Assembly (NCBI GenBank): GCA_025454875.1
Contig: JALONP010000029.1
Location: forward strand, 1 to 44,406
Direction of reading: 5' to 3'
DNA: 44,406 bases
Origin: Bacteroidia bacterium
GTDB taxonomy: Bacteria > Bacteroidota > Bacteroidia > UKL13-3
Shown here: positions 1 to 44,406 of the stretch, piece by piece
How positions within the stretch are numbered: position 1 is the first letter of the stretch
Layout of the letters: each line of letters opens with the position of its first letter
Position numbers and translations under genes: made by a program
The notes under the pieces: model-generated
Database searches by the model: none
What the model saw: the letters and a program-made list of their open reading frames with translations, nothing else
Told to the model about the DNA's origin: nothing

Positions 1-27
1 TGGATTTACACTTTATTTGATATGCTC

Positions 28-46
28 TTGGGGCTAGCCGCCCCAA
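28..46. repeat. GC-rich hairpin, 7-bp perfect stem
   Basis: TTGGGGC, a 5-nt loop TAGCC, then GCCCCAA form a perfect stem-loop in an AT-rich setting. It lies 6 bp from the palindrome at 53-83, and the two may belong to one dispersed extragenic element. Confidence 0.55.
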
Positions 47-52
47 ACCCGC

Positions 53-83
53 ATTACTTTTTCTCTGGGAAAGAAAAAGTAAT
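53..83. repeat. perfect 12-bp palindrome (copy 1 of a repeated motif)
   Basis: ATTACTTTTTCT, a 7-nt loop, then AGAAAAAGTAAT form a perfect inverted repeat. Nearly the same palindrome is at 21519-21547, beside the right-hand 295-bp repeat, so this is a dispersed element within the window. Pyrimidine- and purine-rich arms of this kind could act as a bidirectional terminator or as a small mobile repeat. The sequence does not decide between these. Confidence 0.6.
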
Positions 84-138
84 CAAAAAGTTCATGCTGT
101 AGATGCTTTTGTTACAAACTACATCATTTATTTTCCCC

Positions 139-168
139 GCAACCCAAGCCACTTCGTTCGTGGGTTGC
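139..168. repeat. 8-bp inverted repeat with 14-nt loop
   Basis: GCAACCCA at 139-146 is matched by TGGGTTGC at 161-168. It is part of the structured non-coding sequence at the left edge. No adjacent T-tract supports a terminator call. Confidence 0.45.
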
Positions 169-411
169 TTACCAAATGCCACCGCTAAAATAAACGCTTT
201 GTTTGTTACACAAAACCATCTAAGGCAAAGGAAACATTTAGGATTGTGTTTTTCGGGAGACAAAGTGCGGCTCTGATCTCCTATTTTTAAATTTTACATT
301 GATAATACGTGAATGAATGAAGCAGTTGTTTGAGGTCTTAGTCATTTCATTCGGTAGTACCTTTTGCAGAACCAAAAGAATTGCTCATATGCATTTAAGT
401 TTTTTTACCCA

Positions 412-1158
412 TCATTCACTCCCCTCATTGGAGGTTGTATGTTGGTTAAATGCATAGTAAAAAAACAACCTTAGTGTATGGTTTGCATCATACTGGTTGC
501 CCGCACTTTTTTGTTGAAAAACGTACATATATCCTGTATCGTAACTCCATTGTTTGCCAAGTGAATGCCTGATTCCAACAAATAAGCGATTTTGATCCAA
601 TGGATTGTATACAATACTTTTACCCCATTGCATTAATAGCTCATCGGCTACTACCAAGCTTGGGTACGCGGGGTTTTTAAAAACAGGAATGGTGGCACTT
701 AATAAATACCGAATGCGGTTGGTGAACACGGCAGTTTGAGGTGATTCGGGAGCTACGCGCCACCTGTTTTCATTTCTTAATCGGTGGAGCAAATGAACCG
801 AACCATATTTTTGGGTAAACTGAAATTGTTGGTATAACCTGTATTCGATATTCCATTGATTGGGCAATACAAGCGATGGCGAAACCAAGTTGCCATAGCC
901 AATAGCCGCACCCGATTGGTTTTGAAACCAACGAACCAAACCAACCCTTGCAAAGTAAAAACTGGGATCGCTAACAAAATTGGTTCTTCGAATATGTGCA
1001 TCGGCCATGATGCCCCAATTGTTTTGAAAGCGAAAAGTACTGTTTACGGATGTCCAAAAATGAATATTGGAGTTGATTGTGCGTGTTGGCAAAGGTTGAG
1101 CTATTGTATATTGGTAACTGCATAAGCCAATAAGTACAATTAATTTCTTATAGCCCAT
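412..1158 (-). CDS. DUF2490-type outer-membrane barrel protein
   Basis: The 248-residue product begins with a signal peptide (MGYKKLIVLIGLCSY, cleavage near TIAQ/P). It then has alternating aromatic/polar strands typical of a small outer-membrane beta-barrel. The N-terminal stretch around NIHFWTSVNSTFRFQNNWG and the C-terminal strands ending in FFYYAF resemble the DUF2490 family, which is common in Bacteroidota and has no established function. It is the last gene of a minus-strand operon: only 1 bp separates it from the porin gene upstream, so it is probably co-expressed with the asparagine/aspartate genes. The stop codon is TGA. The family call is from pattern recognition; a generic outer-membrane protein is the alternative. 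Confidence 0.65.
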   Translation of the reverse strand: MGYKKLIVLIGLCSYQYTIAQPLPTRTINSNIHFWTSVNSTFRFQNNWGIMADAHIRRTNFVSDPSFYFARVGLVRWFQNQSGAAIGYGNLVSPSLVLPNQWNIEYRLYQQFQFTQKYGSVHLLHRLRNENRWRVAPESPQTAVFTNRIRYLLSATIPVFKNPAYPSLVVADELLMQWGKSIVYNPLDQNRLFVGIRHSLGKQWSYDTGYMYVFQQKSAGNQYDANHTLRLFFYYAFNQHTTSNEGSE

Positions 1159-1159
1159 A

Positions 1160-2347
1160 TTACAAAATTAGCAACGGTGTCATAAAGCCAATCGTAAACC
1201 GTGCTGTTTGGTCAATGCCATTGCCCATATTGTTTTGCTTGGCATAATTGCTGTATGTGTAAAACCGGCCAACATAGTTTGCATAAAAGCGCAGGTTTAA
1301 ATCGTCAAATGGGTAAAACTCGATGGTGGGAACAACGCCATACGAATCGCGTAATTTGGTATAGCCTGTTTGCCCGGGAGCATTGCCCCAATAGGCAGCG
1401 CTTGTAAATGCCATTAGGTTTAAGTTCCATTTGGGTTGAAAGCGGTAGTTTAATTGTACCCAATGTTCAATATACCTAGAATCTTGGTAGGCTAATAATT
1501 GATCACCCACCATCCGTTTGGCCATATCGCTTACAATGGTTTTGCGGTCTAAACTTTCGTCACTCCATTTAAAGTCGTAGCTCAACTGCACCTTTTCGCT
1601 AAGGGTAAATGTATTGCCTAAGGCTAAGTAGAGCATGTTGTTTTCACGTGCTTCGTTAAATATGCTGTAACTCCAAATGGTTTGCCATTTGCCATTAAAC
1701 AAATTGCCACGCCAATTAAGCACATAGGCTCCCGGAAAACCTGAAGGCGCAATCGAGTCGACCAAACTTGGGTACAACACGGCAAATGATTGGGTGCGTG
1801 CATTTAAAATTTGAGCGGTGAATTCATGGTTTTTATTGGCTCCAGCTTTGTAGGTATACTGAAACCCTGATAAGAAATTATCAGCATATTCAACAATATC
1901 GTTGTATTCGTAAATTTCAATTGGGTTCAAATCAAATTCAACACCACCCCAATCAGCACACATTTTACCAGCACGAATAAAATGACGTTCGGCCAAATCT
2001 ACTTGAATAAAGGCCATGTCTACGCTTCGGCTAATATTGTCCAAATCACCAGGATTGGTAGCACGTGTATACCGATCGCGAAAACGGAACGACACTTTCT
2101 CATGCACTTTTCCTCTAAACTCCAATCTAAATTGGTCGTTGTTAAACTGCGATTGTTGGTAATTGTTATTGGTGAAATAGTTGTTAAATCCATAACGCAT
2201 ATTGGCAATTACGTCCATGTTTTTGAGGAGCTCTTGTCTGCGCACCGGAATAATGGGTTCGTATTTTTTGGCATTCCGTTCAATTTGCTGCTGCGCAAAA
2301 CCAATGAAGGGAAGGCAAATACTGATGATGGGAAGGTATTTTTTCAT
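1160..2347 (-). CDS. porin (OprO/OprP-like beta-barrel)
   Basis: The 395-residue protein has a signal peptide ending at PFIGFAQ and many amphipathic strands (for example FRLEFRGKVHEKVSFRFRDR). It resembles the phosphate-selective porin O/P superfamily as found in Bacteroidota. Here the substrate is more likely an amino acid or dicarboxylate than phosphate. This is inferred from position: it lies 7 bp downstream of a C4-dicarboxylate transporter gene, itself 11 bp downstream of a periplasmic asparaginase gene. It would supply the outer-membrane step of that pathway. The start ATG follows closely on the transporter stop. Confidence 0.65.
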   Translation of the reverse strand: MKKYLPIISICLPFIGFAQQQIERNAKKYEPIIPVRRQELLKNMDVIANMRYGFNNYFTNNNYQQSQFNNDQFRLEFRGKVHEKVSFRFRDRYTRATNPGDLDNISRSVDMAFIQVDLAERHFIRAGKMCADWGGVEFDLNPIEIYEYNDIVEYADNFLSGFQYTYKAGANKNHEFTAQILNARTQSFAVLYPSLVDSIAPSGFPGAYVLNWRGNLFNGKWQTIWSYSIFNEARENNMLYLALGNTFTLSEKVQLSYDFKWSDESLDRKTIVSDMAKRMVGDQLLAYQDSRYIEHWVQLNYRFQPKWNLNLMAFTSAAYWGNAPGQTGYTKLRDSYGVVPTIEFYPFDDLNLRFYANYVGRFYTYSNYAKQNNMGNGIDQTARFTIGFMTPLLIL

Positions 2348-2354
2348 GATGCGT

Positions 2355-3665
2355 TTACGTTAACATAATCGAAGAAAGCAACATACCCACCAACACAGTT
2401 ACAAGGGTCATTACCAAACCTGGCAACATAAAACTGTGGTTGAGTAAATATTTTCCAACCTTGGTGGTTCCTGTTTTATCAAAATTGATGGCGGCAACCA
2501 ACGTAGGGTAACTTGGTATAAAAAAATCGCCACATACTGCTGGATACATGGCAATGAGGGTAGGAGGTAAAATGCCTAATTTAATACCTAATGGCATTAC
2601 GGCTTTTACAGTAGCAGCTTGGCTAAACAACAAAGCAGCCATTACAAAAACGGCAATTCCAAACACCCAAACATGTTGGCTCACCACATCTTGCAGCATG
2701 CTGTTAAGCAACGATTCGTTGGCACCAATAAATGTATTGCTCATCCATACTACCCCAAAAATACTCACAACGGCTTCGGTACCCGAACGAAAGATGCTGC
2801 TTTTGGCAACAGCTGTTGCTGCTGTTTTTGCAAATGCTACGTTAAGCAAAACAACACTCAACATAATTAGTTCTATGGTTTCGACCATGCCCATTTTGCG
2901 CAATTGAGGAAACAGGCCAAATACAATAATGGCAGCAACACCAGTTAAAAAGAGGAGTACTGAGCGTTTGGCTTCTTTGCTAAATTCTTTGGTAGCGGTT
3001 TCAGTAGTTGCACCATCAATTAATCTTCTAAATTCAGGGTCTTCCATTTTTTTCAAGAATTCAGGATCCTTATCCAAGTCTTTGCCCATGAAATGAGCGG
3101 CCAATGCTCCAGCAAACAGCCCAACAATGGAAGCAGGTAATACAATTTTAACAATATCCACTAGGCCAAGTGTATTGCCTTCGATGGTGTTTAACTCGGT
3201 TAGCATACCAACAGTTGCAGCTGTGATGGGGCTGGCTACAATACCAAAATGTGCAGCTACTACCGAAATGCTTAATGGCCGTTCTGGCCTTACCCTTGTT
3301 TTGGCCGATACTTCGGCAATAATGGGTAACAACGAATAACTAATATGTGCGGTGCCAGCAAGCAAGGTAAAAAAGAAAGTTACCAGCGGACCAATAAACG
3401 TTATGGATTTGGGGTTGCTCCTGATAATTTTTTCGGCAATGCTTACCAAATAATCCATACCGCCCGAAACCTGCAGCGATGCTGCTGCAGTTACCACACA
3501 CAAAATAATAAGCATGACATCAATGGGTGGTGAGCCAACTGGGAGTTGAAAAACATACACATAAATGAGCACCCCCAATGCACCCATAATGCCTAACCCA
3601 ATTCCTTTCATTTGCGCACCCATTAAAATGAGTGCCAACAATACAATAAGTTGAATCCAAAACAT
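2355..3665 (-). CDS. anaerobic C4-dicarboxylate transporter, DcuA/DcuB family
   Basis: This 436-residue inner-membrane protein matches the usual Dcu length (about 430-450). Diagnostic stretches are GGMDYLVSIAEK near residue 68, the TAHISYSLLPIIAEVSAKTR and RPERPLSISVVAAHFGI segments, IASPITAATVG, and a C-terminal GKYLLNHSFMLPGL. The family exchanges aspartate, fumarate, malate and succinate across the inner membrane. The wording of the motifs is closer to DcuA than DcuB, but I do not separate them with confidence. Its place between ansB and a porin gene suggests uptake of the aspartate made by the asparaginase, possibly in exchange for succinate or fumarate. Spacings of 11 and 7 bp indicate one transcript. 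Confidence 0.88.
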   Translation of the reverse strand: MFWIQLIVLLALILMGAQMKGIGLGIMGALGVLIYVYVFQLPVGSPPIDVMLIILCVVTAAASLQVSGGMDYLVSIAEKIIRSNPKSITFIGPLVTFFFTLLAGTAHISYSLLPIIAEVSAKTRVRPERPLSISVVAAHFGIVASPITAATVGMLTELNTIEGNTLGLVDIVKIVLPASIVGLFAGALAAHFMGKDLDKDPEFLKKMEDPEFRRLIDGATTETATKEFSKEAKRSVLLFLTGVAAIIVFGLFPQLRKMGMVETIELIMLSVVLLNVAFAKTAATAVAKSSIFRSGTEAVVSIFGVVWMSNTFIGANESLLNSMLQDVVSQHVWVFGIAVFVMAALLFSQAATVKAVMPLGIKLGILPPTLIAMYPAVCGDFFIPSYPTLVAAINFDKTGTTKVGKYLLNHSFMLPGLVMTLVTVLVGMLLSSIMLT

Positions 3666-3676
3666 GGTGTGCAGAA

Positions 3677-4723
3677 TTAATATTCGAAGAAATATTGCTG
3701 CAATTGCTTTTTATCTTTGGTTTGGGTTAGCCCTAACATGAGCAGCACCCTTGCTTTGGCAGGGTTTAAATCATCACTCACAATGGTACCTAATTTTTCA
3801 TCATCAATTTCATCTTCGAGTACAACCCTTCCGCTCGAAGTCCGTGTTGCCCTGCATACCACTACACCTGCTTTTATTGCTTTTTCAACTGCAGCCATGT
3901 AAGCTTTATTAAAGTTGCCATTGCCTACACCTGCAATCACAATTGCATCGTACTTGGCAGCTACAAAGGCATTAATGGCAGTTTCATCAGCATCTGCATA
4001 CATGTATACAATACCAACTTTAGGCAGTTTGGTTAAGTTGCGAACATCAAATGGTGTTTGTGAAGTAGACTTGCGCATTGACGACATGTAGTAGGTAACC
4101 TTACCATCATATACCTGACCTAATGGGCCAAGGTTAGGCGATACAAATGCATTGACTTTGGTTGTGCTTATTTTCACTACATCCCTGCCATCATATATTC
4201 CTTCATTAAATACAACCAATACCCCACGGCCTTTGCTAAGGGGGCTTGCAGCCACGGTAACAGCATCGTATAAATTTTTAGGGCCATCGGCACTAATTGC
4301 TGTAGCCGGACGCATTGAACCCGTTAAAATTACGGGCTTATTGTACCGAACTGTTAAGTTTAAAAAATAGGATGTTTCCTCTTTGGTATCGGTACCATGG
4401 GTAATCACAATGGCATCTGCTTCGTTTTTTTCAAATACTTCGTTGATGCGTTTATTTAAGGTTAACCAAACATCAATGCTGATGTCTTGGCTTCCTACAG
4501 AAGCAATTTGTTCGCCACTTACTTTGGCAACTTTGTGAATTTGCGGAACTGCATTTAACAAATCATCAATAGGTAATGCTCCGGCTTTGTAACCTGCTCT
4601 ATCGGCTGCGTTACCTGCACCGGCAATGGTACCACCTGTTGCTAAAATAAGTACTCGCGGAAGTTGAGCAGAGGTTGCGGCATATAACAATATAGCCAGC
4701 AACAGTAATGAAAATTGTTTCAT
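3677..4723 (-). CDS. ansB: type II (periplasmic) L-asparaginase
   Basis: This enzyme hydrolyses L-asparagine to aspartate and ammonia. The 348-residue precursor is the same length as E. coli AnsB and has a signal peptide ending near ATSAQ, so it should act in the periplasm. Both signature motifs are present: ATGGTIAG with the nucleophile Thr32, and THGTDTKEET with Thr111-Asp112. Lys184 in DGRDVVK and Glu305 in LEDEIDDEK align with Lys162 and Glu283 of the E. coli enzyme, and SMRPATAISADGPKNLYDAV is the conserved central motif. It is the first gene of the operon, so aspartate released outside the inner membrane can be taken up by the Dcu protein encoded next. No clear promoter box is visible upstream. 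Confidence 0.95.
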   Translation of the reverse strand: MKQFSLLLLAILLYAATSAQLPRVLILATGGTIAGAGNAADRAGYKAGALPIDDLLNAVPQIHKVAKVSGEQIASVGSQDISIDVWLTLNKRINEVFEKNEADAIVITHGTDTKEETSYFLNLTVRYNKPVILTGSMRPATAISADGPKNLYDAVTVAASPLSKGRGVLVVFNEGIYDGRDVVKISTTKVNAFVSPNLGPLGQVYDGKVTYYMSSMRKSTSQTPFDVRNLTKLPKVGIVYMYADADETAINAFVAAKYDAIVIAGVGNGNFNKAYMAAVEKAIKAGVVVCRATRTSSGRVVLEDEIDDEKLGTIVSDDLNPAKARVLLMLGLTQTKDKKQLQQYFFEY

Positions 4724-4809
4724 GGTAAGGTATGTTTTTGAATACTCTAAGTTAATAAAAGAATGTAATAATCAAGCATTAGGGTGATTGATTCGGTTCT
4801 CTTACCGTT

Positions 4810-4844
4810 ACTTCGAGTAGAGACGCAGTCTCGTATCGAGAAGT
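4810..4844. repeat. imperfect extragenic palindrome
   Basis: The core GAGAC-GCA-GTCTC (4820-4832) is extended, across a 3x3 mismatch, by TCGA at 4813-4816 and 4836-4839. ACTTC and GAAGT mark the outer ends. This resembles dispersed extragenic palindromes of Bacteroidota, but only one copy is seen in the window. Confidence 0.45.
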
Positions 4845-5162
4845 GAATGGCAAGAAGTAGCCACTGATAACACAGATGGAATTCAAAATTCTTTGGCCCC
4901 GATGTGCCTATCGGAACCTGCGTTTTTGGGGTTGCAATTTCCTACACATTGCAGGTGATTGGTTTTGAAGTTAAAGAAACCACCCACAGTTACACAACTA
5001 ATTGTGTATGCAATGATGGTAATGAATTAAAAGCTGTGGATACTGTTGAGGGAACTTCACAGTCTACATTTTACAATCCTGATTTTTACTCCAACTTCAG
5101 TAACTTAAAACTTAGCACTTAACACTAAAACATTAAGCATTCAAACTTCCCAATTCGTATTT

Positions 5163-5267
5163 GGCTTAGCGGGTGCAGCAGGGTACCCCGAAGTGTGTTG
5201 GCTTTGGTTGAGGCGGAGTACCGCGGAACACGCGCAGCGAGTGAGTGAAACGAACTTCGCTGAAGCC
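5163..5267. repeat. GC-rich structured element bounded by an inverted repeat
   Basis: GGCTTAGCG at 5163-5171 pairs with CGCTGAAGCC at 5258-5267, with one bulged base. Inside is a GC-rich block with at least one further hairpin (GCGG-AGTA-CCGC). Composition is clearly richer in G+C than the flanks. It could be a small non-autonomous repeat or a structured RNA. It lies just past the 3' end of the DUF481 gene. Confidence 0.4.
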
Positions 5268-5293
5268 CCAAAATAAAGTTGGATAATTGAAAG

Positions 5294-6319
5294 TTAAAAC
5301 TCGTAACCTACTGAAAATACAACACCATAATCTAAATTCGATTTTCCTGCAGATGGTGGTCGGCTATCATAGTTATGGTAAATGCTCATATTGATAGATA
5401 AATCGTCCCAAAACTTCCAAGTAAGTTTAAAGTCGCCATCTTGGCGTATGCGTCCGTTTTGGTTAACACCAAAATAGGCCACCTCAGAAACAGAAAGAAT
5501 GAATTTGGGTTTTTCGTAACGGTAAAAATTGTATGTTAACGCAACGGGAATTTCGCTTAAGGCACCACTTGAATTTCCTTCGGTATTCACTTCCTGGTTT
5601 ACTGCAATACCACTTAAAAATTTAGCTTGCATATGCTTGTTCGAAAAAAAACGATTGCCTAACAATACACCTTGTTGCAAACGCCTAACAAGACCAAGTT
5701 GAATATTACGTTGGTAGTTAATGGATAATTGGTTAAACCACATATTGGTGTAAAAGTAATTTCCGAGTAAGTTTATATTTTCACGATCGCGAATAAATCT
5801 TCCTTTTTCTTGTGTAACGATAAATGAAGCGGTAAATGAGGCGGCCAGTTTTTGCAGGGTGTAATTTACTTTACCATCAAAGTTTAACCTTCCTACATCA
5901 CTTGATCGGGTATAGCTATAACCTCCACCAACGGTTGTATTAATTCCGGTCCACAGGCTTTTATCAAAAGGAACTGCACTTACGATGGTACTTAAAAAGA
6001 GTGCAATTGAATCGGTATACGTAACCATCCAAACCATACCTGTATCCGGATGCGAATGGACATAACCAACCATGCTTTGTTTAAACATGGTTTCTACTTT
6101 AATAAGTTTAGATTCGATGTGAAAGGTTTTGATTTTTTCAAGTTCAATGGTAACCACACCGGCATTTTTGATATCAAAACTCACCGTTCCCAAATCCATA
6201 TTTTTGATTTTGCCAATTAATACAGAGCCGTTATTGAGGTACAATGTATCTTGGGCAAGCACGGGTTGTATGCTTACCCAAATTAAAAATGCCAAATACA
6301 CTGCGCTTATTTTGTTCAT
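5294..6319 (-). CDS. DUF481-family outer-membrane protein
   Basis: The 341-residue precursor has a signal peptide ending at QPVLAQ. A short N-terminal domain follows (DTLYLNNGSVLIGKIKNMDLG, residues about 24-75, a small beta domain common ahead of these barrels). The rest is a C-terminal beta-barrel of the DUF481 (YdiY-like) type, with repeated aromatic strands and the terminal GVVFSVGYEF. The final Phe is the usual barrel assembly signal. It is transcribed alone, divergently from the envelope operon that starts at 6416. Function is unknown; family members in proteobacteria are associated with salt or pH response, which need not apply here. Confidence 0.7.
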   Translation of the reverse strand: MNKISAVYLAFLIWVSIQPVLAQDTLYLNNGSVLIGKIKNMDLGTVSFDIKNAGVVTIELEKIKTFHIESKLIKVETMFKQSMVGYVHSHPDTGMVWMVTYTDSIALFLSTIVSAVPFDKSLWTGINTTVGGGYSYTRSSDVGRLNFDGKVNYTLQKLAASFTASFIVTQEKGRFIRDRENINLLGNYFYTNMWFNQLSINYQRNIQLGLVRRLQQGVLLGNRFFSNKHMQAKFLSGIAVNQEVNTEGNSSGALSEIPVALTYNFYRYEKPKFILSVSEVAYFGVNQNGRIRQDGDFKLTWKFWDDLSINMSIYHNYDSRPPSAGKSNLDYGVVFSVGYEF

Positions 6320-6415
6320 AGGCTATGCAATTATAAAACTGATTTCTGAGAATAAGTTAAACGTAGGTTGTTCTTGCCATTGTTTAGGTGAATGATATCT
6401 GTTATTATTGTACAT

Positions 6416-7042
6416 ATGAAACAAGTTAGTTTGTATTTACTCTCTGGTATCCTGCTATTGGGAATAGTTGGATGCGAACCTTATGAACCTGTCTACACAG
6501 ATGACCTCGATTTGGTAATAACCAATTATACCCCCGATTTTGATTTTAAGTCGAAACAAACCTATTCAGTTCCGGATAGCGTAGTGCTTATTTCAGAAGA
6601 AATTTTTAGCGGCACACCACAGTTTGCCAATCCAGCATACGGTAACACCATCATTGCATCTATCAAAGAAAATATGAGTGCAAAAGGGTGGACGTTGGTA
6701 GACAAAAATCAAGATCCAGATGTGATGGTATTGCCTAGTGTGAGTCAAACCACCAACTTTTTTTATTACTACAGTTATGGATATTGGAACTGGTATTACC
6801 CGGGTGGATGGGGCTGGTATTATCCAGGTTATTATTACCCACCTACGGTGAGTTCTTACAAAACAGGCACGTTGTTTCTGCAGCTTGTCGATTTATCAGA
6901 CACTGCCAACGTTGACAATTTACCCGTTGTATGGTCGGGTATCGTGAATGGTTTGGCGCAAGGAGGAACTGCTTCTGTAAATGCAAGGATCAAATCAACC
7001 ATCAATCAAGCCTTTAAACAATCACCCATTCTTAACCAATAA
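6416..7042 (+). CDS. DUF4136-type lipoprotein
   Basis: The product is 208 residues from the ATG at 6416. An in-frame ATG 24 nt upstream gives a less typical signal peptide, so I use the internal start (MKQVSLYLLSGILL with lipobox GIVGC). The body has the DUF4136 layout: DFDFKSKQTYSVPDSV early, a middle region ending in DPDVMVLPSVS, and a C-terminal helix. An insertion very rich in Tyr, Trp and Gly lies around residues 115-145. It is the first gene of a five-gene operon; the next starts 3 bp downstream. It probably sits in the outer membrane as a lipoprotein. The role is not known. Confidence 0.7.
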   Translation: MKQVSLYLLSGILLLGIVGCEPYEPVYTDDLDLVITNYTPDFDFKSKQTYSVPDSVVLISEEIFSGTPQFANPAYGNTIIASIKENMSAKGWTLVDKNQDPDVMVLPSVSQTTNFFYYYSYGYWNWYYPGGWGWYYPGYYYPPTVSSYKTGTLFLQLVDLSDTANVDNLPVVWSGIVNGLAQGGTASVNARIKSTINQAFKQSPILNQ

Positions 7043-7045
7043 GCC

Positions 7046-7642
7046 ATGTACAAATCAATTATAGCAAGTATTGTGTTAGCCTTTGTGGCATGCAATATTG
7101 CAACTGCTCAAGTTCAAACCTACGGGTTTAATTATGTAATTGGCGTGCCTACGGGCAATAAAGCCGATTTTGTTTCGGATGCAAGTTACCGCGGTGCTTC
7201 ATTTGAATTTACCTATGTTCCTGATGATGCATTTGGGTTGCATTTTGAAGCCGGATGGAATCACTTTTACCAGAGCTTACCTAAAGCTACGTATGAGTTT
7301 GGAACACTTGCCATTACCGGAAAACAATACCGTTACAGCACATCTGTACCAATTATTGTGGGGATTAATTATTTGATTTTACCCGAGGCGGCTATTATAC
7401 CTTATGTTGCTTTTGGAGCGGGTTTAATGTATACCGAAAGTACATTGGAGGCAGGTTTATACAGCATTTCTCGTGAGGCTTGGCAATTTGCAGTAAAGCC
7501 AGAGTTAGGCGTAGCAATCCAACTTACCGATGGTTTGTATGGAAAGGTTTCGGCTAAATATTATCAAACGATAAAAACAGAAGATGTAAAAGGGCAATCG
7601 TTTTTGGGTGTCAATATGGGATTGGCATTTATAGTTCAATAA
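7046..7642 (+). CDS. small outer-membrane beta-barrel protein
   Basis: The 198-residue precursor has a signal peptide ending at ATAQ. About eight amphipathic strands follow, separated by short turns (FGLHFEAGWNHFYQS, IIPYVAFGAGLMY, GLYGKVSAKYYQT), and it ends in FLGVNMGLAFIVQ. This matches the OmpA/OmpW-like eight-stranded barrel family of about 180-220 residues. It lies 3 bp after the DUF4136 lipoprotein gene and 2 bp before another lipoprotein gene, which suggests that the three products are made together and may interact. No enzymatic motif is seen. Confidence 0.65.
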   Translation: MYKSIIASIVLAFVACNIATAQVQTYGFNYVIGVPTGNKADFVSDASYRGASFEFTYVPDDAFGLHFEAGWNHFYQSLPKATYEFGTLAITGKQYRYSTSVPIIVGINYLILPEAAIIPYVAFGAGLMYTESTLEAGLYSISREAWQFAVKPELGVAIQLTDGLYGKVSAKYYQTIKTEDVKGQSFLGVNMGLAFIVQ

Positions 7643-7644
7643 GC

Positions 7645-8286
7645 ATGAAAAGGATTACCAAGTTTTTAGGTATTGCAATCATGATTGCAGCATGTGGCTC
7701 GTCAACCAATATTACTGGCGTGTGGCGGAATCCTCAGGTTGCAACACAAACGTATTCAAATATTTGTGTTGCGGCTATTACGGAAAGCAACTCGAACAAG
7801 TTAATTGTGGAGCAAGCAATGACGATGAGGTTAAAAGAAAATGGAGTGCAATCAAAGCAAATGAATCAAGTATTTCCGTACAAGTTCAGTGGAGCCCAAC
7901 AAGAAAAGGATTTGATTTTGGAGAAAGTTCGGGCGGAACAAAGTGATGGTATTTTAACATTTGCTTTAATTAAGCAAAAGGAAGAGACACGTTATGTACC
8001 TGGAGGTGCTACCTATGCGCCACCGATGAACTATGGGTATTATGGAACATTTGGTGGTTATTATGGTGCGTATGGACCACGTATGTACGAGCCAGGTTAT
8101 TATGTGCAGGATGATATCTATTTTATTGAAACCAACTTGTATGATGTTGCTACGGAAAAACTGGTTTGGAGCGTACAATCCAAAACATACAACCCAGCAA
8201 ATATCCAACAATTTGCTGACGACTTTACTGCGGCAATTACCCGAGAGTTGATTAAGAGCAAAATCATTATGCCGCAAAAACCTTAA
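7645..8286 (+). CDS. lipoprotein with Tyr/Gly-rich segment
   Basis: The 213-residue protein has a short signal peptide and lipobox IAACG. The N-terminal half (NITGVWRNP, then an alpha/beta region) ends in DGILTFALIKQ. A segment rich in Gly, Tyr and Pro follows (around residues 110-150), then a strand-helix end, DDIYFIETNLYDVATEKLVW. The general plan is like that of the DUF4136 lipoprotein two genes upstream: lipobox, alpha/beta core, aromatic-rich insertion. The two may be distant paralogues, but I do not recognise a named family. Gaps of 2 and 10 bp to the neighbours place it in the operon. Confidence 0.6.
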   Translation: MKRITKFLGIAIMIAACGSSTNITGVWRNPQVATQTYSNICVAAITESNSNKLIVEQAMTMRLKENGVQSKQMNQVFPYKFSGAQQEKDLILEKVRAEQSDGILTFALIKQKEETRYVPGGATYAPPMNYGYYGTFGGYYGAYGPRMYEPGYYVQDDIYFIETNLYDVATEKLVWSVQSKTYNPANIQQFADDFTAAITRELIKSKIIMPQKP

Positions 8287-8296
8287 CGGTGTTTGC

Positions 8297-9517
8297 ATGA
8301 TACATTTTAAAGCCGTTGTTCTAACTTGCCTATGTTGGTTGAGCTCAGCGGTTGTCTGCGCACAATATTACCAAGTGGTTGACTCGGGTCAGTATGCTCA
8401 TAAACGGGATGTAATTGACTTGTTGCAGGAGTATAAATTTGGTACGGATTCAGCTGCACTGCTCAAACCCAAACGCATTACCAAAAAGGTGCAGATAGCT
8501 TTGGTGCCAACTGTTGCCGCTGTTCCAGGTTCGGGTGGTTTTGCATTTATTACTGCGGTAAATGCATCGTTTTTGTTAGGGCCACCACAAACCACAAACA
8601 TGTCGAATGTATATTTTACACCATACACCAATTTTAGTGGTAAATATGTATTCCCATTATCATCATACATATGGAGCGCTAATAATAAATGGAATTGGGT
8701 AGGTGATTATCGGTATTATATTTACCCAAGGTATACGTATGGATTTGGTGCTGATTCGAAACAATCAGACCGAACCCTAATTGAGTACAACCATTTGCGG
8801 TTGCACCAACGTGTGCTACGCAAAATTACGGGTCCGTGGTTGGCTGGTATTGGTTACCATTTGGATTACCATCATGATGTGAAAGAGTTTGCTGATGATG
8901 CTTCGAAAGCGTATATCAGCGCGTATGATGGAGTGTCAAACACATCAACTGTTTCAAGTGGTGTATCTGTTTCAACGGCAGTCGACTCAAGAGCCAACGC
9001 TGCCAATGCACAGCAAGGTATTTATGCGGCAGTTGTGTACAAATGGATGCCTACTTGGTTAGGAAGCACCAGCCAGTGGCAAAGCATATACACGGATATC
9101 AGATTGTATCATTCGTTTAATCCTCGTAAGCAAAATGTACTCGCATGTTGGTTTTTTTATTGGGATATTGTAAACGGTAGAGCACCTTACCTTGATTTAC
9201 CTTCTACAGCTTGGGATCAAAATTACCGTTCGGGTAGGGGTTATTACCAAGGCCGCTTTACCGGAACAGGCATGGCATATGCAGAGATAGAGTACCGATT
9301 TGACCTTACCCAAAATGGTTTATGGGGAGCAACCATATTTGCCAATATGCAATCATTACGTAATCCAAACACACAACAATTTGAACGTTATGCTCCAGCG
9401 GTTGGTACTGGGTTACGGCTTAAATTTAACAAGTACTCCAATAACAACCTTACTGCAGATATTGCTTTTGGTCGAAACAGTTGGAATTACTATTTTGGCA
9501 TTGCTGAATACTTTTAA
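8297..9517 (+). CDS. Omp85/BamA-type barrel protein without POTRA domains
   Basis: The 406-residue precursor has a signal peptide ending at VVCAQ. After about 60 residues it becomes a barrel: SNVYFTPYTNFSGKY, WVGDYRYYIYPRYTYGFG, YNHLRLHQRVLRK, and the last strands GTGLRLKFN and DIAFG with terminal AEYF. This resembles the C-terminal 16-strand domain of the bacterial surface antigen (D15/Omp85) family. The chain is too short, with no room for POTRA repeats, so it is not BamA itself. It is the fourth gene of the envelope operon (10-bp gaps on each side). Export or insertion of a product of the operon is a possible role. That is inference. Confidence 0.65.
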   Translation: MIHFKAVVLTCLCWLSSAVVCAQYYQVVDSGQYAHKRDVIDLLQEYKFGTDSAALLKPKRITKKVQIALVPTVAAVPGSGGFAFITAVNASFLLGPPQTTNMSNVYFTPYTNFSGKYVFPLSSYIWSANNKWNWVGDYRYYIYPRYTYGFGADSKQSDRTLIEYNHLRLHQRVLRKITGPWLAGIGYHLDYHHDVKEFADDASKAYISAYDGVSNTSTVSSGVSVSTAVDSRANAANAQQGIYAAVVYKWMPTWLGSTSQWQSIYTDIRLYHSFNPRKQNVLACWFFYWDIVNGRAPYLDLPSTAWDQNYRSGRGYYQGRFTGTGMAYAEIEYRFDLTQNGLWGATIFANMQSLRNPNTQQFERYAPAVGTGLRLKFNKYSNNNLTADIAFGRNSWNYYFGIAEYF

Positions 9518-9527
9518 CACACTATAC

Positions 9528-10175
9528 ATGAGCGATTGGATTTTACCTGCTATTGAAACATATGCTGCACAACATACCTCAACAGAGCCTCCTGTTTTAA
9601 AACAGCTTAACCGAGATACGCATGCAAATGTGTTGCAACCTCGTATGCTGAGTGGCCATTACCAAGGCCGGTTGTTAAGCATGCTGAGTCACATGATTGC
9701 GCCAAATTACATTCTCGAAATTGGAACCTATACAGGCTACTCTGCTATTTGCTTGGCCGAAGGATTGGCCCAAGGAGGAAGGCTAATTACCATTGATGTG
9801 AATGCAGAGCGCGAAGAGATGGTAAACCAGTACATTGAGCAAGCAGGGTTTGCTCATCAAATACAACATATTATTGGCGATGCGTTGCGCATTATTCCAA
9901 CGCTACCCTATACGTATGATTTGGTGTTTATTGATGCGGACAAACCCAACTATCCTGCGTATTATGAATTGGCTTTAGCTAAGGTGAGGTCAGGAGGTTT
10001 TATTTTGTTAGACAATGTATTGTGGAGTGGCAAAGTGGCTGATATTAATGAACGCGAACGGGATAAGGATACTGCGTTGTTGCACAAACTCAATCTACAT
10101 ATTCAAAGCGATGACAGAGTGGAGAATGTTTTATTGCCCTTACGTGACGGATTGTTGTTGGTACGCAAACGTTAA
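9528..10175 (+). CDS. O-methyltransferase, SAM-dependent, family 3
   Basis: The 215-residue enzyme resembles caffeoyl-CoA and catechol O-methyltransferase-like proteins of bacteria. Motif I is LEIGTYTGYSA (63-73), with the acidic SAM-ribose residue Asp90. FIDADKPNYPAYY with Asp136, and LDNVLW with Asp162-Asn163, provide the expected divalent-metal ligands. I start at the ATG at 9528, 10 bp after the barrel gene, because the longer frame would run back into that gene. It is the last gene of the operon. Members are broad-specificity cytoplasmic enzymes, so its link to the four envelope genes may be only transcriptional. The family is certain; the substrate is not. Confidence 0.88.
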   Translation: MSDWILPAIETYAAQHTSTEPPVLKQLNRDTHANVLQPRMLSGHYQGRLLSMLSHMIAPNYILEIGTYTGYSAICLAEGLAQGGRLITIDVNAEREEMVNQYIEQAGFAHQIQHIIGDALRIIPTLPYTYDLVFIDADKPNYPAYYELALAKVRSGGFILLDNVLWSGKVADINERERDKDTALLHKLNLHIQSDDRVENVLLPLRDGLLLVRKR

Positions 10176-10314
10176 TGTTTAGGGTGTTATGTTATGTTTA
10201 ATGATGCAAATACCTCTTTTTTTCTTAGAATGAAGTCCCTACCTTGCATTTCCTATCTGCGTATATTTTATGTAAGCAGCGGATAATTAAAATAAATAAC
10301 ATTTTATAAACTTG

Positions 10315-13300
10315 ATGTTATTCAAAACACCATATAACAATCGCTTTTGGGTACTGCTGTTTATTGCCGTGATTCTATTTACGAATACACAGCGGGTAAC
10401 TGCACAGGCACAATGTGCAAACGGTGTATTGAATGTGGCTATTAATACACCTACGGTACCAGCAGGCTGTAGGCCCGTTACGGTAGGTGTAAATTCAAAT
10501 CCAACAACAGGTACGGGTGAAGCAACAGCAACATATCAGTGGTTTATCAATGGTGTGTTATTGGATAGTGTTATCAATACTGGGAACCGCAATTTGCAAT
10601 TTAACCCAGGAGTTTATACTATTCAAGTTGTGGGAAGAGCCACCACAGGCTGTCTCGATACTGCAACTCGCGTCATCAATGTTTCGGCAGGTACAGGTAT
10701 TGCAGGAATTGTTGATCCCCCTCGAATCAATACACCAACTTTGCGTCCTATTTGGACACGCTGTAATACCAACCCGAACAATCCGGCAAATAGTTTTACC
10801 ATGAATGTGGTTACACAAGCGCCCGACACGCTTAAAAACTATACCATTATTTGGGGAGATGCAACACCTAATACCACTGGAGCTGTTTCAGCTCCAGGCA
10901 ATTTAATTTCGCATACATATACCACATTGGGCGAGTTTAATGTTACCATTATCAATGATAACGGTTCATGTATTGATACCATAAGAGGCATTGTGCGAAA
11001 TTTGCGTCCGGTTACGGCAACCATCTTGCCTTTACCTGCGGGTCAGTTAGCAGGTTGTGCTCCACATACCATCACATTTACCGATTCTACTGAAAATGCA
11101 TTACCGGGTACGGTGCTTACGTGGAACTTCGGTGTGGGACAAGCAACTGTTGTTCGCAATCATACCCAAGCCAATTCACCTATTTCGTATACGTATCCGC
11201 GTGAAGCCAGCCAACAATGTATTTTCACTGTTTCACTAACGGCATTCAACTCCAATTGCAATAGCGGTCCGCCTTCCACTGTATCGGTTAGTCCGATTTT
11301 AATTTTTGATGAAGATATAGCCGATATTACCGTTGCCACTCCATTGTGTGATTCGACTCGAACCATCACGTTTCAAAACACATCACAATTAAATTGCGAA
11401 ACAGGGCAGCGTTTGTGGTTTTGGGATTTTGGTGATGGCACCAACACGGGCTGGATTACTTCGCAAGGAGCGCAAGTGCATACATTTCCAACATTCGGAA
11501 CCTACACTGTGATGTTGATTGATAGTAATTTTTGTGGAGCCGACACCACATTCGAAACAATTGTAGTGAATAGAAGACCTTTGGTTGGATTTACATTAAA
11601 CCCAAAGCAAGGTTGCGCTCCACTAAACGTAACGTATACCGATACTTCACTTGGATTGGGTATTACAAGGGTTTGGAATTTTGGTGCAGGTTCTGGTATT
11701 GCCAATCGCACCGATTCAACCAACACAGTTACTTTTAATAATCCAGGTACATTTGTAGTTACGCTAACTGCTACCAATGTTTGCGCCTCTCGATCGGCAG
11801 TAGATACGGTGAAGGTTTTTGCTAAACCTACTGTTCGTATTCGAAGCGGTCCTAATGGATGTGCACCATTTACCCGAACGTTTGAAGACAGTACCATTAA
11901 CCAATCACCAACGGCTACCTATAAATGGACCTTTGGCAATGGGGATTCTTCAGTGTTGCGCAATCCACCACCAATTACTTACACCACTCCCGGCAGTTAT
12001 ACAGTTAAATTGGTTGTGACTGATACGTGTGGTGCTGATTCATTTACCACAACGGTAAATGTGTTCACTGTTCCAACTGCAAGCTTCACTGCTACCACAG
12101 TTTGTCGAGGCGATTCCACTGCATTTACAAACTCATCTAGCCTGGCAGTGGGTGATGTGATAGCGGCCTTTAAGTGGTATTTTGGCGATGGTGATAGCAG
12201 TATTCTATCAGCCCCTAAACATGTGTATTTAACGGATGGTTCAAAACAAGCAGTATTGCGTATTCAAACGGATAAGGGTTGTGTTGATTTTGATACCATA
12301 ACCGTTTTGGTTGATGTTTCGCCAATTGTAACCATTGCCTCTGCTAACAGTGCATGTGATACCAATAGCATTTCGTTTGATGGAACGGCTACAACCTCTA
12401 TTGGTACCATTACTGCCTATCGATGGACCTTTGGGGTAGGTACTTCTGATACTGCTATCAGCGAAGATACATCTTATGTTTTTCCAGGACCCGGAACTTA
12501 CACAGTAAGGTTTAAAGTTGATAATAGCACAGGCTGTTCATTTACCCAACAAAAAAACATTACCATTCACCCCATTCCAGATGCGAGGCCAACAGCATCT
12601 AATTTTTGTTTTGGTCAATTGGTGCAATTTCGCGATAGCTCAACCGTGGGATTTGGCAATACCATCGACTCCACTTTGTGGGATTTTACCAATAACCAAA
12701 GTATTGATGCAACCAATGCACAACCAGTTTTTCAATATCCAAGCGATGGTGTATTTACAGCTAAGTTACGTGTAGTAAGCAATAATGGATGTGCAAATGC
12801 AGACAGCCTTTTGGTAACCATTCATCCGCTTCCAAATGCCACTTTCACTATTGATGCAGCAAGTAAATGCAAGCTCGATTCGTTTGTATTCAGCAATACA
12901 TCAACCGGTGCAACATTGTACCGTTGGACATACGGAGATGGCAATCCTGATTCAGTTACAAGTACTGTTACACCCATTGCTAAAGCTTATGCTGATACAG
13001 GATCATTTCCGGTGAGGTTAATTGCGATAACAGGTTTTGGTTGCAGAGATACACTCGTACAAACCATACAGTCGCGGCCTTTTCCTGTGGCAACTTTTAC
13101 AGTAAATGATTCGGTATCGTGTGCACCTAAAAATTTTGTATTTACCAATACATCCGTTTTGGCAGATCAATACAGTTGGTGGGTAAATGGCACCCAAACA
13201 AGTACTGCAACCAATAGGCCTGATACGTTTATAGCTACAAGCGGACAAACATTTGTTGTAAGACTTATAGCAACCAACGTTTTTGGATGCAAACCTGATA

Positions 13301-16300
13301 CGGTGCAAAAAACCATTCAAACCATTACCAATCCAATTCCGATTTTTACTTCTAATGTAGACAGTGGTTGTGGACCATTGGCTGTATTCTTTACCAATAA
13401 CAGTATTGGGGCAACATCATTTGCATGGACACTAGGCGATGGAAGCACCGCAATTACCACAAATACATCGGCAGTATACTTACCTTCACTTGTGAATGAT
13501 AGTATTTACAATATAAAGTTGGTTGCCTTTAACGGTCCTGGTTGCAAAGATTCTGTTTCGAAAACAATACGTGTATTTCCACAACCCGAAAGTAAATTCA
13601 TTCAAAACCAAACTGCTAATTGCGGACCATTGCTTGTAACGTTTACCAACCAATCAGTGCATCACTTTGGAGGTACTTTTAACGATTTAACGTTTAATTG
13701 GAACTTTGGAAATGGCATCGTTGCAACAGGGTCAGATACTGTTAATACATTTATTGCTTCAGCTGTTCAAGATACGGTTTACCAAATCAGGTTGATTGCC
13801 ACTACACGATTTGGTTGCAGCGATACAAGCAACTCAACTGTTCGCGTCTATCCAAATCCAACAGCGCAGTTTTTGGTAAATCAAGACAATGGATGTGCGC
13901 CTTTCCCTGTCCAATTTATTAATACATCGGTTCCTAATGATACAGGAACCATCTCCATCATGACGTTTAATTGGGATTTTCGAAATGGTGCCACCGCAAT
14001 TTCACAAAATACGTCTCAAACCTTTGACGCGAGTCTAACACAAGACACAGTTTATTTGGTAAGGTTAACTGCATTCAGCGAACATGGATGTACTGATACA
14101 ACCACAAGAGGTATTAGGGTATATCCTAAACCACATGCCGATTTTACCATGCCAAATGATAGTGGATGTACACCATTTAATGTGGTTTTTACCAATACAT
14201 CAGTTCCATTTGATACAGGCAGTATAGCCGATATGAGTTTTGTGTGGGATTTGGGAAATGGATTTGGGAGTATTACGCAAAATGCATTTTCGCAATACAA
14301 TTCGCGGCCACTTGCTGATAGCAGTTACTTGGTTACTTTATTTGCTACAAGCGAACACGGTTGCCGAGATACTGTGAGTAAAAGAATCGTTTCGCACCCG
14401 TTGCCTGTAGCCTCTTTTACCAATAGTAATGGCCAAGGATGCGGGCCTTTGCAAGTCCAGTTTACAAGCAACTCTTTACTCGCAGCAACACATCGTTGGC
14501 ATTTTGGAGATGGAGATTCAGCGAGTGTATCAAACCCCATCCATGTTTTCCGTTCGTATGATTTAATAGATTCTATTTACCAAGTTACGTTAGCGGTACA
14601 ATCTGTTTTTGGGTGCGAAAGTGATACTGCTTTTGGAAATATTATTGCCCGTTATCAACCCGTAGCTGATTTTGTGCCTGCACGCGATTCTATTTGCAAT
14701 ACGGGTGTTATTGCATTTACCAATTTAAGCATTGGAGGTGTGAGTAACCAATGGAACTTTGGAAATGGATTCACATCTACTACCATTAACCCGGCATCAA
14801 CGTTTGCCGCATTGCCAACAAGAGATACTACATACACCATTCGGCTCGTGGTTTCAACTCCATACAATTGCCGCGACACCACTTTTAGAACAGTTAAGGT
14901 AAATCCAATACCGGATGCACAATTTACTGCTACGGCATCGGGTTGTACGCCTTTACCTGTTACGTTAAACAATACGTCATTAAGGGCTACTGCATTTGCT
15001 TGGGATTTTGGCGATGGCTCGGTTGATAGTACTGCAGTACCTACTAAAACATTGGTAAATACATCGCCATTAGCAACCACTCCTTATACGATTACACTTA
15101 CTGCAATTTCTGCAAGTGGTTGTATTGATACAGCCAAACGAAACGTTTTGGTTAGACCCGAACCTGTTGCGCAAATAAGTCCGAACTTACCTGATGGTTG
15201 TGGTCCGCTTGCTGTTGCATTTAACAATACATCTGCTTCAAACTTTTTTGGCAGTACAGGCATGACCTTCGATTGGCAATTGGGAAATGGCCAAACAAGC
15301 ACCGTTCGAAATGCAACAACAACTTACCAAGCAAGTACTACTGCAGATACGGTGTATACTGCGCGCCTTATTGCCATTAGTGAATTTGGTTGCCGTGATA
15401 CGGTTACCCAATCGATTCGGGTGTATCCTAAACCACAAGCAATTTTTACTGTAGACGCTGATTCGGGTTGCACACCTTTGGCTGTTTCGTTTAACAACAA
15501 TTCAATACCAAACGATACAGGAACAATTGCTATCATGAGTTTTGTATGGGATTTTGGCAATGGATTTAATGCGGTTACGCAACAAGCCAATGCATTGTAT
15601 GTAAATAATACAGCGGCTGATTCGGTATACAGAGCAAGGCTTTTTGCATCAAGTGAACATGGTTGCCGCGATACAGCAACACAATTTATTCGTGTGCATC
15701 CCAAACCTTTTGCAGCATTTACACAAGACCGAATACAAGGTTGTGGGCCATACCCTGTTTCATTTACAAGCACTTCGCAAAACAGTACACAGTTTAAATG
15801 GTATTTTGGAGATGGCGATTCTACGCAAACGCAAAATCCAGTGCATGTGTTTCAATCAATACCGTTAGTTGATACTTTTTACAGGGTACAATTGGTAACG
15901 CGTTCTGCATTTGGATGTGTGAGCGATACTGCTTTTCGAAATATTTTTGGCAGGGCCATACCAATTGCGCAATTTGCCTCATCAGCAGATTCTACTTGCA
16001 ATCCGGGTACCATCTCTTTCTTTAATGCATCACAAGGTGCAGCATCTAATAGTTGGAGTTTTGGTAATGGATTTACTTCAACAGCATTTAACCCAAGTGT
16101 GCTGTTTACCGGACCTGCTACACGCGATACAACTTATACCGTGCGACTTGTAGTTACCTCACCTGCAACCTGCCGCGATACAGCATTTAGAACCATTAAG
16201 GTGAACCCGCTGCCTGTTGCACAATTTGCATCCATTAACCAAGGTTGTACACCATTGCCGGTTTCATTTACCAACACATCACAACGAGCGGTAAGTTATG

Positions 16301-18015
16301 AATGGGATTATGGCGATGGTAGTTTAGTAGACCCAACGGCAGCTCCTACACGTATTTTTCAAAACAATTTGGCACTTGCTAACCGTACACTGCAAGTTGT
16401 GCTCAAAGCAATTTCTGCTTCTGGTTGTCAAGATACCGCGCATAAAACCATTACTGTTTTTCCGCTTCCATTGGTTGATTACTCAATTGTTAAAACCCAA
16501 CGATGTGATACAGCTGAGTTTGCAACCAATAATGCAACACAAGGAGCGGTAAGTTACCAATGGCGCAATCCGAATCAACTGCTTAGTACAAATCAAAATC
16601 CATTGGTGTATTTTAGAACTGCACGTGACAATGATACGACCCATCAACTCAAATTGATTGCCACAACACCAAATGGATGCAGAGATAGTCTTACCAAACC
16701 TGTTCTAGTAAGGCCACTGGTTGAGGCCAACTTCTTTTCTGATTCGGTTTCAAGTTGTTCGAATTTGCAAGTAAGTTTCACCAATACCAGTCGCAATGGC
16801 AACAGCTACTTTTGGGAGTTTGGTGATGGAAGTGGTTCGCCACTGACCAATCCTAAACACCGATACACCTCTACTGGAGCTTATGGTGTTACTTTAATTG
16901 CATACGATCGTTTTGGATGCAGCGACACGTTGGTTCGAAACAATTTAATCAATGTATTTGAAGTGCCTGTTGCCAACTTCACATATACACCACCATTTGC
17001 GCGGCTGCCTAATTCCACGATTGAGTTTTCCAACAGTTCGTTTATCAGTTCAGGCACGCTTCAACACCAATGGCGCTTTGATGACCCTGTAACATTGCCG
17101 AATACGTCAGACGTACCAAATCCTTCATTTACGTTTAGCGATTCGGGTAATTTCACCGTGAGGCTTAGGGTAAATACTGTTCAAGGATGTGCTGATTCAA
17201 CAGCGCGTGTGATTCGAATTGAGCCACATTTACCAATAGCAAATTTTAGCATTGACTTACCAGCAGGATGTTCACCGCATACTGTTTCGTTCATAAATTT
17301 AAGCCAATTTTCTGATACCTATTTTTGGGATTTTGGAGATGCAAGTCAATCAACTGAAACGAATCCAACACATACGTACACCTTTCCGAATACGTACAAT
17401 GTATACTTAAGAGCACGCGGACCAGGTGGTGTTGATGATACGCTACAATCTGCAATAATCACCGTATTTCCTTTGCCACGTGCTAATTTTATTGTTACGC
17501 CCATTAAATTGATTATTCCCAATTCAACGGTTACGCTCACTGATATCTCACTTGATGCAGTTGGTTGGAAATGGAAAATTACTGATGGAAATACAACTGT
17601 ATTCGAAAGCCAATTGCAATCTACAGAATACACATTTGGCCAAGAAGGAATATTTGATGTGGAGTTAATTGCCATTAGCAAAGATGGGTGTGAAGATACA
17701 CTGGTAAAGGGGCAGTTGGTTAATGTACTGAAGGGTGGAAGCAGGTTAATTGCCAATGCATTTACTCCCAATGATGATGGTGTGAACGATCGGTTTAAAC
17801 CTACTGTTTCAGGGGTGCTTCGTGATGAGTATGAATTTAGCATTTACGATCGATGGGGTCAGTTATTGTTTAAAACCAATGATATCAATGAATCCTGGGA
17901 TGGAACATTTGGCGGAAAACCTGCAACTTCTGATGTGTATGTTTGGTTGCTTAAAGGTATTTTGGTGGGTGGCGATTCATTTACCGATTCGGGTAATGTA
18001 ACGTTATTGCGTTAA
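10315..18015 (+). CDS. giant PKD-repeat cell-surface protein with gliding-type CHU_C C-terminal domain
   Basis: The predicted protein is 2566 residues from the ATG at 10315 (a TTG directly before it is less likely). It has a signal peptide ending at VTAQA, then about 28 tandem modules of roughly 80-95 residues, counted by the W-x-F/L-G-D/N-G core seen in most of them, typical of PKD domains. Most modules open with GCxPLxVxFxN and close with GCxDT followed by a VxPxP linker. The last about 90 residues (AFTPNDDGVNDRF, FSIYDRWGQLLF, WDGTFGG) are the gliding-motility-associated C-terminal domain that directs T9SS export and surface attachment. It resembles large adhesins such as SprB in layout only. 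Its 3' end is duplicated at 21551-21649. No perfect promoter box is seen; TACCTTGC at 10240 is a weak candidate. Confidence 0.92.
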   Translation: MLFKTPYNNRFWVLLFIAVILFTNTQRVTAQAQCANGVLNVAINTPTVPAGCRPVTVGVNSNPTTGTGEATATYQWFINGVLLDSVINTGNRNLQFNPGVYTIQVVGRATTGCLDTATRVINVSAGTGIAGIVDPPRINTPTLRPIWTRCNTNPNNPANSFTMNVVTQAPDTLKNYTIIWGDATPNTTGAVSAPGNLISHTYTTLGEFNVTIINDNGSCIDTIRGIVRNLRPVTATILPLPAGQLAGCAPHTITFTDSTENALPGTVLTWNFGVGQATVVRNHTQANSPISYTYPREASQQCIFTVSLTAFNSNCNSGPPSTVSVSPILIFDEDIADITVATPLCDSTRTITFQNTSQLNCETGQRLWFWDFGDGTNTGWITSQGAQVHTFPTFGTYTVMLIDSNFCGADTTFETIVVNRRPLVGFTLNPKQGCAPLNVTYTDTSLGLGITRVWNFGAGSGIANRTDSTNTVTFNNPGTFVVTLTATNVCASRSAVDTVKVFAKPTVRIRSGPNGCAPFTRTFEDSTINQSPTATYKWTFGNGDSSVLRNPPPITYTTPGSYTVKLVVTDTCGADSFTTTVNVFTVPTASFTATTVCRGDSTAFTNSSSLAVGDVIAAFKWYFGDGDSSILSAPKHVYLTDGSKQAVLRIQTDKGCVDFDTITVLVDVSPIVTIASANSACDTNSISFDGTATTSIGTITAYRWTFGVGTSDTAISEDTSYVFPGPGTYTVRFKVDNSTGCSFTQQKNITIHPIPDARPTASNFCFGQLVQFRDSSTVGFGNTIDSTLWDFTNNQSIDATNAQPVFQYPSDGVFTAKLRVVSNNGCANADSLLVTIHPLPNATFTIDAASKCKLDSFVFSNTSTGATLYRWTYGDGNPDSVTSTVTPIAKAYADTGSFPVRLIAITGFGCRDTLVQTIQSRPFPVATFTVNDSVSCAPKNFVFTNTSVLADQYSWWVNGTQTSTATNRPDTFIATSGQTFVVRLIATNVFGCKPDTVQKTIQTITNPIPIFTSNVDSGCGPLAVFFTNNSIGATSFAWTLGDGSTAITTNTSAVYLPSLVNDSIYNIKLVAFNGPGCKDSVSKTIRVFPQPESKFIQNQTANCGPLLVTFTNQSVHHFGGTFNDLTFNWNFGNGIVATGSDTVNTFIASAVQDTVYQIRLIATTRFGCSDTSNSTVRVYPNPTAQFLVNQDNGCAPFPVQFINTSVPNDTGTISIMTFNWDFRNGATAISQNTSQTFDASLTQDTVYLVRLTAFSEHGCTDTTTRGIRVYPKPHADFTMPNDSGCTPFNVVFTNTSVPFDTGSIADMSFVWDLGNGFGSITQNAFSQYNSRPLADSSYLVTLFATSEHGCRDTVSKRIVSHPLPVASFTNSNGQGCGPLQVQFTSNSLLAATHRWHFGDGDSASVSNPIHVFRSYDLIDSIYQVTLAVQSVFGCESDTAFGNIIARYQPVADFVPARDSICNTGVIAFTNLSIGGVSNQWNFGNGFTSTTINPASTFAALPTRDTTYTIRLVVSTPYNCRDTTFRTVKVNPIPDAQFTATASGCTPLPVTLNNTSLRATAFAWDFGDGSVDSTAVPTKTLVNTSPLATTPYTITLTAISASGCIDTAKRNVLVRPEPVAQISPNLPDGCGPLAVAFNNTSASNFFGSTGMTFDWQLGNGQTSTVRNATTTYQASTTADTVYTARLIAISEFGCRDTVTQSIRVYPKPQAIFTVDADSGCTPLAVSFNNNSIPNDTGTIAIMSFVWDFGNGFNAVTQQANALYVNNTAADSVYRARLFASSEHGCRDTATQFIRVHPKPFAAFTQDRIQGCGPYPVSFTSTSQNSTQFKWYFGDGDSTQTQNPVHVFQSIPLVDTFYRVQLVTRSAFGCVSDTAFRNIFGRAIPIAQFASSADSTCNPGTISFFNASQGAASNSWSFGNGFTSTAFNPSVLFTGPATRDTTYTVRLVVTSPATCRDTAFRTIKVNPLPVAQFASINQGCTPLPVSFTNTSQRAVSYEWDYGDGSLVDPTAAPTRIFQNNLALANRTLQVVLKAISASGCQDTAHKTITVFPLPLVDYSIVKTQRCDTAEFATNNATQGAVSYQWRNPNQLLSTNQNPLVYFRTARDNDTTHQLKLIATTPNGCRDSLTKPVLVRPLVEANFFSDSVSSCSNLQVSFTNTSRNGNSYFWEFGDGSGSPLTNPKHRYTSTGAYGVTLIAYDRFGCSDTLVRNNLINVFEVPVANFTYTPPFARLPNSTIEFSNSSFISSGTLQHQWRFDDPVTLPNTSDVPNPSFTFSDSGNFTVRLRVNTVQGCADSTARVIRIEPHLPIANFSIDLPAGCSPHTVSFINLSQFSDTYFWDFGDASQSTETNPTHTYTFPNTYNVYLRARGPGGVDDTLQSAIITVFPLPRANFIVTPIKLIIPNSTVTLTDISLDAVGWKWKITDGNTTVFESQLQSTEYTFGQEGIFDVELIAISKDGCEDTLVKGQLVNVLKGGSRLIANAFTPNDDGVNDRFKPTVSGVLRDEYEFSIYDRWGQLLFKTNDINESWDGTFGGKPATSDVYVWLLKGILVGGDSFTDSGNVTLLR
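13588..16470 (+). repeat. higher-order duplication of PKD module blocks
   Basis: Modules in 13588-15165 (six) recur in the same order in 15166-16470 (five). Paired signatures are MSFVWDLGNGFG / MSFVWDFGNGFN, HRWHFGDGDS / FKWYFGDGDS, NQWNFGNGFT / NSWSFGNGFT, and AFAWDFGDGS / SYEWDYGDGS. The first block has one extra module (VPNDTGT and VPFDTGS are neighbours there). This indicates duplication of a five-module unit plus one single-module duplication or loss. Confidence 0.7.
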
Positions 18016-18211
18016 ACCATTTGGTCCAATACACGTGCTCTGTATAAATGCAATAAACTCGACTTTGAGATAAATCCGATATAGTTTCCTTGCAGGGTAA
18101 TAACCGGTATATACCATACTTGATATTGCTCAAAAAAGGGCATAATCACATCCAACGACATATTGTTGTGTGCAACAATTTTGGGTGCGCGCATTAATTG
18201 CGAAATGGTTA
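17917..18211. repeat. 295-bp direct repeat, left copy
   Basis: It aligns without gaps to 21551-21845 (constant offset 3634 bp). I count 17 mismatches by eye, about 94% identity. It contains the last 99 bp of the PKD gene and the last 200 bp of the ClC reading frame on the opposite strand, overlapping at their stop codons. Identity ends sharply after 18211. Confidence 0.93.
18012..18211 (-). pseudogene. stranded 3' fragment of a ClC gene
   Basis: The minus strand encodes the last 66 residues of the ClC protein (LTISQLMRAPKIV to RARVLDQMV), matching the intact gene at 21646-23454 with four amino-acid differences. The homology stops at 18211, and the membrane domain and first CBS domain are absent. 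It has no plausible start and should not be expressed as a protein. The frame is still open, and its differences from the intact copy are mostly silent (9 of 13). Confidence 0.88.
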
Positions 18212-18414
18212 GCTTAAACAAGGATGCAAGAATTCACAATAATTGCTTAGTTACTTTTTATACAACCATTGATATTTATAATACTGTTTTATTCTGATTA
18301 GCAGAGTGACGTGCTCTGATTGCTAACTTCGAAGGCTAGATTACGATAACCGCTTGATTATTCAGGGTAGATTAAACAGCACTAACTTCTATTGTTAAAT
18401 TTATATTAAAATAG

Positions 18415-18442
18415 TTGTTTTATACCATATTATATATATTTG
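18415..18442 (+). promoter_or_regulatory. Bacteroidota-type promoter for the inserted genes
   Basis: TTG at 18415-18417, a 17-nt spacer and TATATTTG at 18435-18442 fit the TTTG/TTG...TAnnTTTG consensus. The lipoprotein ATG is at 18470, giving a leader of about 20 nt. Confidence 0.55.
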
Positions 18443-18469
18443 TTTCTCACATTAACCAATTATATAAAA

Positions 18470-19804
18470 ATGAAAAACATGCACAACTCCCTAAAACATT
18501 CAATAAGAATGGGGGCATTCCTATTAGTAGGATCACTAATTTTAGCTACAGGTTGCAAGCGTAATGTGGAAGAAACTCCTTTAAATCCATCTTCGCAAAA
18601 CACTTCAACTCAGTCTGACGCCAATATGCAAATGGCGATTAACAAGGCGGAACTTTACTGACAAAAGTTTGTAGACGACAATCTCATATTCAGTAAAAGT
18701 GGTGGCAATGATTTGCCTATGGACTCAGCTCTTTTTTATGTAAATACAGCATTGAATATAGAAAAAGGCAATGCTGATTTATACATGATTGAACAAATAA
18801 CCTTTGAAAAGATCTTTGATTTTAATGCAAATCAATTGAGTCTTACCGAGCAAGACATGAATAATTTATTTGACCAAATGATTGCCTTCGTAAATGCTAA
18901 ATTACAAAGTTTAGAAAACAATCAAGATAGAGGGGTTGTAGCCATTTATCTTAACAAATTACCATTGAATGAATTCAGCACAGAAATGCGCCTCGTTGGA
19001 AATGTCCTTTTTGGCAACAAGACTTTAAACCAACAGTTGTTGAATTTTTACAAAGCCGGTGGAGAGCCATTTCAACCTTATGAGAATTACCGATTCAATT
19101 TTAATGGTGGAGGGTGCAATCAGCAGCCTTATTATTCAGAGACGGACTTTGGTGGTTCACGAGTAGGGCAATTTGATGATGTACATGGTGTTACTAGGGG
19201 TTATACTACTGGTGGAGCCAAAGAGCTAGAACAACGCTTTAATAGTAATTACATTGCCCTTAAAACCCCTAATGGCAAAAACGTTTTACCTTATCAGCCA
19301 TTAGGCAGGAAATATATTTGGCAAAATATAAGGCAAATCATACCCAGTAAACCTGGGAATGATCAAGGTCGGGTTTTCCCTTGGGATGTTCCAATACCGA
19401 CAGCAACTTCGTATACTTATCAATCATCGAGACACAATCCAACGAGAATTTTTTCAAATTGGAGTTTAGCCATACATGGCACAATGGTATGTTTAAATGG
19501 TGGTATGCTTAATTATTACAACAACCAAGCAGTAGGCGTACTAGATAACGTTCTTTCCTCAAACACATTAACAGGTAGATTTTTTACAATGAACATACAT
19601 TCATCAAGATTGAGCTTACCTCCTGCCGGTGTTACAGACATTGAACAGCAAATGAGTTTAAATCAGAAGAATTCTTTAGGAATTAAAGATCCATATTTCT
19701 GGGGAAGCAACGGAGTTAGGTACTTTGAATATTTTAGACACCTATATTTGCCTTTACAGGGTAATTTGGTTGTTGTTAATGACCCTAGTTCTGGGGCATA
19801 TTAA
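18470..19804 (+). pseudogene. lipoprotein gene interrupted by an in-frame TGA
   Basis: From the ATG at 18470 the frame encodes a lipoprotein signal peptide (lipobox LATGC, Cys24) and about 40 more residues. It then meets TGA at 18659-18661 after AELY. The same frame continues without another stop for 380 codons to 19804 (QKFVDDNLIFSKS...), so one substitution, most simply TGG (Trp) to TGA, separates it from an intact gene of about 444 residues. TGA is an ordinary stop elsewhere in the window, for example at 39720. A shortened protein could restart at TTG 18713 or ATG 18719, but would lack a signal. I do not recognise the family. The downstream cargo gene starts 2 bp after it. Sequencing error is an alternative. 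Confidence 0.75.
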
Positions 19805-19806
19805 TA

Positions 19807-21363
19807 ATGCGAATCAGTAATTTAATCATATATATTTTGTTAGGGCTTGGGCAGGTTACTGCCCAAACCTACCGAAATATATTGCGTACCGATTCGCTTG
19901 TAGTAAGGCATGTATTGGATACAAAGGATGAAACTGTTTTTTGTGGAATGCAGCTATATAAGCAGGACTCCTTGCTTGGTAGTTACTTTAATTGTATGGT
20001 AGGTTCGGTTAACAAAACCACGGGTCTACAACAAAATGTGATATTATATCCAAACGATACAACCATCATTTTATACCCTTTCAAACTATTTAAGAATGAT
20101 TCAGGTTACACATTAATAAATGAATGCTATAGCGGAAGGGGCGATTCTATTTATAGATTTAGTGGGTTGTTAATAATTGATCTCAGTCCAACATTTACAA
20201 TACGTGATACCTTTAGGCATATTGTACATGAAGTTCCCGATAGCGTCAGAAACGTTATGGGGATGTATTCTGAGGTAGTCCAGCCCAAAACGGGTCAATT
20301 TCTTTTTCCATTAGTTTATAAAAAGGATGCCTATCCAAACAATTGGGAGTATAATGCTTTAGTGATATTTGAACAAGGCATATTTAAAATGTATGAATAT
20401 GAACTCGATGATATAGCTTCATTTATTACCACAATTCAGCCTGTTAACTATACCGATAGTATTAGCTATATGGCCTTTAGCGGTTATAGAGATGGTAGTG
20501 TTTTTTATTTAGACTCTTCTTTCAATATAGTAGCTAGAAAAGAGTACAATCCAGGTTCTATTGAATGGCAGTGGAAACCGCTTGAAGCAAGGTATTTAGG
20601 AAGTCCACTTTTTAGCATTACTCATCAAGATGCTATTTATGTAATTGGTGTTGCTGACTCAAGCCTACCAGGTGGCCAATACGCCCCAAGGGTGCATGTG
20701 CGCAAATGGCGCAATGGTATTCCAGTTGCTTTTGCGTGGCTAACTGATGCTGTTAATGAGTTCGTAGAAGAGTCTACCATAGATGATGCTTTCACCCATC
20801 AAGTGCGCTTATCGGTTTCAACAGAAGGGCGCATAATGGTGTTATTCAAATGTGATGCAGTTTCTAGGATGGTTACTTATTTGGCTATTTTAGATACCAA
20901 TTTAAGCATTATCAATCAACGTTTTTTAAACCGTGAAAGCCCATTTAGTAGTGGATTAATGGGCGTTGTGCCACAATACGAAAGACCTGGGGGATTGCTT
21001 TACGGATTGACTTGCAAGGACTGCGATGTCTTCTCTACAAACCCTTTTCAATTTAATGGATTTATTGCTTCTTTTGATAGTAATGGCGTATTCGCAAGCG
21101 CACCAAGAGTTGTTAGCAAAACGCAACTAGCACAAGTTTGGCCTAACCCAGCAAGCACATCTTTAACCTTTGGTACAAGCCAAAATATACACCAAATTGT
21201 TATTTACTCTATTCAAGGCAAATTGATAACAACAGCTACTGCAAATGAGCAAAGTTCAAATGAACTTGAATTAAACTGCACAAGCTGGCCAAGTGGTATT
21301 TACTTGGCATATATTACAACTGCCAACCAACAAACACATATTATAAAAGTGGTAAAGCGTTAA
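19807..21363 (+). CDS. secreted protein with T9SS type A sorting domain
   Basis: The 518-residue product has a signal peptide ending at QVTAQ. A beta-rich middle region of about 410 residues has no family I can name. The last about 80 residues are a T9SS (Por) C-terminal sorting domain: VWPNPASTSLTF, IYSIQGKLI, LELNCTSWPSGIYLAYI, and a terminal IKVVKR. It should be exported through the T9SS and attached to the surface or released. It follows the interrupted lipoprotein gene by 2 bp and shares its promoter, so the pair was probably a lipoprotein plus secreted partner. It lies wholly in the segment flanked by direct repeats, so it would be lost if the repeats recombined. Confidence 0.85.
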   Translation: MRISNLIIYILLGLGQVTAQTYRNILRTDSLVVRHVLDTKDETVFCGMQLYKQDSLLGSYFNCMVGSVNKTTGLQQNVILYPNDTTIILYPFKLFKNDSGYTLINECYSGRGDSIYRFSGLLIIDLSPTFTIRDTFRHIVHEVPDSVRNVMGMYSEVVQPKTGQFLFPLVYKKDAYPNNWEYNALVIFEQGIFKMYEYELDDIASFITTIQPVNYTDSISYMAFSGYRDGSVFYLDSSFNIVARKEYNPGSIEWQWKPLEARYLGSPLFSITHQDAIYVIGVADSSLPGGQYAPRVHVRKWRNGIPVAFAWLTDAVNEFVEESTIDDAFTHQVRLSVSTEGRIMVLFKCDAVSRMVTYLAILDTNLSIINQRFLNRESPFSSGLMGVVPQYERPGGLLYGLTCKDCDVFSTNPFQFNGFIASFDSNGVFASAPRVVSKTQLAQVWPNPASTSLTFGTSQNIHQIVIYSIQGKLITTATANEQSSNELELNCTSWPSGIYLAYITTANQQTHIIKVVKR

Positions 21364-21518
21364 GGTAAAGAAAGTCTGTTTGGTTGTATTAAGTGTTTTG
21401 ATACCCGATAATTAATCAAATTAGACATGAATGCGATTTTAGAAGACTTTTAATGGTATCCTTTACCTAAATAGCAAAATGAATTTATACCCTATTGGCT
21501 CTGCTTTTCGTACCCTCC

Positions 21519-21547
21519 TTACTCTTTCTCTTTTAAAGAAAAAGTAA
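21519..21547. repeat. palindrome, copy 2 of the motif at 53-83
   Basis: TTACTCTTTCT, a 7-nt loop and AGAAAAAGTAA form an inverted repeat with one mismatch. The arms are nearly the same as those of the palindrome at 53-83. It ends 3 bp before the right-hand 295-bp repeat and may also terminate transcription of the cargo gene and of the opposing ClC gene. Confidence 0.6.
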
Positions 21548-21550
21548 GCG

Positions 21551-21649
21551 AAACCTGCAACTTCTGATGTGTATGTTTGGTTGCTTAAAGGTATTTTGGT
21601 AGGTGGTGATTCATTTACCGATTCGAGTAACGTAACGTTATTGCGTTAA
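21551..21649 (+). pseudogene. stranded 3' fragment of the PKD/CHU_C gene
   Basis: The fragment encodes KPATSDVYVWLLKGILV and the remaining residues to TLLR-stop, identical to the end of the giant protein except for one Gly-to-Ser change. Three of four base differences are silent. There is no start or promoter. The palindrome at 21519-21547 directly precedes it. Confidence 0.88.
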
Positions 21650-21845
21650 ACCATTTGGTCCAATACACGTGCTCGGTACAAATGCAATACGCTCGACTTT
21701 GAAATAAATCCGATATAGTTTCCTTGCTGGGTAATAACCGGTATATACCATACTTGGTATTGTTCAAACAAGGGCATAATCAAATCCAACGACATATTAT
21801 TGTGTGCAACAATTTTTGGAGCGCGCATTAATTGCGAAATGGTTA
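21551..21845. repeat. 295-bp direct repeat, right copy
   Basis: This is the partner of 17917-18211. It contains a 99-bp tail of the PKD gene ending in the same TAA, and the 3' end of the intact ClC gene. Confidence 0.93.
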
Positions 21846-23454
21846 ACCGATCATACAACGTATGGGTAAACATTACATCCCTAATATCATCAAGTGTAAT
21901 AATGCCCACAAGCAAACCATTGCGGTTTACAACTGGGAAAACATTGCGTTTTGATTGGCTAATGGTATCAACCAATGTTCTCAGTTTTTGGTCGGGTAGT
22001 AAAGATGTAAAATCCGACTCAATTACCATTTCCAAGTTGAGTTGATTTAATACATTGGTATCGTTATCAGAACTCATCTGCCCGCGCTCAATAAGTGTTT
22101 TGGTGTAAATAGAGTTAGGTTCAAAATACCTGGTAAAAAAGTATGCAATAGCCGATACAACCATCAGCGGAACAAACAACGCATAACCGCCCGTAATTTC
22201 GGCAATTAAAAAGATAGCGGTAAGCGGAGCATGCAGCACACCGCTAATTAAGCCACCCATAGCAACTGCAACAAAATTTTGTTCGTTCAAAGTAATGATA
22301 CCTGTTAAGTTAATGGCATGAGCGAACACAAAACCCAATACAGAACCAGTGAACAACGAGGGTCCAAAAATTCCACCATTGCCACCTGAACCAACAGTGA
22401 TGGATGATGCAATAACCTTTACCAACACAAGCAGTACTCCAAATAACAATACGAACCACGTATGGTGTTGCAGGTTGTAAAATAAACTATTATCGAACCA
22501 AGCTGTGAATGAACCTTGCATGAGCTGAGCACTAATCTCATAGCCTTCGCCATACAAAGGAGGGAAGATAAAAATGAGCACCCCTAATCCAATTCCTCCA
22601 ATGATGCCTTTAAAATAAGGGTTTTGCGTGCGGCTAAAAAGGCCTTCTACTTTTAGGGTGGTGCGAATCATGTAAACAGATACTGCACCACAACATACAC
22701 CTAAGAGCGCATAAAAGGGTAATGCTTGTACACGCCAACTATCAATGGTTAAATAAAACAACTGACCACTGTAAAACAATTTAGAAACCACTGCCCCCGT
22801 TGCCGATGCAATGAGCAAAGGGATAAATGCGGGGATGCTTACCTGGGTTAAGAGTACTTCAAAGGCAAACAAAACACCAGCTATTGGGCTGTTAAAAATA
22901 GCTGAAATTCCGGCAGCGGCTCCACTTGCAAGTAGCAATGTGCGATCAGATCTGCTCATCAATAAATTTTTTGCGGTGTTGGAACCCAATGCCGACCCTG
23001 TAACAGCAATAGGGGCTTCCAATCCGGCCGACCCTCCAAAGCCAATGGTAAGCGCACTGGTAACAATATGCGAATAGGTTTTATGCAACTCTATAGTTGA
23101 GAACTTTTTATGAATAGCGTAAATAATGCTGCTTAATCCCTTGTCAAAAGATTTACGGTGGTGAAACAATCGCACATAGGCAACACTCAATACAATACCC
23201 ACAAGGGGATATATAAGGTACAGGTAATTTTCGTACCGAACGTTCCACCCATCGGCAAGCCAATGCTGTACCGCATGAACGGTTGATTTTAATACAACTG
23301 CAGCCGTACCTGCAAGTATGCCTACCCAAATGGCGGCAATAATCAAAAAATTTTGATCACTAATGTATTGATGCCGTTGTTTGGTAATTCGGTAAATCCA
23401 CAGCTTGGCATTCACACGCAATCGTTTAACCAATTCTTTCATAAGCAGTGGCAA
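21646..23454 (-). CDS. ClC-family chloride channel/transporter with tandem CBS domains
   Basis: The 602-residue protein has a ClC membrane domain (about 35-450) and two C-terminal CBS domains (about 460-602). GSAGLEAP (141-148) is the gating-Glu motif with Glu146 at the position of E. coli Glu148. GGIFGPSLFTGS is the GxFxP motif, and the Tyr in TGGYALFVP aligns with Tyr445. In FNSPIAGVLFAFEV the internal proton-relay position (E. coli Glu203) is Val200, as in animal ClC channels. The first anion motif (GSGIP in E. coli) is replaced by KGLSSI. Its 3' end lies in the 295-bp repeat, and a second copy of that end is at 18012-18211. The start could also be the Met four codons further in. Confidence 0.9.
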   Translation of the reverse strand: MPLLMKELVKRLRVNAKLWIYRITKQRHQYISDQNFLIIAAIWVGILAGTAAVVLKSTVHAVQHWLADGWNVRYENYLYLIYPLVGIVLSVAYVRLFHHRKSFDKGLSSIIYAIHKKFSTIELHKTYSHIVTSALTIGFGGSAGLEAPIAVTGSALGSNTAKNLLMSRSDRTLLLASGAAAGISAIFNSPIAGVLFAFEVLLTQVSIPAFIPLLIASATGAVVSKLFYSGQLFYLTIDSWRVQALPFYALLGVCCGAVSVYMIRTTLKVEGLFSRTQNPYFKGIIGGIGLGVLIFIFPPLYGEGYEISAQLMQGSFTAWFDNSLFYNLQHHTWFVLLFGVLLVLVKVIASSITVGSGGNGGIFGPSLFTGSVLGFVFAHAINLTGIITLNEQNFVAVAMGGLISGVLHAPLTAIFLIAEITGGYALFVPLMVVSAIAYFFTRYFEPNSIYTKTLIERGQMSSDNDTNVLNQLNLEMVIESDFTSLLPDQKLRTLVDTISQSKRNVFPVVNRNGLLVGIITLDDIRDVMFTHTLYDRLTISQLMRAPKIVAHNNMSLDLIMPLFEQYQVWYIPVITQQGNYIGFISKSSVLHLYRARVLDQMV

Positions 23455-23488
23455 GATACAGATTCTGAATTATTCGCACCGAATCAGT

Positions 23489-24883
23489 TTATTCATACGC
23501 ACCAATGGTGGGCAATGCGCCTCGAGGTGCATCTGTAAAATCAGTTGTGATGGTAATTGGAGTTGCTTTGGTTTTGGCTGGAGAGGTTGGTTGTAACCGT
23601 AGGTTTTGCTCTTGCACATTCACAAATTGGGGATCAATATTTAACAAATTGCCTCCTGTGTTAAGCACGGGTAATTTTGTACGTATCAGATTGGTTCGTA
23701 TATCAGCTGTAATGGCGGCACCTTCCGCATTTTGGTTAATAATGATTTCTTCTTCTTCACTACCATAAATAATATTGTTGTATAGTGTAAAACTTAAAGG
23801 AAAAGAAGCAATGATTGCACCTGCTTCATTTTTGAGAGGGGAGTTGTCGAGTAAAAATTGTGGATTTTGCCTATTAAAGAATATTCCTGATGATGAAAAC
23901 GTATTGTAATACAAACGGTAGTTACCTCCCAATGCTCCATAAAATGTGAACTGTCCGCAATCACTTATCACATTGTTAATGGCCGTAATTTCTGATGAAT
24001 ATCCAAGTAAACCTGCAGCAAGCATATTGGTGATGGTGCTGTTACGCAAAAGCAAATTTGGATTTTCGTTTGCAGAAGCCGAATCCACTTGCAATCCAAT
24101 TACGCCATTTTTAATGGTAGCATACGATATAGCGTTGTTTACACTTCCTGCCAACAAACGGATTCCTGCCCATTGTCCCGCCCTGTTTCGGTAATCAGGA
24201 TCTAGCCGATCACCTTCAAACACAACCGGACGCTGCGAAGTGCCATTTACCACCAAGGTACCAGCTATAAGGATACTTGATTGCACATGCGAGTGAATGC
24301 GAGCTCCCGCATCAATGGTTAAAATACATCCTTTCGGAACTAAAACCGAATCGTATATCACATATGGTTTGTCGGCAGTCCAATGCAGGTTGCCCGCAGC
24401 ACACGACAATACCTGGTTGTTCAGGTAAATGGCATCTTGGGCATACGCTACCAAATCAATATCTTGTTTGTTGCCGTTTGTTTCAAACACAATTTGGTCG
24501 GTTACTATAAAGGGTGTGTTCTGGTTAACTGAATTTAAGTATACCTGCACAAACACTGCAATGGAATCGTTTGCTCGGATTTCTTTTTCTTGAATACGAT
24601 CCGTAGCCTCTCCATCAATATTTAACTTGTACAAACCATAAATATTTCCTGCCAAAAAAATCGTGACTTTTACTCCTTTGTTGTTAGGGTTAATTACCCA
24701 AAACTGTTTGGTAATAGACAGCGGACGTTGTTGTCCAACTTGCGTAAATACTGTATCAAACATCACCGTATCTGTTGAAAAGCGTAGCGTTGCCGATGGG
24801 TCTTTGGTAAACTCATCATCTTTACGGCAGCCAATTAAAACGGCAGTTGCGAGTAAGCAAAATAAGGCGAGGTATCGAATCAA
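23489..24883 (-). CDS. right-handed beta-helix lipoprotein
   Basis: I place the start at a TTG (24883), which gives MIRYLALFCLLATAVLIGC, a compact lipoprotein signal ending at Cys19. No ATG is in a suitable place, and the longer frame runs back into the epimerase gene. The 464-residue product has an N-terminal beta-sandwich-like region. From about residue 200 follow short repeated strands with Asn and Gly turns (ILIAGTLVVNGT, AISYATIKNGVIGLQ, LLLRNSTITNM, LLGYSSEITAINNVISDCG) typical of right-handed parallel beta-helices. It ends with IDPQFVNV and GALPTIGAYE, a common end of such proteins. The substrate is unknown; polysaccharide binding is possible. It sits 40 bp after the epimerase gene and 34 bp before the ClC gene, possibly in one transcript. 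Confidence 0.65.
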   Translation of the reverse strand: MIRYLALFCLLATAVLIGCRKDDEFTKDPSATLRFSTDTVMFDTVFTQVGQQRPLSITKQFWVINPNNKGVKVTIFLAGNIYGLYKLNIDGEATDRIQEKEIRANDSIAVFVQVYLNSVNQNTPFIVTDQIVFETNGNKQDIDLVAYAQDAIYLNNQVLSCAAGNLHWTADKPYVIYDSVLVPKGCILTIDAGARIHSHVQSSILIAGTLVVNGTSQRPVVFEGDRLDPDYRNRAGQWAGIRLLAGSVNNAISYATIKNGVIGLQVDSASANENPNLLLRNSTITNMLAAGLLGYSSEITAINNVISDCGQFTFYGALGGNYRLYYNTFSSSGIFFNRQNPQFLLDNSPLKNEAGAIIASFPLSFTLYNNIIYGSEEEEIIINQNAEGAAITADIRTNLIRTKLPVLNTGGNLLNIDPQFVNVQEQNLRLQPTSPAKTKATPITITTDFTDAPRGALPTIGAYE

Positions 24884-24923
24884 TGAAGTAAAATAATTGC
24901 TGGTAATATTACGTAAAAACCAA

Positions 24924-25838
24924 CTATTTCGTATGGTGAAGCAAACTTCCAATAGCATCTGATGCTTTCGGGTATTCAAACGTAAACCCGGTTTGCTGTA
25001 TTTTTTGAGCGCTAATCCATTGGTTTGCGGCCAACATATCGGCAACCTCGCCAAAAAGTATTTTTAATACCCATTTAGGAACAGGAGGTAATATGAGCGG
25101 TTTGTTCAGTTGTTGGGCAATTAAGGTAGTTAGTTGTTGATTGGTTTCGGGATGAGGTGTTACTGCGTTGTAAATGCCTTGCATGGTTGGGTCTGTAATT
25201 GCTTTTGCGTACAGTTGGCATAGGTCATCAATATGAATCCACGAAGTAAGTTGCTTGCCACTGGCCAAAGCAGCACCAATTCCCAGTTTCACAGGCTTGG
25301 CTACTTCAGGGATAAATCCACTTTCTTTCGCAAACACAACACCTACCCTTAAAATGGTTGTGCGAATTCCGCTTTGTTGAATAGGGTACGTTTCGGCTTC
25401 CCAATCTCTGCAAACGGTACCTAAAAAGGTTGGTGCAGCAGGTAGCTCTTCAGTTGTAGCTTCTGGTGTATTGAGTCCATACCAGCCAGTTGCTGACGTG
25501 CTTACAAAATTTTTAACTGAATGTGGTAACCCACTTAAGGTTTTGGCCAGCAGGCGTGTCGACAAAATGCGGCTATTGTAAATTTGGCTTTTGTAGGCAT
25601 CCGTCCAACGTTTATCGGCTATTCCGGCCCCAGCTAAATGTACAATCGTGTCTACACCTTCAAACGCCTTGGGGTCAATAAAGCCGGCATCAATATCCCA
25701 TTTGTATAAGGGTAAATTGTTAAATCGCCCCTCGTTTCGGCCTAATAACTTTACTTGATGCCCTTTTTGTAGAAGCAACTTACTGAGATGATTACCCACT
25801 AATCCTGTTCCACCCGTTATTAATACTGTTTGCTTCAT
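24924..25838 (-). CDS. TIGR01777-family NAD(P)-dependent epimerase-like protein
   Basis: The protein is 304 residues from the ATG at 25838, where the coding pattern begins. It belongs to the extended SDR fold, with the nucleotide-binding motif ITGGTGLVGNHL at residues 7-18. TIVHLAGAGIADKRWT, STSATGWYG and ILRVGVVF are characteristic of the TIGR01777 (SulA/YfcH-like) family. The usual C-terminal domain (LPPVPKWVLKILFGE) is present. The catalytic role is not established for the family. It is divergent from the cobalamin-type MerR regulator, with 76 bp between their starts, so it is a candidate target of that regulator. Confidence 0.88.
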   Translation of the reverse strand: MKQTVLITGGTGLVGNHLSKLLLQKGHQVKLLGRNEGRFNNLPLYKWDIDAGFIDPKAFEGVDTIVHLAGAGIADKRWTDAYKSQIYNSRILSTRLLAKTLSGLPHSVKNFVSTSATGWYGLNTPEATTEELPAAPTFLGTVCRDWEAETYPIQQSGIRTTILRVGVVFAKESGFIPEVAKPVKLGIGAALASGKQLTSWIHIDDLCQLYAKAITDPTMQGIYNAVTPHPETNQQLTTLIAQQLNKPLILPPVPKWVLKILFGEVADMLAANQWISAQKIQQTGFTFEYPKASDAIGSLLHHTK

Positions 25839-25874
25839 TTTTAGGTTTTTAATTAAAACAATATACTTGCCTTT

Positions 25875-25882
25875 TATGTTTG
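25875..25882 (+). promoter_or_regulatory. TAnnTTTG promoter element of the MerR-type gene
   Basis: TATGTTTG matches the Bacteroidota -7 consensus exactly and lies 32 bp before the TTG start. No good -33 element is seen at the usual distance, so the call is tentative. It lies in the 76-bp divergent region where a regulator would be expected to bind. Confidence 0.45.
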
Positions 25883-25899
25883 AAGGTAGAAGATAAATT

Positions 25900-25906
25900 A
25901 GGAGGA
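25900..25906 (+). promoter_or_regulatory. strong Shine-Dalgarno AGGAGGA
   Basis: This 7-nt sequence ends 8 nt before the TTG at 25915. Such a full match to the anti-Shine-Dalgarno is uncommon in Bacteroidota and supports the non-ATG start of the regulator gene. Confidence 0.6.
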
Positions 25907-25914
25907 AATAGCAG

Positions 25915-26817
25915 TTGGCAACGTTTTCAATTAAAGACATAGAGGCAGTATCAGGCATTAAAAGCCATACGCTCCGCATTTGGGAACAGCGGTACGGAAT
26001 TATTTCGCCTAAACGCACCGAGTCAAACATCAGGTATTATGATGATGAAGACCTCAAGTTCATCCTCAATATTTCCATCTTAAACAAACACGGCTACAAA
26101 ATTTCGGAAATTGCCAAAATGAGCAAGGACGAAATTACCACGCTCATCCTCAAAATTGCTGGTCACAACAACGCATACGATAGCCAAGTGAAATCGCTTA
26201 TTGCTAACATGCTTTCTTTTGATGAGTATGGATTTCACAAAATTTTAACCACAAGCATTATTCAAATCGGGCTTGAGCAAACCATGCTACGCATTGTGTT
26301 TCCTTTTTTAAATGAGGCAGGTATTTTGTGGCAAATTGGATCCATTCACCCTTCGCATGAGCATTTTGCATCAAACATCATCAAACAAAAATTGTATGTA
26401 GCTATTGATGGTAACGTGGGTCGATATATAGACAATCGTAAGCGGTTCTTATTGTTTTTGCCCGAACACGAACAACATACATTAGGGTTATTGTTTGCCA
26501 ATTTCATTCTACGCTCTCGCGGACACGAGGTTTTATTTTTAGGACAAGAAGTGCCAATGGATGATTTTAGGGCAGCACTCGGCAACCACAAGCCTGATTA
26601 TATTTTCACTTTGCTTACCGCAGCGCATGTTGCTGTTGATAAAAAAGAGTTTGTAGAAAGCCTAGCTCAAGCTTGGCCTGATACCCAAATTTTGCTTTCA
26701 GGAAGCCAATTTGTGATGGATGACGTAGCTTACCCAGAACATGTGCGTATCATTCGCAAAATGGAAGATTTTATTCAGTTTGCAAACAGCATCAGTTCAA
26801 ACTACAGCCGCAACTAA
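25915..26817 (+). CDS. MerR-type regulator with cobalamin-binding domain (CarH/LitR-like)
   Basis: The 300-residue product starts at a TTG behind a strong ribosome-binding site. Residues 4-72 are a MerR winged helix (SIKDIEAVSGIKSHTLRIWE, then RTESNIRYYDD). Residues about 90-165 form the helical cap with the W-x9-EH motif (Trp139, Glu149-His150). Residues about 175-290 are the cobalamin-binding Rossmann domain with Glu186-x-His188-x-x-Gly191, where His188 matches the cobalt ligand of CarH. In CarH/LitR these residues bind adenosylcobalamin, and light releases the protein from DNA. All ligands are present, so B12 binding is likely; light response is inferred. Likely targets are the divergent epimerase gene and its own promoter. 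The convergent enoyl-CoA hydratase gene ends 3 bp away. Confidence 0.87.
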   Translation: MATFSIKDIEAVSGIKSHTLRIWEQRYGIISPKRTESNIRYYDDEDLKFILNISILNKHGYKISEIAKMSKDEITTLILKIAGHNNAYDSQVKSLIANMLSFDEYGFHKILTTSIIQIGLEQTMLRIVFPFLNEAGILWQIGSIHPSHEHFASNIIKQKLYVAIDGNVGRYIDNRKRFLLFLPEHEQHTLGLLFANFILRSRGHEVLFLGQEVPMDDFRAALGNHKPDYIFTLLTAAHVAVDKKEFVESLAQAWPDTQILLSGSQFVMDDVAYPEHVRIIRKMEDFIQFANSISSNYSRN

Positions 26818-26820
26818 TAT

Positions 26821-27597
26821 TTACCATTTAATTTTCTCTTTGTTTAAAAAGGCAGCTATCCCTTTTTGGCAATCGGCTGTGGCACGAGCATTTGCATTCA
26901 TGTTTGCCGCATAGTGCAATCCTTCTTCCAAGGATAATTGTTGCACCTCTGCAAGCATTTCCTTTACCATACCAACTGATTGAGCCGATGTTTGAACACA
27001 AAGTTGCTGGGCAAATGCATTCACTGTTTCAGCAAGTTCTTCGGAAGAAACTACCTTGTTAATTAAGCCGTACTCCAACGCCTTATCAGCAGCAAAAACT
27101 TCTCCAGTAAGCAGTAACTGTTTGGCGCGTTGCTCTGTTACTTTGCGAACCAAAAACACCATTACAATAGCAGGTACAAATCCAATTTTAACCTCCGTAT
27201 ATCCGAAAGTAGACTCAGGTGTTGCAAAACAAAAATCGCACACAGTAGCCAGTCCACTTCCACCTGCTAATGCTGCACCTTGCACTTGTGCAATCACAAT
27301 TTTTTTACAGTGGTAAATGAGTTGAAACAACTGCATTAGATGTTGCGAGTCAGCCAAGTTTTCTTCAAACGTGTTTGATTGGAGTTGTTGTAAATAAGCC
27401 AAGTCGGCTCCCGCACAAAATGCATCTCCGTTGGCTTTAAGCACAATTACTTTACAATTTTCGTCACGCTCTGCCACTACCAAGGCATCTTTGAGTTGCT
27501 GAACCAATTCAAAACTTAGGGCATTGCGTTTTTCGGGTCTGTTGAGGGTGATATAACCAACCCTATCATTTACTTCATATAAAACCAAGTTGCTCAT
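26821..27597 (-). CDS. enoyl-CoA hydratase/isomerase family protein
   Basis: This 258-residue crotonase-fold protein has the family's usual length. AFCAGADLAYL (59-69) and the ALAGGSGLATVCDF region form the oxyanion hole and CoA site. Of the two crotonase catalytic glutamates, the second is present (Glu135 in YTEVKIGF, equivalent to rat Glu164). The first (Glu144) is Gly115. This single-Glu pattern with GFVPAIV is like 3-methylglutaconyl-CoA or related (LiuC-type) hydratases, so a role in leucine or isoprenoid-acid breakdown is possible. It is a single gene, convergent with the MerR-type gene and 34 bp upstream of the 3' end of comEC, which it shares a strand with. Confidence 0.85.
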   Translation of the reverse strand: MSNLVLYEVNDRVGYITLNRPEKRNALSFELVQQLKDALVVAERDENCKVIVLKANGDAFCAGADLAYLQQLQSNTFEENLADSQHLMQLFQLIYHCKKIVIAQVQGAALAGGSGLATVCDFCFATPESTFGYTEVKIGFVPAIVMVFLVRKVTEQRAKQLLLTGEVFAADKALEYGLINKVVSSEELAETVNAFAQQLCVQTSAQSVGMVKEMLAEVQQLSLEEGLHYAANMNANARATADCQKGIAAFLNKEKIKW

Positions 27598-27631
27598 GTT
27601 TGTTGTTTAATACACGCGCAAAATAAACAAT

Positions 27632-29677
27632 TTATTTGGGTGCAAACCATTGCCATGCTCCTTGCGTGGTTAATTCATAAACAGCAGCAGGAAATACTTC
27701 TTTTCGAAGTTTGTTTAGTGCATCCTTGCGGTAACTTTTATTAACAATAAAGGTATCTACTTGCAATAAGCTAATTGCTTTTGGATGCATGTGTTGGGTA
27801 ACAATAGCATAGGTAGCTTTAATCGGTTTTGTTGGCATACAAGAGCCGGTGAATACCCACGATGTTTGACCAACTTGAATGTGTGTCCAATTAGAATCCA
27901 ATACGTTTATAGCAACAGGTTTAAGTCCACTTCTCCATTGGTGTTGTTTCACTTGAAACGAAATGGCACTTAAGTTTGTATCAATGTCATTGTTAATCCA
28001 AAAAATACTTGAACGCCCTTTGATGTATTGCGCGGCCGTGTTGTTACCAACAGCAAACACAATAAAGCGATGTTGCTCCCATTGATGCAATCGTTTAACC
28101 AAGTGTTGCCCGCTTAAAAGAATACTTACAGCAAGCATTGTCCATAAACCTGCTTTGTTTTTTTTCCAAAACCAAATGGTGCATCCACCAATAAGCAAAT
28201 ACCATAAAATGGATTCAACAATGGAAATATGCAACCCACCTACATATGCATATGGAATGGATTCGACCCAACTTACGAGTTGGTTTGTAAATTGAATAAG
28301 CCAAGTTAAAATTGCGCCTAACCAACCAGCAACCAATGGCCACCAGCAGCAAGCCAGCAAAATCAAAATACCATATAGAATAATGGTTGTGAGCGGAATG
28401 ATGAGCAAATTTGAAAACAAAAAGCAATTGGGGAATTGGTGAAAATACAATAAACCAATTGGGAAGGTGATGAGTTGTGCAGCAATGGATACAGCTGTGA
28501 TGCTCCATATTTGCTTACCCAACCATGTTACGGGTGTAAGCCATGTTTGAATAATAGGTTGAAAAAAGACAATGCCAAGTACAGCCAAGTAACTTAGTTG
28601 AAAACCAACATTAGCCAACATATTGCAATTGGCGCACAAAAGAACCAATGCCGAAGCAGCTAGTGTATTGTAGCTTGATGATTTGGTTTCAAATATTTGC
28701 CCAACAATAAGAAAAGAAAACATCACTGTAGCTCGCAAAATGGATGGTGAAAAACCACATATGACAGAGTATCCCCAAAGGCATAAACAAATACACAAGA
28801 GTTTAATCTTTTTTGGTGTTCCAGTTTGTGCAATGGGTGAGGTAAGCAACAACAACAAGCCAAAAATTAATCCAACATGCATACCCGAAACAGCCAGTAC
28901 ATGCAGTGTGCCTGTGTTTGCATAAGCTTGCATCGTTTCTTGCGAAATGGCATCATCATCACCGTACAACAGCGCTTGTGCAACACCCACTTCGTTTTGG
29001 GTTCCTAAATAATATTGCAATGTTTGTTTAAAAAATACTTGCAGTTTGTATACTGCATGTAAACCTCTAATACCATAAAATCCATTTACCTTAATAGCAT
29101 ACCCCGATTGAAGGTAAGCTTGGTGGGCGATGTGTTTAAAGGCCAAATACCTTTTGTAGTTAAACTCATCAGGATTGAGTGGGGGCTGAACGGGAGCAAT
29201 GATATTGGCTGGAATTTTAATGAGTGTTCCATAACCAAATTGCTCTTTGGGTAAACGGGGGTCTATGTAAAGCAACAATGTTCCACTCGCTACTCTGTTG
29301 CTGCCTTTCTCGGTTGCACCTTTCACAATGCCAATTGTTTTATAAGCATGCGATTTTTGGGTCAGTGGTTCATTTACCAATACATAAAGCGAATCAAATT
29401 GGATTTTGCTAAAATGATGTGGCGGATGCGTGTTGCGAAGTTGATACAAGCAAATGCCAAAAACAAAAAGCAAGATATTAACCAACAAACCAAATACCCA
29501 CCTGAGTTTATAAGAGCGAAATAGGAAGAATGCAATTGCAACAAACAAGAGCAGTGTAACGAGTGCACCAATACTTACATTGGTTGGGGCTGTCCAAAAC
29601 ATGCCAATACCAATGCCAAATGCAAAAGGCAGCAGCAGACGCACAATGGGAACATGATGCCAGAACGACTTGCGCAT
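27632..29677 (-). CDS. ComEC/Rec2-family DNA-uptake channel protein
   Basis: The 681-residue polytopic membrane protein has N-terminal membrane segments and a DUF4131-like OB domain (about 30-200). The competence domain starts with HVLAVSGMHVG (259-269), the hallmark of ComEC. At least eight hydrophobic segments follow. ComEC passes single-stranded DNA through the inner membrane during natural transformation. The last about 150 residues are in the place of the metallo-beta-lactamase domain of Gram-positive ComEC, but no HxHxDH motif is present, so metal-dependent nuclease activity is not expected. It is transcribed separately from the YifB/ComM gene, which lies beyond the small membrane-protein gene. 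Confidence 0.88.
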   Translation of the reverse strand: MRKSFWHHVPIVRLLLPFAFGIGIGMFWTAPTNVSIGALVTLLLFVAIAFFLFRSYKLRWVFGLLVNILLFVFGICLYQLRNTHPPHHFSKIQFDSLYVLVNEPLTQKSHAYKTIGIVKGATEKGSNRVASGTLLLYIDPRLPKEQFGYGTLIKIPANIIAPVQPPLNPDEFNYKRYLAFKHIAHQAYLQSGYAIKVNGFYGIRGLHAVYKLQVFFKQTLQYYLGTQNEVGVAQALLYGDDDAISQETMQAYANTGTLHVLAVSGMHVGLIFGLLLLLTSPIAQTGTPKKIKLLCICLCLWGYSVICGFSPSILRATVMFSFLIVGQIFETKSSSYNTLAASALVLLCANCNMLANVGFQLSYLAVLGIVFFQPIIQTWLTPVTWLGKQIWSITAVSIAAQLITFPIGLLYFHQFPNCFLFSNLLIIPLTTIILYGILILLACCWWPLVAGWLGAILTWLIQFTNQLVSWVESIPYAYVGGLHISIVESILWYLLIGGCTIWFWKKNKAGLWTMLAVSILLSGQHLVKRLHQWEQHRFIVFAVGNNTAAQYIKGRSSIFWINNDIDTNLSAISFQVKQHQWRSGLKPVAINVLDSNWTHIQVGQTSWVFTGSCMPTKPIKATYAIVTQHMHPKAISLLQVDTFIVNKSYRKDALNKLRKEVFPAAVYELTTQGAWQWFAPK

Positions 29678-29730
29678 AGGGGTGTATTTGAAATGGAAAT
29701 GTACACAAATTTGCGTGAATAGTTTACAAT

Positions 29731-29759
29731 TGATACCTAAAAAATCAGTCTATATTCGT
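29731..29759 (+). promoter_or_regulatory. candidate promoter of the small membrane protein gene
   Basis: TTG at 29731-29733, an 18-nt spacer and TATATTCG (one mismatch from TAnnTTTG) at 29752-29759. The ATG is at 29780. Confidence 0.4.
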
Positions 29760-29779
29760 TGACCAAATTGTACCAAACC

Positions 29780-30226
29780 ATGTATTCATCTATTTTATTC
29801 TTACACAATGCCGCTCGTTGGGCTGTATTATTATTTGCGGTGTATGCCATCACTAAATCTATTTTGGGATTGCTGCACAAACGAGAGTTTACCAAACAAG
29901 CCAATATTGCACACGCAATTTTTGTAGGCTTTTGCCATTTGCAATTGTTGTTGGGTGTTACACTTTACATCATAAGTCCCAACGTAGATGCCGCACTAGC
30001 CAACGGTTTTGGCGCAGCCATGAAAGACAGCTACAGCAGGCTTATTGTATTGGAGCATATTACCATTAATGTAGTTGCCATTGCACTCATTCAGGTAGGA
30101 CGCACATTGTCTAAAAAAGCAACTGATGCAGCACAGAAGTACAAAAAGTCGTTGGTATTTTTTAGCATTGGCTTGGTGTTAATTTTGTCGCGCATACCAT
30201 GGCAATACTCGCCTTTGTGGCGTTAA
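29780..30226 (+). CDS. small four-helix membrane protein (cytochrome b-like, uncharacterised)
   Basis: The product is 148 residues from the ATG at 29780; a TTG 21 nt upstream is possible but falls inside the promoter spacing. Four hydrophobic segments are seen (about 12-30, 48-68, 90-108, 122-140). Conserved-looking His and aromatic residues lie at LHNAARW, FCHLQLLLG and LEHITIN. Similar proteins in Bacteroidota are often labelled cytochrome b without direct proof. The paired His residues would allow haem binding, but I cannot confirm this. The end overlaps the end of the YifB gene by 4 bp on the opposite strand. Confidence 0.6.
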   Translation: MYSSILFLHNAARWAVLLFAVYAITKSILGLLHKREFTKQANIAHAIFVGFCHLQLLLGVTLYIISPNVDAALANGFGAAMKDSYSRLIVLEHITINVVAIALIQVGRTLSKKATDAAQKYKKSLVFFSIGLVLILSRIPWQYSPLWR

Positions 30227-31770
30227 GAACCTCCCCAAGTTTCCCTATCCAAGCTTCGGTATTGAATAGCTTCGGCCAAATGTTCGGGTTTAATATGTTC
30301 GCTGTTGGCTAAATCAGCAATGGTTCGGGCTACTTTTAAAATGCGGTCGTAAGCGCGGGCACTTAGTTGCAAGCGGTTCATGGCTGTTTTAAGTAAGGTT
30401 TGGCCTGTTGCATCAATCGCGCACCACTCGCGCACTTGTGTGCTGCTCATTTGTGCGTTGCTGTGTATCTCTTCGCGTCCTGCATACCGTTGCACTTGAA
30501 TTTCGCGTGCATGTACCACACGCTCTCGAATACGTTCGCTACTTTCTGCTCTCCTGCTTTCCGTGAGTTGGTCAAATTGAACTGGTGTAACTTCAATATG
30601 AATATCAATTCGGTCGAGTAACGGACCCGATACCTTGCTTACATATTTTTGCACCATTCCAGGTCCACATACACACTCTTTTTCGGGATGGTTAAAATAA
30701 CCGCAAGGACATGGGTTCATTGATGCAATGAGCATAAAACTCGATGGATATTCGATAGAGAACTTTGCCCTTGAAATGGTAATTCGCCTTTCTTCCAATG
30801 GCTGGCGCATCACTTCCAAAACAGTGCGTTTAAACTCAGGCAATTCATCTAAAAACAATACTCCATTATGCGCCAAACTGATTTCACCTGGCTGTGGATT
30901 GTTGCCGCCTCCAACCAAAGCAATATCGCTAATGGTATGGTGCGGACTCCTAAACGGCCGCTGGTATAGTAATGAGGTATTTTTTTGCAACCGGCCTGCT
31001 ACGGAGTGTATTTTGGTTGTTTCAAGTGCTTCGGCTAGTGTAAGTGGAGGCAAAATAGAAGGCAAGCGTTTTGCAAGCATGGTTTTGCCTGCTCCTGGTG
31101 GTCCTATTAGAATAACATTGTGCCCACCTGCGGCAGCAATTTCAAGTGCGCGTTTAATATTTTCCTGTCCTTTTACATCGGCAAAATCGGTATCGTTGTG
31201 TTGTTGGTTATAAGCAAATTCGGTTCGGGTATCAATGGTTAATGGCAATAATGCTTCTGTGTTTCCATCTAAAAACTGAATAACCTGTTCTAAGGTTTCT
31301 GCTCCATACACATTCAGGTTGTTTACAATAGCAGCTTCTCGGGCATTTTCAAGTGGTAAAATAAAACCGGTGAAACCAGCTTTGCGTGCTTCAATGGCAA
31401 TTGGCAAGGCACCTTTAATGGGTTTTAATGTTCCATCAAGAGCCAACTCGCCCATAATTACAAACTGTTCTAATAAGTCGCTTTTGAGTTGTTCGCTTGC
31501 AGCTAAAATGCCCAATGCTATGGGTAAATCATAGGCAGATCCTTCTTTCCGAATATCTGCTGGTGCCATATTAATTACCGTGCGCAGGCGTGGAAGCTTT
31601 CGGTTGATATGCCTAACCGCAGTTTCGATACGCTCTTTGCTTTCTTTAACCGCATTATCAGGTAACCCAACGAGGCTATACCCAATGCCTTGGTTTGATA
31701 CATTGACTTCAATAGTGATGGTAACAGCATTTACGCCTTGAACTGCGCTGCCAAAGGTTCTGATAAGCAT
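30223..31770 (-). CDS. YifB/ComM-type Mg-chelatase-like AAA+ ATPase
   Basis: The 515-residue protein has the three-part YifB layout: an N-terminal Lon-like domain (about 15-180, NMAPADIRKEGSAYDLP), an AAA+ domain with Walker A GPPGAGKTM (223-231) and Walker B GVLFLDELPEF (303-313), and a C-terminal Mg-chelatase-type lid. MNPCPCGYF and ECVCGP supply the usual four-Cys cluster. In Gram-negative bacteria the orthologue ComM is a hexameric helicase that promotes branch migration during integration of transforming DNA. ComEC lies about 0.5 kb away. The family is also present in species not known to be competent. Confidence 0.93.
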   Translation of the reverse strand: MLIRTFGSAVQGVNAVTITIEVNVSNQGIGYSLVGLPDNAVKESKERIETAVRHINRKLPRLRTVINMAPADIRKEGSAYDLPIALGILAASEQLKSDLLEQFVIMGELALDGTLKPIKGALPIAIEARKAGFTGFILPLENAREAAIVNNLNVYGAETLEQVIQFLDGNTEALLPLTIDTRTEFAYNQQHNDTDFADVKGQENIKRALEIAAAGGHNVILIGPPGAGKTMLAKRLPSILPPLTLAEALETTKIHSVAGRLQKNTSLLYQRPFRSPHHTISDIALVGGGNNPQPGEISLAHNGVLFLDELPEFKRTVLEVMRQPLEERRITISRAKFSIEYPSSFMLIASMNPCPCGYFNHPEKECVCGPGMVQKYVSKVSGPLLDRIDIHIEVTPVQFDQLTESRRAESSERIRERVVHAREIQVQRYAGREEIHSNAQMSSTQVREWCAIDATGQTLLKTAMNRLQLSARAYDRILKVARTIADLANSEHIKPEHLAEAIQYRSLDRETWGGS

Positions 31771-31875
31771 AGGGGGTTACGTATTTTATGTTGTAAAGTT
31801 AATCGAATTATTGAGAAATCAATAGCGCTTTGTATCATTGGAATTCAAAAATAACCTTGTTACCACGAGTAGTTT

Positions 31876-32859
31876 TTATTCATCACGTTGCTTTTTGAGT
31901 GTTTGCAAGTATTGATCTGAGAGGTTATATCCATTGATTTTTGCATCCATCCATAATGGCATTAAGCAAATTTCTTTGCGTCTTTCATCTACATGTTCCA
32001 CATCATTGATGTAACCTAAAAACGCATTACCGTTCTTATACTCCTTTACAGTTCCAAAATCTTTTTGCGCTAGGGTATTATTACTATTAACTCTATTGAA
32101 TATAATGTCGAATATTGTAGCATATGCTTCTGGTTGTAATTTGCCTTGGTATAATGCGGAATCTAAAATAGCTCTATGTTGTTTTGATGAGAAGGAGAAT
32201 GTATGCCTAAGTAAAATTAATAAATTACCAACATTAGATGAACCAATATCATATTCATCTGGAAAGTTGTACTCTTTAATAATTTTTAATAATTCCTTTT
32301 CAGCAAATATTGTATCAAATTGATTCGCAATGCTCATTGCGAAGTCGTGTTTGTTATCAATGCATGGGTTTAGTTTATATTGTTCAAGTTGGGATCTAAA
32401 TAGCTTGTCGTTTCTGTGAAGATATTCAATAATAGATTCTGTTTTAGATTTTTTAGAGGTATAAAATAAATCTAATAAATGCGCAGCATTTGAATAGAAG
32501 CCCATGTTTTTTGCTGTTTGTTCAGAAATACCATAATCATTTCTATAAAAAATACTTGGATGCATACCAAAGTTTTCGATACAGTATTCTATCCATTTAT
32601 TGGCCTCATCAAGAACACCAAGTTTTACATTTGTTTTGATGAAGACTTCTATTTCTGTAAATCTCGGCTTACTCATTTTAGACAACTCTGCATAGTGTTG
32701 TAAAACTGCTTGATACCGGTTGTTGTAGAATGCCCAATGCATTTGATTTGCAAATTTGTAGTATGCTTCAAAATCAGGGTTTATTTTCTTTTTAGGTATT
32801 GCATTTTGGGCAATAGCCGCAATAGAAACAATGCTTAAAATAATGAAGAGTTTTTTCAT
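31876..32859 (-). CDS. AT-rich secreted protein of unknown family
   Basis: The 327-residue product has a signal peptide (MKKLFIILSIVSIAAIAQ). It is otherwise helical, with paired-helix patterns such as ANQMHWAFYNNRYQAVLQHY suggesting TPR-like packing. I recognise no family or catalytic motif. Base composition is lower in G+C than in its neighbours (clearly AT-rich through 32100-32600), and it has many Ile, Lys and Asn codons. It is flanked by gaps of 105 and 96 bp and is not close-coupled to either neighbour. These signs are compatible with recent transfer. Confidence 0.65.
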   Translation of the reverse strand: MKKLFIILSIVSIAAIAQNAIPKKKINPDFEAYYKFANQMHWAFYNNRYQAVLQHYAELSKMSKPRFTEIEVFIKTNVKLGVLDEANKWIEYCIENFGMHPSIFYRNDYGISEQTAKNMGFYSNAAHLLDLFYTSKKSKTESIIEYLHRNDKLFRSQLEQYKLNPCIDNKHDFAMSIANQFDTIFAEKELLKIIKEYNFPDEYDIGSSNVGNLLILLRHTFSFSSKQHRAILDSALYQGKLQPEAYATIFDIIFNRVNSNNTLAQKDFGTVKEYKNGNAFLGYINDVEHVDERRKEICLMPLWMDAKINGYNLSDQYLQTLKKQRDE

Positions 32860-32955
32860 ACAAGATTTGGGTTAGTGGGTGGTATTAAATGAAAAAGGAT
32901 TTATACCTTATTTACATAGATATATTACAAAAATCAGAACGAATTTTAGAGTAAT

Positions 32956-33453
32956 CTATTGCTCCTTAATCCGCTTTTCAATGGCTGTTGTAGAATAGCC
33001 CGTAATAAAATCAATGGTTTGAACCTTGCCACCTTTAGCAGTTACTATATCATACCCAACAATAGCTTCGGCTTTGTAGTCGCTGCCTTTTACAAGTACA
33101 TCAGGTTGCACTGCAGCAATTAAGTTGTATGGAGTTTGCTCACCAAATAGTATAACTGCATCAACACATGCAAGCGAGGCCAATAAAAACATCCGTGCTT
33201 GTTCATCTTGTATGGGGCGGTGAGGTCCTTTAAGTTTAGATACAGAAGCATCGGTATTTACACCCACAACCAACACATCGCCTAAATCACGTGCCCTTGC
33301 CAAATAATCAGCATGCCCTTTGTGCAGCAAATCAAATACGCCATTGGTAAATACAATTTTTTTACCAGATGCATTCCAACTTTTGCAGGTATTAACCAAC
33401 AGAGAAGTATCTCCAAAAATTTTAGCAACGATGGTTTCTATTTGTGACTTCAT
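32956..33453 (-). CDS. D-beta-D-heptose 1-phosphate adenylyltransferase (HldE C-terminal / RfaE2 type)
   Basis: The 165-residue nucleotidyltransferase has FTNGVFDLLHKGHADYL, containing the HxGH motif, near residue 35. VVGVNTDASVSKLKGPHRPI follows, the expected nucleotide-binding layout. It transfers AMP or an equivalent to heptose 1-phosphate in the ADP-heptose pathway for lipopolysaccharide core. Only the adenylyltransferase is here; the kinase half of a fused HldE is absent and must be encoded elsewhere. I prefer the ATG at 33453 to a TTG three codons earlier. It follows the flippase-like gene by 21 bp and forms an operon with it and panD. Other cytidylyltransferase-like roles are possible. 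Confidence 0.85.
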   Translation of the reverse strand: MKSQIETIVAKIFGDTSLLVNTCKSWNASGKKIVFTNGVFDLLHKGHADYLARARDLGDVLVVGVNTDASVSKLKGPHRPIQDEQARMFLLASLACVDAVILFGEQTPYNLIAAVQPDVLVKGSDYKAEAIVGYDIVTAKGGKVQTIDFITGYSTTAIEKRIKEQ

Positions 33454-33474
33454 GGTTAACAAAGATGCTTTTTG

Positions 33475-34467
33475 TTAGCGCTTTAACAAACCTACTGCAA
33501 TAAATGAGATGCCTCCTACAACCAATATCATGAGCATTTGCAATCCGTGTGATACAAAACCAAACACGCCACCAGCCACTGAGGCAATGCCATACAATGC
33601 CAATCCTTTGGCTACAAATAAATGGTAAGCGCCAATGCCACCACTTACGGGAGCGGCAAAACCAAATGTGCCAATAACCAAAATGCTTGCGCATGCTCCT
33701 AACGATAAGTGGGCAGTTGCATCAAAAGCCTGCAAAAAAGCATAGGTATTGCAAAAATAAAGAAACCAAATGCCCAATGTTTGCGCAAAAAAAACAAGGG
33801 GTTGTTTGAGCTTAAACACACTCCTAAATCCATCAGCAAAACCCCAAACCATGGTAATGATTTTAGCAGCAACGGTTGAGTGTATAAGCAAGTGTTTGTA
33901 ACGTAAGAGCAAAAGTGCAATAAACAACAAAGCAACTAGGCCACTGAGCGCCATCCAAACACCAATGCCAGTAAATTTTTGAGCAAGAGGGGTGAAAACG
34001 GTTTCATTAAAAAAGCCATATACAGTGGTAAATTCAATGATAAGCACCAGTATGGTTAACAAGAGTAAAACCAATAAATCAAAAATACGCTCCACCACAA
34101 CGGTTCCCAGTGATTGGCTAACAGGTATCTGATCTGTTTGGTTGAGTATGCCACACCTGCTAACTTCTCCCATACGCGGTATGGCAAAATTAAATACATA
34201 GCCAATCATCACTGCGTAAAACGAATGCAGTACCCGAGGTTTTGTGCCTAAGGGTTCAAGCATTAAACCCCACCGTGCGGCACGTAACCAATGGCTTACC
34301 AAACTAAAACACAAAGCGGCAGCTAACCAACCCCAATGGGCATTGTTAAAGCCATCGCTTATTTTTTGGTAGTCAAGTTCAAGGTTGTGTATAGCAAAAT
34401 AAAGCAACCCGGCACCTAAGCCGAAAAAGACTGTAAATTGGAGTGTTGATTTAAGCTGTGGTTTCAA
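33475..34467 (-). CDS. lysylphosphatidylglycerol-synthase-type (YbhN/flippase-like) membrane protein
   Basis: The 330-residue inner-membrane protein has about eight hydrophobic segments. Family motifs are [16 protein letters not shown] near residue 60, [17 protein letters not shown] near residue 93, and [12 protein letters not shown] near residue 120. The fold is that of the membrane part of MprF. Small stand-alone members are uncharacterised and probably move lipids. The start is a TTG overlapping the panD stop (TTGA), which indicates translational coupling. Co-transcription with panD is a common arrangement in Bacteroidota as I recall it, and the third gene makes a heptose nucleotide. Confidence 0.83.
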
Positions 34468-34814
34468 GACAGCAAACGATTGTTAGCGTCAGGGTACACG
34501 GCTATGGGTTTGTATTGTTTGGCATCTTCAAAAGGCATGCTGCAATACGAGATAATAATAAGGTGATCGCCAACAAAACCCTTTCGGGCTGCAGGACCGT
34601 TTAAGCAAATAACACCTGAGTTACGTTCTCCCTTAATAATATAGGTTTCCAAACGTTCACCATTGTTTACGTTTACAACCTGTACCTTTTCGTTTTCAAT
34701 CATATTAGCAGCTTCCATTAATGCTTCATCAATGGTAATGCTGCCCACATAGTGAAGCTCTGTTTGTGTAAGCTTGGCTCTGTGTATTTTGGATTTTAAT
34801 ACTTCTATATTCAT
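34464..34814 (-). CDS. panD: aspartate 1-decarboxylase
   Basis: This enzyme converts L-aspartate to beta-alanine for pantothenate and coenzyme A synthesis. The 116-residue proenzyme from the ATG at 34814 has the self-cleavage site Gly24-Ser25 in HYVGSITID, exactly as in E. coli, where Ser25 becomes the pyruvoyl cofactor. Length is slightly short of the usual 117-130. [18 protein letters not shown] and [13 protein letters not shown] are the conserved core. The stop overlaps the next start by 4 bp. An upstream in-frame extension to 34865 has no features of the family and is not used. Confidence 0.95.
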
Positions 34815-34825
34815 AAAAAGCGTTG

Positions 34826-34833
34826 CAAATGTA
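34826..34833 (-). promoter_or_regulatory. candidate -7 element for panD operon
   Basis: On the minus strand this reads TACATTTG, a perfect TAnnTTTG. It lies 11 bp before the panD ATG, implying a very short leader. No clear -33 element is seen. Confidence 0.35.
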
Positions 34834-34905
34834 GGGCAAAATTTGATATTAGCTAAATTGCACACCTAGCCTGATATTTATCTGTTAAATGCCCATATTG
34901 CAGCC

Positions 34906-35895
34906 ATGAATTTGATGTTGCCTTTTGAACCTAAGCCAATTGCCAACCCACTCAGTTACAACCAACCCATTACCTTAATTGGTTCTTGTTTTGCCCAACA
35001 TATCGGCCAAAAACTGGTTAGTGTGAAATGGCCATCAACAGTGAATCCTCTAGGCATTGCTTTTGACCCACTCAGTTTGTGTAGGCAAGTTCAATCAGCA
35101 CAACGGTTGCAAACACCGTTAACCGAAACCATTTTTAACAGATACGAACTTTGGCACAGTTGGCACCACCATTCGTCAATATCTGCCTATTCTAAAGAGG
35201 CGTTGGTGAGCGGGATAGAACAAGCGCAATTGCAATTAAACAAAGGTATTCAGCAATCAGCACTACTCATTGTTACACTTGGTACGGCTTATGTTTATGT
35301 TCACAACCTACAACAACTTGAAGTATCCAATTGCCACAAAGAGCCAGCCCAAACATTTACCAAAAAACTGTTATCCATTGGCGAAGTTATCAATTCGCTA
35401 AACGAGCTTGCAGCCTCAGCCAAAGCTATTAACCCCAATATTCAAATCACCGTAACAGTGAGCCCGGTTAAGCATATACGCGATGGTATTATAGAAAACA
35501 CAAGAAGTAAAGCCTTGTTATTAGCCGCGGCACACGAATGGTGCGAACAAAATCCTATCCATGCAAATTACTTTCCTGCCTTTGAGTGGGTAACCGAAGT
35601 GCTTCGCGATTACCGATTTTATGAAGCTGATTTGGCACATCCAAACCAATTGGCAATTGATATGGTGTTTGATTCGTTTGTAAAAACCTATGTAAGTAAC
35701 AATTCCCAAGCCAATCTTAAACTTGTACAACAATTCAAGCAGGGATTATTGCACAAACCACTTTTCCCAAAAACTGAAGGGTATCGCGCGTTTTTAGATT
35801 CACAGAAACAGAAACTGAATAACCTCAAATACCTGCTTCCTTTTTTAAACTGGGAGGAAGAAACAGCGCAACTAAACAATGCTTACGGTTTATAG
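34906..35895 (+). CDS. GSCFA-domain protein
   Basis: The 329-residue protein contains the family-naming motif GSCFA at residues 26-30 (LIGSCFAQHIGQKL). The remaining GDSL-like signatures are VNPLGIAFDP, LIVTLGTAYVY, VTVSPVKHIRDG, and a C-terminal YRFYEADLAHPNQLA carrying the likely catalytic Asp-x-x-His. The family resembles GDSL/SGNH esterases. Its substrate is unknown, though it is often near polysaccharide genes. There is no signal peptide, so it is probably cytoplasmic. The 3' end overlaps the dsbD gene by 13 bp on the opposite strand. Confidence 0.88.
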   Translation: MNLMLPFEPKPIANPLSYNQPITLIGSCFAQHIGQKLVSVKWPSTVNPLGIAFDPLSLCRQVQSAQRLQTPLTETIFNRYELWHSWHHHSSISAYSKEALVSGIEQAQLQLNKGIQQSALLIVTLGTAYVYVHNLQQLEVSNCHKEPAQTFTKKLLSIGEVINSLNELAASAKAINPNIQITVTVSPVKHIRDGIIENTRSKALLLAAAHEWCEQNPIHANYFPAFEWVTEVLRDYRFYEADLAHPNQLAIDMVFDSFVKTYVSNNSQANLKLVQQFKQGLLHKPLFPKTEGYRAFLDSQKQKLNNLKYLLPFLNWEEETAQLNNAYGL

Positions 35896-37958
35896 TTGGC
35901 TTTTCCTTTGTCTAAAAATTCAATAAACCGTGCTTCATCTGTATCAAAAAAGGTTGGTCCCGAGAGTTGATTCTCATTTGCATCAATAATCACATATTGT
36001 GGTTGCGCACTAAAATTGTATTTGGTTATCTGCAGATCTTGATTTTGCTCTCCAATTGTTTTTTTCACTTTGCCATCACGTGCAGAAGTATACCATTCCG
36101 ATTCGGGTAATTTTTTGCGTTCATCAGCATACAAACTCACAATGATAAAGTCTTGTTGTAAACGTTTAAGCACTTCGGGTTTGGCCCATACATATTCTTC
36201 CATTTTACGGCAGTTCACACAAGCATGCCCGGTAAAATCAATAAATATAGGTTTGTTTTGTTTCTTCGATTCTGCTAAGGCTTGCTTGTAATCAAAATAC
36301 CCTGTGAGGCCATGTGGTAAATGCAAAAAATCAGCATGTTTGATTGTTGAATTTGAAGATGTACCAATTTGATGATTTGATGATGATGCTCCCAATACAA
36401 AATCTTGGGTTTGCATCGGTGGCAATAATCCTGACAAACCTTTAAGCGGAGCGCCAAACAAGCCAGGTATCATATACACACCAAATGCAAATGAAGTAAG
36501 AGCCAAGCCAAACCGCGGAACACTTACAAATGGTACATCACTATCATGGCTAAATTTAAGTTTGCCCAAAAAGTACATTCCCAATAAAAAGGCAAGTACA
36601 ATCCAAATGGCTAAAAAAACTTCTCTATCTAAAATACGCCAATGGTAAACTACATCGGCAATGCTCAAAAACTTAAAAGCAAACGCTACTTCAATAAAGC
36701 CCAACACAACTTTTACTGAGTTGAGCCACCCACCCGATTTGGGTAAACCTGTTAAGAAACTTGGAAAAATTGCAAACACCATAAAAGGCAATGACAAACC
36801 CAAACCAAAAGACGCCATGCCTAAAAGTGGCTTTAAAAACTTACCACCTACTGCTTCAATTAATAAACTTCCAACAATGGGTCCTGTGCAGCTAAATGAA
36901 ACCAACACTAACGTAAATGCCATAAAAAATAAACCAGCAAAATTTCCCATGCTTGATTTAGAATCAACTTTATTAACCAATGCATGCGGTAGGGTAATTT
37001 CGAACAAGCCCAAAAATGAAGCAGCAAAAACCATAAAGATGATGAAGAAAAGGATATTAGGTAACCAATGTGTACTAAGCCAATTTCCAAAATCAGGTCC
37101 TAGGCCAAAAAATGCAAACACCAATCCAAGTGAAGCATAAATGCCAATAATAGATAAACCAAAAGTGCTGGCACGGATGGCAGCTTGTGTTTTTGTTTCG
37201 CTCTTTTTCGAAAAGAAACCTGCTGTCATTGGCAACATTGGAAATACACACGGAGTAGCTACTGCTACCAACCCTCCTAAAAAGGCTAACAATAAAAATC
37301 CCAAGAACGATTCGGTTTGCTGACTTGGTTTTTCGGCTGAAACGGTATTGGATGTTTGTTTAGAAAGGGTATCAATTTGCGCGGTATTAACAGTGGTGGT
37401 GGTTTCCGCAATTGTTTGTTCAGCAACTATGGTATCGATTTTTGTCGCTGGAGCTATACGTACCAATGAACTTAAATCATATTGTTGTTCAAAAGGAGGC
37501 ATACACACACCTGTAATCTCAGAGCATTCTTGAAAGTAGAGGTCAAGTTTGATGTTTAATTTGGCTTTCAAAATTTTAACCTGTTGTTTAAACACTGCCT
37601 TTTTGGTAAAAATGGAAACATCGCCTTTCCATACTTCCTCATAGTGCTTTTTAGAGCCAACAGGAACGGGCTTACCTATTAGTTTAAAAGAAGCATCTGG
37701 AGTAAACGTAATTTCTGCAGCTATAGGTCCCAAATTAGGATCGAAATCATTTGAGTACATGTACCAGTCTTTCTCAATCTCGCTGGTGAGTGTAATGGTT
37801 ACCACATCACCTATTTTGGCTTCTTTAGGTTCAACGGTGAACGACCAAGTAGGGGTATTTTTTAATACTGTTGGCTTTTCAGGTTGAAACTGACCAAAAG
37901 TGTTGTTGAATGTGGCTACTCCTAGCAGGAACAACCAAGCTAAAATCAATTTACGCAT
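35883..37958 (-). CDS. DsbD-type thiol:disulfide interchange protein
   Basis: The 691-residue protein moves reducing equivalents from cytoplasmic thioredoxin to the periplasm. The signal peptide ends near NTFGQ. The alpha domain (about 35-170) has Cys145 and Cys152 in ECSEITGVCMPP. The membrane domain (about 218-510) has Cys237 in ATPCVFPMLP and Cys357 in SFSCTGP. The C-terminal thioredoxin-like domain has Cys580-Val-Asn-Cys583. All three redox pairs of DsbD are therefore present. It is a single gene, divergent from the glucosaminidase gene. A likely role is cytochrome c maturation or isomerase reduction, as no substrate is encoded beside it. Confidence 0.93.
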   Translation of the reverse strand: MRKLILAWLFLLGVATFNNTFGQFQPEKPTVLKNTPTWSFTVEPKEAKIGDVVTITLTSEIEKDWYMYSNDFDPNLGPIAAEITFTPDASFKLIGKPVPVGSKKHYEEVWKGDVSIFTKKAVFKQQVKILKAKLNIKLDLYFQECSEITGVCMPPFEQQYDLSSLVRIAPATKIDTIVAEQTIAETTTTVNTAQIDTLSKQTSNTVSAEKPSQQTESFLGFLLLAFLGGLVAVATPCVFPMLPMTAGFFSKKSETKTQAAIRASTFGLSIIGIYASLGLVFAFFGLGPDFGNWLSTHWLPNILFFIIFMVFAASFLGLFEITLPHALVNKVDSKSSMGNFAGLFFMAFTLVLVSFSCTGPIVGSLLIEAVGGKFLKPLLGMASFGLGLSLPFMVFAIFPSFLTGLPKSGGWLNSVKVVLGFIEVAFAFKFLSIADVVYHWRILDREVFLAIWIVLAFLLGMYFLGKLKFSHDSDVPFVSVPRFGLALTSFAFGVYMIPGLFGAPLKGLSGLLPPMQTQDFVLGASSSNHQIGTSSNSTIKHADFLHLPHGLTGYFDYKQALAESKKQNKPIFIDFTGHACVNCRKMEEYVWAKPEVLKRLQQDFIIVSLYADERKKLPESEWYTSARDGKVKKTIGEQNQDLQITKYNFSAQPQYVIIDANENQLSGPTFFDTDEARFIEFLDKGKANYKP

Positions 37959-37983
37959 GAGGCATTGAATGGTTATAATCCAA

Positions 37984-37991
37984 CAAATTTA
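37984..37991 (-). promoter_or_regulatory. candidate -7 element for the dsbD-type gene
   Basis: The minus strand reads TAAATTTG, matching TAnnTTTG, 26 bp before the ATG. No clear -33 element is present. Confidence 0.42.
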
Positions 37992-38111
37992 AAATTTATA
38001 ATGAGAGTACGATAGCTTGCTTGAGATTGTTGCATATATAACTGTACACCTGTGGGAAATGCGCTAGCACATTGCATGCAAAACCTGCGCGAACCAACTA
38101 CCTTCGCTCAC

Positions 38112-39722
38112 ATGAATTTGTTTGTTAAAATTTTCTTGTTTTTAGCATTGCTTCAAGTTGCTGGTAATGTATGCGCGCAACCTGTTCCAACAGCAGCTTT
38201 CCCTTTTAAAATGACGGTAGAGCAGTACATCGAAAAATACGCTCAACTAGCAGTTGATGAAATGCACCGTAGCCGAATCCCGGCAAGTATTACGTTGGCA
38301 CAAGGGCTCCTAGAGTCGGGTAATGGCAATAGCCGATTGGCTATCATGGGTAATAACCATTTTGGTATTAAGTGTAAGGCAGGTTGGACAGGAGATACGT
38401 TAAAAGAAGATGATGATGAAGCCCAAGAATGTTTTCGCAAATATGCCTCTCCTTTCGACTCATATAAGGATCATTCAGATTTTTTAATGAAAGGACAACG
38501 GTATGCTTTTTTATTTGACTTGGAGCCAACTGATTACAAAGCTTGGGCCCACGGACTTAAAAGGGCAGGTTATGCAACCAACCCACGTTACGGAGAAATT
38601 CTGATTGCAACTATTGAACGAAATAATTTGCAACGGTTTGATTTGATTAAGCCAACGGTTGTAGAGCAAAAAATATTGGTTGCCGAAAAAAAGGAAGCAG
38701 TTGCTGAACAAAAACAATTAACTATTAACCAAATTCCAGCAGTGGTAGTTAAGCTTGGCGACAGCTACACGGCTATTGCATTGTCAAATGACCTTAAAAT
38801 TTGGCAATTGTATAAATACAACGACTTGGCAAAAAATGCACAAATACGCGTTGGAGATACCTTATACATCAAGCCAAAAAATTACAAAGCATTGGTTGAG
38901 ACACACACGATTGAGGTCAACGAAACAATGCACCAACTTTCGCAACGGTATGCTGTAAAGTTATCAAGGTTGCTTAAATACAATAATTTAAAAGAAGGCC
39001 AAGAGCCAGCCAATGGCCAAGTAATTTACCTAAGAAGCAAAAGGGTAGATCAAGTTCAGTTGCGTATTCAAGATGCTCCTGCATCCAATACAGATAGTGC
39101 TTATAACAACCAAGTGTATCCTGATGCGAAAAAAAACATTGAAACATCTATTCCTGTTTTGCCTGAAGATACATACAATGTTGAAGCTCATGGAGTCAAA
39201 GATGATATGGCATTTTTCCATACCGTACAAGCTGGTGAAACCCTCTTTTCTATTGCCAAAAAATACAATGTGCAAGTAGATGGAATCAAAAGTTTGAACA
39301 AACTTGTTTCTGATCAAATTCAAATTGGTGCAAGGCTAATCATCAATCCTAACCAACCTGCCATTCAACCCAATGAAGAGTCGGTGATACCTGGTTACCA
39401 TGAAGTAAAACAAGGCGAAACATTGTACAGCATTGCGAAATTGTACAATATTACACTCATTGAGTTAAAGGCCTTAAACGACTTATCAAGCGATACCATT
39501 CGGGTAGGAGAGGAGCTGATTGTTGTTCCGTTAAATGGAGAACGAGCTAAAGAAGAAGTGGTAACTGATAATCCTAATGAACCACTTTACCATTTGGTTA
39601 AAGAAAAAGAAACCTTATACTCAATTAGCCGTAAGTATGCGGTTACACCAGAACATATTCGAAGGCTAAACAAACTCATCGATAACCATATTGAAGTTGG
39701 TGCCAAGTTGCAAATTAGGTGA
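38112..39722 (+). CDS. glucosaminidase-domain peptidoglycan hydrolase with five LysM repeats
   Basis: The 536-residue precursor starts at the ATG at 38112, where a signal peptide begins (NLFVKIFLFLALL, cleaved near VCAQ). Residues about 35-175 form an endo-beta-N-acetylglucosaminidase domain with the probable catalytic Glu68 in QGLLESGNGNSRLA, plus NNHFGIKC and AWAHGLKRAGYATNPRY. Five LysM-like units follow from about residue 210. The first two are degenerate (VVVKLGDSYTAIA, HTIEVNETMHQLS) and the last three canonical (for example HTVQAGETLFSIAKKYNV). It should bind and cut peptidoglycan in the periplasm. Its TGA overlaps the next ATG, so at least the next two genes are translationally coupled to it. 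Confidence 0.9.
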   Translation: MNLFVKIFLFLALLQVAGNVCAQPVPTAAFPFKMTVEQYIEKYAQLAVDEMHRSRIPASITLAQGLLESGNGNSRLAIMGNNHFGIKCKAGWTGDTLKEDDDEAQECFRKYASPFDSYKDHSDFLMKGQRYAFLFDLEPTDYKAWAHGLKRAGYATNPRYGEILIATIERNNLQRFDLIKPTVVEQKILVAEKKEAVAEQKQLTINQIPAVVVKLGDSYTAIALSNDLKIWQLYKYNDLAKNAQIRVGDTLYIKPKNYKALVETHTIEVNETMHQLSQRYAVKLSRLLKYNNLKEGQEPANGQVIYLRSKRVDQVQLRIQDAPASNTDSAYNNQVYPDAKKNIETSIPVLPEDTYNVEAHGVKDDMAFFHTVQAGETLFSIAKKYNVQVDGIKSLNKLVSDQIQIGARLIINPNQPAIQPNEESVIPGYHEVKQGETLYSIAKLYNITLIELKALNDLSSDTIRVGEELIVVPLNGERAKEEVVTDNPNEPLYHLVKEKETLYSISRKYAVTPEHIRRLNKLIDNHIEVGAKLQIR

Positions 39723-41050
39723 TGTTTTTAGGTGTTCCATACCGTTACCTTGTTGGTTTGCTTGCAATACATTTACTGTTTGCAATTGCAGCACTTTTTT
39801 TCAAACAATATTATTTAATTGATTCCTATGGCTATTTGTTTCAGGCAGACAATTTGGTGAATCATGGTGCATGGTACGCAGAGGATTGGAGCATGCCCAT
39901 ATTGGTTGATTATTTTTCCATTCGTCCGCCACTGTATGCTGCTTTTATTGTAGCGTGCAAGTGGCTTTTTCCTTCTGTATGGTCTGTATTGTTCTGCCAG
40001 GTATGCCTAAGCATAGGCAATGCAATATTGGCTTATCAGTTCATATTAAAGCTCGGAGTCTCATTTCAAAAAATGCCATTAGTTGGATTGTTATTGCTTG
40101 TACTATATCCTGCGCAGCTTTTGCATTCACTTTTTGTGATGAGTGAAACATGCTTTCAAACACTGTTATTGTTATTATTTTTTGCTACAACTGCCTTCTT
40201 AAACCAACCTTCCATTAAACACTCTTGTATAATGTGTTTGTTACTTGCACTCGTTTTATGGATTAAGCCTGTGGGGTTGGTTTTGGTTGGCGTATGCTTG
40301 GTGTTGGTTGTGGTTAAATGGGTTAAACAAAGTTTTAGCATTTTCTTATTTGCACCACTTATGCTTGTTGTGCTTTCATACCATCTGATTAACGAGCACC
40401 ATCGGCAAGTTACAGGTTACTACCATTACACAAGCATTGGTTCCATTAACCATTTAAAATACAATGCGAGGTATACATTAATACATGCCAAAGGTGAGCA
40501 GTATGCCGATAGCGTAATAGCTGCAGTAATGAATAAGGCAAATTCAAAATGGATTTACCAAGAACGCCTGCAATGGATGAATGAACAAGCAAACGAAATT
40601 ATTCGCAACCATCCAATTGATTTTGCCATCGTATATGCTAAAGGATGTATTTCATTTTTAATAGATCCGGGCAGGTTTGATTTGTATACGTTTACCAATA
40701 CCCAATCAGTTGGGTTAGGTTTGATGCACGAAATGCAAACAAAAGGATTTTCAGCGCTGTTGGCTTACCTTAAACAAGCTCCTTTGTTTCTAATGATTTG
40801 GCTTATTGTAGCATTCGTTACCAATTGCATCACCTGTTTGTTAATGCTCCGTTTGTTGCCTCAATTGTTCACGAAACCATTCGTAGAAACTGGGTGGTTA
40901 TGGACATCTATTCTTTTTGTAGGTGCAATTATGCTGGCTACAGGTCCAGTTGGTGTTTCGCGTTACAAGGTGCCAGTATATACAATCATATGCATCATGG
41001 CTATGTACAGTTATGCGCAGTTATCCTTAACTAAAAAAGCAGGATCATGA
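39722..41050 (+). CDS. polytopic membrane protein, GT-C/GT39-like glycosyltransferase
   Basis: The 442-residue protein has about ten to eleven hydrophobic segments. The first periplasmic loop carries LIDSYGYLFQADNL, with an Asp at the place of the catalytic acid of GT-C enzymes, then FSIRPPLYAAFI. This is the layout of the dolichyl-phosphate-mannose-protein mannosyltransferase/ArnT superfamily. The acceptor and sugar donor are unknown. The ATG overlaps the preceding stop (TGATG), and its own stop overlaps the next start (ATGA). Fold is inferred from the topology and loop motif only. Confidence 0.65.
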   Translation: MFLGVPYRYLVGLLAIHLLFAIAALFFKQYYLIDSYGYLFQADNLVNHGAWYAEDWSMPILVDYFSIRPPLYAAFIVACKWLFPSVWSVLFCQVCLSIGNAILAYQFILKLGVSFQKMPLVGLLLLVLYPAQLLHSLFVMSETCFQTLLLLLFFATTAFLNQPSIKHSCIMCLLLALVLWIKPVGLVLVGVCLVLVVVKWVKQSFSIFLFAPLMLVVLSYHLINEHHRQVTGYYHYTSIGSINHLKYNARYTLIHAKGEQYADSVIAAVMNKANSKWIYQERLQWMNEQANEIIRNHPIDFAIVYAKGCISFLIDPGRFDLYTFTNTQSVGLGLMHEMQTKGFSALLAYLKQAPLFLMIWLIVAFVTNCITCLLMLRLLPQLFTKPFVETGWLWTSILFVGAIMLATGPVGVSRYKVPVYTIICIMAMYSYAQLSLTKKAGS

Positions 41051-41910
41051 GGTTTGATACCAACACACCAGTTCAGCCTATTTTCCATCCAATTGCACAA
41101 AAGCATAAGGTTGATTTATGGATAAAGCGTGATGACATGATTCATCCTTTTGTATCAGGAAATAAATGGCGTAAGCTTCAATTTATTTTTGAGGATGCAG
41201 CGCAAAAAGGGGCAACCCGATTGGTAAGTTTTGGTGGTCCGTATTCCAACCATTTGGTGGCATTAGCATGTGCAGGAGCGATTGCAAATATTCAAACAAA
41301 AGCATTTGTAAGAGGCGAATCCGTTTCCAATCACATGTTGCAACTTTGCCAATCGTGGGGAATGGAATTGAGTTTTGTTAATCGAACCGCCTACCAAAAC
41401 AAACAGTTGTTGTTTGAAGAACACCAACAAGCAGGAGATTATTTTATAGATGAAGGAGGGCGTGGTAACCTAGCGGTAAAAGGTTGTTCAGATATAATTC
41501 CGGGCAACCAATCATTTACCCATGCTGTGTGTGCAGTAGGCACAGGAACTACGTTTGCAGGTATCGTACAACAATCCAATTTGCTCGGCATTCTTCCATT
41601 GGGAATTGTTATTTTGAAAGGAGCCCAAGGTATTGAACAAGATATTCAAGCGCTTTGCAACGATACCGATCGCTTCGAACTAATGCATCAATTTCATGAA
41701 GGAGGTTACGCTAAATCCACAAATGCATTGTGGTCGTTTATGGATGATTTTGCTAAGCAAACTGGAATCCTACTTGATCAAGTTTATACAGGTAAAATGA
41801 TGAAAGCAGTTTTTGCCTTAATCGAGTCGGGTTATTTTCCAGCGCAATCAAAAATACTCACCGTTCATACGGGTGGATTGTTGGGTTTGCTAACCCGTCC
41901 GTTACCATAA
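41047..41910 (+). CDS. PLP-dependent ACC deaminase/D-cysteine desulfhydrase family enzyme
   Basis: The 287-residue enzyme is of the fold-type II PLP class. LWIKRDD (24-30), SGNKWRKL with the PLP lysine Lys40, and SFGGPYSNH (61-69) bind substrate and phosphate. FIDEGGRGN and VCAVGTGTTFAG are the phosphate-cup motifs. It is shorter than the usual 325-340 residues. Which substrate it uses (1-aminocyclopropane-1-carboxylate, D-cysteine or another D-amino acid) cannot be told by eye. D-cysteine desulfhydration is more usual in bacteria outside the rhizosphere. It overlaps the preceding gene by 4 bp and the convergent PLP enzyme gene by 9 bp. Confidence 0.87.
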   Translation: MRFDTNTPVQPIFHPIAQKHKVDLWIKRDDMIHPFVSGNKWRKLQFIFEDAAQKGATRLVSFGGPYSNHLVALACAGAIANIQTKAFVRGESVSNHMLQLCQSWGMELSFVNRTAYQNKQLLFEEHQQAGDYFIDEGGRGNLAVKGCSDIIPGNQSFTHAVCAVGTGTTFAGIVQQSNLLGILPLGIVILKGAQGIEQDIQALCNDTDRFELMHQFHEGGYAKSTNALWSFMDDFAKQTGILLDQVYTGKMMKAVFALIESGYFPAQSKILTVHTGGLLGLLTRPLP

Positions 41911-43020
41911 GTTACTTTTCTTCAATGTGTCAGTTGCTTTGAGTCCGGTTCCGGTAAATACAGAAACAATTTTTTCCGATTGGAATTTTAATGCATAAAT
42001 AGAAGCACCAGCTACCGTTGCGGCAGATGTAGGTTCGATATACAATCCTTTTTGAGCACACATTTTCCATGCATCGATAATGTCTTCTTCTGACACGGTA
42101 ATAAATGTTCCATTGGCACTGCGCACCGCAGTTATCATTTGCTCGCCACGAATGGGCTTAGCAATTGCAATTCCTTCAGCAATGGTGGGTTTTTGGGTAA
42201 ACCTTTCTGCATTGTTCTTTGCAAAAAAAGCAGTTGCCAATGGTGCGCAATGCTCACTTTGAATGGCAATCAGTTTTGGAACTTTTTGAATAATTCCCAG
42301 TTCAAAAAGTTCAGTAAATCCGATTGAGCAACCAAGTATCAATGTGCCATTACCGGCAGGTAACACAACAGCATCAGGTGCTTGCCACCCCAATTGTTCG
42401 CAAACCTCGTATGCCAATGTTTTTGTACCTTGAAAAAAAAGAGGATTCCAACAATGACTTGCGTAATAATCTGTTTTTGCAGCAGCCATTGCAGCATCTG
42501 CAACCATCTCACGCGATCCGTCTATTGTGACCAAATGCGCTCCATATGCTTTCATTTGTGTTACTTTTGAAAGGGAAGTTTGTTGTTGAATATAAATGCT
42601 GCATTCAATTCCTGCTGCCGCGGCATAAGCCGCTATCGAACAACCAGCATTTCCACTTGAGTCTTGAACTACTTTTTGAATTCCCCATTCTTTCACCATG
42701 CTCATCAATAAAGCAGCACCTCTGTCCTTGTAAGAACCAGTGCTAAACAAATAATCGTGTTTAAACCATACCTCTTTCCCCTTTAAGTTAAAAGGCAATA
42801 GAGGGGTGAACCCTCCACCTAAACGAAGCCTGTTTTCGGGAGCAATGTTAGGCAAGGCAGTAGCATAGCGCCAAATAGATGTATCATATTGCAATACCTT
42901 ATTTGGGTCAAATTGATCTATTAAGGTACAATTCAATAACGCGCCATCAGGAGCTAGCCAAATAGGTTGTTGCATGTCGTACAATACTTGTGTAGCGCTA
43001 TTGATAAATTTCATTGGCAT
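41902..43020 (-). CDS. threonine-synthase-like PLP-dependent enzyme
   Basis: The 372-residue protein is fold-type II, with the lysine motif GSYKDRGAA (Lys98). The GGGFTPLLPF and DSSGNAGCSIAAYAA loops, and VVLPAGNGTLILG for the PLP phosphate, follow. The overall length and order of motifs fit threonine synthase of the short class, which converts O-phospho-L-homoserine to threonine. A threonine dehydratase or a related lyase remains possible. I start at the ATG at 43020; another in-frame ATG lies 6 nt downstream. It is a single gene, convergent with the ACC deaminase-family gene. Confidence 0.8.
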   Translation of the reverse strand: MPMKFINSATQVLYDMQQPIWLAPDGALLNCTLIDQFDPNKVLQYDTSIWRYATALPNIAPENRLRLGGGFTPLLPFNLKGKEVWFKHDYLFSTGSYKDRGAALLMSMVKEWGIQKVVQDSSGNAGCSIAAYAAAAGIECSIYIQQQTSLSKVTQMKAYGAHLVTIDGSREMVADAAMAAAKTDYYASHCWNPLFFQGTKTLAYEVCEQLGWQAPDAVVLPAGNGTLILGCSIGFTELFELGIIQKVPKLIAIQSEHCAPLATAFFAKNNAERFTQKPTIAEGIAIAKPIRGEQMITAVRSANGTFITVSEEDIIDAWKMCAQKGLYIEPTSAATVAGASIYALKFQSEKIVSVFTGTGLKATDTLKKSNLW

Positions 43021-43104
43021 CAAAATGTTAAGTCGTGTAAGATAATATTATGTTAATTTATCAAAGGTTTGGTTTGTTAACAAGTATTTAAGAATGGCGG
43101 GCTT

Positions 43105-43112
43105 TACCTTTG
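43105..43112 (+). promoter_or_regulatory. candidate promoter element for the right-edge surface gene
   Basis: TACCTTTG matches TAnnTTTG. The gene starts at 43284, so the leader would be about 165 nt, and a TTTG at 43073-43076 is too far for a normal -33. A second, imperfect box TACATTCG lies at 43240-43247. The 263 bp between the divergent genes hold nothing else recognisable. Confidence 0.35.
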
Positions 43113-43283
43113 AATTGCATTTTCAGTAGAAACCCAACCAATAGTGGACTTGGAGAAGGTAAAAAACAACGTTTTTTCAAAATAGGTTGATTTTCTAATT
43201 GTTAAATGTAAAATAAGTAAATTTTAAGAAGTCAGCGAGTACATTCGCATTATAAAGTGCTTATGCTCCTAAAACACCTCATT

Positions 43284-44406
43284 ATGAAAAAGCTATACAA
43301 ACTAATCAATTGGACTGCCAAGGTAACGTTATTTACATGGTTGCTCTTTATAAGCACAAGTGCCAATGCCGATCACGTAGTAGGAAGTGATATCAGTTGG
43401 AAGTGCACCACCACACCAGGAGTATTTGAAGTGACGTTGGTTATCTTCCGCGATTGCCAAGGTATTCCACTTTGTTTTGGCGGAGGTTGCGGTTCGGGTT
43501 GTTCACAATCAATGAACCTTCGCGGAGCGGATCCAAGTTGTAATAACACATCTTATGGAAGTTTTTCATTGCAATTGGTAAGTGTGCGTGACGCTGCACC
43601 TGAAGTAGATTGCCCCACTGCTAAAAGTATTTGTAACAATATGGGTTGTGTAACAGCAGGTACGTTTACTCCAGCAATTGAGCGTTACGAGTTTAAGGGT
43701 TTTATGAATGTAGGTGCTACCTCGGGTATTCCTGCCACTTGTTGCAATGTAAAAATTACTTGGGAAATGTGCTGTCGAAATAATGGAATCAATACAGGTG
43801 CTTCTTGGCAAAATTTTTATGTTGAATCAACCATTAACCGCTGTCACTCTGTTAATCCATGCAATAACTCACCAGTGTTATCAAACGATCCAATTGCTTT
43901 TATCTGCGGAGGCGAAGAATTTATTTTTAACAATGGAGCAACTGATCCAGAGTTCGATTCATTAACGTACGCATTTACCCCATCACTTCAAGGAGCGGGC
44001 AGTTCAGTAACATACACACCTCCATATGCATTTGACCGACCAATGCCATGGACAGGTTCGGCTACAGCGGAGTTTCCAGCAGGTATTCGCTGCTTATCAG
44101 ATAACGGAGACATTATGTTTACCCCAGGCAACACCAGTGGTAATAATTTTACGGGTGTAGTAATGGCCATTGAGATCAAGCAATGGAAAATCATTAATGG
44201 GGTGCCAACGGTTTTAAGTACTACGAGAAGAGATGTTCAAATGGTGGTATTGGGTAGTTGCCCAAATAACAATTCTCCACGCCTCCGTACAAATCCTGCA
44301 AGTTTAGTAAGTCCCAACGCACCACGTACGAACTGGCAGGTATGTGCAGGAGACCAGTTGTGTTTTACGGTAACGGCTAAGGATACGGACTTTTTCCCGC
44401 CCACGT
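43284..44406 (+). CDS. large secreted Cys-rich surface protein, N-terminal part (runs off the window)
   Basis: The frame opens at the ATG at 43284 and stays open to the last base, giving 374 residues without an end. The signal peptide ends near TSANA (about residue 29). The following stretch, HVVGSDISWKC then FEVTLVIFRDCQGIPL, is the N-terminal module seen in many Bacteroidota proteins whose other end is a gliding-motility (CHU_C) domain. From the N-terminal part alone it can be predicted, but not shown, that the full protein is a T9SS cargo. It has many Cys residues (more than 20 in the visible part). Confidence 0.8.
   Translation, partial: MKKLYKLINWTAKVTLFTWLLFISTSANADHVVGSDISWKCTTTPGVFEVTLVIFRDCQGIPLCFGGGCGSGCSQSMNLRGADPSCNNTSYGSFSLQLVSVRDAAPEVDCPTAKSICNNMGCVTAGTFTPAIERYEFKGFMNVGATSGIPATCCNVKITWEMCCRNNGINTGASWQNFYVESTINRCHSVNPCNNSPVLSNDPIAFICGGEEFIFNNGATDPEFDSLTYAFTPSLQGAGSSVTYTPPYAFDRPMPWTGSATAEFPAGIRCLSDNGDIMFTPGNTSGNNFTGVVMAIEIKQWKIINGVPTVLSTTRRDVQMVVLGSCPNNNSPRLRTNPASLVSPNAPRTNWQVCAGDQLCFTVTAKDTDFFPPT

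Follow-up and report, generated by a model that had tools for sequence, protein, structure and literature searches.

How does a two-gene segment come to stand between two long copies of one and the same gene junction, and to do so with no transposase of its own? The question is posed by contig JALONP010000029.1 of a Bacteroidia bacterium (assembly GCA_025454875.1), the 44,406 nucleotides of which, as analysed here, are referred to as 'the window'. The features involved are as follows.

10312..18015, + strand: host gene 1, PKD-repeat protein with a CHU_C type IX sorting domain (ORF; Pfam PF18911, PF13585)
17917..18211, + strand: left repeat copy, i.e., the final 99 bp of PKD, overlapping and continuing into a 200-bp ClC 3'-end remnant
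18212..21550, + strand: inserted segment, 3339 bp, GC 0.361 (edges from the repeat alignment)
18470..19804, + strand: module gene 1, lipoprotein frame of 444 codons, with an in-frame TGA at 18659-18661 (codon 64)
19807..21363, + strand: module gene 2, T9SS type A cargo, 518 aa (PF18962 / TIGR04183; Por_Secre_tail E 1.1e-11)
21459..21550, + strand: relic of a dispersed element of about 500 bp, found mainly in the own genome, truncated at the right repeat copy
21551..21845, + strand: right repeat copy, i.e., a 99-bp PKD 3'-end remnant, overlapping and continuing into the final 200 bp of the intact ClC gene
21646..23454, - strand: host gene 2, ClC channel with CBS domains (ORF; PF00654, PF00571)

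The first-pass annotation had described two gapless 295-bp copies, 3634 bp apart, and alignment confirms these, with the spacing as measured start to start: 17917-18211 and 21551-21845 pair over 295 columns with 17 mismatches and no gap (278/295 identity). Each copy does contain the convergent 3' ends of PKD and ClC, as was also claimed, and indeed these ends overlap, with the PKD TAA at 18013-18015 versus the ClC stop, on the opposite strand, at 18012-18014. The alignment score is 244 versus a maximum of 18 among same-size control pairs within the window. The repeat edges are sharp, that is, the 202 bp outside of either edge align as does shuffled sequence (184/300 and 55/300 shuffles scoring equally high). 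A ClC remnant reaching 18413 with five stops, as raised by a protein search, was rejected, tblastn giving nothing past 18211. Outside of the repetitive PKD gene, the only other self-match within the window at E<=0.01 is one of 42 bp at 81%, which is a dispersed element. Both remnants are in frame and without stops, and PKD and ClC therefore would stay open following crossing-over between the copies, which supports the earlier expectation that such an event would spare both host genes. Simple assembly duplication is an unlikely source of the two copies since they differ at 17 sites and since the pattern recurs in other genomes.

Among frames of at least 80 aa, the copies enclose a lipoprotein gene and a T9SS cargo gene only. 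The initial reading of these two genes stands as to their presence but not as to their both being intact, the lipoprotein gene possessing a nonsense codon as assembled. Neither frame matches a transposase or recombinase in Pfam, and a transposase-free segment thus is confirmed, with the Pfam scan detecting no integrase either there or among 19 other window proteins. DDE transposons and insertion sequences have terminal inverted repeats, a transposase, and a short target duplication of fixed length. These are hallmarks which this kind of locus does not display, with duplications here ranging from 27 to about 411 bp, and the argument that 295 bp by far exceeds the length of such a target duplication is upheld. 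An integrase, as expected in a tyrosine-recombinase integrative element, likewise was not detected in the segment.

Restriction-modification cargo was not found in the segment (Pfam, NCBIfam, PADLOC), and the lipoprotein has no match in these same three resources at E<=0.1, nor relatives among viral contigs, plasmids, or phages. Rfam at gathering thresholds gave no match over 17500-22400. AlphaFold2 models of both proteins, from 5-row alignments, have mean pLDDTs of 35.7 and 34.9 and were not used for fold searching. That the products would be exported surface proteins is implied by their signals. The lipoprotein frame carries a stop not just in the own genome (G000) but also in G002 and G361, with the cargo frame open in all three, which speaks against the lipoprotein being the needed immunity protein of a toxin-immunity pair. 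The GC of the segment is below that of all 69 overlapping same-size stretches elsewhere in the contig (minimum 0.376). No second copy of the segment was found in the own genome except for short dispersed-element matches. The relic of that element displays 69% identity over 106 columns and 90% over its last 39 bp, and its matches among fetched loci are from the own genome only. As a vehicle, the dispersed element was rejected as main cause, there being just a cut-off relic at the right edge.

Going beyond the first-pass annotation, which had not remarked upon any recurrence, comparison of sequences shows the lipoprotein and T9SS cargo pair to be a patchily distributed, unnamed module which is sometimes tandemly arrayed, and which elsewhere has repeats of other sequence; no description of it was found in the published titles or abstract openings searched. 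Long direct repeats, i.e., of alignment score at least 20, flank 5/23 single modules from Bacteroidia genomes versus 0/7109 control pairs, controls which are random positions rather than other accessory genes. No long flanking repeat was detected at the other 18/23. The 23 are not all independent, as L087-L089 have a common left neighbour, as L142, L165, and probably L161 have a common site, and as L137 and L163 do likewise; in addition, L138 and L162 have short flanks, and L089 is without control pairs. Left out of the 23 were L106 (a false match, a xylanase by eye), L141 and L145 (no clean pair), L164 (contig edge), L166 (broken frames), and the tandem arrays L103, L107, and L135. A repeat around the whole array was found at neither L103 nor L107 (L135 being outside of that test). 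A wider contig search using the lipoprotein alignment yielded no new members beyond G086, G002, G083, and G007.

The five flanked modules are those of the window and of four other genomes, G007, G183, G457, and G466, one of which has the pattern on a 3.86 Mb contig. Their repeats, at 295, 51, 27, 47, and about 411 bp, look by eye to be unrelated in sequence between loci. In 4/5 a neighbouring gene supplies the repeat with its 3' end: PKD plus ClC in the window, an alpha/beta hydrolase in G007, an S24-type repressor in G183, and an outer-membrane protein in G466. In G457 the repeat instead covers the 5' part of a peptidase-like gene, two different signal peptides being present, and a tandem paralogue may be what is seen there. 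Related arrangements are seen as well, with G361 possessing a module at the G466 site but no detectable repeat, G168 possessing several modules with repeated spacers of ~300 bp between them, and G183 and G199 possessing tandem module pairs with conserved ends. As to background, a scan for direct repeats of at least 24 bp and at least 85%, 0.8-10 kb apart and at E<=1e-4, found in 400 kb of G183 only three within one ORF and one between two neighbouring ORFs. In 400 kb of the own genome it found three outside of a CRISPR-like array, two of which flank accessory genes of other kinds, and the process therefore would not seem to be special to this module; the excess of flanked modules over controls may be one that mobile genes share more widely.

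Filled and empty states between species are supported at two of the other sites occupied by this kind of module, with the G183 site empty in congeners at 8/29 loci and the G466 site at 24/29. For the window, the first-pass annotation proposed that two states may exist in one population; no genome with an empty PKD-ClC junction or a donor-like junction was found among those searched. The ClC search covered 58 genomes, own included, and 0/29 ClC loci fetched from other genomes had a PKD C-terminus match within the 1.5-kb flanks examined. The only congener, G001, has a different gene beside ClC, and a contig-database scan with ClC confirmed no relative.

The reading favored here, at a probability of about 0.68, is that a two-gene module, gained by horizontal transfer, makes up the segment and entered the PKD/ClC junction by insertion with long target duplication. 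Differences between copies, the nature of which the first-pass annotation had passed over, bear especially on this. Within the window, 12/17 are synonymous, and neither remnant has acquired a stop or frameshift; elsewhere the synonymous counts are 12/16 in G457, 1/1 in G466, and, by eye, 2/3 in G007. A local duplication, with a staggered break or template switch copying 295 bp in place and the copies then drifting, would give repeats of variable length and of unrelated sequence between loci, as seen, and the identity of the 27-bp copies of G183 fits this too, though being identical those copies are uninformative as to a donor. Drift of one free copy, however, poorly accounts for the synonymous skew of the window, a skew which G457 shows as well. 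In simulations, with transition bias fixed at 2 and omega at 0.05-0.3, such drift gave <=5 nonsynonymous changes in 0.0008-0.004 of runs (thus P<=0.004), versus 0.08-0.95 of runs with both copies coding, and in 44-50% of one-free-copy runs a remnant gained a stop. Local duplication consequently is viewed as unlikely, and it is probable instead that one of the window copies was brought in from a relative along with the module, in a capture anchored by homology. Exchange of alleles at a later time, with a strain whose site is empty, could be an alternative source of the synonymous differences.

How might insertion with long target duplication have proceeded? The donor would be DNA of a related strain, with the module beside that strain's own copy of the PKD/ClC junction. 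The incoming DNA would pair by homology at the recipient junction, its other end being closed by illegitimate joining, or else it may have entered as a circle that was integrated by one crossover. The result would be donor and recipient junctions flanking the insert, and later recombination between the copies could give rise to module deletion or, in arrays, to amplification. The G361 module, as found without a repeat at the G466 site, is the kind of donor that the model needs. Both repeat edges in the window lie within coding sequence, though, so a donor with its module simply following a gene end would be insufficient, and an earlier insertion or a circle is needed. DNA uptake by this host is plausible given that a competence protein of ComEC type (27632-29677, PF03772, E 1e-63) and a ChlI/ComM-like protein (30223-31770, PF01078) are both encoded in the window. 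ComEC is present also in bacteria that have never been shown to transform.

Unequal crossing-over within an array of alternating repeats and modules might instead have left one module between two spacers, and the spacers of G168 along with the conserved-end pairs of G183 and G199 speak for this. In the window, G007, G183, and G466, however, the repeat is the end of a host gene, and the genes in question stand module-free in congeners of G183 and G466, which means that they were not originally module spacers; a reduced array thus is quite improbable. Gene 3' ends are a usual choice of tyrosine recombinases, and site-specific integration at such ends, by a recombinase acting in trans on long att sites, would explain why 4/5 repeats are gene 3' ends, with the genes themselves kept open or almost so. 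Yet no integrase was detected in the segment or among the 19 other window proteins scanned, the repeats differ greatly in length and seemingly in sequence between loci, and that of G457 is from a gene's 5' part, making this reading very doubtful. Less credible still is an assembly chimera of two strain haplotypes. Copies differing by 6%, mostly synonymously, are as two strains would differ, but real strains with ClC-remnant/segment and segment/PKD-remnant junctions would still be required, and the pattern is found in four other genomes.

Insertion with long target duplication (Nobusato et al. 2000, Gene 259:99-108), as relayed in passages of PMC1643837, PMC3031569, and PMC4978471, is tied to restriction-modification genes, with Helicobacter pylori as the first case, and how it happens is left unsettled in those passages. 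The likeness is in transposase-free genes, in long and variable direct repeats of the target, and in empty sites in related genomes, here at the G183 and G466 sites. Unlike in those accounts, it is a lipoprotein/T9SS pair of Bacteroidia that is carried, and to this are added the mostly synonymous copy differences that point to a donor-derived copy. In homology-facilitated illegitimate recombination (de Vries and Wackernagel 2002; Prudhomme et al. 2002), as summarized in PMC2884548, foreign DNA joins homologously at one end and illegitimately at the other, as would be the case here; the retained duplication of the anchor is proposed for the window and is not drawn from that summary. Merodiploid formation by transformation, according to PMC3784515, involves a fragment of ~3 kb with partial homology triggering repeat-bordered duplications of about 100-900 kb, whereas here the junction alone is doubled, around new DNA. 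Moved genes of Arabidopsis, according to PMC2869330, have direct repeats of >30 bp, generally of host non-transposon sequence and commoner than around unmoved genes, for which a circle-and-reinsert model is offered; those, however, are plants and different genes.

More broadly, though tentatively and at somewhat less than even odds, the pair may be a recombinase-free mobile surface-protein module of Bacteroidia that is spread by natural uptake, with one-sided homologous capture bringing along the donor's gene end, and with the resulting two alleles of that end, as flanks, permitting loss, regain, and tandem growth by ordinary recombination. A recurrent cassette between differing long repeats points to a route of gene spread that would operate without a transposase. 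What is brought to light is an exported-protein pair, one kind of which shows long-target-duplication insertion at unrelated sites, two of these with empty-site relatives. As the synonymous pattern separates an imported copy from local duplication, the mechanism is testable in further genomes by sequence alone.

At the junction of a PKD-repeat gene and a ClC channel gene, two gapless 295-bp copies were claimed by the first-pass annotation, each spanning both 3' ends, and this description is borne out. That is, the copies (17917-18211 and 21551-21845) are identical at 278 of 295 positions, and each carries the overlapping stops of PKD, on the plus strand, and of ClC, on the minus strand. Their edges are sharp, with flanking sequence aligning at shuffle level, and outside of the repetitive PKD gene the window displays only one other self-match at E<=0.01, i.e., 42 bp at 81%. 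As the PKD reading frame enters the left copy and ClC the right, each copy consists of one working and one remnant half. The 3339 bp in between have a GC of 0.361, lower than all 69 of the overlapping, segment-sized windows taken from elsewhere in the contig. No second copy of this segment is found in its own genome, apart from short matches to a dispersed element.

Dispersed element, in the window and in loci fetched from genomes
21459-21550, relic within the segment
26-270 in the window, and loci L002-L008 and L041-L047, members of the family

These elements, of about 500 bp and with a AAAAAGTAAG hairpin (by eye), have 13 matches in the window's genome and partial matches in at least 8 of 61 other family genomes, considering the best 10 candidates per genome; none was seen among the best 10 candidates of the window's only congener, G001. 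The relic suggests that the segment may have resided earlier in a genome of the same lineage.

What is enclosed is a two-gene module. Its first gene encodes a lipoprotein, with signal peptide and lipobox-like cysteine (by eye), which matches no family in Pfam, NCBIfam, or PADLOC at E<=0.1 and whose frame contains a single in-frame TGA, at codon 64 (18659-18661). The second encodes a 518-aa cargo protein with a type A T9SS sorting domain. For neither protein did structure prediction yield a model good enough to use. Stops inside of the lipoprotein frame are seen in the window's genome, in G002 (three in a single-sequence search, one in a profile search), and in G361, with the cargo frame open in all three, which speaks against the lipoprotein serving to shield against a toxic cargo. 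For G086, one lipoprotein stop is found by single-sequence search and none by profile, while in G463 both frames look damaged.

Lipoprotein homologues covering most of the length occur in 4 of 63 other family genomes searched, and in all four the homologue is followed by a gene for a Por_Secre_tail-domain cargo of 511-518 aa. A wider lipoprotein profile matches 13 of 395 class genomes, the window's genome included, of which G356 and G342 failed as clean pairs, along with 12 of 45 genomes of genus g22, usually with a cargo-like gene downstream (by eye). Modules are found in tandem in G168, G183, and G199.

Tandem array in G168
L135, 7107-18931, four lipoprotein/T9SS modules with repeated spacers

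Three of these units are 100% identical over the first two thirds of the lipoprotein and 98-100% identical over the last eighth of the cargo, varying at the lipoprotein's end and in the cargo's middle, i.e., conserved ends with variable cores. The fourth shows just 23-30% identity to the other three.

Comparison of the 600 bp upstream of the lipoprotein with the 500 bp downstream of the cargo stop, for 23 single modules that are not all independent, reveals long direct repeats around five, the other 18 being at control level. Alignment scores of the five range from 27 to 252, versus 18 for the best control pair, and 0 of 7109 control pairs of equal spacing in the same loci (random, mutually overlapping positions, with one locus supplying none) pass at a threshold of 20. 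The five repeats have no common sequence (by eye).

Flanking repeats around single modules
Window, 295 bp, PKD and ClC gene ends
G007, 51 bp, 3' end of a convergently oriented gene for an alpha/beta hydrolase
G183, 27 bp, within the final ten codons of a repressor gene of S24 type
G466, 47 bp, final codons plus stop of a gene for an outer-membrane protein
G457, about 411 bp (300 columns in the 23-module test, 411 in a separate comparison), 5' part of a peptidase-like gene (name by eye)

The repeated gene of G457 occurs with two distinct signal peptides and is possibly a tandem paralogue.

Two of these sites can be seen without the module. The G183-site repressor gene is present in 41 of 45 g22 genomes, and among its best 30 loci, 29 are from congeners. 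In 8 of those 29 the repressor adjoins the gene lying beyond G183's module, with a gap of 114-697 bp; the other 21 are uninformative, as the far gene is absent from the roughly 1.5 kb fetched. The G466-site gene is present in 42 of 45, and in 24 of 29 congener loci the genes flanking the site stand side by side (-27 to +181 bp between match ends). Of the remainder, G361 has a module without detectable repeat, G242 a lipoprotein fragment, two have neither, and one stops at a contig edge. Additional small frames lie past G466's right copy (L163, reverse complement, 9943-10454), such that this site may be an insertion hotspot; one of these frames resembles, by eye, the start of a PIN-type toxin. 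For the window's own site, the PKD C-terminus was matched in 0 of 29 fetched flanks of ClC loci from other genomes. In G001, long tandem-repeat runs with periods of about 410 and about 80 bp (L091, 1-2993) lie about 10 kb away from ClC.

From where, then, does the second copy come? Differences between the window's copies are synonymous in 9 of 13 cases in the ClC part and 3 of 4 in the PKD part, and both remnants are free of stops and frameshifts. Local duplication, leaving one copy constrained and one free, was simulated (4000 runs, omega 0.05-0.3, transition bias 2), and five or fewer nonsynonymous of 17 changes arose in 0.0008-0.004 of runs, versus 0.08-0.95 given two constrained copies. 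Synonymous and nonsynonymous counts elsewhere are 12 and 4 (G457), 1 and 0 (G466), and 2 and 1 (G007, counted by eye), with G183's copies not differing. Most simply, the copies would represent alleles from two lineages, one of them imported together with the module. Local duplication with later exchange of alleles may also account for these differences.

Import of an allele with its module is proposed to have occurred by capture of DNA that was anchored by homology at a gene end and closed illegitimately at its other end or, alternatively, that integrated as a circle through one crossover. A donor resembling G361, where the module adjoins the gene end and lacks a repeat, would in combination with an empty recipient give rise to the G466 structure. 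In the window's case the repeat starts and stops inside coding sequence, so an earlier insertion or a circle must be assumed.

Putative competence genes in the window
27632-29677, minus strand, ComEC-type competence protein
30223-31770, minus strand, ChlI/ComM-like protein

These lie near each other, about 6 kb from the insert, and as judged from sequence would fit with DNA uptake.

Insertion with long target duplication is described from H. pylori, often with restriction-modification genes (PMC1643837), the duplications being long and variable (PMC3031569); in three species, repeats of at least 5 bp, mostly <30 bp, flank roughly 10-18% of variable segments (PMC2884548). The window's insert shares the anatomy of such insertions but differs in its cargo and in the evidence here for an imported copy.

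Other repeat-flanked loci exist as well. A perfect 86-bp direct repeat (L223, 1-86 and 1051-1136) has one copy at a contig end. Within a 400-kb sample of the window's genome, a 67-bp direct repeat (97%; L220, 7192-7258 and 8598-8663) surrounds a gene for a BRO-N-domain protein, with a Cas9-like gene and a CRISPR-like array (both identified by eye) close by, and an 88-bp repeat (95%; L235, 949-1036 and 2564-2651) encloses a PIN-domain gene together with two small ones, a DUF6364 gene and a lipoprotein-like gene. These latter two loci show that the process extends beyond the lipoprotein/T9SS module.
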